Assembly: GCA_032622095.1 (NCBI GenBank)
Contig: CP136062.1
Location: forward strand, 158,404,875-158,468,874
Direction: 5' to 3'
Length of the DNA: 64,000 nucleotides
DNA from: Siphonodentalium dalli
Lineage: Eukaryota; Mollusca; Scaphopoda; Gadilida; Siphonodentaliidae
The position numbers were made by a program, and so were the translations under genes. Of the stretch, positions 1 to 64,000 are shown in pieces. The first letter of the stretch is position 1. Every line of letters starts with the position of its first letter. Below the pieces are notes generated by a model, which did not search any database, was not told where the DNA came from, and was given only the letters and a program-made list of their open reading frames with translations.

Positions 1-82
1 AACCCAGACCCACGCTATGGTGGCAGAACATGTCCAGGCAGTGCGTCAGGTTTCCAGGCGTGTAAATCGAAACCATGTGCAG
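1..82 (+). CDS. TSP1 exon, family X, 3' part only
   Basis: This is the last 82 bases of a thrombospondin type-1 exon cut by the window edge. Reading begins at residue 31 of the module (NPDPRYGGRTCPG...) and ends at KPCA, with a donor CAG|GTAACC after base 82. It is the same exon as the complete one at 37083-37253 and differs there by one base that changes Ala33 to Asp. Three of the six module cysteines (41, 51, 56) lie in this part. It shows that the gene continues upstream of the window. Confidence 0.85.
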
Positions 83-867
83 GTAACCTCATTACATACG
101 TTATACGACCCTATCCATATGAGTTCAACCTACCAGTATTCCCACAAGAGTTGTTGGTTACTTGTTCTACTAATTCCAATCATCGATTGAGGTATTTAAC
201 ATTGCATATTCACATTTTCGACTTGTGTATGATAGGAAATATACCCGCAATAAGTGAAAAATATATATCAAGAATTAGATCACACCATGAATCTGTACTT
301 GGCTAATACCAGTATAGATCATATTCCACCAGTACAAAACCTTGGAACTTTTTGACGTTTTGACAGGGAACCTTATAAAGTCTAAAACATAACATGGGGA
401 AATTATTTCTTAGTTATTATCTGTTACTTAATAATCTACTCCACTGAAGGTGAAGATCCCAACTCGAGATTGCATGCTTTTCTGTGACTTTTCTGAGCGA
501 CGCAAATAAAAATCGCTCACAAAGTGACTTAAATCGTAAAATCATGAAGTTGGCCCTTCATCTACAGTGAAGTACATTATTAAGGAACAAGTAATAACCA
601 AGAAATATATTTCTCGCGTTATTTTTTTTGACTTTGTAAGGTTTTTTGCTGGTGGAATATGATCTCTACAGACTGTGTGCGTTAGCCATAGTAGAGTTTC
701 GTGACATGATCAAGAATAGGTTCTGGTTTAATAGGCACCCATTACTCACGGTAGACCGCAGAACTGTATATAGTTCAAAATTGCACTTGAGAGTGGAATG
801 GCAGTGGCAATTGCTAGTTTGACGAAAAAGTGATACCCAACATTTATGTTTGCTTTCCCATCGATTT

Positions 868-1080
868 CCCCGCCCCTCTCCACGGAGATTTTAATGTCTG
901 GAGAGCGTCGGTTTCTTATTAAGATAATTATAGTGGCCTGCTTCTACGAAAAAGATATACATTTGCCCATATGATGTTTGTGGCAAATGTGTCACGCCTT
1001 GTATACAGTTATGTCAAGAATTTCCCCGCCCCTCTCCACGGAGGTTTTAATGCCTGGAGAGAGTCTTTCTTATTAAGAGA
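868..1080. repeat. Two direct copies of a 60-bp segment
   Basis: A segment beginning TTTCCCCGCCCCTCTCCACG and ending near TTCTTATTAAGA occurs at about 868 and again at about 1020, spaced by about 153 bp. The second copy carries GAGAGAG where the copy at about 38190-38240 has GAGAG, one of the few indels separating the two 37-kb copies. No function can be assigned. Confidence 0.7.
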
Positions 1081-1084
1081 GGTT

Positions 1085-2035
1085 TCTTATTAAGAAAATT
1101 ATATATATACCTTTATTTCCTCCGCAACGGAGAGTTTAACATTATACATCATACACGAGTTTAGAGTTTCAACATATTGGTGACAAAAATAAACATCAAT
1201 TTATCACATGGTTTTATACACAAAATATGCGCAATACAATTTCAATGAGATATGTGCATTGCAACTGTTGGCCTCGTGTATTTATGATTTCGCGGAACAC
1301 TTCAACTGGATAATTAAACGAGTATCTGTCTGATGGAGAAAGATGGAGTTGTCTGCGATATAGCTTTATTTGCGTTATAGAGTTATTGAGTTATTATCAC
1401 GTTTAGTTAGATGCCAATCCGACTAATTACAAATTATTCATGTATATCTTGTTTTCTGTCTTCGATCAGAGCGGTTCGTGAGCTGTTTATATGTGATCCA
1501 TTTAGTCCACAGATTCTAGGCTCATCATATCCGTATATATGTTCCACAGCTTGAATGCATTGCGAGCAAGAAACAAGGCGAATTGCTTAATATCATTTAC
1601 GAGGTCGCGAATGGATGGCGGGATACATGCAAGAAATATCATCAACTGATCTATGGGGTTCAAGTTGTCAATATATAAGAAGAAACATGGTATACCGAAA
1701 TCCTCTATGACGTTGAACCATATTTCGATTCTTGTTTCGGCTAAGGCGGGACATAAGAGAATTGCATGCTCGATTTCGTTTTCAAAAAGTTTATGACATA
1801 TCTGACACTTCCCGTGTACTGGGGACAAGGCCCGGGCCAGGATTTTGGCTATTTCTAGAAATTCAAGCTTATGTTGAGGATAGCTTCTACATGCTAGCCA
1901 AAGAGGTGAAATTGACAGTGAACTGTGATTATTTGCGAATGGTACTAGGTAATGTTCATTTCGTAATCTTGTCGAAAAGTGTTGTTTTGTTTTTTGATAA
2001 ATTTGCACGGGTGGCCGCCGGCCGCGCATATTTAG
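1085..2035 (-). mobile_element. 5'-truncated LINE (non-LTR retrotransposon) 3' end
   Basis: The minus strand holds an open frame at 2029-1502 (175 residues) with a zinc-knuckle signature CxxC-x9-H-x4-C (CQICHKLFENEIEHAILLC, residues about 75-93). That signature is typical of the region downstream of the reverse transcriptase in Jockey/I/CR1-type LINEs. No RT catalytic motif is present, so the copy is truncated at its 5' side. Downstream on the same strand, about 370 bp of apparent 3' UTR ends near 1115-1085 in GGAGGAAATAAAGG followed by TA repeats, a plausible 3' tail. The nearly unbroken frame suggests a young insertion. An identical fragment lies at 38671-39198. Confidence 0.7.
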
Positions 2036-2246
2036 CGATTTTTCTGCCTACTGGTGTGGGATACTGGTGTGTCCCACACCATTTTCAGTGCTATTCTCTG
2101 TATTTATAATTTTAAAACACCTGGGTGGTTGGGGTGATAGGCTACGGGGTAGGCCGAGAAGAGAGCGAACGAGTGGGGCTATGCTTACATAACATTGTAC
2201 ACATGACCCGATTTAAACACTCATCGTTCGTTTTGACGTCGTAAAC

Positions 2247-2448
2247 TAATGCCCTAAATAATCGACTCCTTAACCAGAAATATGGGTAACTTTTCAGGAT
2301 TTAGTCGGAAATGTGGCTTGTTGCCATTCATCGGAAAGATCTCACTGAGAGCTTTCCGATGAATGGCAAAAAGCCATATTTCCAACCAAATCCTGAAAAA
2401 ATTACCATAATTCTGTTATGGTTATGCAGTGGATTATTTAGGGCATTA
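2247..2448. mobile_element. Foldback MITE with 17-bp perfect terminal inverted repeats
   Basis: Both ends are perfect 17-bp inverted repeats (TAATGCCCTAAATAATC and its complement). The interior is a second near-palindrome: an arm running from TCAGGATTTAGTCGG to CATTCATCGGAAAG pairs with CTTTCCGATGAATG ... AATCCTGA across a loop of about 12 bases. The whole 202-bp element folds into one long hairpin and has no coding capacity. If the terminal TA is the target duplication it would be a Tc1/mariner-type MITE; that assignment is inference. Confidence 0.75.
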
Positions 2449-3655
2449 CTGTAGTTGTATGACCAGTTAACATTCATCAATGGTGTTCTTTATATAATTA
2501 TATGGTTAATTAACCTTCAGCGAACACACTAAACACAATGCAAGGAATGACATAGGACACGACATAGTATTGTGGGAACAAAAGTTCAAAAATTATTCCA
2601 TGTATACGTGTAAGTTGAAGCAAGGCATGTATATTTTCAACATAAGGATGGGTTGTGCAAAATACATGGACTTTATTCTACTTTTTATAGTCACGTGGCC
2701 GCGTGACCTCCATATCCATGATGGCTGCCTTCATAAGCAAACATCCAGGATATTTACGAGAATTTTTCTGCGTTTTGTCCGAATTTACCACAAACAGCCG
2801 TGGTATGTCCCTAGATCACTTGATCGACATTCCTTTACAGTTTACTGGTTCATGAGACGCAGCACGTGTGCTCAAGACGGTCAGAGTCAATATTATTTGT
2901 TGTTTTGCGATTCTCGTTTTAAGGCCTCTCATCCGATGTGTTGTGTTGTTATTATAAAGCCATTTTACGTAGGACCTAGGCTACCACTGTTCTCGTATAT
3001 AATTCACAGATGAAGACTTTGGTGTATTAATAAGTTTATTCTATCACGATGTATTAATAATTTATCGTATATTATTTCTGTTTTGCGCGCAGTTATCTAT
3101 ATATAAACACTTGCTTGTGTTTCTCTTTTTTTATCGTTACCGGAATAGTCCAAGTTATATTATATATTTTATATTTATATAAAGTTTGCATATATATGCG
3201 AAGACTTGCACAGTTATTAGATAGTTATCATCTCGTAAACATTCCAATTTCCAGATGCCCTTAGTCGTGTGACAATAAAAAGCGTTTCGTTTTAATTTAT
3301 CGTAACTCGGTGAAACACAAATAATTCGGTTTATTGCTGTCGGATTTAATAAATTATAATTAAGCCATTCATTAGCAATATCGTATAATAAGATCATTTT
3401 CATATCCATGTATATATTACACATTACACCATGTACAAGCCTTAATTTCAATTGTTGACATGCTACCATAAAGTTTTTCTATGAACACGCACGCTCTCTC
3501 GATTCTGTGCTTTTAACATCGCCACTCACCACCACCATTAAATAATAGTGATGACGTCATATAGGTGGACACAATTAACTCCGACTCCGATTCCGTGTTT
3601 TAAATTAGTCTACTCATTTGGCGTCATATTGGCTTAATTATTACGCGATTGTTTT

Positions 3656-3775
3656 GTGACTTGGATCGTTGTGATCATAATAAGGGTGGCTTTCCTGGAT
3701 CATTGTGATCATAATAGGGGTGGCTTTCCGATTGTTATGGGACTTGGGTCGTTGTGATCATAATAGGGGTGGCTT
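3656..3775. repeat. Three tandem copies of a GATCATAATA-containing repeat
   Basis: The string GTTGTGATCATAATAGGGG followed by TGGCTTTC occurs three times with small changes (near 3665, 3700 and 3750). Spacing is irregular, about 35 and 50 bp. Immediately downstream, 3780-3905 ends in an ATAA-rich tract (AATACATAAATAATAATAAA) preceded by CTGTAACGGAGGTC, which looks like a retrotransposon 3' tail on the + strand. Confidence 0.6.
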
Positions 3776-6700
3776 TCATTTTTTCAGCTTCTTTGTAAAT
3801 ACTAAAATTTAGAAATACTATGTCCTGACAATATTGTTGACAGGGCATATTACTTTTGTAAGCTCTTCTGTAACGGAGGTCAATACATAAATAATAATAA
3901 ATACCATGTGTATGTCATAGCAGTATCTCATATAAGCTAGTCTCACATGTGGAACCTCGCATAGATAAGAGAATACACTTGCTCACAATGTTGTTTGGTC
4001 AAAGTATGTGTAAATGCGAGAGTCGCGGTTGAGTTAGATGTTTATCCGGGGTCATGCCGTCATGGATGATTTCCATTTCAACAATTAACTCCGACAATAT
4101 TATTGTGTAATCACTGATAGACCAGCCCGCTTTTCACCTGTGTACATATGGGTTATTGTTCCAGTTTGATTGTTTCTAATCAGCTGTCCGTCGGTGGTCA
4201 CACACCTTGAGTATTACCAATTCGACGTTACAATAAACAACTCGAAATATTGCAAATAAGCCAATCCATAGTCGGACTAGAAACCCCATTCGTACGCAGC
4301 GACAATGTTCGGAAATTCATACTCAATGACAATATATCACAAACACAAACAATGCTTTGATGTACTATAAGCTTACATATTCTATTACGTGTTCAAATAT
4401 ATAAAAATAAAAGTGACCTCCTGTCTCGACTGGTTAGGCTAGAATGAACTCTCACCAAACTATAATCCTCTGACAACAACTATCTAATAACAACTTCTCA
4501 TTGGTCGACATGACAATGATCTCTCCACCCCCAATTTACGTTAACTCACGTACTGTGAATACAATTTGTTCGTGCTAATCCAAGTAAATGCTCGAAAAAT
4601 ATCATTATAAGCTATTATTATAAATACTAACTGATGATGGTACGTGTACTCTCTTGTGCATGGTATAATTGTTGCGCATTCGAGGGAATTAAATGTGCGT
4701 GTTCATGTACATGTATGTTCATATATGTATGGATGAAATAGGATGGCACGTTTCAACGGATTCAAACTTAATGGACAATCAGTTCAATAATCTAAATCTG
4801 AGTGCGTCGTGGAGACGTGGACATACATGTATATACACAGGGACGGGTCTAGGGCCTGATTTGGAGGTGTGGGACAGTTCATCTTGGGAATTTCCAACTG
4901 CACCAAACCTTGAATTTCACCAAACTCACAAGTTCGCGTAAATCCATGTACGCACCACGTTGGGCTTTAATCTATCTTTCCACTCACTGTAATCCTCTAG
5001 GCGGCACCGTATTGAGCGATTTCCTTTAGATCTGAACCTGTGTTTAAACCTGGAAATTGCCCAATCCTAACATGTTTAGTGGTCTGACGTCAAGCAACTT
5101 GAACCCCGGTTTGATTCAGTTAAATTAGATAGCTGTTTAACTGACAAAGGGGATGGGACAAAGACATAATATTATCGACCGACCCTTGTTATGGCCATGT
5201 GTGAGAATGTGTTTTAATCTGAACCCTAAAACTTGCAAAACCGTAGCATCCTGACTTGCCTTAAGATTTCCAATTGTTGGACATTTTCCAATCTTGACAC
5301 ACCTCTCATGTTGGATAATTTCCAACTGATGGCCGTTTCAGTCTAACAATTTGGCCAAAACCATAAGCAAATGTAGCCTAACAAAATCACCACTAATAAA
5401 TTGTTGGAAAATCAAACTACGAGAACAATATCAACATATTGTTGATGTCAAATTTCCAACTAATGTCGTGTCAGGTATGAAATTTCCAGATTTTGAATAG
5501 TTTGATTAAATTTGGGATGAGCCACCCCCATCGCCACGGCCCTCTATACATGGACACGGTCAACGCCTAAGTAAAATGAAACGTGCAAACGGAAAATATG
5601 ATTCGCTATGTTGAAACCTATATATATAATATATAATATATAATCCAATCCGAATGATTAGACACCAATTTGTAGAGATGTGTGCGACGAAAAGATCTCA
5701 AAACTGACAATGACCATGATTTGGTGCGACACTCACTTCACAGATTGTCTATGAACTCAAACAAACCTTTAACAATGTTGTTTTAATATCTTTAAAATTA
5801 CCAATAGCAATACCTGATAGTTTGAGTAGGTTATTAATAAGTTCGGCATTTCCATTTCTAAAATTGTTCACTTCACTATACTGCCCAACCATACCTCTAG
5901 CAGGAAAAGGCTAGATGTTGACAGGTGTACAGCAATATCATATTTCAGTTCAGTGAGAACTAAAAGGAAAAACAATTAACAAGTAAAGGAGACACATGAA
6001 TATATGCGTACCTTCGCCGGCGATGTGTAAACACTCTGCATTAAACTTCGCCGGTTAACGGGATCGTCGCTTAGATCACTCACCGGCTATGTGTAAATGG
6101 CACATACATTTCAGGAAGCTCCAGTCATGGAAGGGTTAATGGAACATTCGTCTTATTAAAATATATGTGGACACTAGGTGATCGGCAAACCTGCCTATGT
6201 CACAAGTGTATTACCCCCACTATCATATCCTTCATCCCATATTACAGACATAGTATGGCCATTCAAATAAGTCGTAGAAGTATCTACTGAAGTGTAAATT
6301 GGCAACTTTCGTCGTCTCGGCATTTCGTCATCTTGTCAGCATATCAAAGTACATGGGTATCAAATGCATCTTTACTAAACCGCACGACACGAGAGGTAAC
6401 AATTAAGCAGTGTGCAGTGCTACTAACATTTGCCTTCAAGTACATGTATGATTGATTCTTGTGAGATAATTCCATGCTATTTACATGCACATTTTGGTGG
6501 CATCGCAAAAGGTGGAAATACCAGTTTATTCTCTAGTTTCTAGTTTCTTTTCTAGTTATATTTGGTGCAGATTCATTTTATAAACATTTTCGCATTTGTC
6601 TTCTGTCACATTGTAGCTTTCTGTATCGAAACACCTGCGAGAGAATGCCAGACATATTTGCGAGTATGCTCACACGGCCTTAACCCTTTCAGTGCCAAGT

Positions 6701-7258
6701 CCGATTTTTGTATCAACCCATATTTCCTTGATCATTTTTCAAATTTATTGATTATAATTATGTGGTACATTGATGGAAAGAGCTCTCGAAGAGAAATAAA
6801 CAAGCATCTTATGTCGCATTGTTTATATATTCAAGTATCTTAGGTTTTACATTAATTTATTTTAAACCTGCCATGTGTGGGGTGCTCTTAACCAAAGGAG
6901 GGGTTTCCATTTCTAAACTGATAGCCGCTATGAATGCCGTTCAGTGATACGAAGTCTTCTAATTCCCCAGCATTTAAGATTTCAGTGATGGTGCCGCGAA
7001 GGAGTCCAATCATATTATGTATCACAAACAATTCGAAAAAGGTGAATAATTTCAATTAACAGCTTCGCACTGCAGCTGCAAAGGTCCACATATTGTTAAT
7101 ATTTGCCAGGTTTGAAAACAGTTGAACTGGGTATGAAGGAGTGCAAGCTCGTACAGAACTACATATGCTGCGAACAATATATGTCTCAAAAAGCGAAATA
7201 ACTACACAATGAACTCCGACCGAGCCCATGGTCACAGGTTCAAATGTTCATGTGTTAA

Positions 7259-7526
7259 AGGTGCTCAATCCGATCAGACGCTCCTAAATTACTATTTATT
7301 TGGCTTCGGTGGTAAAACATATTTGATTCGAGTCGTGGAACCCACCCACCAAAGCTCAGGGTGATCAGATATCGATTTTTGAAGTTTGTTAATTTCTCGA
7401 GATGTAGCCCAGAAACACGTGGTCAAACGGACAAATTGCGGATGAAGATGGATAACGAATCAATTTTTTTTACCCCCGAAGCCAAAGAAATTGTAATTTA
7501 GGAGCGTCTGATCGGATTGAGTACCG
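7259..7526. mobile_element. 268-bp MITE flanked by TTAA
   Basis: The element is bounded by TTAA at 7255-7258 and 7527-7530. Its ends are inverted repeats of about 34 bp and more: left AGGTGCTCAATCCGATCAGA, right (complement) CGGTACTCAATCCGATCAGA, continuing into CGCTCCTAAATTAC on both sides and then a diverging GGCTTCGG-GGTAAAA block. TTAA duplications are typical of piggyBac-type transposons, so a non-autonomous piggyBac-like element is the best guess. A related right end (ATTGAGTACCC then TTAA, 8115-8131) and a related interior (7748-7920) follow, so a second, damaged copy lies beside it. Confidence 0.65.
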
Positions 7527-8209
7527 TTAATAGAAACAAACTGTGATAAGAATAAAAATAAAATGGCCAAAAAATATAGAGAAAAAAAGCTCGGTCACGA
7601 TTCCGTACACTCCAATGGCTAAGAGTCGTTGTGTTATTATAATTAACATACACTTCACAATCATACCGGTAAATATAGTCCGCGGAGCATGTTACTAACT
7701 GTATTCTGTTGCCTGAAAACTTAAAGATGCATAATCCTAATAATTTGATTCGAGTCGAGGAACCCACGCATCAAATCTCCGAGTGATCAGATATCTATTT
7801 TGGAAATCTATTATTTTTCACCGCCGATAATTTTTATAGTGGCCCAGTAAACAGTCGACGAGAAGACTGTCTCTGACCAAATTGCGGATGAAGATGGATA
7901 ACTCTAAAAGCAAGTGGCTTTTTTGTCAGATATTTGACAAAGCTTCAAAATTTCGTTGAAAAATTGTTGATAAATAATAGTTTTTGATAATTTTATACTA
8001 GTTATAGTTGACTGTGGTAGCATTGTTTTTGGGCAATTACTCGATTCTGATAATTGAAGCGGCATTTAAAAAAATGTTGTTGTTGGAATCTGATTATATG
8101 GGGACCATTGAATCGGATTGAGTACCCTTAAAGTGCCTTTTCATTTAAAAATGAAATAAGATGAAAGATTAGTCGGGCACATTTTAACTTATATCGTGAA
8201 CAATTATAG

Positions 8210-8380
8210 GCAATGGTAACTGGAGTAATTGGTCACGATGGAGTGTATGCGGCGCGAAATGTGGACGTGGCAGAAGGACACGGGCAAGGACTTGTACTAA
8301 CCCCGCCCCAGTCCACGGTGGCAAAAAGTGTGAGGGCAGGGCCAAATCATCTGGGCCTTGTAATTCAAAACCATGTCCAG
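8210..8380 (+). CDS. TSP1 exon, family Y
   Basis: Complete 171-bp exon between acceptor TTATAG and donor CAG|GTAATA, phase 1 at both ends. The module reads GNGNWSNWSRWSVC...CTNPAP...GGKKCEG...CNSKPCP, with Trp at 5, 8 and 11 and Cys at 14, 18, 29, 41, 51 and 56, the six-cysteine group-1 TSR pattern. WxxW is a known C-mannosylation signal. The O-fucosylation site (C-x-x-S/T-C-G) is absent because position 17 is Lys. It differs from the Z modules at many residues (Glu42, Val35-His36) but shares the CNSKPCP end. The polypyrimidine tract is weak. No transcript evidence is available here. Confidence 0.88.
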
Positions 8381-8580
8381 GTAATATATGAATGGTTATT
8401 CTATAATTAATCATTTTAAGATGTATTTATGTTGTCTGCTAATTTTCATGAACCCAATTTTACACTTATCTAGTTTTGCTACATGTTAGACTCCATATTG
8501 TGTTTTATAGTTCCAGCCACTTCCTTTATTACAGCGGAGTTTGTCATTGACTGAAGCAGTGCGTGCATAAAGATACCCAT

Positions 8581-8770
8581 GATCTCCCACTGATGTGCAT
8601 AAAGTCACACGGGATCTCCCAGATGTGCGTAAAGTCACACGGGATCTCCCAAATGTGCACAAAGTCAAACAGGATTTCCCAAATGTCAATAACGTCACCG
8701 GCGTCTCCCAAATGTGCATGAAGTCACACATGATCTCCCGTGTGTGCACAACGTCAAACATGATCTAAAT
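8581..8770. repeat. 30-bp minisatellite, about six to seven copies
   Basis: The unit is GATCTCCCAAATGTGCATAA followed by AGTCACACGG. Copies start near 8581, 8613, 8643, 8673, 8702 and 8732, with a partial copy before and after. Copies differ from each other by several bases, so the array is not freshly expanded. It lies about 200 bp downstream of exon Y. An open frame on the minus strand through it reflects the 30-bp periodicity and is not taken as a gene. Confidence 0.85.
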
Positions 8771-9462
8771 GTACACTTAATGAATTTATATCCCATGTTA
8801 GTAACATTCCCAACAAGCAGCAGTACAAAGCAGCAACACATTTGTTTATGAAACTTATTCGAAGAAACATGGCATTATTAAAAAAACACACTATTTTCTT
8901 TTAGTCACAATTCTATTGGAAAATATTTTAAAACGATAGCTTTTCGAACAAAAATGTAACCTTGACCAGGGTCACGTTGTCTTTTCGAAAATGGCCAAAA
9001 ACAATTTAATTTGGCCAAATTTTTGGCCTGTGTTTTTAAACCCAAATTCGGAAATTGATTTAAAAAAACACAAATTGATTTTGTAACGGGGGCGACATGA
9101 GAATCAAATTTATAGTATGATCATCTTCTAATTGATTGGGCGATACAGCTTAATGTGTAACACGTGGGCCACCAATTGCAATCACACATGTAATGTTTTA
9201 TGGTTTATAACGTACATACCAAAGTAAAGTTAAATAGCCAAAATAGATAATTTTGAACGTTAACAAGAGTTCCCATATTTTGAAACTGTTGAAATGACAC
9301 CGGAAGCGTCATCAGTTGCTAGCGCGTGATTCATGACTTCCTAAACGGTTGCCATGTTGATCCTTTTCGGCACTTAACTAGCAAGAAGGTATATGTACTA
9401 ATCAAGCTATGCCCCGGTCGTAGCCGTCGCATCCGGCTAAAATTACCGACAAGATCATGCTT

Positions 9463-10480
9463 ACGGGGAAGTTAACATTTTTGGGCCCAACCCATTCCCG
9501 TGTAGTTTCAGCAATTATTATAAGTTATTTTAGAAAACACCTTTATAGGTAATAAATCAGTAAGATATCATAGAAACATCATATCTATAATCAGTATAAC
9601 ATTTGTGACTCAATCACAGAAACATATCTATATTTAGTATAACTTTTGTGACTCAAAGTCAATGTCCGTCATGAAGTAATATTTATAGATGTTGTACATA
9701 ACATTTATTTGCAAGTCTTTACATTTTCCTGATGAATCTACAACACATCCGGCTTTCCAGAGTGGAAATTCCAATGATCATATTGCTAGAACGTTTGTAA
9801 ACAAACAGGTTGACGTGTCTTACAGCACGCAGATTGACATTTGTGTGATGAAATCCTATCCAAAAGAAGATAAAGTTGCTACATCCTTTAATGCGAAAGA
9901 GTCTAAACACATTGCCATCCTCATCAAAGGCGGTTATATGGTCTTTCATTTTTTGTGATGCCTTGTTTAAGGTTTAATTTGGAGAGGTCTTCCAGCGAGT
10001 AGTGATATGCGTCCACATTTACGTATATCAGTAAAGTATCCAACAACTTCCCGTGTCCAGGCGTTCATCTGCCAAATGAAAAAGGAAATTGTGTTGGCAT
10101 CTCATAAGTAAGAGGATAATTAGCAACAGGTGACCGATACAATTATGTTGGTCATCAGTAAATAAAAAGATATATCTAAAGATACCCGCTGGGTCGATTA
10201 GACGAGTAGTTGCAAGGTTCCATACCGCAAAATTTATAAGGATATCTAACTTGCCTGTAAAACAAGATATATATTTAAATGTGTACTTTGTGTTAAGTTG
10301 GGCGAGTAGTTACAAGGTTTAAATCATAGGATTTTTAATTTAAAAATAGATTATATAGTTAAAGTTTCGTTATTTCCATGTGGACGAGTAGTTACAAGGT
10401 TTTATCCCATAGATTATTTAATAAACATGTTCTGTGTTCTCACGGGAAGTTATCATTTTTGGGCCCAATTCATTCCCGTG
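9463..10480. repeat. Segment bounded by two 40-bp palindromic repeats
   Basis: A palindromic motif ACGGGAA ... TTTTTGGGCCCAA ... TTCCCGTGTAG occurs in the same orientation at 9463-9506 and 10441-10484. The second copy has a perfect 8-bp stem (CACGGGAA/TTCCCGTG). Between them are two copies of a 57-bp segment (about 9566-9660), a stretch with a paralogue at 13560-13830, and three copies of GACGAGTAGTTACAAGGTT-like sequence near 10202, 10300 and 10383. It could be a small mobile element with structured ends; no transposase is present. Confidence 0.5.
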
Positions 10481-10488
10481 TAGTTTTT

Positions 10489-13090
10489 AGCTCACCTGAG
10501 ACGAAGTCTCCGGTGGAGCTATAGTCATCACTCCTCGTCCGTCTGTCCGTCCGTCTGTCCGTCTGTCTGTACGTCCGTCTGCCCGTCCGTCAAGAATCAT
10601 CTTCTCCGCCAAAACTTTAAGACGGAACGGGTTCATATTTGGTGTGGATGTTCCATAGGTGAATCACATTCAGATTTGTTCAAATGAGGTCATCAAGTCA
10701 ATTAGTTGAGAAAGCAGGGCCACAACTCTATTCCTTCATAGTAATTCTTATAACGACTTTTTTCCAGAACTATTAGGCCGAATTGGTTCATATTTGGTAT
10801 GGATGTTCCCTAGGTGACTCACATTCAGATTTGTTCAAATGAGTCACCAGGTTGATTAGTTGAGAAACCAGGGCCATAACTCTTTCCCTCCATAGTAATT
10901 ATTTTAAACATCTTCTTCTCAAATACCATCAGGCCAAATGGGTTCATATTTGGTATGAAGGATCCTTGGTTGACTGGGGTTCAAATTTGTTCAAATGAGG
11001 TCACTGGGTCAAATGTGGGTGGGGCCAGGGACATAACTCAAAAATCAAAATTTCAGATTAAACTCTTTAACCAAAAAAGAAAAGAATAGAAAAGAAATGA
11101 TATATTAAAAAATAAAAGAATATTTAAAAACTGTGGAATTGTTTTTTTTATTAAAATATTTTAAAAAAAATAAAATAAATTGTATGCTTCTGCCACCATG
11201 GCCTGGTCCCAAAAATAAAATTTACTCAAATTCTTGACAGAATCATTAATAAGAAGCATTTACTTTGGCTGTAACTGTAAGTGCTGGTTATGCCTACACA
11301 ATCAAGTCAAATGAAATCTTGACATTTTTATAAACATTCCTTGCAGATCTGCTAGAAGTCATTAATTCCCAATCTACCATGTATTGTTGAAATCAGGACA
11401 AATAGCATGTCTGTCATTTGCAGAATGAGGTCTCCAGAGGGTGAATTTAGTGATGCTTTCCCGCACAGCGGCCTAGCATCACCAAATTCACCTTCTGGAG
11501 ACCTCATTCTGCTTAGGCCTCATCTTCTGGGAAGTATCTATAGTATCAAAATAACATTGTTGTTAGTTACATTTCCCTTCTTGGAAGTTTGTATATCCCC
11601 TAATTTGCAGAAGATAAATTCATAATTGAGGTGCCCAATGGGTGAACATCACCAACTTCAACTGGGGAACTTCAATCTTATCCTAGGTCTGCCATTGCAG
11701 TTGAGGCCCTTAGCAGAATGAGGTCCTCAGAGGGTGAATTTAGTGATGCTAGCCCGCTGTGCGGGATAGCGTCACTAAATTCACCCTCTGAGGACCTCAT
11801 TCTGCAAATGACAGACACACTATCACGCTATTTCAAGGCTTGATTGTATAATACATTGTGTTGCTTGAGGCCAGGCATGCACAATGTAGGAACAGACACG
11901 CTTTTAGTGATGCTATCCCGCACAGCGGGCTAGCATCACCAAATTCACCCTATGGAGACCTCATTCTGCTTAGGCCTCATCTTCTGGGAAGTATCTATAG
12001 TATAAAATTTACATTGTTGTTAGATAAATTTCCCTTCTAGGAAGTTTCTATATCCCCTAATTTGCAGAAGATAAAATTCATAATTGAGGTGCCCAATGTG
12101 TCAACATCACCAACTTCAACTGGGGAACTTCAATCTTATTCTAGGTCTTCCATAGCAGTTGAGGGCCTTAGCAGAATGAGGTCCCCAGAGGGTGAATTTA
12201 GTGATGCTAGCCTGCTGTGCGGGATAGCGTCACTAAATTCACCCTCTGGGGACCTCATTTTGCAAATGACAGACACACTATCACACTATTTCAAAGCTTG
12301 ATTGTATAATACATTGTGTTGCTTGAGGCCAGCATGCACAATGTAGGAACAGACAAGCCTTTTGTGATGCTATCCCGCACAGCGGGCTAGCATCACCAAA
12401 TTCACCCTCTGGAGACCTCATTCTGCTTAGGCCTCATCTTCTGTGAAGTATCTATAGTATCAAATTTACATTGTTGTTAGTTAAATTTCCCTTCTAGGAA
12501 GTTTCTATATCCCCTAATTTGCAGAAGATAAAATTCATAATTGTGGTGCCCAATGGGTGAATATCACCAACTTCAACTTGGGAACTTAAATATTATCCTT
12601 ATCAGATTGAAAATGGGATCAATAAGTCAAATAAGGGCAGAGCCAGAGACTTAACTATTTCTCTACATAGTAATTCTTAAAATATGTTTGCAAGAACTAG
12701 TTGGCTTATATAGCATGGAATGATCTTCCTTGACTGCAATTCAGATTTTTTCAAATGGGGTCACCTAGTCAAATAGGGGCCAAGCGAAGGACAGTTTCCC
12801 TCTTAGTATGCTTCCTTCACAAGGACCATCAGGTCTATTTTACTGATATTTATGATATGTATGAAGGGTTCTTTGGTGTCTGGGATTCAAATTTATTCAG
12901 ATGGGGTCACCAGGTTAAATAGGGTGGGGCCAGGTACATAACTATATGTCTCTATAGTAATTCTTAAAATGTCTTCTCAAGAGAGGTTGGACTATTTAGC
13001 TTACATACAGTATGGAGGAATCAGGAGGATCCTTTAGTGACTGAGATTCAGATTTGTTAAAATGAGGTCAACCTGTCAAGAAATGGCGGG
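10489..13090. mobile_element. Pearl-like bivalve repeat element, interrupted
   Basis: The element opens with a 32-bp hairpin (10489-10520; AGCTCACC-T-GAGAC loop GTCTC-C-GGTGGAGCT). Next come a CCGT/CTGT microsatellite (about 10533-10592) and tandem core repeats of about 150 bp, each containing variants of GGTTCATATTTGGTATGGAT, TCAGATTTGTTCAAATGAGG and CATAGTAATTCTTA. Core copies lie at about 10610-11050 and resume at about 12600-13090. This combination resembles the pearl family described in oysters. The gap between the two core blocks is filled by an AT-rich stretch and the hairpin cassette at 11408-12590. Confidence 0.65.
11408..12590. repeat. 458-bp tandem cassette with long palindromic hairpins
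   Basis: About two and a half units of 456-458 bp. Three complete 93-bp hairpins lie at 11420-11512, 11713-11805 and 12171-12263, and two left-truncated ones at about 11908-11971 and 12365-12427. Each complete hairpin has arms of about 45 bp starting GCAGAATGAGGTC, with a GC-rich inner stem (CCCGC/GCGGG in most copies) around a 3-base loop. The first two are mutually inverted, including the outer flank TGTCTGTCATTT, so they look like hairpin-shaped ends of an element of about 410 bp. No coding potential is evident. Confidence 0.8.
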
Positions 13091-13559
13091 CTATGGGGAG
13101 TTAACACTTTTGTGTCTAATAAAATCATTGAAATACCAAATTCATTAAAACATCTACCTTGGAACCACCTGACTGATTAGTCTGACATACATGTATTGTG
13201 TTTTGGGTCCATGGATAATTGGGCTTCAAACATGTCTAAATGGTTTTAGAAAAATGCGCTTCTGATATTGGAAATTTCCAATAATTGAGAAAGTTTGAGG
13301 TGTACTTGGGAGTCTGGAGCCCGGTCGGGAGGGGACTTGTTGAGCTGGAGGAGGGGGTGACCAGTAGAGTACAGTTGGTAATTTCAAGGTGATGTTTTCA
13401 CCCATATACATACTTGAAGTCTCTCTAGCCACATATCCTGTTTAAATCTACTTCTTTTAAAGTGATTATAAAAAGTGATGACTGTTGTGGTCTCCAGAGT
13501 CCCAGTCTTATCAGTCGTTGCAGTCTGGTGAGCGACCCCATAGTCATTGGCTGTCTTGT

Positions 13560-13830
13560 TATAATTATTATAAGTTGTTTTAGAAAACACCTCTATAGGT
13601 AATAAGAGTGGACATTCTGATGTTCATATTGCTAGAAGGTTTGTAAACAACCAGGTTGACGTGTCTTACTACACGCAGAATGACATTTGAGTGATGGAAT
13701 CCGATCCAAAAGAAGATAAATTTACTACCTCCTTTAATGCGAAAGAGTCTGAACATATTGTCATCTTCATCAAAGGCGGTCATATGGTCTTCAGGGTTTG
13801 CGATGTCTTGTTTAAGGTTTGATTTGGAGA
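13560..13830. repeat. Diverged paralogue of 9510-9960
   Basis: ATTATTATAAGTTGTTTTAG onward matches 9512 onward, but about 190 bp present in the first copy (roughly 9560-9752) is missing here. The remaining 190 bp aligns with about 10 to 15 percent substitutions. The + frame that is open in the first copy meets a TGA near 13687, so this is repeat sequence, not a conserved gene. Confidence 0.65.
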
Positions 13831-16800
13831 GGTGAGTAGTTAAGGGTCATGTCAAGTTCAACCAGCGTTTGTTCCAAAATTACCAACAACTGTTGTGCCA
13901 GACATGAACATTCCAACTGGTGGGTGCCAAAGCTGCGTGGGTTAGACACTTAGACACACCCAAAACACATCATATTCCCTGCCCCTAGTCCAGCGTACTA
14001 GAGATGCAGCTTAGTGCCATCAAGTCTTTTGAATTCCAGTTGTGTATAACTGAGATCTGTTTGCTGTGAACTATTGTCACTTCATCATCATTTTAGAGAT
14101 GCTAAGTCCGATTATAACACCTCCAAACTACTATTTTTCGGCTTCTGTGGTAAACAAAAGTTATATTTGATTCGAGGAACCCAACATTCAAAGATCAGAG
14201 CTACTAGATATCGATTATTGAAGTCTATTTATTTTCTACACCCCATATTCCATATATGGCGATAACCTTAACTGGAATTCCCCAGCACATGTTATCATAA
14301 ATGTTAATAAACATCTTTCACGTGTGATCGCCATGATATTGTACTTGGTTTATGTTGTGCCTAAAAATAACACTGGATCAGGAATAATTGAACAAATGTA
14401 CCCGATCGCCAGCTGTCAAAAGTTGGTGTCGCTTTTGTTTCTGGTAGACACTTTTGTCGGCTTTTTTCCGAAAATCTTTTCCGATCACAACAAAAAGAAA
14501 CATCACATGTCCATATATATCCGTTGGAATTTTTACCAAGTTAATACAAATTCGAGGTGTATAAAATAAATATATTTCGTTAATCGATACGTAATAGCTC
14601 TTAGCTTTGAAGGCGAATGCTTCGACTATAACAAGAAATATGTGTTCACCCCTAATGAGAAGAAATAGTAATGTATGGGTATTAAAAATGCCTAAAAATG
14701 ATCACTGGATCAGGAATAATTAAACAAATGTACCCGATTGCCAGCCGTCAAAATGTAGTGTCGCTTATGTTTCTGGTGAACATTTTCGTCGGCTTTTTTC
14801 TGAGAATCATTTCCGATCACCACTAAAAGAAACATCACATATCCGTATATATTTCCGTTGGAATTTTTACCAAGCTAATAAACATTTGAGGTGTATATAA
14901 TAAATACATTTCATTAAACGGACACCTAATAGCTCTTAGCTTTGAAGGGTGAGTCCTTCGACAATAACAAGAAATATTTGTTCACCCCTAATGAGAAGGA
15001 ATACTAATATAAGGGTACTAAATCTTGCAACGCACCTTTAACCATGACCCATGAGCAAGTTTCACATTATTAACCATATTAACATATCTAACATAGTTAC
15101 CTTCCCACAAATTATTCTAGACATTGATTCATGTCAATGTTTCCCCTATTCCAGAATCAACGAAATATGTTAGTTAAATCTCCCGATGACCATGTTAATT
15201 GCTTCGATTTTCTTCTGGAATTCCCCAGCACGTGTCATAATAAATGTAAATAAACATCTTTCACGTGTGATCGGCATGATATTGTTCTTGGCTTATGTTG
15301 TGCCTCAAATTATCACTGGATCAGGAATAAGCAACAAAATGTACCTGATTGCCAGCTATCAAAAGATAGTTTCGCTTTTGTTTCTGGTAGACATTTTCGT
15401 CGGCTTTTTTCCGAGAATCATTTCCTATCACCACTAAATGAAAATCACATATCCGTATATATTTCCGTTGGAATTTTTACCAAGCTAATAAAACTTTGAG
15501 GTTTATATAATAAATACATTTCATTAATCGGATACGTAATAGATCTTAGCTTTGAAGGGCGAGTCTTTCGACAATAACAAGAAATATTTGTTCACCCCTA
15601 ATGAGAAGGAAAAGTAATATAAGTGTACTAAATCAGACAAAGCATCTTTAACCATGAGCAAGTTTCACATTTTTAACCATATTAACAAATCTAGCATAGT
15701 TACCTTCCCACAAATTATTCTAGACATTGATTCATGTCAATGTCTCCAGATTACAGAATCAAAGAAAGTAGTTAGTTAAATCTCGCGATGATAATGTTGA
15801 TTCCTTCGATTTTTTCTTACTTCTGTTCAAAATTGAGACATAATCGTGGCATGAAAGTTCAATACGGAAAATCATGAAATATTGAGTTAAGGTTGGCGTC
15901 AAGTTCAACCAGCATTCCCAGATTACTAACAAAATTAATGTTGTGCCAAAGTTGGGTGGGTTAGACTCTTTCCAAACACATCATATCCCCATGTCCCTCG
16001 ACCAGCGTACTATGCATGTAGTTTAATGCCAGTATGTGTTTTGAATTCCAGCTGTGATAACTGAGATCTGTATGCTGTGAAATATTTGTCGCTTCATCGT
16101 CATTTTAGAGATACTTAGTCCGATATTATCACCTCCAATTTAATATGTTTCGGGTTCTGTTGTGAAAACACTGAAAAGTCTCATATGAGTGGAGGAACCC
16201 AACATTCAAAGCTCAGAGTTATTATAAATCGATTATTGACATCTATGTAGTTTATTCACCTCAAATTCCACTGGAATTCCCCAGCAATTATCAAAATATA
16301 TGTAAATAATACATATTCACTTGGGATCTTGTACTTGTTTTATAATGTGCCTAAAAATTATCACTGGATCAGGAATAATTGAACAAATGTACCCGATTGC
16401 CAGCCATCAAAAGGTAGTGTCGCTTTTGTTTCTGGTAGACATTTTCGTCGGCTTTTTTCCAACAATCATTTCCGATCACCACTAAATGAAACATCACATA
16501 TCCGTATATATTTCCGTTGGAATTTTTACCAAGCTAATAAATATTTGAGGTGTATATAATAAATACATTTCATTAAACGGATACCTAATAGCTCTTAGCT
16601 TTGAAGGGTGAGTCCTTCGACAATAACAAGAAATATTTGTTCACCCCTAATGAGAAGGAATAGTAATATAAGGGTACTAAATCTTGCAACGCACCTTTAA
16701 CCATGACCCATGAGCAAGTTTCACATTATTAACCATATTAACAAATCTAACATAGTTACCTTCCCACAAATTATTCTAGACATTGATTCATGTCAATGTT

Positions 16801-16873
16801 TCCCCTATTCCAGAATCAACGAAATATGTTAGTTAAATCTCCCGATGACCATGTTAATTGCTTCGATTTTCAG

Positions 16874-17044
16874 TGAATGGTAAGTGGACCCCCTGGGCAC
16901 GGTGGAGTCGATGTAACAAAAAATGTGGACGTGGAAGAAGGATCAGGAAAAGACGGTGTACGAACCCCGCCCCACGCTACGGTGGCAGAAGATGTCCAGG
17001 CAAAGCGTTGGTGTCAGGGGTGTGTAACTCCAAACCATGTCCAG
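16874..17044 (+). CDS. TSP1 exon, Z array copy 1
   Basis: 171 bp between acceptor GATTTTCAG and donor CAG|GTAATA. The first two bases (TG) complete a codon begun by the previous exon and the last base (G) begins one shared with the next, so copies join as ...KPCP-V-NGKW... The 57-residue module has Trp5, Trp8 and Trp11 (WTPWARW), Cys14, 18, 29, 41, 51 and 56, and a basic run GRGRRIRKRR at 19-28. It contains 17 Lys/Arg and no Asp/Glu. Such modules are extracellular and often bind glycosaminoglycans; the O-fucose Ser/Thr before Cys18 is replaced by Lys. The gene is unidentified. The reading frame also stays open for about 80 codons past the donor, to a TGA at 17284. Confidence 0.9.
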
Positions 17045-19304
17045 GTAATATATTACAATACGAATTAATCTTTAAACATATTATGAGAAAGAATCGGGCA
17101 ACAACGATAATTACACATATGTGTTCATTACGGTTCCGTTGTCGTTTGATACCTAAAGTTATTATCCGTTTTCTTATACTCGGTCTGGTTGCGTCGGTTA
17201 CGAGAGCTTCCAAATGTTATTGGTATTACTTCTGTTCACAATTGAGACATAATCGTGGCATGAAAGTTCAATGCGGCAAATCATGAATTATTGAGTTAAG
17301 TTTAACGTCAAGTTCAACCAGCATTCCCAAATTACTAACAAATGTTTTGACAAAGTTGGGTGGATTAGACACCTTCCAAACACATCATATTCCCATGTCC
17401 CTCGACCAGCGTACTGTAAATGTAGTTTAGTGCCAGTAAGTCTTTTGAATTCCAGCTGTGGTAATTGAGATATGTGTGCTGTGAAATATTTGTCGCATCA
17501 TAGAGATACCTAGTCGATTTCATCACCTCCAAATTAACATTTTTCGGGTTCTGTTGAGAAAAGTTTCATTTGAGTCGAGGAACCCAGCATTCAAAGCTCA
17601 GTGCTATTAGATATCGATCGTTGACATCTATGTAGTTTATTCATCTCAAATTCCACTGGAATTCCCCAGCAAGTGTCAAAATAAATGTAAATAAAACATA
17701 TGCATGTGGGATATTGTACTTGTTTTATGATATGCCTAAAAATGATCACTGGATCAGGAATAATTAAACAAATGTACCCGATTACCAGCCATCAAAATGT
17801 AGTGTCGCTTTTGTTTCTGGTAGACATTTTCGTCGGCTTTTTTCCGAGAATCATTTCCTATCACCACTAAATGAAAATCACATATCCGTATATATTTCCG
17901 TTGGAATTTTTTACCAAGCTAATACAACTTTGAGGTTTATATAATAAATACATTTCATTAATCGGATACGTAATAGCTCTTAGCTTTGAAGGGCGAGTCC
18001 TTCGACAATAACAAGAAATATTTGTTCACCCCTAATGAGAAGGAAAAGTAATATAAGTGTACTAAATCAGACAAAGCACCTTTAACCATGACCCATGAGC
18101 AAGTTTCACATTTTTAACCATATTAACAAATCTAGCATAGTTACCTTCCCACAAATTATTCTAGACATTGATTCATGTCAATGTCTCCAGATTACAGAAT
18201 CAAAGAAATAAGTTAGTTAAATCTCGCGATGACAATGTTGATTCCTTCGATTTTTTCTTACTTCTGTTCAAAATTGAGACATAATCGTGGCATGAAAGTT
18301 CAATACGGAAAATCATGAATTATTGAGTTAAGGTTGGTGTCAAGTTCAACCAGCATTCCCAGATTACTAACAAAATTAATGTTGTGCCAAAGTTGGTGGG
18401 TTAGACTCTTTCCAAACACATCTATCCCCATGTCCCTCGACCAGCGTACTGTGCATGTAGTTTAGTGTGTTTTGAATTCCAGCTGTGATAACTGAGATCT
18501 GTATGCTGTGAAATATTTGTCGCTTCATCGTCATTTTAGAGATACTTAGTCCGATATTATCACCTCCAATTTAATATGTTTCGGGTTCTGTTGTGAAAAC
18601 ACTGAAAAGTATGATATGTGTGGAGGAACCCAACATTCAAAGCTCAGAGTTATTATATATCGATTATTGACATCTATGTAGTTTATTCACCTCAAACTCC
18701 ACTGGAATTCCCCAGCAATTATCAAAATATATGTAAATGATACATATTCACGTGGGATCTTGTACTTGTTTTATAATGTGCCTAAAAATTATCACTGGAT
18801 CAGGAATAATTGAACAAATGTACCCGATTGCCAGCCATCAAAAGGTAGTGTCGCTTTTGTTTCTGGTAGACATTTTCGTCGGCTTTTTTCCGACAATCAT
18901 TTCCGATCACCACTAAATGAAACATCACATATCCGTATATATTTCCGTTGGAATTTTTACCAAGCTAATAACAAGTTGAGGTGTATATAATAAACACATT
19001 TCATTAAACGGACACCTAATAGCTCTTAGCTTTGAAGGGTGAGTCCTTCGACAATAACAAGAAATATTTGTTCACCCCTAATGAGAAGGAATACTAATAT
19101 AAGGGTACTAAATCTTGCAACGCACCTTTAACCATGACCCATGAGCAAGTTTCACATTATTAACCATATTAACATATCTAACATAGTTACCTTCCCACAA
19201 ATTATTCTAGACATTGATTCATGTCAATGTTTCCCCTATTCCAGAATCAACGAAATATGTTAGTTAAATCTCCCGATGACCATGTTAATTGCTTCGATTT
19301 TCAG

Positions 19305-19475
19305 TGAATGGTAAGTGGACCCCCTGGGCACGGTGGAGTCGATGTAACAAAAAATGTGGACGTGGAAGAATGATCAGGAAAAGACGGTGTACGAACCCCG
19401 CCCCACGCTACGGTGGCAGAAGATGTCCAGGCAAAGCGCTGGTGTCAGGGGTGTGTAACTCCAAACCATGTCCAG
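19305..19475 (+). CDS. TSP1 exon, Z array copy 2 (Arg23Met)
   Basis: Same exon boundaries and frame as copy 1. It carries AGG to ATG, changing Arg23 to Met in the basic run, the only replacement seen in the core of any Z module. Leu46 is CTG in place of TTG (silent). The preceding intron is 2260 bp. The Met variant recurs in the second 37-kb copy at 56474, so it predates that duplication. Confidence 0.9.
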
Positions 19476-21754
19476 GTAATATATTACAATACGAATTAAT
19501 CTTTAAACATATTATGAGAAAGAATCGGGCAACAACGATAATTACACATATGTGTTCATTACGGTTCCGTTGTCGTTTGATACCTAAAGTTATTATCCGT
19601 TTTCTTATACTCGGTCTGGTTGCGTTGGTTACGAGAGCTTCCAAATGTTATTGGTATTACTTCTGTTCACAATTGAGACATAATCGTGGCACGAAAGTTC
19701 AATGCGGCAAATCATGAATTATTGAGTTAAGTTTAACGTCAAGTTCAACCAGCATTCCCAAATTACTAACAAATGTTTTGACAAAGTTGGGTGGATTAGA
19801 CACCTTCCAAACACATCATATACCCATGTCCCTCGACCAGCGTACTGTGAATGTAGTTTAGTGCCAGTAAGTCTTTTGAATTCCAGCTGTGATAATTGAG
19901 ATCTGTGTGCTGTGAAATATTTGTCGCATCATCGTCATTTTAGAGATATGTAGTCGATTTCATCACCTCCAAATTAATATGTTTCGGGTTCTGTTGAGAA
20001 ACGTTTCATTTGAGTCGAGGAACCCAACATTCAAAGCTCAGTGCTAATAGATATCGATTATTGACATATATGTAGTTTATTCACCTCCAATTCCACTGGA
20101 ATTCCCCAGCACGTGTCATAATAAATGTAAATAAACATCTTTCACGTGTGATCGGCATGATATTGTTCTTGGCTTATGTTGTGCCTCAAATTATCACTGG
20201 ATCAGGAATAAGCAACAAAATGTACCTGATTGCCAGCTATCAAAAGATAGTTTCGCTTTTGTTTCTGGTAGACATTTTCGTCGGCTTTTTTCCGAGAATC
20301 ATTTCCTATCACCACTAAATGAAAATCACATATCCGTATATATTTCCGTTGGAATTTTTACCAAGCTAATAAAACTTTGAGGTTTATATAATAAATACAT
20401 TTCATTAATCGGATACGTAATAGCTCTTAGCTTTGAAGGGCGAGTCTTTCGACAATAACAAGAAATATTTGTTCACCCCTAATGAGAAGGAAAAGTAATA
20501 TAAGTGTACTAAATCAGACAAAGCACCTTTAACCATGAGCAAGTTTCACATTTTTAACCATATTAACAAATCTAGCATAATTACCTTCCCACAAATTATT
20601 CTAGACATTGATTCATGTCAATGTCTCCAGATTACAGAATCAAAGAAAGTAGTTAGTTAAATCTCGCGATGATAAAGCTGATTCCTTCGATTTTTTCTTA
20701 CTTCTGTTCAAAATTGAGACATAATCGTGGCATGAAAGTTCAATACGGAAAATCATGAACTATTGAGTTAAGGTTGGCGTCAAGTTCAACCAGCATTCCC
20801 AGATTACTAACACAATTAATGTTGTGCCAAAGTTGGGTGGGTTAGACTATGTCCAAACACATCATATCCCCATGTCCCTCGACCAGCGTACTCTGCATGT
20901 AGTTTAATGCCAGTATGTGTTTTGAATTCCAGCTGTGATAACTGAGATCTGTATGCTGTGAAATATTTGTCGCTTCATCGTCATTTTAGAGATACTTAGT
21001 CCGATATTATCACCTCCAATTTAATATGTTTCGGGTTCTGTTGTGAAAACACTGAAAAGTCTCATATGAGTGGAGGAACCCAACATTCAAAGCTCAGAGT
21101 TATTATAAATCGATTATTGACATCTATGTAGTTTATTCACCTCAAATTCCACTGGAATTCCCCAGCAATTATCAAAATATATGTAAATAATACATATTCA
21201 CTTGGGATCTTGTACTTGTTTTATAATGTGCCTAAAAATTATCACTGGATCAGGAATAATTGAACAAATGTACCCGATTGCCAGCCATCAAAAGGTAGTG
21301 TCGCTTTTGTTTCTGGTAGACATTTTCGTCGGCTTTTTTCCAACAATCATTTCCGATCACCACTAAATGAAACATCACATATCCGTATATATTTCCGTTG
21401 GAATTTTTACCAAGCTAATAAATATTTGAGGTGTATATAATAAATACATTTCATTAAACGGATACCTAATAGCTCTTAGCTTTGAAGGGTGAGTCCTTCG
21501 ACAATAACAAGAAATATTTGTTCACCCCTAATGAGAAGGAATAGTAATATAAGGGTACTAAATCTTGCAACGCACCTTTAACCATGACCCATGAGCAAGT
21601 TTCACATTATTAACCATATTAACAAATCTAACATAGTTACCTTCCCACAAATTATTCTAGACATTGATTCATGTCAATGTTTCCCCTATTCCAGAATCAA
21701 CGAAATATGTTAGTTAAATCTCCCGATGACCATGTTAATTGCTTCGATTTTCAG

Positions 21755-21925
21755 TGAATGGTAAGTGGACCCCCTGGGCACGGTGGAGTCGATGTAACAA
21801 AAAATGTGGACGTGGAAGAAGAATCAGGAAAAGACGGTGTACGAACCCCGCCCCACGCTACGGTGGCAGAAGATGTCCAGGCAAAGCGTTGGTGTCAGGG
21901 GTGTGTAACTCCAAACCATGTCCAG
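21755..21925 (+). CDS. TSP1 exon, Z array copy 3
   Basis: Protein identical to copy 1. The one distinguishing base is AGG to AGA at Arg23 (silent), giving GAAGAAGAATCAGG. Its surrounding unit shares the short exon-less half and the CATAGAGATACC deletion with copy 1, so copies 1 and 3 belong to one subtype, and copies 2 and 4 to another, in a 4.88-kb super-period. Confidence 0.9.
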
Positions 21926-24186
21926 GTAATATATTACAATACGAATTAATCTTTAAACATATTATGAGAAAGAATCGGGCAACAACGATAATTACACATA
22001 TGTGTTCATTACGGTTCCGTTGTCGTTTGATACCTAAAGTTATTATCCGTTTTCTTATACTCGGTCTGGTTGCGTCGGTTACGAGAGCTTCCAAATGTTA
22101 TTGGTATTACTTCTGTTCACAATTGAGACATAATCGTGGCATGAAAGTTCAATGCGGCAAATCATGAATTATTGAGTTAAGTTTAACGTCAAGTTCAACC
22201 AGCATTCCCAAATTACTAACAAATGTTTTGACAAAGTTGGGTGGATTAGACACCTTCCAAACACATCATATTCCCATGTCCCTCGACCAGCGTACTGTGA
22301 ATGTAGTTTAGTGCCAGTAAGTCTTTTGAATTCCAGCTGTGGTAATTGAGATATGTGTGCTGTGAAATATTTGTCGCATCATAGAGATACCTAGTCGATT
22401 TCATCACCTCCAAATTAACATTTTTCGGGTTCTGTTGAGAAAAGTTTCATTTGAGTCGAGGAACCCAGCATTCAAAGCTCAGTGCTATTAGATATCGATC
22501 GTTGACATCTATGTAGTTTATTCATCTCAAATTCCACTGGAATTCCCCAGCAAGTGTCAAAATAAATGTAAATAAAACATATGCATGTGGGATATTGTAC
22601 TTGTTTTATGATATGCCTAAAAATGATCACTGGATCAGGAATAATTAAACAAATGTACCCGATTACCAGCCATCAAAATGTAGTGTCGCTTTTGTTTCTG
22701 GTAGACATTTTCGTCGGCTTTTTTCCGAGAATCATTTCCTATCACCACTAAATGAAAATCACATATCCGTATATATTTCCGTTGGAATTTTTTACCAAGC
22801 TAATACAACTTTGAGGTTTATATAATAAATACATTTCATTAATCGGATACGTAATAGCTCTTAGCTTTGAAGGGCGAGTCCTTCGACAATAACAAGAAAT
22901 ATTTGTTCACCCCTAATGAGAAGGAAAAGTAATATAAGTGTACTAAATCAGACAAAGCACCTTTAACCATGACCCATGAGCAAGTTTCACATTTTTAACC
23001 ATATTAACAAATCTAGCATAGTTACCTTCCCACAAATTATTCTAGACATTGATTCATGTCAATGTCTCCAGATTACAGAATCAAAGAAATAAGTTAGTTA
23101 AATCTCGCGATGACAATGTTGATTCCTTCGATTTTTTCTTACTTCTGTTCAAAATTGAGACATAATCGTGGCATGAAAGTTCAATACGGAAAATCATGAA
23201 TTATTGAGTTAAGGTTGGTGTCAAGTTCAACCAGCATTCCCAGATTACTAACAAAATTAATGTTGTGCCAAAGTTGGGTGGGTTAGACTCTTTCCAAACA
23301 CATCTATCCCCATGTCCCTCGACCAGCGTACTGTGCATGTAGTTTAGTGTGTTTTGAATTCCAGCTGTGATAACTGAGATCTGTATGCTGTGAAATATTT
23401 GTCGCTTCATCGTCATTTTAGAGATACTTAGTCCGATATTATCACCTCCAATTTAATATGTTTCGGGTTCTGTTGTGAAAACACTGAAAAGTATGATATG
23501 TGTGGAGGAACCCAACATTCAAAGCTCAGAGTTATTATATATCGATTATTGACATCTATGTAGTTTATTCACCTCAAACTCCACTGGAATTCCCCAGCAA
23601 TTATCAAAATATATGTAAATGATACATATTCACGTGGGATCTTGTACTTGTTTTATAATGTGCCTAAAAATTATCACTGGATCAGGAATAATTGAACAAA
23701 TGTACCCGATTGCCAGCCATCAAAAGGTAGTGTCGCTTTTGTTTCTGGTAGACATTTTCGTCGGCTTTTTTCCGACAATCATTTCCGATCACCACTAAAT
23801 GAAACATCACATATCCGTATATATTTCCGTTGGAATTTTTACCAAGCTAATAACAAGTTGAGGTGTATATAATAAATACATTTCATTAAACGGACACCTA
23901 ATAGCTCTTAGCTTTGAAGGGTGAGTCCTTCGACAATAACAAGAAATATTTGTTCACCCCTAATGAGAAGGAATACTAATATAAGGGTACTAAATCTTGC
24001 AACGCACCTTTAACCATGACCCATGAGCAAGTTTCACATTATTAACCATATTAACATATCTAACATAGTTACCTTCCCACAAATTATTCTAGACATTGAT
24101 TCATGTCAATGTTTCCCCTATTCCAGAATCAACGAAATATGTTAGTTAAATCTCCCGATGACCATGTTAATTGCTTCGATTTTCAG

Positions 24187-24357
24187 TGAATGGTAAGTGG
24201 ACCCCCTGGGCACGGTGGAGTCGATGTAACAAAAAATGTGGACGTGGAAGAAGGATCAGGAAAAGACGGTGTACGAACCCCGCCCCACGCTACGGTGGCA
24301 GAAGATGTCCAGGCAAAGCGCTGGTGTCAGGGGTGTGTAACTCCAAACCATGTCCAG
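24187..24357 (+). CDS. TSP1 exon, Z array copy 4
   Basis: Protein identical to copy 1, with Leu46 as CTG. Its unit otherwise resembles that of copy 2 but has Arg23, so either copy 2 gained Met after their split or this copy was corrected. The donor, acceptor and read-through frame are unchanged. Confidence 0.9.
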
Positions 24358-26636
24358 GTAATATATTACAATACGAATTAATCTTTAAACATATTATGAG
24401 AAAGAATCGGGCAACAACGATAATTACACATATGTGTTCATTACGGTTCCGTTGTCGTTTGATACCTAAAGTTATTATCCGTTTTCTTATACTCGGTCTG
24501 GTTGCGTTGGTTACGAGAGCTTCCAAATGTTATTGGTATTACTTCTGTTCACAATTGAGACATAATCGTGGCATGAAAGTTCAATGCGGCAAATCATGAA
24601 TTATTGAGTTAAGTTTAACGTCAAGTTCAACCAGCATTCCCAAATTACTAACAAATGTTTTGACAAAGTTGGGTCGATTAGACACCTTCCAAACACATCA
24701 TATACCCATGTCCCTCGACCAGCGTACTGTGAATGTAGTTTAGTGCCAGTAAGTCTTTTGAATTCCAGCTGTGATAATTGAGATCTGTGTGCTGTGAAAT
24801 ATTTGTCGCATCATCGTCATTTTAGAGATATGTAGTCGATTTCATCACCTCCAAATTAATATGTTTCGGGTTCTGTTGAGAAACGTTTCATTTGAGTCGA
24901 GGAACCCAACATTCAAAGCTCAGTGCTAATAGATATCGATTATTGACATATATGTAGTTTATTCACCTCCAATTCCACTGGAATTCCCCAGCACGTGTCA
25001 TAATAAATGTAAATAAACATCTTTCACGTGTGATCGGCATGATATTGTTCTTGGCTTATGTTGTGCCTCAAATTATCACTGGATCAGGAATAAGCAACAA
25101 AATGTACCTGATTGCCAGCTATCAAAAGATAGTTTCGCTTTTGTTTCTGGTAGACATTTTCGTCGGCTTTTTTCCGAGAATCATTTCCTATCACCACTAA
25201 ATGAAAATCACATATCCGTATATATTTCCGTTGGAATTTTTACCAAGCTAATAAAACTTTGAGGTTTATATAATAAATACATTTCATTAATCGGATACGT
25301 AATAGCTCTTAGCTTTGAAGGGCGAGTCTTTCGACAATAACAAGAAATATTTGTTCACCCCTAATGAGAAGGAAAAGTAATATAAGTGTACTAAATCAGA
25401 CAAAGCACCTTTAACCATGAGCAAGTTTCACATTTTTAACCATATTAACAAATCTAGCATAGTTACCTTCCCACATATTATTCTAGACATTGATTCATGT
25501 CAATGTCTCCAGATTACAGAATCAAAGAAAGTAGTTAGTTAAATCTCGCGATGATAAAGCTGATTCCTTCGATTTTTTCTTACTTCTGTTCAAAATTGAG
25601 ACATAATCGTGGCATGAAAGTTCAATACGGAAAATCATGAACTATTGAGTTAAGGTTGGCGTCAAGTTCAACCAGCATTCCCAGATTACTAACACAATTA
25701 ATGTTGTGCCAAAGTTGGGTGGGTTAGACTATGTCCAAACACATCATATCCCCATGTCCCTCGACCAGCGTACTCTGCATGTAGTTTAATGCCAGTATGT
25801 GTTTTGAATTCCAGCTGTGATAACTGAGATCTGTATGCTGTGAAATATTTGTCGCTTCATCGTCATTTTAGAGATACTTAGTCCGATATTATCACCTCCA
25901 ATTTAATATGTTTCGGGTTCTGTTGTGAAAACACTGAAAAGTCTCATATGAGTGGAGGAACCCAACATTCAAAGCTCAGAGTTATTATAAATCGATTATT
26001 GACATCTATGTAGTTTATTCACCTCAAATTCCACAGGAATTCCCTAGCAATTATCAAAATATATGTAAATAATACATATTCACTTGGGATCTTGTACTTG
26101 TTTTATAATGTGCCTAAAAATTATCACTGGATCAGGAATAATTGAACAAATGTACCCGATTGCCAGCCATCAAAAGGTAGTGTCGCTTTTGTTTCTGGTA
26201 GACATTTTCGTCGGCTTTTTTCCAACAATCATTTCCGATCACCACTAAATGAAACATCACATATCCGTATATATTTCCGTTGGAATTTTTACCAAGCTAA
26301 TAACAATTTGAGGTGTATATAATAAATACATTTCATTAAACGGACACCTAATAGCTCTTAGCTTTGAAGGGTGAGTCCTTCGACAATAACAAGAAATATT
26401 TGTTCACCCCTAATGAGAAGGAATACTAATATAAGGGTACTAAATCTTGCAACGCACCTTTAACCATGACCCATGAGCAAGTTTCACATTATTAACCATA
26501 TTAACATATCTAACATAGTTACCTTCCCACAAATTATTCTAGACATTGATTCAGGTCAATGTTTCCCCTATTCCAGAATCAACGAAATATGTTAGTTAAA
26601 TCTCCCGATGACCATGTTAATTGCTTCGATTTTCAG

Positions 26637-26807
26637 TGAATGGTAAGTGGACCCCCTGGGCACGGTGGAGTCGATGTAACAAAAAATGTGGACGTGGAAG
26701 AAGGATCAGGAAAAGACGGTGTACGAACCCCGCCCCACGCTACGGTGGCAGAAGATGTCCAGGCAAAGCGCTGGTGTCAGGGGTGTGTAACTCCAAACCA
26801 TGTCCAG
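26637..26807 (+). CDS. TSP1 exon, Z array copy 5
   Basis: Exon sequence identical to copy 4. The flanking unit carries private variants (TCAGGTCAATG near 26551; ACAGGAATTCCCTAGC near 26035) shared only with copy 6, which marks a very recent duplication of a whole 2450-bp unit. Confidence 0.9.
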
Positions 26808-29086
26808 GTAATATATTACAATACGAATTAATCTTTAAACATATTATGAGAAAGAATCGGGCAACAACGATAATTACACATATGTGTTCATTACGGTTCC
26901 GTTGTCGTTTGATACCTAAAGTTATTATCCGTTTTCTTATACTCGGTCTGGTTGCGTCGGTTACGAGAGCTTCCAAATGTTATTGGTATTACTTCTGTTC
27001 ACAATTGAGACATAATCGTGGCATGAAAGTTCAATGCGGCAAATCATGAATTATTGAGTTAAGTTTAACGTCAAGTTCAACCAGCATTCCCAAATTACTA
27101 ACAAATGTTTTGACAAAGTTGGGTGGATTAGACACCTTCCAAACACATCATATTCCCATGTCCCTCGACCAGCGTACTGTGAATGTAGTTTAGTGCCAGT
27201 AAGTCTTTTGAATTCCAGCTGTGATAATTGAGATCTGTGTGCTGTGAAATATTTGTCGCATCATCGTCATTTTAGAGATATGTAGTCGATTTCATCACCT
27301 CCAAATTAATATGTTTCGGGTTCTGTTGAGAAACGTTTCATTTGAGTCGAGGAACCCAACATTCAAAGCTCAGTGCTAATAGATATCGATTATTGACATA
27401 TATGTAGTTTATTCACCTCCAATTCCACTGGAATTCCCCAGCACGTGTCATAATAAATGTAAATAAACATCTTTCACGTGTGATCGGCATGATATTGTTC
27501 TTGGCTTATGTTGTGCCTCAAATTATCACTGGATCAGGAATAAGCAACAAAATGTACCTGATTGCCAGCTATCAAAAGATAGTTTCGCTTTTGTTTCTGG
27601 TAGACATTTTCGTCGGCTTTTTTCCGAGAATCATTTCCTATCACCACTAAATGAAAATCACATATCCGTATATATTTCCGTTGGAATTTTTACCAAGCTA
27701 ATAAAACTTTGAGGTTTATATAATAAATACATTTCATTAATCGGATACGTAATAGCTCTTAGCTTTGAAGGGCGAGTCTTTCGACAATAACAAGAAATAT
27801 TTGTTCACCCCTAATGAGAAGGAAAAGTAATATAAGTGTACTAAATCAGACAAAGCACCTTTAACCATGAGCAAGTTTCACATTTTTAACCATATTAACA
27901 AATCTAGCATAGTTACCTTCCCACATATTATTCTAGACATTGATTCATGTCAATGTCTCCAGATTACAGAATCAAAGAAAGTAGTTAGTTAAATCTCGCG
28001 ATGATAAAGCTGATTCCTTCGATTTTTTCTTACTTCTGTTCAAAATTGAGACATAATCGTGGCATGAAAGTTCAATACGGAAAATCATGAACTATTGAGT
28101 TAAGGTTGGCGTCAAGTTCAACCAGCATTCCCAGATTACTAACACAATTAATGTTGTGCCAAAGTTGGGTGGGTTAGACTATGTCCAAACACATCATATC
28201 CCCATGTCCCTCGACCAGCGTACTCTGCATGTAGTTTAATGCCAGTATGTGTTTTGAATTCCAGCTGTGATAACTGAGATCTGTATGCTGTGAAATATTT
28301 GTCGCTTCATCGTCATTTTAGAGATACTTAGTCCGATATTATCACCTCCAATTTAATATGTTTCGGGTTCTGTTGTGAAAACACTGAAAAGTCTCATATG
28401 AGTGGAGGAACCCAACATTCAAAGCTCAGAGTTATTATAAATCGATTATTGACATCTATGTAGTTTATTCACCTCAAATTCCACAGGAATTCCCTAGCAA
28501 TTATCAAAATATATGTAAATAATACATATTCACTTGGGATCTTGTACTTGTTTTATAATGTGCCTAAAAATTATCACTGGATCAGGAATAATTGAACAAA
28601 TGTACCCGATTGCCAGCCATCAAAAGGTAGTGTCGCTTTTGTTTCTGGTAGACATTTTCGTCGGCTTTTTTCCAACAATCATTTCCGATCACCACTAAAT
28701 GAAACATCACATATCCGTATATATTTCCGTTGGAATTTTTACCAAGCTAATAACAATTTGAGGTGTATATAATAAATACATTTCATTAAACGGACACCTA
28801 ATAGCTCTTAGCTTTGAAGGGTGAGTCCTTCGACAATAACAAGAAATATTTGTTCACCCCTAATGAGAAGGAATACTAATATAAGGGTACTAAATCTTGC
28901 AACGCACCTTTAACCATGACCCATGAGCAAGTTTCACATTATTAACCATATTAACATATCTAACATAGTTACCTTCCCACAAATTATTCTAGACATTGAT
29001 TCAGGTCAATGTTTCCCCTATTCCAGAATCAACGAAATATGTTAGTTAAATCTCCCGATGACCATGTTAATTGCTTCGATTTTCAG

Positions 29087-29257
29087 TGAATGGTAAGTGG
29101 ACCCCCTGGGCACGGTGGAGTCGATGTAACAAAAAATGTGGACGTGGAAGAAGGATCAGGAAAAGACGGTGTACGAACCCCGCCCCACGCTACGGTGGCA
29201 GAAGATGTCCAGGCAAAGCGCTGGTGTCAGGGGTGTGTAACTCCAAACCATGTCCAG
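29087..29257 (+). CDS. TSP1 exon, Z array copy 6
   Basis: Exon identical to copies 4 and 5. It is the sister of copy 5 by its flanks and lies exactly 2450 bp downstream of it. Confidence 0.9.
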
Positions 29258-31536
29258 GTAATATATTACAATACGAATTAATCTTTAAACATATTATGAG
29301 AAAGAATCGGGCAACAACGATAATTACACATATGTGTTCATTACGGTTCCGTTGTCGTTTGATACCTAAAGTTATTATCCGTTTTCTTATACTCGGTCTG
29401 GTTGCGTCGGTTACGAGAGCTTCCAAATGTTATTGGTATTACTTCTGTTCACAATTGAGACATAATCGTGGCATGAAAGTTCAATGCGGCAAATCATGAA
29501 TTATTGAGTTAAGTTTAACGTCAAGTTCAACCAGCATTCCCAAATTACTAACAAATGTTTTGACAAAGTTGGGTGGATTAGACACCTTCCAAACACATCA
29601 TATTCCCATGTCCCTCGACCAGCGTACTGTGAATGTAGTTTAGTGCCAGTAAGTCTTTTGAATTCCAGCTGTGATAATTGAGATCTGTGTGCTGTGAAAT
29701 ATTTGTCGCATCATCGTCATTTTAGAGATATGTAGTCGATTTCATCACCTCCAAATTAATGTGTTTCGGGTTCTGTTGAGAAACGTTTCATTTGAGTCGA
29801 GGAACCCAACATTCAAAGCTCAGTGCTAATATATATCGATTATTGACATATATGTAGTTTATTCACCTCCATTTCCACTGGAATTCCCCAGCACGTTTCA
29901 TAATAAATGTAAATAAACATCTTTCACGTGTGATCGGCATGATATTGTTCTTGGCTTATGTTGTGCCTCAAATTATCACTGGATCAGGAATAAGCAACAA
30001 AATGTACCTGATTGCCAGCTATCAACAGATAGTTTCGCTTTTGTTTCTGGTAGACATTTTCGTCGGCTTTTTTCCGAGAATCATTTCCTATCACCACTAA
30101 ATGAAAATCACATATCCGTTTATATTTCCGTTGGAATTTTTACCAAGCTAATAAAACTTTGAGGTTTATATAATAAATACATTTCATTAATCGGATACGT
30201 AATAGCTCTTAGCTTTGAAGGGCGAGTCTTTCGACAATAACAAGAAATATTTGTTCACCCCTAATGAGAAGGAAAAGTAATATAAGTGTACTAAATCAGA
30301 CAAAGCACCTTTAACCATGAGCAAGTTTCACATTTTTAACCATATTAACAAATCTAGCATAGTTACCTTCCCACAAATTATTCTAGACATTGATTCATGT
30401 CAATGTCTCCAGATTACAGAATCAAAGAAAGTAGTTAGTTAAATCTCGCGATGATAATGCTGATTCCTTCGATTTTTTCTTACTTCTGTTCAAAATTGAG
30501 ACATAATCGTGGCATGAAAGTTCAATACGGAAAATCATGAAATATTGAGTTAAGGTTGGCGTCAAGTTCAACCAGCATTCCCAGATTACTAACAAAATTA
30601 ATGTTGTGCCAAAGTTGGGTGGGTTAGACTATGTCCAAACACATCATATCCCCATGTCCCTCGACCAGCGTACTCTGCATGTAGTTTAATGCCAGTATGT
30701 GTTTTGAATTCCAGCTGTGATAACTGAGATCTGTATGCTGTGAAATATTTGTCGCTTCATCGTCATTTTAGAGATACTTAGTCCGATATTATCACCTCCA
30801 ATTTAATATGTTTCGGGTTCTGTTGTGAAAACACTGAAAAGTCTCATATGAGTGGAGGAACCCAACATTCAAAGCTCAGAGTTATTATAAATCGATTATT
30901 GACATCTATGTAGTTTATTCACCTCAAATTCCACTGGAATTCCCCAGCAATTATCAAAATATATGTAAATAATACATATTCACTTGGGATCTTGTACTTG
31001 TTTTATAATGTGCCTAAAAATTATCACTGGATCAGGAATAATTGAACAAATGTACCCGATTGCCAGCCATCAAAAGGTAGTGTCGCTTTCGTTTCTGGTA
31101 GACATTTTCGTCGGCTTTTTTCCAACAATCATTTCCGATCACCACTAAATGAAACATCACATATCCGTATATATTTCCGTTGGAATTTTTACCAAGCTAA
31201 TAAATATTTGAGGTGTATATAATAAATACATTTCATTAAACGGATACCTAATAGCTCTTAGCTTTGAAGGGTGAGTCCTTCGACAATAACAAGAAATATT
31301 TGTTCACCCCTAATGAGAAGGAATAGTAATATAAGGGTACTAAATCTTGCAACGCACCTTTAACCATGACCCATGAGCAAGTTTCACATTATTAACCATA
31401 TTAACAAATCTAACATAGTTACCTTCCCACAAATTATTCTAGACATTGATTCATGTCAATGTTTCCCCTATTCCAGAATCAACGAAATATGTTAGTTAAA
31501 TCTCCCGATGACCATGTTAATTGCTTCGATTTTCAG

Positions 31537-31707
31537 TGAATGGTAAGTGGACCCCCTGGGCACGGTGGAGTCGATGTAACAAAAAATGTGGACGTGGAAG
31601 AAGGATCAGGAAAAGACGGTGTACGAACCCCGCCCCACGCTACGGTGGCAGAAGATGTCCAGGCAAAGCGTTGGTGTCAGGGGTGTGTAACTCCAAACCA
31701 TGTGCAG
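31537..31707 (+). CDS. TSP1 exon, Z array copy 7 (last of the array)
   Basis: Same boundaries as the other copies. The last full codon is GCA, so Pro57 becomes Ala (KPCA), as in family X; Leu46 is TTG. About 15 bp after the donor the intron stops matching the array, so this exon marks the array's edge. The read-through frame beyond the donor is therefore different and short (stop near 31749). Confidence 0.9.
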
Positions 31708-31985
31708 GTAATATATCACATTGGCAAACATTATTATTATATGCAATTTGATGAAGAAGCCTAAAATTGGTCTCGGTTTTATTACACCGTGGTCCAGATC
31801 TGTAGATTAAAAGAGGTCATTTGTGGCATTGTCCCATTTCATGTCCATGTCATAAAACATGGTAATCGTTATCGGCTTTTTTTCGATCATTGCAAGTCAT
31901 GGACATTTTTTTCCTATGGCTTTGCCAGAAACATGACTATATGAGCGTATATGAGCGTATATGACCAAGGACACGGTCGCATGCG

Positions 31986-32375
31986 AAATTGGACCCGATT
32001 TGACCTTGAATTGACCATTTTTAAGGTCACGGTCAGGTCGGGGTCATGATTTGGCCCGTCCAAAACACTCCCCGGACAAAAGTTAACTTGGGTATCAAAT
32101 TTCGTAGAAATCCGCCAGTTTTACCCGATTTGACCTTGAATTGACCATTTTGAAGGTCAATGTCAGGTCTTGGTCACGATCTGACCCGTCCGGACAAAAG
32201 TACGCCTAGGTATCAAATTTCAATGAAATCCGCCAGTTGTATCCGATTTAACCTTGAATTGACCATTTTGAAGGTCAAGGTCAGGTAGGGTCACGATTTG
32301 ACTCGTCCAAAACACTCACCGGTTAAAAGTATCCCTAGGTATAAAATTTTGTCGAAATCCTCCAGTTTTATATTG
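31986..32375. repeat. Three tandem copies of a GACCTTGAATTGACC repeat
   Basis: Units of roughly 118-134 bp start near 31990, 32124 and 32242. Each contains TTGACCTTGAATTGACCATT (one copy has AACCTTG), a GAAGGTCA-type block, TCGTCCAAAACACT or a shortened form, and GAAATCCGCCAGTT. Such repeats are common in bivalve intergenic DNA. They lie about 280 bp beyond the end of the Z array. Confidence 0.75.
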
Positions 32376-33194
32376 TAGATTTTAAATACTAAGCTACATC
32401 TTGAACTAACAAGGACGTGTAAAGGTAGCGCTTGAAAAACAGCATGTATTATGTGATTGGTCTGCCCATCCTCTGTCTGGCGACCATCTGTCCGTTCGTT
32501 AGCAATTTTGGTTTCCGGATGATGACTTTAGTTTCGTTTATTTTATCGGAACTAAATTTGGTGTGTGAGTTTTCTAAACCAAATTTCAGACCAGGTTCGA
32601 ATTTAGGTTCGTTTGGTTGTTCTTTGCTGACTTATGGCTCTTTTCGACTTAGAATTTTCAATATATAAGTTACCGAATGATACTTTTAGCTTGGTTTATG
32701 TTACACGAACCAAATTTTAAGTTTTCCAGACCAAAATACACTGTCAAGTTCAAACATTGGTTTGATCCGAATATGTATACTATGGCTGTTCGTAAATGTA
32801 CAACAAATCCTATTACCATACCTTGTTTTTATATGTCCATTTGACTTAGAAAATTCAGCGTCCGCCTATAGTAACATTTTCAATACTACACTTTAGTGTC
32901 ACTGCCATTTTTTGTTTTTGTACAGTTCATAAAAGACACCGGGCGTATTTTTCCACGCTCTTGTTTTAGTTTCATAGGGATTCGGGATTCCACAACATTG
33001 CCACTAAAATTCCCGAACAGAATTCCGAACACTAAATTTTCTTTAAAACTCTTTAAAACTTACCACACAATGACGGCCACTTTTTCGTTCAAATGCCGGC
33101 CAATTTGCGATCAAACCCCGTCCAATTGAATCCTTCCCGATTCCGGCATATTTAATATAGTTACATTCTCATAGTAAAAGCTCCCGATGAAAAA

Positions 33195-33219
33195 ATGTGT
33201 AAATCGTAACCATGTCCAG
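33195..33219 (+). pseudogene. Remnant of a TSP1 exon 3' end
   Basis: TGTAAATCGTAACCATGTCC followed by AG matches the last 24 bases of the X-type exon end with one change. It is preceded directly by AGCTCCCGATGA, which matches the region about 30 bp upstream of the Z exon acceptor. Most of the exon has therefore been deleted, and the donor GT has become AT. Not functional. Confidence 0.5.
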
Positions 33220-35530
33220 ATATTATTTTACACAAATAATATGTAGTCTGAATCAGGCTTTAGCCAGTGCTACTTGCTAAAGCAGCTTTTTGAAAATCTG
33301 AATATTCCAGAGAGATCTATATCTTCAAACCAATGGAATCAATTTGAGCAAATAGAACACATAACTGTTGAAAGCGTTGGTCTATTAGACACCTTTTTTC
33401 ATGATGAAAGACGACATAAAATTATTACGAATAGCTATTTTAATCGAATTTTTTTCTCATGGTCCGAAAACATTTTTGGAAAAGTGACGACCACGTGACT
33501 GTTGCTTGTCGCTCGCAGTGATTAAGTTGTACTTAATTATGCTGTGTCGTCATAGCTTAGCGCTTTGTTTTATTGTTTATGTGGGTTTTTTTTTGCAAGA
33601 TTATCCTGTTTCACGACGACAAATGATATGATTACCACTATTGTATAGAACTAACCCCACATGGTGATACAAATTTCAGGACATAACCTCAGAGTCATCT
33701 CCCCCAATCAGGAGCTGAAAAACTATTTGTGAGTTTTGTTGAAAATTCTAAACAGTAATCCTAACAATGGATAGGGAAGAACGACAATGAATAGAAAGAA
33801 CACAAATTCTGGTCCCCTAGTACCCTCTTCGTAATAATTATATGTTGTCGTTCATTACCCAAAAGGTTTATATTGTGTCGTACAGAATAGTGTTGGCGCA
33901 ATTTGACAGACTGCTATGAAAATAATCCTTCCTGGTGTCAAAATAAAATCAATTTTCCTCACCAAAATAAATATACACCAGTTAGTGCACTGCATGCCAA
34001 TATCAGCTTCCACTTGTCTGTGTTCAACCAACTCAAGTAATGACTTGTCTCGTAATTTAGCCTCACAAATTATAACCCTTGACTTGCAACATTAACACTA
34101 GTTCCGGATATTGTTATTGGCGTCTCCCAAGGGCATACTTCGGAGTACGGCTTTGGCCATACCAATATGGCAAAGGTGAATGATATCCTTCTAAATGCAT
34201 TGATCAGGACCAGGCACCATCACTGCCCAATGCATTTCCGATAAGTTCAGCTCCAATGTTAGCAATCCTGCCATTCCTGATATGCCCAATTAACTTATTA
34301 AGAGTATTGGAACAACTAATTGATCATAATTTTTGAGCAGTACACGTAGTTATGATAAGTTGCTTCATATTGCGTGCATACATGTATGCACTTTCCAATA
34401 TATAGCTGCATAGGCCTATTCCTCATTTATGTGCCATGGCTATGAACTGCCGGGAAAGTGCATGGGCTAAATGTGTACGTGGTATTGATGTGCGGATGTT
34501 TGTAATTTTAGTTGTTAAGATGCATGTATCGCCAACCGTAGAAATGTCACTCACAAGTGCCAAATTCAGTCATTCCGGTATAGGCTATAGCATTTTTGCA
34601 ACCAGCCTGCATGCCGCATTAATTGCAATGTACATGCAATTTGGTGGAGGATTTAGTTGAGCAAACTTCTCATTACTTCGGAAGTGATACCCGATTTCAT
34701 GTTCTCCACATTCCATGTGCTGTCAGCCAATGCTAAGATGGTGGATGCACATGTACTTTTCAGATATTATCGTACACTGCTGAAGTTAGACAATATATTT
34801 CCGGGAAAAAGCCTGGTTAATAATCATGACATTTTAACTTTGAAGTAAATATTCCGAGTTCGAAACTTGCACATTGTCACAGTTTCACGACCGATATCAG
34901 AATACAGAGTGCGTGTTACATTGAACCTACACAATAAACCAACAGAGACCAGCAACTATGTCGACTGTTCTCTAAGTATTTGCACATGGATACATTTAGA
35001 TAAAAGTTTGTTATTCACAGCTTATCTTTCTTCTGTGATGTGTAGCTCGATGGCAATGGTCAGTCGAGAGACTGGTGCTCAATTAAATTTAACTAGCATG
35101 CAGTTGGGCTGCGTTGTTGGAACATCGACATGTTATATAAATCAAATTTGGTAACTACATGTATACATAACATCACTGGAGCTTGATATACCCCACTCGT
35201 CTGATATATACACTAGTACTCCACATTCCCCTCACCAACTTCTGCAGTGACATACATCGGCGAATGTAATTATGTAATTGTCACTCACTCATGTATATAA
35301 TCTACTTGAAATACCACCGATGTCAGGATCGAGCCTATTTACTCAATATTGCAGTAAATATTACTGATTTACTTTTTTCTAACTACTTCTATATGCATGT
35401 ATATATCAGTAAACCAAGTAAAACGCGTCATTTTGAATGCAATGTGAAACAATTTCCCCACGGCAGCCCACCCCCGAACCCCCTCCTACAAGAGGAGACT
35501 ATTGTGTTCTCACCACTCACTGGTTTTCAG

Positions 35531-35639
35531 CTCGGATAATGTTTCACAGCATATGTATATTGTGCCCCATATTATTCGGCCGTACGAATAATTGTATGCC
35601 CGCTATGCCCCTGTCTCCGACGTGTAAAGCAATGTCCAG
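35531..35639 (+). pseudogene. Decayed, frameshifted TSP1 exon
   Basis: An acceptor-like TTTTCAG (35524-35530) and a donor-like CCAG|GTATAA (from 35640) bound 109 bp. The 3' part resembles GGRTCPG...CKSKPCPG at DNA level (CGACGTGTAAAGCAATGTCC), but codons are missing and the phases at the two ends no longer match. The WxxW half is unrecognisable. Calling it a TSP1 remnant rests on the 3' similarity and on the duplicated flank it shares with 36473. Confidence 0.45.
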
Positions 35640-36472
35640 GTATAAATTACAAAGATAATAGTGATTCTTCATGCGCATTCTGAAAAAGGTGTTAGCAAGA
35701 ATTAGCTGTTTCTTTTTTCGAGAAATGAAAAATGTTGCGTAGAAGCTATGTATATCTAAAAACTAGTGCATAAATTGGAATTTACCATTTGAAAAGCTAT
35801 AACACGTAACGAGTTCAAGCATGTGTTTATTTTCTCAGACTTCTTCCGAAATAATTCTCCTTGGTTTTTTTTTTAGACAAAATCAATATTGCCTACCAAA
35901 ATGAATATACACATGTAAGTGTAGTACATGATAATATCGGCTTCCACTTTTTTATGTTTGGCAAACACAAGACAAATTTAATTTTGTATTTATAAATATT
36001 TTTATCAAACCCATGTCACCAAATTATAACTCACACGTGATCTCTCTTTAAATTTAAAACGTACAAATAGTTCAAAAATCGAAAAATATGGCCAGATTAC
36101 AACGAATGTAGTTCAGTGGCATCGTGTTGTTTGTATTGGTTTATAATTGTGAGGAACTTAGATTTGCACATGGATACATTCAGATAAAAGTTTGTTATTC
36201 AAACTTAATCTTTCTTCTGAAATGTGTGGCTCGATGGTAATGGTCAGTCGAGAGACTGGTGCTCAATTAAATTTAACTAGCTTTCAGTTGAGCAGCTTGA
36301 GCTGTTCAATTCGCAGTAATTTTGTGATGGTTATAAATTGGTCACTTCAGCCTGAACTCACGTTATTTGTCATTTACAAACGTTGGTGTGGGTATTAGTG
36401 ATGCCGAATGTATGGCATGTGTTAGTTAAGTTTCCTGGAGGCAATATTTATTCCATTCCGAATGATGTTCAG

Positions 36473-36643
36473 TGAATGGTAAGTGGGCAAACTGGGCATC
36501 GTGAACTCCGTGCAACGCAAAATGTGGACGTGGAAGAAGGACCAGGAAAAGGCTATGTACTAATCTCGTCCCACGCTATGGCGACAGAACATGTCCAGGC
36601 AAACCGCTAACGTCTCAGGCGTGTAAATCGAAACCATGTCCAG
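36473..36643 (+). pseudogene. Full-length TSP1 exon with in-frame TGA
   Basis: Acceptor GTTCAG and donor CAG|GTATTA are intact, the length is 171 bp and all six cysteine codons are present (NGKWANWAS-stop-TPCNAKCGRGRRTRKRLC...). The third Trp codon (residue 11, TGG) is TGA at 36502-36504. Gly38 is Asp. If spliced in, it would terminate the protein; because the exon is symmetric, skipping it keeps the frame. It sits 439 bp upstream of the intact exon X. Confidence 0.8.
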
Positions 36644-37082
36644 GTATTATATTACAATGTTATTTTTTCCGGATAATTTGGTACATTTGTTGAAACAATA
36701 TCCTTCCTGATTTTAAAGAGAAAATATCAGCTTTCACACCTTTCTCTTTTCATAATGATTCAACTCAAGTTAAATGCAATTTAGCCTTTAAAAATATTTT
36801 TCTCGTCAAAGAAAAGTCACCTAGTAGAATCTAACAAATAATTTCCCTTCGAGTTTCCGCATTTAACACTAGATGTCTAGTTTAGTATGAATCTAGGTCA
36901 GTGGTATAAGGTCACGAATGTCAAGCTGGGAAGAACTGAAAATGACAGCGACAACGTGCTCAACTCAACGCCAGCTGAACATGATTTCGGTCCTGACATA
37001 GTATAGTATAAGCAGGCTGTAGGCCTGTTCTACTAACATTCCACGAAAAAAATATCTGATTCAAATCACAAACTATTTTCAG
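36644..37082 (+). other. Short intron between the pseudo-exon and exon X
   Basis: 439 bp, AT-rich, from donor GTATTA to acceptor TATTTTCAG. The first 110 bp weakly resembles the flank near 33900 (AATATCCTTCCTG, AATATCAGCTT). I see nothing else in it. Confidence 0.6.
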
Positions 37083-37253
37083 TGAATGGTAGGTGGGGCA
37101 ACTGGGCAGCGTGGACTTCGTGCAACGCACTATGTGGAAGTGGAAAAAGGTCGAGGAGAAGGCTGTGTAACAACCCAGCCCCACGCTATGGTGGCAGAAC
37201 ATGTCCAGGCAGTGCGTCAGGTTTCCAGGCGTGTAAATCGAAACCATGTGCAG
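37083..37253 (+). CDS. TSP1 exon, family X, complete
   Basis: 171 bp between TTTTCAG and CAG|GTAACC, phase 1 at both ends. The module begins VNGRWGNWAAWTSC and has Cys14, 18, 29, 41, 51 and 56, Trp5/8/11 and a GKRSRRR basic run at 21-27; no Asp or Glu. CNALCG lacks the O-fucose acceptor. The frame continues open past the donor for 74 codons to TAA at 37475, with an AATAAA about 200 bp further on (37677). From base 37172 the sequence repeats that of base 1 onward. Confidence 0.88.
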
Positions 37254-38253
37254 GTAACCTCATTACATACGTTATACGACCCTATCCATATGAGTTCAAC
37301 CTACCAGTATTCCCACAAGAGTTGTTGGTTACTTGTTCTACTAATTTCAATCATCGATTGAGGTATTTAACATTGCATATTCACATTTTCGACTTGTGTA
37401 TGATAGGAAATATACCCGCAATAAGTGAAAAATATATATCAAGAATTAGATCACACCATGAATCTGTACTTGGCTAATACCAGTATAGATCATATTCCAC
37501 CAGTACAAAACCTTGGAACTTTTTGACGTTTTGACAGGGAACCTTATAAAGTCTAAAACATAACATGGGGAAATTATTTCTTAGTTATTATCTGTTACTT
37601 AATAATCTACTCCACTGAAGGTGAAGATCCCAACTCGAGATTGCATGCTTTTCTGTGACTTTTCTGAGCGACGCAAATAAAAATCGCTCACAAAGTGACT
37701 TAAATCGTAAAATCATGAAGTTGGCCCTTCATCTACAGTGAAGTACATTATTAAGGAACAAGTAATAACCAAGAAATATATTTCTCGCGTTATTTTTTTT
37801 GACTTTGTAAGGTTTTTTGCTGGTGGAATATGATCTCTACAGACTGTGTGCGTTAGCCATAGTAGAGTTTCGTGACATGATCAAGAATAGGTTCTGGTTT
37901 AATAGGCACCCATTACTCACGGTAGACCGCAGAACTGTATATAGTTCAAAATTGCACTTGAGAGTGGAATGGCGGTGGCAATTGCTAGTTTGACGAAAAA
38001 GTGATACCCAACATTTATGTTTGCTTTCCCATCGATTTCCCCGCCCCTCTCCACGGAGATTTTAATGTCTGGAGAGCGTCGGTTTCTTATTAAGATAATT
38101 ATAGTGGCCTGCTTCTACGAAAAAGATATACATTTGCCCATATGATGTTTGTGGCAAATGTGTCACGCCTTGTATACAGTTATGTCAAGAATTTCCCCGT
38201 CCCTCTCCACGGAGGTTTTAATGCCTGGAGAGTCTTTCTTATTAAGAGAGGTT

Positions 38254-39204
38254 TCTTATTAAGAAAATTATATATATACCTTTATTTCCTCCGCAACGGA
38301 GAGTTTAACATTATACATCATACACGAGTTTAGAGTTTCAACATATCGGTGACAAAAATAAACATCAATTTATCACATGGTTTTATACACAAAATATGCG
38401 CAATACAATTTCAATGAGATATGTGCATTGCAACTGTTGGCCTCGTGTATTTATGATTTCGCGGAACACTTCAACTGGATAATTAAACGAGTATCTGTCT
38501 GATGGAGAAAGATGGAGTTGTCTGCGATATAGCTTTATTTGCGTTATAGAGTTATTGAGTTATTATCACGTTTAGTTAGATGCCAATCCGACTAATTACA
38601 AATTATTCATGTATATCTTGTTTTCTGTCTTCGATCAGAGCGGTTCGTGAGCTGTTTATATGTGATCCATTTAGTCCACAGATTCTAGGCTCATCATATC
38701 CGTATATATGTTCCACAGCTTGAATGCATTGCGAGCAAGAAACAAGGCGAATTGCTTAATATCATTTACGAGGTCGCGAATGGATGGCGGGATACATGCA
38801 AGAAATATCATCAACTGATCTATGGGGTTCAAGTTGTCAATATATAAGAAGAAACATGGTATACCGAAATCCTCTATGACGTTGAACCATATTTCGATTC
38901 TTGTTTCGGCTAAGGCGGGACATAAGAGAATTGCATGCTCGATTTCGTTTTCAAAAAGTTTATGACATATCTGACACTTCCCGTGTACTGGGGACAAGGC
39001 CCGGGCCAGGATTTTGGCTATTTCTAGAAATTCAAGCTTATGTTGAGGATAGCTTCTACATGCTAGCCAAAGAGGTGAAATTGACAGTGAACTGTGATTA
39101 TTTGCGAATGGTACTAGGTAATGTTCATTTCGTAATCTTGTCGAAAAGTGTTGTTTTGTTTTTTGATAAATTTGCACGGGTGGCCGCCGGCCGCGCATAT
39201 TTAG
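38254..39204 (-). mobile_element. LINE 3' fragment, second copy
   Basis: Identical 175-codon open frame at 39198-38671 with the CxxC...HxxxxC knuckle. The frame shows no differences from the first copy, so the LINE was already in place before the 37-kb duplication. Confidence 0.7.
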
Positions 39205-39415
39205 CGATTTTTCTGCCTACTGGTGTGGGATACTGGTGTGTCCCACACCATTTTCAGTGCTATTCTCTGTATTTATAATTTTAAAACACCTGGGTGGTTG
39301 GGGTGAGAGGCTACGGGGTAGGCCGAGAAGAGAGCGAACGAGTGGGGCTATGCTTACATAACATTGTACACATGACCCGATTTAAACACTCATCGTTCGT
39401 TTTGACGTCGTAAAC

Positions 39416-39617
39416 TAATGCCCTAAATAATCGACTCCTTAACCAGAAATATGGGTAACTTTTCAGGATTTAGTCGGAAATGTGGCTTGTTGCCATTCAT
39501 CGGAAAGATCTCACTGAGAGCTTTCCGATGAATGGCAAAAAGCCATATTTCCAACCAAATCCTGAAAAAATTACCATAATTCTGTTATGGTTATGCAGTG
39601 GATTATTTAGGGCATTA
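39416..39617. mobile_element. Foldback MITE, second copy
   Basis: Same 202-bp palindromic element as at 2247-2448, with intact 17-bp terminal inverted repeats. Confidence 0.75.
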
Positions 39618-40824
39618 CTGTAGTTGTATGACCAGTTAACATTCATCAATGGTGTTCTTTATATAATTATATGGTTAATTAACCTTCAGCGAACACACTA
39701 AACACAATGCAAGGAATGACATAGGACACGACATAGTATTGTGGGAACAAAAGTTCAAAAATTATTCCATGTATATGTGTAAGTTGAAGCAAGGCATGTA
39801 TATTTTCAACATAAGGATGGGTTGTGCAAAATACATGGACTTTATTCTACTTTTTATAGTCACGTGGCCGCGTGACCTCCATATCCATGATGGCTGCCTT
39901 CATAAGCAAACATCCAGGATATTTACGAGAATTTTTGCGCGTTTTGTCCGAATTTACCACAAACAGCCGTGGTATGTCCCTAGATCACTTGATCGACATT
40001 CCTTTACAGTTTACTGGTTCATGAGACGCAGCACGTGTGCTCAAGACGGTCAGAGTCAATATTATTTGTTGTTTTGCGATTCTCGTTTTAAGGCCTCTCA
40101 TCCGATGTGTTGTGTTGTTATTATAAAGCCATTTTACGTAGGACCTAGGCTACCACTGTTCTCGTATATAATTCACAGATGAAGACTTTGGTGTATTAAT
40201 AAGTTTATTCTATCACGATGTATTAATAATTTATCGTATATTATTTCTGTTTTGCGCGCAGTTATCTATATATAAACACTTGCTTGTGTTTCTCTTTTTT
40301 TATCGTTACCGGAATAGTCCAAGTTATATTATATATTTTATATTTATATAAAGTTTGCATATATATGCGAAGACTTGCACAGTTATTAGATAGTTATCAT
40401 CTCGTAAACATTCCAATTTCCAGATGCCCTTAGTCGTGTGACAATAAAAAGCGTTTCGTTTTAATTTATCGTAACTCGGTGAAACACAAATAATTCGGTT
40501 TATTGCTGTCGGATTTAATAAATTATAATTAAGCCATTCATTAGCAATATCGTATAATAAGATCATTTTCATATCCATGTATATATTACACATTACACCA
40601 TGTACAAGCCTTAATTTCAATTGTTGACATGCTACCATAAAGTTTTTCTATGAACACGCACGCTCTCTCGATTCTGTGCTTTTAACATCGCCACTCACCA
40701 CCACCATTAAATAATAGTGATGACGTCATATAGGTGGACACAATTAACTCCGACTCCGATTCCGTGTTTTAAATTAGTCTACTCATTTGGCGTCATATTG
40801 GCTTAATTATTACGCGATTGTTTT

Positions 40825-40944
40825 GTGACTTGGATCGTTGTGATCATAATAAGGGTGGCTTTCCTGGATCATTGTGATCATAATAGGGGTGGCTTTCCGA
40901 TTGTTATGGGACTTGGGTCGTTGTGATCATAATAGGGGTGGCTT
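40825..40944. repeat. GATCATAATA repeat, second copy
   Basis: Three copies with the same irregular spacing as at 3656-3775. Confidence 0.6.
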
Positions 40945-43900
40945 TCATTTTTTCAGCTTCTTTGTAAATACTAAAATTTAGAAATACTATGTCCTGACAA
41001 TATTGTTGACAGGGCATATTACTTTTGTAAGCTCTTCTGTAACGGAGGTCAATACATAAATAATAATAAATACCATGTGTATGTCATTGCAGTATCTCAT
41101 ATAAGCTAGTCTCACATGTGGAACCTCGCATAGATAAGAGAATACACTTGCTCACAATGTTGTTTGGTCAAAGTATGTGTAAATGCGAGAGTCGCGGTTG
41201 AGTTAGATGTTTATCCGGGGTCATGCCGTCATGGATGATTTCCATTTCAACAATTAACTCCGACAATATTATTGTGTAATCACTGATAGACCAGCCCGCT
41301 TTTCACCTGTGTACATATGGGTTATTGTTCCAGTTTGATTGTTTCTAATCAGCTGTCCGTCGGTGGTCACACACCTTGAGTATTACCAATTCGACGTTAC
41401 AATAAACAACTCGAAATATTGCAAATAAGCCAATCCATAGTCGGACTAGAAACCCCATTCGTACGCAGCGACAATGTTCGGAAATTCATACTCAATGACA
41501 ATATATCACAAACACAAACAATGCTTTGATGTACTATAAGCTTACATATTCTATTACGTGTTCAAATATATAAAAATAAAAGTGACCTCCTGTCTCGACT
41601 GGTTAGGCTAGAATGAACTCTCACCAAACTATAATCCTCTGACAACAACTATCTAATAACAACTTCTCATTGGTCGACATGACAATGATCTCTCCACCCC
41701 CAATTTACGTTAACTCACGTACTGTGAATACAATTTGTTCGTGCTAATCCAAGTAAATGCTCGAAAAATATCATTATAAGCTATTATTATAAATACTAAC
41801 TGATGATGGTACGTGTACTCTCTTGTGCATGGTATAATTGTTGCGCATTCGAGGGAATTAAATGTGCGTGTTCATGTACATGTATGTTCATATATGTATG
41901 GATGAAATAGGATGGCACGTTTCAACGGATTCAAACTTAATGGACAATCAGTTCAATAATCTAAATCTGAGTGCGTCGTGGAGACGTGGACATACATGTA
42001 TATACACAGGGACGGGTCTAGGGCCTGATTTGGAGGTGTGGGACAGTTCATCTTGGGAATTTCCAACTGCACCAAACCTTGAATTTCACCAAACTCACAA
42101 GTTCGCGTAAATCCATGTACGCACCACGTTGGGCTTTAATCTATCTTTCCACTCACTGTAATCCTCTAGGCGGCACCGTATTGAGCGATTTCCTTTAGAT
42201 CTGAACCTGTGTTTAAACCTGGAAATTGCCCAATCCTAACATGTTTAGTGGTCTGACGTCAAGCAACTTGAACCCCGGTTTGATTCAGTTAAATTAGATA
42301 GCTGTTTAACTGACAAAGGGGATGGGACAAAGACATAATATTATCGACCGACCCTTGTTATGGCCATGTGTGAGAATGTGTTTTAATCTGAACCCTAAAA
42401 CTTGCAAAACCGTAGCATCCAGACTTGCCTTAAGATTTCCAATTGTTGGACATTTTCCAATCTTGACACACCTCTCATGTTGGATAATTTCCAACTGATG
42501 GCCGTTTCAGTCTAACAATTTGGCCAAAACCATAAGCAAATGTAGCCTAACAAAATCACCACTAATAAATTGTTGGAAAATCAAACTACGAGAACAATAT
42601 CAACATATTGTTGATGTCAAATTTCCAACTAATGTCGTGTCAGGTATGAAATTTCCAGATTTTGAATAGTTTGATTAAATTTGGGATGAGCCACCCCCAT
42701 CGCCACGGCCCTCTATACATGGACACGGTCAACGCCTAAGTAAAATGAAACGTGCAAACGGAAAATATGATTCGCTATGTTGAAACCTATATATATAATA
42801 TATAATATATAATCCAATCCGAATGATTAGACACCAATTTGTAGAGATGTGTGCGACGAAAAGATCTCAAAACTGACAATGACCATGATTTGGTGCGACA
42901 CTCACTTCACAGATTGTCTATGAACTCAAACAAACCTTTAACAATGTTGTTTTAATATCTTTAAAATTACCAATAGCAATACCTGATAGTTTGAGTAGGT
43001 TATTAATAAGTTCGGCATTTCCATTTCTAAAATTGTTCACTTCACTATACTGCCCAACCATACCTCTAGCAGGAAAAGGCTAGATGTTGACAGGTGTACA
43101 GCAATATCATATTTCAGTTCAGTGAGAACTAAAAGGAAAAACAATTAACAAGTAAAGGAGACACATGAATATATGCGTACCTTCGCCGGCGATGTGTAAA
43201 CACTCTGCATTAAACTTCGCCGGTTAACGGGATCGTCGCTTAGATCACTCACCGGCTATGTGTAAATGGCACATACATTTCAGGAAGCTCCAGTCATGGA
43301 AGGGTTAATGGAACATTCGTCTTATTAAAATATATGTGGACACTAGGTGATCGGCAAACCTGCCTATGTCACAAGTGTATTACCCCCACTATCATATCCT
43401 TCATCCCATATTACAGACATAGTATGGCCATTCAAATAAGTCGTAGAAGTATCTACTGAAGTGTAAATTGGCAACTTTCGTCGTCTCGGCATTTCGTCAT
43501 CTTGTCAGCATATCAAAGTACATGGGTATCAAATGCATCTTTACTAAACCGCACGACACGAGAGGTAACAATTAAGCAGTGTGCAGTGCTACTAACATTT
43601 GCCTTCAAGTACATGTATGATTGATTCTTGTGAGATAATTCCATGCTATTTACATGCACATTTTGGTGGCATCGCAAAAGGTGGAAATACCAGTTTATTC
43701 TCTAGTTTCTAGTTTCTTTTCTAGTTATATTTGGTGCAGATTCATTTTATAAACATTTTCGCATTTGTCTTCTGTCACATTGTAGCTTTCTGTATCGAAA
43801 CACCTGCGAGAGAATGCCAGACATATTTGCGAGTATGCTCACACGGCCTTAACCCTTTCAGTGCCAAGTCCGATTTTTGTATCAACCCATATTTCCTTGA

Positions 43901-44427
43901 TCATTTTTCAAATTTATTGATTATAATTATGTGGTACATTGATGGAAAGAGCTCTCGAAGAGAAATAAACAAGCATCTTATGTCGCATTGTTTATATATT
44001 CAAGTATCTTAGGTTTTACATTAATTTATTTTAAACCTGCCATGTGTGGGGTGCTCTTAACCAAAGGAGGGGTTTCCATTTCTAAACTGATAGCCGCTAT
44101 GAATGCCGTTCAGTGATACGAAGTCTTCTAATTCCCCAGCATTTAAGATTTCAGTGATGGTGCCGCGAAGGAGTCCAATCATATTATGTATCACAAACAA
44201 TTCGAAAAAGGTGAATAATTTCAATTAACAGCTTCGCGCTGCAGCTGCAAAGGTCCACATATTGTTAATATTTGCCAGGTTTGAAAACAGTTGAACTGGG
44301 TATGAAGGAGTGCAAGCTCGTACAGAACTACATATGCTGCGAACAATATATGTCTCAAAAAGCGAAATAACTACACAATGAACTCCGACCGAGCCCATGG
44401 TCACAGGTTCAAAGGTTCATGTGTTAA

Positions 44428-44695
44428 AGGTGCTCAATCCGATCAGACGCTCCTAAATTACTATTTATTTGGCTTCGGTGGTAAAACATATTTGATTCGA
44501 GTCGTGGAACCCACCCACCAAAGCTCAGGGTGATCAGATATCGATTTTTGAAGTTTGTTAATTTCTCGAGATGTAGCCCAGAAACACGTGGTCAAACGGA
44601 CAAATTGCGGATGAAGATGGATAACGAATCAATTTTTTTTACCCCCGAAGCCAAAGAAATTGTAATTTAGGAGCGTCTGATCGGATTGAGTACCG
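44428..44695. mobile_element. TTAA-flanked MITE, second copy
   Basis: Same 268-bp element as at 7259-7526 with both TTAA sites retained. The neighbouring damaged relative ends at about 45296. Confidence 0.65.
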
Positions 44696-45378
44696 TTAAT
44701 AGAAACAAACTGTGATAAGAATAAAAATAAAATGGCCAAAAAATATAGAGAAAAAAAACTCGGTCACGATTCCGTACACTCCAATGGCTAAGAGTCGTTG
44801 TGTTATTATAATTAACATACACTTCACAATCATACCGGTAAATATAGTCTGCGGAGCATGTTACTAACTGTATTCTGTTGCCTGAAAACTTAAAGATGCA
44901 TAATCCTAATAATTTGATTCGAGTCGAGGAACCCACGCATCAAATCTCCGAGTGATCAGATATCTATTTTGGAAATCTATTATTTTTCACCGCCGATAAT
45001 TTTTATAGTGGCCCAGTAAACAGTCGACGAGAAGACTGTCTCTGACCAAATTGCGGATGAAGATGGATAACTCTAAAAGCAAGTGGCTTTTTTGTCAGAT
45101 ATTTGACAAAGCTTCAAAATTTCGTTGAAAAATTGTTGATAAATAATAGTTTTTGATAATTTTATACTAGTTATAGTTGACTGTGGTAGCATTGTTTTTG
45201 GGCAATTACTCGATTCTGATAATTGAAGCGGCATTTAAAAAAATGTTGTTGTTGGAATCTGATTATATGGGGACCATTGAATCGGATTGAGTACCCTTAA
45301 AGTGCCTTTTCATTTAAAAATGAAATAAGATGAAAGATTAGTCGGGCACATTTTAACTTATATCGTGAACAATTATAG

Positions 45379-45549
45379 GCAATGGTAACTGGAGTAATTG
45401 GTCACGATGGAGTGTATGCGGCGCGAAATGTGGACGTGGCAGAAGGACACGGGCAAGGACTTGTACTAACCCCGCCCCAGTCCACGGTGGCAAAAAGTGT
45501 GAGGGCAGGGCCAAATCATCTGGGCCTTGTAATTCAAAACCATGTCCAG
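45379..45549 (+). CDS. TSP1 exon, family Y, second copy
   Basis: Base-for-base the same exon as 8210-8380, with acceptor TTATAG and donor CAG|GTAATA. No change is seen in the exon although the surrounding intron has several. Confidence 0.88.
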
Positions 45550-45749
45550 GTAATATATGAATGGTTATTCTATAATTAATCATTTTAAGATGTATTTATG
45601 TTGTCTGCTAATTTTCATGAACCCAATTTTACACTTATCTAGTTTTGCTACATGTTAGACTCCATATTGTGTTTTATAGTTCCAGCCACTTCCTTTATTA
45701 CAGCGGAGTTTGTCATTGACTGAAGCAGTGCGTGCATAAAGATACCCAT

Positions 45750-45939
45750 GATCTCCCACTGATGTTCATAAAGTCACACGGGATCTCCCAGATGTGCGTA
45801 AAGTCACACGGGATCTCCCAAATGTGCACAAAGTCAAACAGGATTTCCCAAATGTCAATAACGTCACCGGCATCTCCCAAATGTGCATGAAGTCACACAT
45901 GATCTCCCGTGTGTGCACAACGTCAAACATGATCTAAAT
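45750..45939. repeat. 30-bp minisatellite, second copy
   Basis: Same copy number as at 8581-8770, with point differences (TGTGC to TGTTC in the first unit, GGCG to GGCA in the fifth). Confidence 0.85.
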
Positions 45940-47657
45940 GTGCACTTAATGAATTTATATCCCATGTTAGTAACATTCCCAACAAGCAGCAATACAAAGC
46001 AGCAACACATTTGTTTATGAAACTTATTCGAAGAAACATGGCATTATTAAAAAAACACACTATTTTCTTTTAGTCACAATTCTATTGGAAAATATTTTAA
46101 AACGATAGCTTTTCGAACAAAAATGTAACCTTGACCAGGGTCACGTTGTCTTTTCGAAAATGGCCAAAAACAATTTAATTTGGCCAAATTTTTGGCCTGT
46201 GTTTTTAAACCCAAATTCGGAAATTGATTTAAAAAAACACAAATTGATTTTGTAACGGGGGCGACATGAGAATCAAATTTATAGTATGATCATCTTCTAA
46301 TTGATTGGGCGATACAGCTTAATGTGTAACACGTGGGCCACCAATTGCAATCACACATGTAATGTTTTATGGTTTATAACGTACATACCAAAGTAAAGTT
46401 AAATAGCCAAAATAGATAATTTTGAACGTTAACAAGAGTTCCCATATTTTGAAACTGTTGAAATGACACCGGAAGCGTCATCAGTTGCTAGCGCGTGATT
46501 CATGACTTCCTAAACGGTTGCCATGTTGATCCTTTTCGGCACTTAACTAGCAAGAAGGTATATGTACTAATCAAGCTATGCCCCGGTCGTAGCCGTCGCA
46601 TCCGGCTAAAATTACCGACAAGATCATGCTTACGGGGAAGTTAACATTTTTGGGCCCAACCCATTCCCGTGTAGTTTCAGCAATTATTATAAGTTATTTT
46701 AGAAAACACCTTTATAGGTAATAAATCAGTAAGATATCATAGAAACATCATATCTATAATCAGTATAACATTTGTGACTCAATCACAGAAACATATCTAT
46801 ATTTAGTATAACTTTTGTGACTCAAAGTCAATGTCCGTCATGAAGTAATATTTATAGATGTTGTACATAACATTTATTTGCAAGTCTTTACATTTTCCTG
46901 ATGAATCTACGACACATCCGGCTTTACAGAGTGGACATTCCAATGATCATATTGCTAGAACGTTTGTAAACAAACAGGTTGACGTGTCTTACAGCACGCA
47001 GATTGACATTTGTGTGATGAAATCCTATCCAAAAGAAGATAAAGTTGCTACATCCTTTAATGCGAAAGAGTCTAAACACATTGCCATCCTCATCAAAGGC
47101 GGTTATATGGTCTTTCATTTTTTGTGATGCCTTGTTTAAGGTTTAATTTGGAGAGGTCTTCCAGCGAGTAGTGATATGCGTCCACATTTACGTATATCAG
47201 TAAAGTATCCAACAACTTCCCGTGTCCAGGCGTTCATCTGCCAAATGAAAAAGGAAATTGTGTTGGCATCTCATAAGTAAGAGGATAATTAGCAACAGGT
47301 GACCGATACAATTATGTTGGTCATCAGTAAATAAAAAGATATATCTAAAGATACCCGCTGGGTCGATTAGACGAGTAGTTGCAAGGTTCCATACCGCAAA
47401 ATTTATAAGGATATCTAACTTGCCTGTAAAACAAGATATATATTTAAATGTGTACTTTGTGTTAAGTTGGGCGAGTAGTTACAAGGTTTAAATCATAGGA
47501 TTTTTAATTTAAAAATAGATTATATAGTTAAAGTTTCGTTATTTCCATGTGGACGAGTAGTTACAAGGTTTTATCCCATAGATTATTTAATAAACATGTT
47601 CTGTGTTCTCACGGGAAGTTATCATTTTTGGGCCCAATTCATTCCCGTGTAGTTTTT

Positions 47658-50259
47658 AGCTCACCTGAGACGAAGTCTCCGGTGGAGCTATAGTCATCAC
47701 TCCTCGTCCGTCTGTCCGTCCGTCTGTCCGTCTGTCTGTACGTCCGTCTGCCCGTCCGTCAAGAATCATCTTCTCCGCCAAAACTTTAAGACGGAACGGG
47801 TTCATATTTGGTGTGGATGTTCCATAGGTGAATCACATTCAGATTTGTTCAAATGAGGTCATCAAGTCAATTAGTTGAGAAAGCAGGGCCACAACTCTAT
47901 TCCTTCATAGTAATTCTTATAACGACTTTTTTCCAGAACTATTAGGCCGAATTGGTTCATATTTGGTATGGATGTTCCCTAGGTGACTCACATTCAGATT
48001 TGTTCAAATGAGTCACCAGGTTGATTAGTTGAGAAACCAGGGCCATAACTCTTTCCCTCCATAGTAATTATTTTAAACATCTTCTTCTCAAATACCATCA
48101 GGCCAAATGGGTTCATATTTGGTATGAAGGATCCTTGGTTGACTGGGGTTCAAATTTGTTCAAATGAGGTCACTGGGTCAAATGTGGGTGGGGCCAGGGA
48201 CATAACTCAAAAATCAAAATTTCAGATTAAACTCTTTAACCAAAAAAGAAAAGAATAGAAAAGAAATGATATATTAAAAAATAAAAGAATATTTAAAAAC
48301 TGTGGAATTGTTTTTTTTATTAAAATATTTAAAAAAAAATAAAATAAATTGTATGCTTCTGCCACCATGGCCTGGTCCCAAAAATAAAATTTACTCAAAT
48401 TCTTGACAGAATCATTAATAAGAAGCATTTACTTTGGCTGTAACTGTAAGTGCTGGTTATGCCTACACAATCAAGTCAAATGAAATCTTGACATTTTTAT
48501 AAACATTCCTTGCAGATCTGCTAGAAGTCATTAATTCCCAATCTATCATGTATTGTTGAAATCAGGACAAATAGCATGTCTGTCATTTGCAGAATGAGGT
48601 CTCCAGAGGGTGAATTTAGTGATGCTTTCCCGCACAGCGGCCTAGCATCACCAAATTCACCTTCTGGAGACCTCATTCTGCTTAGGCCTCATCTTCTGGG
48701 AAGTATCTATAGTATCAAAATAACATTGTTGTTAGTTACATTTCCCTTCTTGGAAGTTTGTATATCCCCTAATTTGCAGAAGATAAATTCATAATTGAGG
48801 TGCCCAATGGGTGAACATCACCAACTTCAACTGGGGAACTTCAATCTTATCCTAGGTCTGCCATTGCAGTTGAGGCCCTTAGCAGAATGAGGTCCTCAGA
48901 GGGTGAATTTAGTGATGCTAGCCCGCTGTGCGGGATAGCGTCACTAAATTCACCCTCTGAGGACCTCATTCTGCAAATGACAGACACACTATCACGCTAT
49001 TTCAAGGCTTGATTGTATAATACATTGTGTTGCTTGAGGCCAGGCATGCACAATGTAGGAACAGACACGCTTTTAGTGATGCTATCCCGCACAGCGGGCT
49101 AGCATCACCAAATTCACCCTATGGAGACCTCATTCTGCTTAGGCCTCATCTTCTGGGAAGTATCTATAGTATAAAATTTACATTGTTGTTAGATAAATTT
49201 CCCTTCTAGGAAGTTTCTATATCCCCTAATTTGCAGAAGATAAAATTCATAATTGAGGTGCCCAATGTGTCAACATCACCAACTTCAACTGGGGAACTTC
49301 AATCTTATTCTAGGTCTTCCATAGCAGTTGAGGGCCTTAGCAGAATGAGGTCCCCAGAGGGTGAATTTAGTGATGCTAGCCTACTGTGCGGGATAGCGTC
49401 ACTAAATTCACCCTCTGGGGACCTCATTTTGCAAATGACAGACACACTATCACACTATTTCAAAGCTTGATTGTATAATACATTGTGTTGCTTGAGGCCA
49501 GCATGCACAATGTAGGAACAGACAAGCCTTTTGTGATGCTATCCCGCACAGCGGGCTAGCATCACCAAATTCACCCTCTGGAGACCTCATTCTGCTTAGG
49601 CCTCATCTTCTGTGAAGTATCTATAGTATCAAATTTACATTGTTGTTAGTTAAATTTCCCTTCTAGGAAGTTTCTATATCCCCTAATTTGCAGAAGATAA
49701 AATTCATAATTGTGGTGCCCAATGGGTGAATATCACCAACTTCAACTTGGGAACTTAAATATTATCCTTATCAGATTGAAAATGGGATCAATAAGTCAAA
49801 TAAGGGCAGAGCCAGAGACTTAACTATTTCTCTACATAGTAATTCTTAAAATATGTTTGCAAGAACTAGTTGGCTTATATAGCATGGAATGATCTTCCTT
49901 GACTGCAATTCAGATTTTTTCAAATGGGGTCACCTAGTCAAATAGGGGCCAAGCGAAGGACAGTTTCCCTCTTAGTATGCTTCCTTCACAAGGACCATCA
50001 GGTCTATTTTACTGATATTTATGATATGTATGAAGGGTTCTTTGGTGTCTGGGATTCAAATTTATTCAGATGGGGTCACCAGGTTAAATAGGGTGGGGCC
50101 AGGTACATAACTATATGTCTCTATAGTAATTCTTAAAATGTCTTCTCAAGAGAGGTTGGACTATTTAGCTTACATACAGTATGGAGGAATCAGGAGGATC
50201 CTTTAGTGACTGAGATTCAGATTTGTTAAAATGAGGTCAACCTGTCAAGAAATGGCGGG
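47658..50259. mobile_element. Pearl-like element, second copy
   Basis: Collinear with 10489-13090, including the opening 32-bp hairpin and the CCGT/CTGT microsatellite, both without length change. The A-tract near 48329 has shifted by one base. Confidence 0.65.
48577..49759. repeat. Hairpin cassette, second copy
   Basis: Complete hairpins at 48589-48681, 48882-48974 and 49340-49432. The loop-side GCCTGC of the third hairpin is GCCTAC here; all other hairpin bases match the first copy. Confidence 0.8.
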
Positions 50260-53200
50260 CTATGGGGAGTTAACACTTTTGTGTCTAATAAAATCATTGA
50301 AATACCAAATTCATTAAAACATCTACCTTGGAACCACCTGACTGATTAGTCTGACATACATGTATTGTGTTTTGGGTCCATGGATAATTGGGCTTCAAAC
50401 ATGTCTAAATGGTTTTAGAAAAATGCGCTTCTGATATTGGAAATTTCCAATAATTGAGAAAGTTTGAGGTGTACTTGGGAGTCTGGAGCCCGGTCGGGAG
50501 GGGACTTGTTGAGCTGGAGGAGGGGGTGACCAGTAGAGTACAGTTGGTAATTTCAAGGTGATGTTTTCACCCATATACATACTTGAAGTCTCTCTAGCCA
50601 CATATCCTGTTTAAATCTACTTCTTTTAAAGTGATTATAAAAAGTGATGACTGTTGTGGTCTCCAGAGTCCCAGTCTTATCAGTCGTTGCAGTCTGGTGA
50701 GCGACCCCATAGTCATTGGCTGTCTTGTTATAATTATTATAAGTTGTTTTAGAAAACACCTCTATAGGTAATAAGAGTGGACATTCTGATGTTCATATTG
50801 CTAGAAGGTTTGTAAACAACCAGGTTGACGTGTCTTACTACACGCAGAATGACATTTGAGTGATGGAATCCGATCCAAAAGAAGATAAATTTACTACCTC
50901 CTTTAATGCGAAAGAGTCTGAACATATTGTCATCTTCATCAAAGGCGGTCATATGGTCTTCAGGGTTTGCGATGTCTTGTTTAAGGTTTGATTTGGAGAG
51001 GTGAGTAGTTAAGGGTCATGTCAAGTTCAACCAGCGTTTGTTCCAAAATTACCAACAACTGTTGTGCCAGACATGAACATTCCAACTGGTGGGTGCCAAA
51101 GCTGCGTGGGTTAGACACTTAGACACACCCAAAACACATCATATTCCCTGCCCCTAGTCCAGCGTACTAGAGATGCAGCTTAGTGCCATCAAGTCTTTTG
51201 AATTCCAGTTGTGTATAACTGAGATCTGTTTGCTGTGAACTATTGTCACTTCATCATCATTTTAGAGATGCTAAGTCCGATTATAACACCTCCAAACTAC
51301 TATTTTTCGGCTTCTGTGGTAAAAAAAAGTTATATTTGATTCGAGGAACCCAACATTCAAAGATCAGAGCTACTAGATATCGATTATTGAAGTCTATTTA
51401 TTTTCTACACCCCATATTCCATATATGGCGATAACCTTAACTGGAATTCCCCAGCACATGTTATCATAAATGTTAATAAACATCTTTCACGTGTGATCGC
51501 CATGATATTGTACTTGGTTTATGTTGTGCCTAAAAATAACACTGGATCAGGAATAATTGAACAAATGTACCCGATCGCCAGCTGTCAAAAGGTGGTGTCG
51601 CTTTTGTTTCTGGTAGACACTTTTGTCGGCTTTTTTCCGAAAATCTTTTCCGATCACAACAAAAAGAAACATCACATGTCCATATATATCCGTTGGAATT
51701 TTTACCAAGTTAATACAAATTCGAGGTGTATAAAATAAATATATTTCGTTAATCGATACGTAATAGCTCTTAGCTTTGAAGGCGAATGCTTCGACTATAA
51801 CAAGAAATATGTGTTCACCCCTAATGAGAAGAAATAGTAATGTATGGGTATTAAAAATGCCTAAAAATGATCACTGGATCAGGAATAATTAAACAAATGT
51901 ACCCGATTGCCAGCCGTCAAAATGTAGTGTCGCTTATGTTTCTGGTGAACATTTTCGTCGGCTTTTTTCTGAGAATCATTTCCGATCACCACTAAAAGAA
52001 ACATCACATATCCGTATATATTTCCGTTGGAATTTTTACCAAGCTAATAAACATTTGAGGTGTATATAATAAATACATTTCATTAAACGGACACCTAATA
52101 GCTCTTAGCTTTGAAGGGTGAGTCCTTCGACAATAACAAGAAATATTTGTTCACCCCTAATGAGAAGGAATACTAATATAAGGGTACTAAATCTTGCAAC
52201 GCACCTTTAACCATGACCCATGAGCAAGTTTCACATTATTAACCATATTAACATATCTAACATAGTTACCTTCCCACAAATTATTCTAGACATTGATTCA
52301 TGTCAATGTTTCCCCTATTCCAGAATCAACGAAATATGTTAGTTAAATCTCCCGATGACCATGTTAATTGCTTCGATTTTCTTCTGGAATTCCCCAGCAC
52401 GTGTCATAATAAATGTAAATAAACATCTTTCACGTGTGATCGGCATGATATTGTTCTTAACTTATGTTGTGCCTCAAATTATCACTGGATCAGGAATAAG
52501 CAACAAAATGTACCTGATTGCCAGCTATCAAAAGATAGTTTCGCTTTTGTTTCTGGTAGACATTTTCGTCGGCTTTTTTCCGAGAATCATTTCCTATCAC
52601 CACTAAATGAAAATCACATATCCGTATATATTTCCGTTGGAATTTTTACCAAGCTAATAAAACTTTGAGGTTTATATAATAAATACATTTCATTAATCGG
52701 ATACGTAATAGCTCTTAGCTTTGAAGGGCGAGTCTTTCGACAATAACAAGAAATATTTGTTCACCCCTAATGAGAAGGAAAAGTAATATAAGTGTACTAA
52801 ATCAGACAAAGCATCTTTAACCATGAGCAAGTTTCACATTTTTAACCATATTAACAAATCTAGCATAGTTACCTTCCCACAAATTATTCTAGACATTGAT
52901 TCATGTCAATGTCTCCAGATTACAGAATCAAAGAAAGTAGTTAGTTAAATCTCGCGATGATAATGTTGATTCCTTCGATTTTTTCTTACTTCTGTTCAAA
53001 ATTGAGACATAATCGTGGCATGAAAGTTCAATACGGAAAATCATGAAATATTGAGTTAAGGTTGGCGTCAAGTTCAACCAGCATTCCCAGATTACTAACA
53101 AAATTAATGTTGTGCCAAAGTTGGGTGGGTTAGACTCTTTCCAAACACATCATATCCCCATGTCCCTCGACCAGCGTACTATGCATGTAGTTTAATGCCA

Positions 53201-54042
53201 GTATGTGTTTTGAATTCCAGCTGTGATAACTGAGATCTGTATGCTGTGAAATATTTGTCGCTTCATCGTCATTTTAGAGATACTTAGTCCGATATTATCA
53301 CCTCCAATTTAATATGTTTCGGGTTCTGTTGTGAAAACACTGAAAAGTCTCATATGAGTGGAGGAACCCAACATTCAAAGCTCAGAGTTATTATAAATCG
53401 ATTATTGACATCTATGTAGTTTATTCACCTCAAATTCCACTGGAATTCCCCAGCAATTATCAAAATATATGTAAATAATACATATTCACTTGGGATCTTG
53501 TACTTGTTTTATAATGTGCCTAAAAATTATCACTGGATCAGGAATAATTGAACAAATGTACCCGATTGCCAGCCATCAAAAGGTAGTGTCGCTTTTGTTT
53601 CTGGTAGACATTTTCGTCGGCTTTTTTCCAACAATCATTTCCGATCACCACTAAATGAAACATCACATATCCGTATATATTTCCGTTGGAATTTTTACCA
53701 AGCTAATAAATATTTGAGGTGTATATAATAAATACATTTCATTAAACGGATACCTAATAGCTCTTAGCTTTGAAGGGTGAGTCCTTCGACAATAACAAGA
53801 AATATTTGTTCACCCCTAATGAGAAGGAATAGTAATATAAGGGTACTAAATCTTGCAACGCACCTTTAACCATGACCCATGAGCAAGTTTCACATTATTA
53901 ACCATATTAACAAATCTAACATAGTTACCTTCCCACAAATTATTCTAGACATTGATTCATGTCAATGTTTCCCCTATTCCAGAATCAACGAAATATGTTA
54001 GTTAAATCTCCCGATGACCATGTTAATTGCTTCGATTTTCAG

Positions 54043-54213
54043 TGAATGGTAAGTGGACCCCCTGGGCACGGTGGAGTCGATGTAACAAAAAATGTGGACG
54101 TGGAAGAAGGATCAGGAAAAGACGGTGTACGAACCCCGCCCCACGCTACGGTGGCAGAAGATGTCCAGGCAAAGCGTTGGTGTCAGGGGTGTGTAACTCC
54201 AAACCATGTCCAG
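54043..54213 (+). CDS. TSP1 exon, second Z array copy 1
   Basis: Identical to 16874-17044, including TTG at Leu46. The read-through frame to a TGA at 54453 is retained. Confidence 0.9.
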
Positions 54214-56473
54214 GTAATATATTACAATACGAATTAATCTTTAAACATATTATGAGAAAGAATCGGGCAACAACGATAATTACACATATGTGTTCATTAC
54301 GGTTCCGTTGTCGTTTGATACCTAAAGTTATTATCCGTTTTCTTATACTCGGTCTGGTTGCGTCGGTTACGAGAGCTTCCAAATGTTATTGGTATTACTT
54401 CTGTTCACAATTGAGACATAATCGTGGCATGAAAGTTCAATGCGGCAAATCATGAATTATTGAGTTAAGTTTAACGTCAAGTTCAACCAGCATTCCCAAA
54501 TTACTAACAAATGTTTTGACAAAGTTGGGTGGATTAGACACCTTCCAAACACATCATATTCCCATGTCCCTCGACCAGCGTACTGTGAATGTAGTTTAGT
54601 GCCAGTAAGTCTTTTGAATTTCAGCTGTGGTAATTGAGATATGTGTGCTGTGAAATATTTGTCGCATCATAGAGATACCTAGTCGATTTCATCACCTCCA
54701 AATTAACATTTTTCGGGTTCTGTTGAGAAAAGTTTCATTTGAGTCGAGGAACCCAGCATTCAAAGCTCAGTGCTATTAGATATCGATCGTTGACATCTAT
54801 GTAGTTTATTCATCTCAAATTCCACTGGAATTCCCCAGCAAGTGTCAAAATAAATGTAAATAAAACATATGCATGTGGGATATTGTACTTGTTTTATGAT
54901 ATGCCTAAAAATGATCACTGGATCAGGAATAATTAAACAAATGTACCCGATTACCAGCCATCAAAATGTAGTGTCGCTTTTGTTTCTGGTAGACATTTTC
55001 GTCGGCTTTTTTCCGAGAATCATTTCCTATCACCACTAAATGAAAATCACATATCCGTATATATTTCCGTTGGAATTTTTTACCAAGCTAATACAACTTT
55101 GAGGTTTATATAATAAATACATTTCATTAATCGGATACGTAATAGCTCTTAGCTTTGAAGGGCGAGTCCTTCGACAATAACAAGAAATATTTGTTCACCC
55201 CTAATGAGAAGGAAAAGTAATATAAGTGTACTAAATCAGACAAAGCACCTTTAACCATGACCCATGAGCAAGTTTCACATTTTTAACCATATTAACAAAT
55301 CTAGCATAGTTACCTTCCCACAAATTATTCTAGACATTGATTCATGTCAATGTCTCCAGATTACAGAATCAAAGAAATAAGTTAGTTAAATCTCGCGATG
55401 ACAATGTTGATTCCTTCGATTTTTTCTTACTTCTGTTCAAAATTGAGACATAATCGTGGCATGAAAGTTCAATACGGAAAATCATGAATTATTGAGTTAA
55501 GGTTGGTGTCAAGTTCAACCAGCATTCCCAGATTACTAACAAAATTAATGTTGTGCCAAAGTTGGTGGGTTAGACTCTTTCCAAACACATCTATCCCCAT
55601 GTCCCTCGACCAGCGTACTGTGCATGTAGTTTAGTGTGTTTTGAATTCCAGCTGTGATAACTGAGATCTGTATGCTGTGAAATATTTGTCGCTTCATCGT
55701 CATTTTAGAGATACTTAGTCCGATATTATCACCTCCAATTTAATATGTTTCGGGTTCTGTTGTGAAAACACTGAAAAGTATGATATGTGTGGAGGAACCC
55801 AACATTCAAAGCTCAGAGTTATTATATATCGATTATTGACATCTATGTAGTTTATTCACCTCAAACTCCACTGGAATTCCCCAGCAATTATCAAAATATA
55901 TGTAAATGATACATATTCACGTGGGATCTTGTACTTGTTTTATAATGTGCCTAAAAATTATCACTGGATCAGGAATAATTGAACAAATGTACCCGATTGC
56001 CAGCCATCAAAAGGTAGTGTCGCTTTTGTTTCTGGTAGACATTTTCGTCGGCTTTTTTCCGACAATCATTTCCGATCACCACTAAATGAAACATCACATA
56101 TCCGTATATATTTCCGTTGGAATTTTTACCAAGCTAATAACAAGTTGAGGTGTATATAATAAACACATTTCATTAAACGGACACCTAATAGCTCTTAGCT
56201 TTGAAGGGTGAGTCCTTCGACAATAACAAGAAATATTTGTTCACCCCTAATGAGAAGGAATACTAATATAAGGGTACTAAATCTTGCAACGCACCTTTAA
56301 CCATGACCCATGAGCAAGTTTCACATTATTAACCATATTAACATATCTAACATAGTTACCTTCCCACAAATTATTCTAGACATTGATTCATGTCAATGTT
56401 TCCCCTATTCCAGAATCAACGAAATATGTTAGTTAAATCTCCCGATGACCATGTTAATTGCTTCGATTTTCAG

Positions 56474-56644
56474 TGAATGGTAAGTGGACCCCCTGGGCAC
56501 GGTGGAGTCGATGTAACAAAAAATGTGGACGTGGAAGAATGATCAGGAAAAGACGGTGTACGAACCCCGCCCCACGCTACGGTGGCAGAAGATGTCCAGG
56601 CAAAGCGCTGGTGTCAGGGGTGTGTAACTCCAAACCATGTCCAG
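56474..56644 (+). CDS. TSP1 exon, second Z array copy 2 (Arg23Met)
   Basis: Counterpart of 19305-19475 with the same Met23. The only nearby change is in the intronic read-through part (CTTATTCTC for CTTATACTC, silent in that frame). Confidence 0.9.
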
Positions 56645-59600
56645 GTAATATATTACAATACGAATTAATCTTTAAACATATTATGAGAAAGAATCGGGCA
56701 ACAACGATAATTACACATATGTGTTCATTACGGTTCCGTTGTCGTTTGATACCTAAAGTTATTATCCGTTTTCTTATTCTCGGTCTGGTTGCGTTGGTTA
56801 CGAGAGCTTCCAAATGTTATTGGTATTACTTCTGTTCACAATTGAGACATAATCGTGGCACGAAAGTTCAATGCGGCAAATCATGAATTATTGAGTTAAG
56901 TTTAACGTCAAGTTCAACCAGCATTCCCAAATTACTAACAAATGTTTTGACAAAGTTGGGTGGATTAGACACCTTCCAAACACATCATATACCCATGTCC
57001 CTCGACCAGCGTACTGTGAATGTAGTTTAGTGCCAGTAAGTCTTTTGAATTCCAGCTGTGATAATTGAGATCTGTGTGCTGTGAAATATTTGTCGCATCA
57101 TCGTCATTTTAGAGATATGTAGTCGATTTCATCACCTCCAAATTAATATGTTTCGGGTTCTGTTGAGAAACGTTTCATTTGAGTCGAGGAACCCAACATT
57201 CAAAGCTCAGTGCTAATAGATATCGATTATTGACATATATGTAGTTTATTCACCTCCAATTCCACTGGAATTCCCCAGCACGTGTCATAATAAATGTAAA
57301 TAAACATCTTTCACGTGTGATCGGCATGATATTGTTCTTGGCTTATGTTGTGCCTCAAATTATCACTGGATCAGGAATAAGCAACAAAATGTACCTGATT
57401 GCCAGCTATCAAAAGATAGTTTCGCTTTTGTTTCTGGTAGACATTTTCGTCGGCTTTTTTCCGAGAATCATTTCCTATCACCACTAAATGAAAATCACAT
57501 ATCCGTATATATTTCCGTTGGAATTTTTACCAAGCTAATAAAACTTTGAGGTTTATATAATAAATACATTTCATTAATCGGATACGTAATAGCTCTTAGC
57601 TTTGAAGGGCGAGTCTTTCGACAATAACAAGAAATATTTGTTCACCCCTAATGAGAAGGAAAAGTAATATAAGTGTACTAAATCAGACAAAGCTCCTTTA
57701 ACCATGAGCAAGTTTCACATTTTTAACCATATTAACAAATCTAGCATAATTACCTTCCCACAAATTATTCTAGACATTGATTCATGTCAATGTCTCCAGA
57801 TTACAGAATCAAAGAAAGTAGTTAGTTAAATCTCGCGATGATAAAGCTGATTCCTTCGATTTTTTCTTACTTCTGTTCAAAATTGAGACATAATCGTGGC
57901 ATGAAAGTTCAATACGGAAAATCATGAACTATTGAGTTAAGGTTGGCGTCAAGTTCAACCAGCATTCCCAGATTACTAACACAATTAATGTTGTGCCAAA
58001 GTTGGGTGGGTTAGACTATGTCCAAACACATCATATCCCCATGTCCCTCGACCAGCGTACTGTGAATGTAGTTTAGTGCCAGTAAGTCTTTTGAATTCCA
58101 GCTGTGATAACTGAGATCTGTGTGCTGTGTAATAATTGTCGCTTCATCGTCATTTTAGAGATACCTAGTCGATTTCATCACCTCCAAATTAATATGTTTC
58201 GGGTTCTGTTGTGAAAACACTGAAAAGTCTCATATGAGTGGAGGAACCCAACATTCAATGCTCAGAGCTATTATATATCGATTATTGACATCTATGTAGT
58301 TTATTCACCTCAAATTCCACTGCAATTCCCCAGCAATTATCAAAATATATGTAAATAATACATATTCACGTGGGATCTTGTACTTGTTTTATAATGTGCC
58401 TAAAAATTATCACTGGATCAGGAATAATTAAACAAATGTACCCGATTACCAGCCATCAAAATGTCGTGTCGCTTTTGTTTCTGGTAGACATTTTCGTCGG
58501 CTTTTTTCCGAGAATCATTTCCTATCACCACTAAAAGAAAATCACATATCCGTATATATTTCCGTTGGAATTTTTACCAAGCTAATAAAACTTTGAGGTT
58601 TATATAATAAATACATTTCATTAATCGGATACGTAATAGCTCTTAGCTTTGAAGGGCGAGTCCTTCGACAATAACAAGAAATATTTGTTCACCCCTAATG
58701 AGAAGGAAAAGTAATATAAGTGTACTAAATCAGACAAAGCACCTTTAACCATGAGCAAGTTTCACATTTTTAACCATATTAACAAATCTAGCATAGTTAC
58801 CTTCCCACAAATTATTCTAGACATTGATTCATGTCAATGTCTCCAGATTACAGAATCAAAGAAAGTAGTTAGTTAAATCTCGCGATGATAATGTTGATTC
58901 CTTCGATTTTTTCTTACTTCTGTTCAAAATTGAGACATAATCGTGGCATGAAAGTTCAATACGGAAAATCATGAAATATTGAGTTAAGGTTGGCGTCAAG
59001 TTCAACCAGCATTCCCAGATTACTAACAAAATTAATGTTGTGCCAAAGTTGGGTGTTTTGAATTCCAGCTGTGATAACTGAGATCTGTATGCTGTGAAAT
59101 ATTTGTCGCTTCATCGTCATTTTAGAGATACTTAGTCCGATATTATCACCTCCAATTTAATATGTTTCGGGTTCTGTTGTGAAAACACTGAAAAGTCTCA
59201 TATGAGTGGAGGAACCCAACATTCAAAGCTCAGAGTTATTATAAATCGATTATTGACATCTATGTAGTTTATTCACCTCAAATTCCACTGGAATTCCCCA
59301 GCAATTATCAAAATATATGTAAATAATACATATTCACTTGGGATCTTGTACTTGTTTTATAATGTGCCTAAAAATTATCACTGGATCAGGAATAATTGAA
59401 CAAATGTACCCGATTGCCAGCCATCAAAAGGTAGTGTCGCTTTTGTTTCTAGTAGACATTTTCGTCGGCTTTTTTCCAACAATCATTTCCGATCACCACT
59501 AAATGAAACATCACATATCCGTATATATTTCCGTTGGAATTTTTACCAAGCTAATAACAATTTGAGGTGTATATAATAAATACATTTCATTAAACGGACA

Positions 59601-59890
59601 CCTAATAGCTCTTAGCTTTGAAGGGTGAGTCCTTCGACAATAACAAGAAATATTTGTTCACCCCTAATGAGGAGGAATACTAATATAAGGGTACTAAATC
59701 TTGCAACGCACCTTTAACCATGACCCATGAGGAAGTTTCACATTATTAACCATATTAACATATCTAACATAGTTACCTTCCCACAAATTATTCTAGACAT
59801 TGATTCATGTCAATGTTTCCCCTATTCCAGAATCAACGAAATATGTTAGTTAAATCTCCCGATGACCATGTTAATTGCTTCGATTTTCAG

Positions 59891-60061
59891 TGAATGGTAA
59901 GTGGACCCCCTGGGCACGGTGGAGTCGATGTAACAAAAAATGTGGACGTGGAAGAAGGATCAGGAAAAGACGGTGTACGAACCCCGCCCCACGCTACGGT
60001 GGCAGAAGATGTCCAGGCAAAGCGCTGGTGTCAGGGGTGTGTAACTCCAAACCATGTCCAG
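59891..60061 (+). CDS. TSP1 exon, second Z array copy 3
   Basis: Exon sequence matches copies 4-6 of the first array (Arg23, CTG at Leu46). It lies 3417 bp after the previous exon because of the inserted exon-less half-unit. Its flank lacks the private variants of copies 5 and 6, so it is not a simple positional counterpart. Confidence 0.9.
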
Positions 60062-62340
60062 GTAATATATTACAATACGAATTAATCTTTAAACATATTA
60101 TGAGAAAGAATCGGGCAACAACGATAATTACACATATGTGTTCATTACGGTTCCGTTGTCGTTTGATACCTAAAGTTATTATCCGTTTTCTTATACTCGG
60201 TCTGGTTGCGTCGGTTACGAGAGCTTCCAAATGTTATTGGTATTACTTCTGTTCACAATTGAGACATAATCGTGGCATGAAAGTTCAATGCGGCAAATCA
60301 TGAATTATTGAGTTAAGTTTAACGTCAAGTTCAACCAGCATTCCCAAATTACTAACAAATGTTTTGACAAAGTTGGGTGGATTAGACACCTTCCAAACAC
60401 ATCATATTCCCATGTCCCTCGACCAGCGTACTGTGAATGTAGTTTAGTGCCAGTAAGTCTTTTGAATTCCAGCGGTGATAATTGAGATCTGTGTGCTGTG
60501 AAATATTTGTCGCATCATCGTCATTTTAGAGATATGTAGTCGATTTCATCACCTCCAAATTAATATGTTTCGTGTTCTGTTGAGAAACGTTTCATTTGAG
60601 TCGAGGAACCCAACATTCAAAGCTCAGTGCTAATAGATATCGATTATTGACATATATGTAGTTTATTCACCTCCAATTCCACTGGAATTCCCCAGCACGT
60701 GTCATAATAAATGTAAATAAACATCTTTCACGTGTGATCGGCATGATATTGTTCTTGGCTTATGTTGTGCCTCAAATTATCACTGGATCAGGAATAAGCA
60801 ACAAAATGTACCTGATTACCAGCTATCAAAAGATAGTTTCGCTTTTGTTTCTGGTAGACATTTTCGTCGGCTTTTTTCCGAGAATCATTTCCTATCACCA
60901 CTAAATGAAAATCACATATCCGTATATATTTCCGTTGGAATTTTTACCAAGCTAATAAAACTTTGAGGTTTATATAATAAATACATTTCATTAATCGGAT
61001 ACGTAATAGCTCTTAGCTTTGAAGGGCGAGTCTTTCGACAATAACAAGAAATATTTGTTCACCCCTAATGAGAAGGAAAAGTAATATAAGTGTACTAAAT
61101 CAGACAAAGCACCTTTAACCATGAGCAAGTTTCACATTTTTAACCATATTAACAAATCTAGCATAGTTACCTTCCCACAAATTATTCTAGACATTGATTC
61201 ATGTCAATGTCTCCAGATTACAGAATCAAAGAAAGTAGTTAGTTAAATCTCGCGATGATAATGTTGATTCCTTCGATTTTTTCTTACTTCTGTTCAAAAT
61301 TGAGACATAATCGTGGCATGAAAGTTCAATACGGAAAATCATGAAATATTGAGTTAAGGTTGGCGTCAAGTTCAACCAGCATTCCCAGATTACTAACAAA
61401 ATTAATGTTGTGCCAAAGTTGGGTGGGTTAGACTCTTTCCAAACACATCATATCCCCATGTCCCTCGACCAGCGTACTCTGCATGTAGTTTAATGCCAGT
61501 ATGTGTTTTGAATTCCAGCTGTGATAACTGAGATCTGTATGCTGTGAAATATTTGTCGCTTCATCGTCATTTTAGAGATACTTAGTCCGATATTATCACC
61601 TCCAATTTAATATGTTTCGGGTTCTGTTGTGAAAACACTGAAAAGTCTCATATGAGTGGAGGAACCCAACATTCAAAGCTCAGAGTTATTATAAATCGAT
61701 TATTGACATCTATGTAGTTTATTCACCTCAAATTCCACTGGAATTCCCCAGCAATTATCAAAATATATGTAAATAATACATATTCACTTGGGATCTTGTA
61801 CTTGTTTTATAATGTGCCTAAAAATTATCACTGGATCAGGAATAATTGAACAAATGTACCCGATTGCCAGCCATCAAAAGGTAGTGTCGCTTTTGTTTCT
61901 AGTAGACATTTTCGTCGGCTTTTTTCCAACAATCATTTCCGATCACCACTAAATGAAACATCACATATCCGTATATATTTCCGTTGGAATTTTTACGAAG
62001 CTAATAAATATTTGAGGTGTATATAATAAATACATTTCATTAAACGGATACCTAATAGCTCTTAGCTTTGAAGGGTGAGTCCTTCGACAATAACAAGAAA
62101 TATTTGTTCACCCCTAATGAGAAGGAATACTAATATAAGGGTACTAAATCTTGCAACGCACCTTTAACCATGACCCATGAGCAAGTTTCACATTATTAAC
62201 CATATTAACATATCTAACATAGTTACCTTCCCACAAATTATTCTAGGCATTGATTCATGTCAATGTTTCCCTTATTCCAGAATCAACGAAATATGTTAGT
62301 TAAATCTCCCGATGACCATGTTAATTGCTTCGATTTTCAG

Positions 62341-62511
62341 TGAATGGTAAGTGGACCCCCTGGGCACGGTGGAGTCGATGTAACAAAAAATGTGGACGTG
62401 GAAGAAGGATCAGGAAAAGACGGTGTACGAACCCCGCCCCACGCTACGGTGGCAGACGATGTCCAGGCAAAGCGTTGGTGTCAGGGGTGTGTAACTCCAA
62501 ACCATGTCCAG
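62341..62511 (+). CDS. TSP1 exon, second Z array copy 4
   Basis: Protein identical to copy 1. Arg40 is CGA in place of AGA (silent), a change seen nowhere else in the window. Leu46 is TTG. Its downstream flank is of the copy 1/copy 3 subtype. Confidence 0.9.
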
Positions 62512-64000
62512 GTAATATATTACAATACGAATTAATCTTTAAACATATTATGAGAAAGAATCGGGCAACAACGATAATTACACATATGTGTTCATTACGG
62601 TTCCGTTGTCGTTTGATACCTAAAGTTATTATCCGTTTTCTTATACTCGGTCTGGTTGCGTCGGTTACGAGAGCTTCCAAATGTTATTGGTATTACTTCT
62701 GTTCACAATTGAGACATAATCGTGGCATGAAAGTTCAATGCGGCAAATCATGAATTATTGAGTTAAGTTTAACGTCAAGTTGAACCAGCATTCCCAAATT
62801 ACTAACAAATGTTTTGACAAAGTTGGGTGGATTAGACACCTTCCAAACACATCATATTCCCATGTCCCTCGACCAGCGTACTGTGAATGTAGTTTAGTGC
62901 CAGTAAGTCTTTTGAATTCCAGCTGTGGTAATTGAGATATGTGTGCTGTGATATATTTGTCGCATCATAGAGATACCTAGTCGATTTCATCACCTCCAAA
63001 TTAACATGTTTCGGGTTCTGTTGAGAAAAGTTTCATTTGAGTCGAGGAACCCAGCATTCAAAGCTCAGTGCTATTAGATATCGATCATTGACATCTATGT
63101 AGTTTATTCATCTCAAATTCCACTGGAATTCCCCAGCAAGTGTCAAAATAAATGTAAATAAAACATATGCATGTGGGATATTGTACTTGTTTTATGATAT
63201 GCCTAAAAATGATCACTGGATCAGGAATAATTGAACAAATGTACCCGATTACCAGCCATCAAAATGTAGTGTCGCTTTTGTTTCTGGTAGATATTTTCGT
63301 CGGCATTTTTCCGAGAATCATTTCCTATCACCACTAAATGAAAATCACATATCCGTATATATTTCCGTTGGAATTTTTTACCAAGCTAATACAACTTTGA
63401 GGTTTATATAATAAATACATTTCATTAATCGGATACGTAATAGCTCTTAGCTTTGAAGTGCGAGTCCTTCGACAATAACAAGAAATATTTGTTCACCCCT
63501 AATGAGAAGGAAAAGTAATATAAGTGTACTAAATCAGACAAAGCACCTTTAACCATGACCCATGAGCAAGTTTCACATTTTTAACCATATTAACAAATCT
63601 AGCATAGTTACCTTCCCACAAATTATTCTAGACATTGATTCATGTCAATGTCTCCAGATTACAGAATCAAAGAAATAAGTTAGTTAAATCTCGCGATGAC
63701 AATGTTGATTCCTTCGATTTTTTCTTACTTCTATTCAAAATTGAGACATAATCGTGGCATGAAAGTTCAATACGGAAAATCATGAATTATTGAGTTAAGG
63801 TTGGTGTCAAGTTCAACCAGCATTCCCAGATTACTAACAAAATTAATGTTGTGCCAAAGTTGGGTGGGTTAGACTCTTTCCAAACACATCATATCCCCAT
63901 GTCCCTCGACCAGCGTACTGTGCATGTAGTTTAGTGTGTTTTGAATTCCAGCTGTGATAACTGAGATCTGTATGCTGTGAAATATTTGTCGCTTCATCGT

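What the first reader, a model, noticed from the sequence alone, without database searches (positions are those of the whole stretch)
13845..31720. Within-gene amplification of a single TSP1 exon as a higher-order repeat
Seven near-identical 171-bp TSP1 exons sit in a 2.43-2.45-kb repeat made of an exon-bearing and an exon-less half-unit, with a 4.88-kb super-period at the start and a very recent 2450-bp duplication near the end. Satellite-like dynamics are acting on protein-coding modules inside what looks like one gene. Copy number could differ between individuals and set the length of the protein.
Basis: seen in the sequence. Interest (0 to 1): 0.85.

Follow-up and report, generated by a model that had tools for sequence, protein, structure and literature searches.

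The report
Self-multiplying protein-module exons in tandem
A single small protein-module exon (thrombospondin type 1) in an unnamed animal genome has been multiplied by the same step-wise copying that builds satellite DNA, inside a larger 37-kb repeat, so the number of modules changes quickly; whether the array makes protein is not yet shown.

Summary
Seven Z exons (171 nt, phase 1-1, Pfam TSP_1) sit in a 2.43-2.45-kb repeat of one exon-bearing and one exon-less half-unit, with a 4.88-kb super-period. The array is one level of a nested series: a 1.31-kb monomer with exon; a 2.44-kb dimer in which one monomer lost its exon by a single shared deletion (30 of 30 exon-less half-units); a 4.88-kb tetramer; the 37-kb unit. 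Paralogous units carry 2, 5, 7, 7 and 7 Z exons; three pieces 55 Mb away hold 0, 1 and 1, probably the state before amplification. 'One gene whose length varies' is only partly supported: 38 of 41 TSP1 exons examined keep splice sites and frame, but the other three are copies of the S exon, which has an in-frame TGA in 8 of 8 copies found. No convincing start exon was found in the unit, recent changes show no clear purifying selection, and no transcripts were available. Closest precedents: human NBPF/Olduvai higher-order repeats and LPA kringle IV-2. New variant of a known kind.

The parts
15215..31720 (+). Regular Z array: alternating exon-bearing and exon-less half-units
   Evidence: self-BLAST, half-unit segmentation, dimer comparisons
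13850..15214 (+). Diverged array seed; its homologue at 214 Mb runs straight into a single Z exon
16874..17044 (+). Z exon 1, 171 nt, phase 1-1, TSP1
19305..19475 (+). Z exon 2 (R to M)
21755..21925 (+). Z exon 3
24187..24357 (+). Z exon 4
26637..26807 (+). Z exon 5
29087..29257 (+). Z exon 6
31537..31707 (+). Z exon 7, last, P to A at its end; following intron differs
17229..18260 (+). Exon-less half-unit, 1032-bp class
19660..20700 (+). Exon-less half-unit, 1041-bp class
22110..23141 (+). Exon-less half-unit, 1032-bp class
24542..25582 (+). Exon-less half-unit, 1041-bp class
26992..28032 (+). Exon-less half-unit, 1041-bp class
29442..30482 (+). Exon-less half-unit, 1041-bp class
25583..30482 (+). 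Two successive 2450-bp dimers, 8 differences
1..82 (+). 3' part of the V exon of the preceding unit
8210..8380 (+). Y exon, TSP1, 171 nt
36473..36643 (+). S exon: TSP1 exon with in-frame TGA at a conserved Trp position; splice sites present
37083..37253 (+). V exon, TSP1
1..21751 (+). 37,171-bp tandem duplication, first copy
   Evidence: 99.55% to 37172-58910
37172..58910 (+). 37,171-bp tandem duplication, second copy
45379..45549 (+). Y exon of the second unit
54043..54213 (+). Z exon 1 of the second unit
56474..56644 (+). Z exon 2 of the second unit
57870..58916 (+). Extra exon-less half-unit (1047 bp) beside another exon-less one; gives the 3417-bp Z spacing
59891..60061 (+). Z exon 3 of the second unit
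62341..62511 (+). Z exon 4 of the second unit (the fifth lies beyond the window)

Best explanation
This is a higher-order tandem repeat built on one phase 1-1 TSP1 exon and its introns. Shown by sequence: (1) in three pieces of a paralogous locus at 214 Mb there are 1, 0 and 1 Z exons; (2) elsewhere at 158 Mb a 1.31-kb monomer with one related exon (Z') is tandemly repeated; (3) a single deletion of about 0.35 kb, taking acceptor, exon, donor and following intron, is shared by all exon-less half-units, and exon-bearing and exon-less monomers alternate as a dimer; (4) dimers alternate in two kinds, a 4.88-kb tetramer; (5) the whole block with Y, S and V exons is repeated as a 37-kb tandem unit, and array lengths differ between units. 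Inferred: the order of these steps; that the copying is unequal exchange between long intronic homologies; that symmetric exon phase lets module number change without a frameshift. Inferred, less sure: the exons belong to a long TSP1-repeat gene for a secreted, strongly basic protein, and the S exon is skipped or marks a decayed part.
For: Half-units: within a length class 98.4-99.9% alike; exon-less 1032 vs 1041 class 95.0%; exon-bearing vs exon-less 89-91% (94% for the single 1047-bp one); Z' monomers vs the rest 87-90%. All 30 exon-less half-units end in the same deletion join. Monomer array with exon, seven copies, at C2:158016411-158025587. The 214-Mb seed is 95-96% alike and runs into one Z exon. 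Z counts: B 2, C 7, D 7, E 7, F 5. Three tandem units D, E, F (37.6, 37.2 and 33.2 kb from V to V) and a tail lie in 131,675 bases without N. 38 of 41 TSP1 exons there have AG/GT, length 3n and no stop. More TSP1-like repeats follow on the same strand, at 2.66-kb and then 7.45-kb spacing.
Against: S exon TGA in 8 of 8 copies found. Among Z exons 5 replacement and 3 silent variants; omega near 1 for Z vs Zl (1.18) and Z vs V (1.07), and above 1 for Z and V against their 214-Mb copies (2.72 and 2.44, few changes). Between Z units the exon varies no less than its immediate flanks (0.0058 vs 0.0057 and 0.0076), though less than the five blocks further upstream (0.010-0.019). The two exon-bearing classes are only about 1.8% apart, and E's last two dimers group with the 1401-bp class, so the tetramer is less regular at its end. 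No RNA. 100-N gaps at C2:158043029 and 158768687, so lengths in those flanks are uncertain.
Confidence: 0.72

Rival explanations
1. Decaying or never-transcribed segmental duplication: the Z exons are passengers of a DNA-level tandem repeat in a pseudogene region. The working gene, if any, starts downstream of the last S exon.
For: TGA in S in 8 of 8 copies found, two of them with a further break of frame; relics that look like exon 3' ends at 33196-33219 and 35620-35639; omega near 1 for Z vs Zl and Z vs V; the array holds about one exon-less monomer for each exon-bearing one.
Against: 38 of 41 TSP1 exons keep splice sites and frame; some older comparisons show constraint (Z vs Y omega 0.29, V vs Zl 0.40, V vs Y 0.48); Z' exons lost one Cys and gained another, as if the fold were kept.
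Confidence: 0.35
2. Each 37-kb unit is its own gene (Y, seven Z, ending at the stop in S), a tandem array of genes rather than one gene.
For: The S exon with its stop closes each unit; the order V-Y-Z(n)-S-V repeats. A relaxed scan for a signal-peptide exon in 31700-46000 gave 14 overlapping rows, against 0 and 2 in two reverse-strand stretches.
Against: The strict scan of the same stretch found none, and no row of the relaxed scan has a donor above 2.5, while Z, Y and V donors score 3.5-4.0.
Confidence: 0.15
3. Assembly artefact: haplotypes or mis-joined reads placed in tandem.
For: 100-N gaps at 158043029 and 158768687; 4,486 bp at 100% between 158009316 and 158315500; a near-identical second stretch after the gap at 158768687; sequence after the gap at 158043029 matches 157.75-157.77 Mb at 99-100%; a flank copy at 160.83 Mb, 98%.
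Against: The window and its neighbours are gap-free over 131,675 bases with three tandem units whose aligned parts are 0.3-1.7% apart, more copies than two haplotypes can give; the dimers of the finding are told apart by 6-77 differences per pair.
Confidence: 0.08

Closest known systems
Human NBPF 3-mer higher-order repeats (Olduvai triplets), PMC9584774 (passages and outline read)
   Same: Exon-bearing monomers of kb size inside genes, arranged as a higher-order repeat; low divergence between HOR copies, higher between monomers.
   Different: Each NBPF consensus monomer holds two exons; 3-mer of about 1.6-kb monomers, 17-19% apart. Here a 4-mer in which two of four monomers lost the exon by one deletion, the two exon-bearing monomers are only about 1.8% apart, the module is TSP1, and there is a further 37-kb tandem level.
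LPA kringle IV type 2 coding VNTR, PMC11462820 (passages read)
   Same: Kb-size repeat units carrying exons of one protein module, near-identical copies, module number variable.
   Different: KIV-2 unit is 5.6 kb with two exons; its variation (1 to about 40) and effect on Lp(a) are established there. Here neither variation between individuals nor expression is shown.
Alpha-satellite higher-order repeats (as mentioned in PMC9584774; otherwise recalled)
   Same: Monomers grouped in a multimer that is homogenised as a unit.
   Different: 171-bp centromeric monomers; here monomers are 1.0-1.4 kb and half carry an exon.
TSP1-repeat proteins: thrombospondin-1, properdin (PDB 7yyk, 9u62)
   Same: Tandem TSP1 modules; best solved relatives of Z by sequence.
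   Different: Z is far more basic: net +17 per module vs +1 and 0 for human TSP1 TSR2 and TSR3.

Membership tests
TSP1 domain (Pfam PF00090) | Profile match above gathering score | tested here: met
   Z 43, Y 39.8, V 54.6 bits vs cut-off 21.6
TSP1 domain (Pfam PF00090) | Three Trp and six Cys in register (pattern recalled) | tested here: met
   Z, Y, V, Zl: W 5, 8, 11; C 14, 18, 29, 41, 51, 56, the Cys positions of human TSP1 TSR3
Higher-order repeat | Divergence between copies of the multimer lower than between its monomers | tested here: met
   0.1-1.6% within a class; 5.0% between the two exon-less classes, 9-11% between exon-bearing and exon-less; but only about 1.8% between the two exon-bearing classes
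Higher-order repeat | Fixed order of monomer classes repeated in tandem | tested here: met
   1409-1032-1400-1041 order repeats in C, D and E, with departures at the end of E and in F
Coding VNTR (like LPA KIV-2) | Unit number differs between alleles | tested here: inconclusive
   Differs between paralogous units and between two near-identical stretches; no population data
Coding VNTR (like LPA KIV-2) | Repeats are spliced into one mRNA | not testable with these tools
   No transcriptome held
Coding VNTR (like LPA KIV-2) | Units keep frame and splice sites | tested here: met
   All 19 Z exons among the 41 exons examined; 3 of 3 S exons there have the stop. Outside that stretch, 3 of 6 Z copies in region A have a 1-base insertion near a contig end

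The most novel reading that the evidence does not exclude
A live coding higher-order repeat in which satellite-type exchange, acting on a unit that carries an exon-less monomer beside the exon-bearing one, sets within a species the number of polycationic TSP1 modules in a giant secreted protein. The two near-identical stretches (99.8-99.97% where compared) with different numbers of exon units (5.4-kb, 2.66-kb and 7.45-kb units) would then be two alleles of one animal, with module number turning over far faster than point mutation.
Probability: 0.25. Interest if true: 0.72.

Novelty: new variant of a known kind. Interest (0 to 1): 0.5.

Why it matters
Coding higher-order repeats are known to me chiefly from human NBPF genes. 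A second case, in another animal, with what look like the intermediate stages (single copy, monomer array, exon-loss dimer, tetramer, 37-kb unit) still in one genome, lets one read how protein-repeat length may be set by DNA-level exchange. The exon-less monomers also suggest that the array grew at least partly for DNA reasons and not only because selection wanted more modules.

Tried and rejected
Signal-peptide exon in each unit: the strict scan of 31700-46000 found none. The relaxed scan gave 14 overlapping rows there, none with a donor above 2.5, against 0 and 2 in two reverse-strand stretches; 1 row in the tail (158470000-158486000) and 1 row upstream of the locus (157998269-157998356, donor 3.1), which could be a first exon but was not followed up. 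The donor matrix was typed from recall and is rough.

Frameshifts in the last three Z copies of region A (C2:158037620, 158040053, 158042487) as biological decay: not used as evidence. They are three different 1-base insertions; by my reading of the alignment each lengthens a run of like bases. They lie within 5.5 kb of a contig end, so sequence error is as likely.

Half-unit as a dispersed transposable element: every match listed for the intron probes lies in the 158-Mb and 214-Mb loci, but only 40 of 327 and 40 of 2302 candidates were scored, so dispersed copies are not excluded.

Purifying selection on recent Z copies: not shown.

False duplication of contig ends: unresolved. Sequence just after the gap at 158043029 matches 157.75-157.77 Mb (99-100%), as an unpurged overlap would. 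Against it, the last 2,087 bases before the gap at 158768687 showed no full-length second copy among 40 scored of 8,542 candidates, and a flank lies at 160.83 Mb at 98%, split by an insertion. I did not fetch 158047000-158295499, 158299000-158315499, 158330500-158343799, 158363800-158367199 or 158518875-158693999, so further gaps there are possible.

Molluscan haemocyanin as a clue to phylum: no match, but the control rang nowhere either, so no conclusion. Species unknown.

Papers: seven searches were seen as listings; none listed a description of TSP1-exon higher-order repeats. This covers only the held open-access library and those terms. Of two papers (PMC9584774, PMC11462820) I read passages only, plus the outline of the first.
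Full report
The window is C2:158404875-158468874 of a 2.227-Gb genome in nine sequences.

OBSERVATION. Z exon 1 is 16874-17044: AG before, GT after, 171 nt, phase 1 at both ends, so copies join in frame. It matches Pfam TSP_1 (E = 5e-11, 43 bits), and its best solved relatives by sequence are thrombospondin-1 and properdin. Seven copies lie in 16874-31707 at 98.9-100% identity. Cutting the array at a conserved motif gives alternating half-units: 1409 with exon, 1032 without, 1399-1400 with exon, 1041 without. Dimers 1 and 3 differ at 7 of 2441 bases, 2 and 4 at 6, 5 and 6 at 8 of 2450, but 1 and 2 at 74 plus gaps. So the 4.88-kb super-period and the late 2450-bp duplication are both real and of similar age.

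Positions 1-21751 and 37172-58910 are 99.55% identical: a 37,171-bp tandem unit with exon order V, Y, Z(n), S, V. Four more Z exons lie in the second unit inside the window and a fifth just outside. The DNA search for Z listed 40 matches (40 of 94 candidates scored): 39 in 158.03-158.78 Mb and one at 214.06 Mb. By unit: B 2 (its left side differs from the other units), C 7, D 7, E (the finding) 7, F 5, and after the gap at 158768687 G 5 with F's spacing; region A has 3 intact and 3 with a 1-base insertion. Three 10-kb pieces at 214 Mb hold 1, 0 and 1; the stretches between them were not fetched. A probe from the V-Y intron, itself mostly a dispersed repeat, shows four copies printed as 100% (C, D, E, F) and two at 96% (the tail and its copy after the gap) in this locus.

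HOW IT AROSE. I compared 68 of 75 half-units (the 7 of G were left out because G nearly equals F), sorted into 14 length classes. Within a class identity is 98.4-99.9%. The 1409 and 1399/1400 exon-bearing classes are 98.1-98.2% alike, the 1032 and 1041 exon-less classes 95.0%, exon-bearing against exon-less 89-91% (94% for the single 1047-bp one), Z' monomers against the others 87-90%. In the tree the two 1409-bp half-units of E's last dimers group with the 1401-bp class. All 30 exon-less half-units share one deletion join, removing acceptor, exon, donor and following intron, about 0.35 kb (one search missed seven of them because of one base in my motif; one 1401-bp half-unit of region A that one search flagged exon-less in fact holds a Z exon with an insertion and is not counted). 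A tandem array of seven 1300-1333-bp monomers, each with a related exon Z', lies at C2:158016411-158025587. The 214-Mb seed, 95-96% identical to window 13976-15212, runs directly into one Z exon. I read this as: single exon, monomer array, dimer with one exon lost, tetramer, 37-kb unit. The order is inferred from structure, not from a rooted species comparison.

SPEED OF CHANGE. F and the stretch after the gap at C2:158768687 (G) are 99.97% identical over 8,713 bp (3 mismatches), 99.95% over 5,478 bp and 99.80% over 17,300 bp. Yet G lacks one copy of a 5.4-kb [Zl, Zl, V, Y] block (positions), has about 16 kb more before S (positions; break), and has 9 against 12 copies of a downstream unit with two TSP1-like hits (their splice sites were not checked). 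Whether G is an allele, a recent duplicate or an assembly redundancy is open.

IS IT A GENE? For: in the gap-free 158367200-158498874, 41 TSP1 exons were examined and 38 have AG/GT, length divisible by three and no stop, all on the plus strand. More TSP1-like hits follow on the same strand. Some older comparisons show constraint (Z vs Y omega 0.29, V vs Zl 0.40, V vs Y 0.48). In Z' one Cys is lost and another gained near the start, which resembles the difference between group 1 and group 2 TSP1 modules (recalled, not tested). Against: S has TGA at a conserved Trp in 8 of 8 copies found, and the two 214-Mb copies have a further break. The S donor scores lower than the Z, Y or V donors on my rough matrix (1.2 vs 3.5-4.0). 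Among 31 Z exons there are 5 replacement and 3 silent variants, while sites are about 127 to 38; too few to decide. Z vs Zl and Z vs V have omega near 1; Z and V against their 214-Mb copies have more replacement than silent change (4.5 vs 0.5, 8 vs 1). Between Z units the exon (0.0058) is no more conserved than its immediate flanks (0.0057, 0.0076), though the blocks further upstream vary more (0.010-0.019). No RNA was available.

FUNCTION. If translated, Z modules carry net +17 charge each with no acidic residue, against +1 and 0 for human TSP1 TSR2 and TSR3. Seven in a row would be a strong polycation, so binding to sulfated glycans or mucus is the natural guess (inference).

AGAINST KNOWN SYSTEMS. 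NBPF 3-mers (about 4.77 kb, three 1.6-kb monomers with two exons each, about 1-1.6% between copies and 17-19% between monomers; PMC9584774, passages read) are the nearest precedent that I found for a coding higher-order repeat. LPA KIV-2 (5.6-kb units, 1 to about 40; PMC11462820, passages read) is the nearest for a module-number polymorphism. What differs here is the exon-less monomer inside the amplified unit, the TSP1 module and the outer 37-kb level. Hence: new variant of a known kind.

Noticed in passing
C2:158506934-158570577 (L021, L022): Downstream of the tail, a unit with two TSP1-like hits repeats first at about 2.66 kb and then at about 7.45 kb, 12 copies; the stretch after the 158768687 gap has 9 (40 of 43 candidates scored).
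   Followed up: partly
window 36473-36643 and its copies: S exon carries TGA at the third Trp of the WxxWxxW motif in 8 of 8 copies found; skipping, decay, read-through or RNA editing cannot be told apart without RNA.
   Followed up: partly
L010-L012 (C2:158010225-158035361): Z' exons lost the third Cys and gained one near the start, like a switch between the two TSP1 disulfide groups (group names recalled).
   Followed up: no
window 33196-33219 and 35620-35639: Short relics that look like the 3' ends of lost TSP1 exons, one with a broken donor (read by eye).
   Followed up: no
window 5200-6100 and 42369-43269: Dispersed repeat, mostly 83-89% to copies on other chromosomes, carried along in the 37-kb units.
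   Followed up: partly
window 1502-2047 (-) and 38671-39216 (-): 181-aa open frame on the minus strand; the first copy has no Pfam match.
   Followed up: no
window 11446-12599 and 48615-49768: 457-bp tandem repeat, 2.5 copies, in both copies of the 37-kb unit in the window.
   Followed up: no
C6:43192658-43196621 and C6:43236567-43238732: Other regular TSP1-exon ladders, periods about 1263 and 498 bp, on another sequence of the genome.
   Followed up: no
C2:157750792-157770079 and 158043199-158050292: About 4.8-kb tandem repeat just after the gap at 158043029, 99-100% to a stretch 0.28 Mb upstream; suggests an unpurged contig overlap or a duplication.
   Followed up: partly
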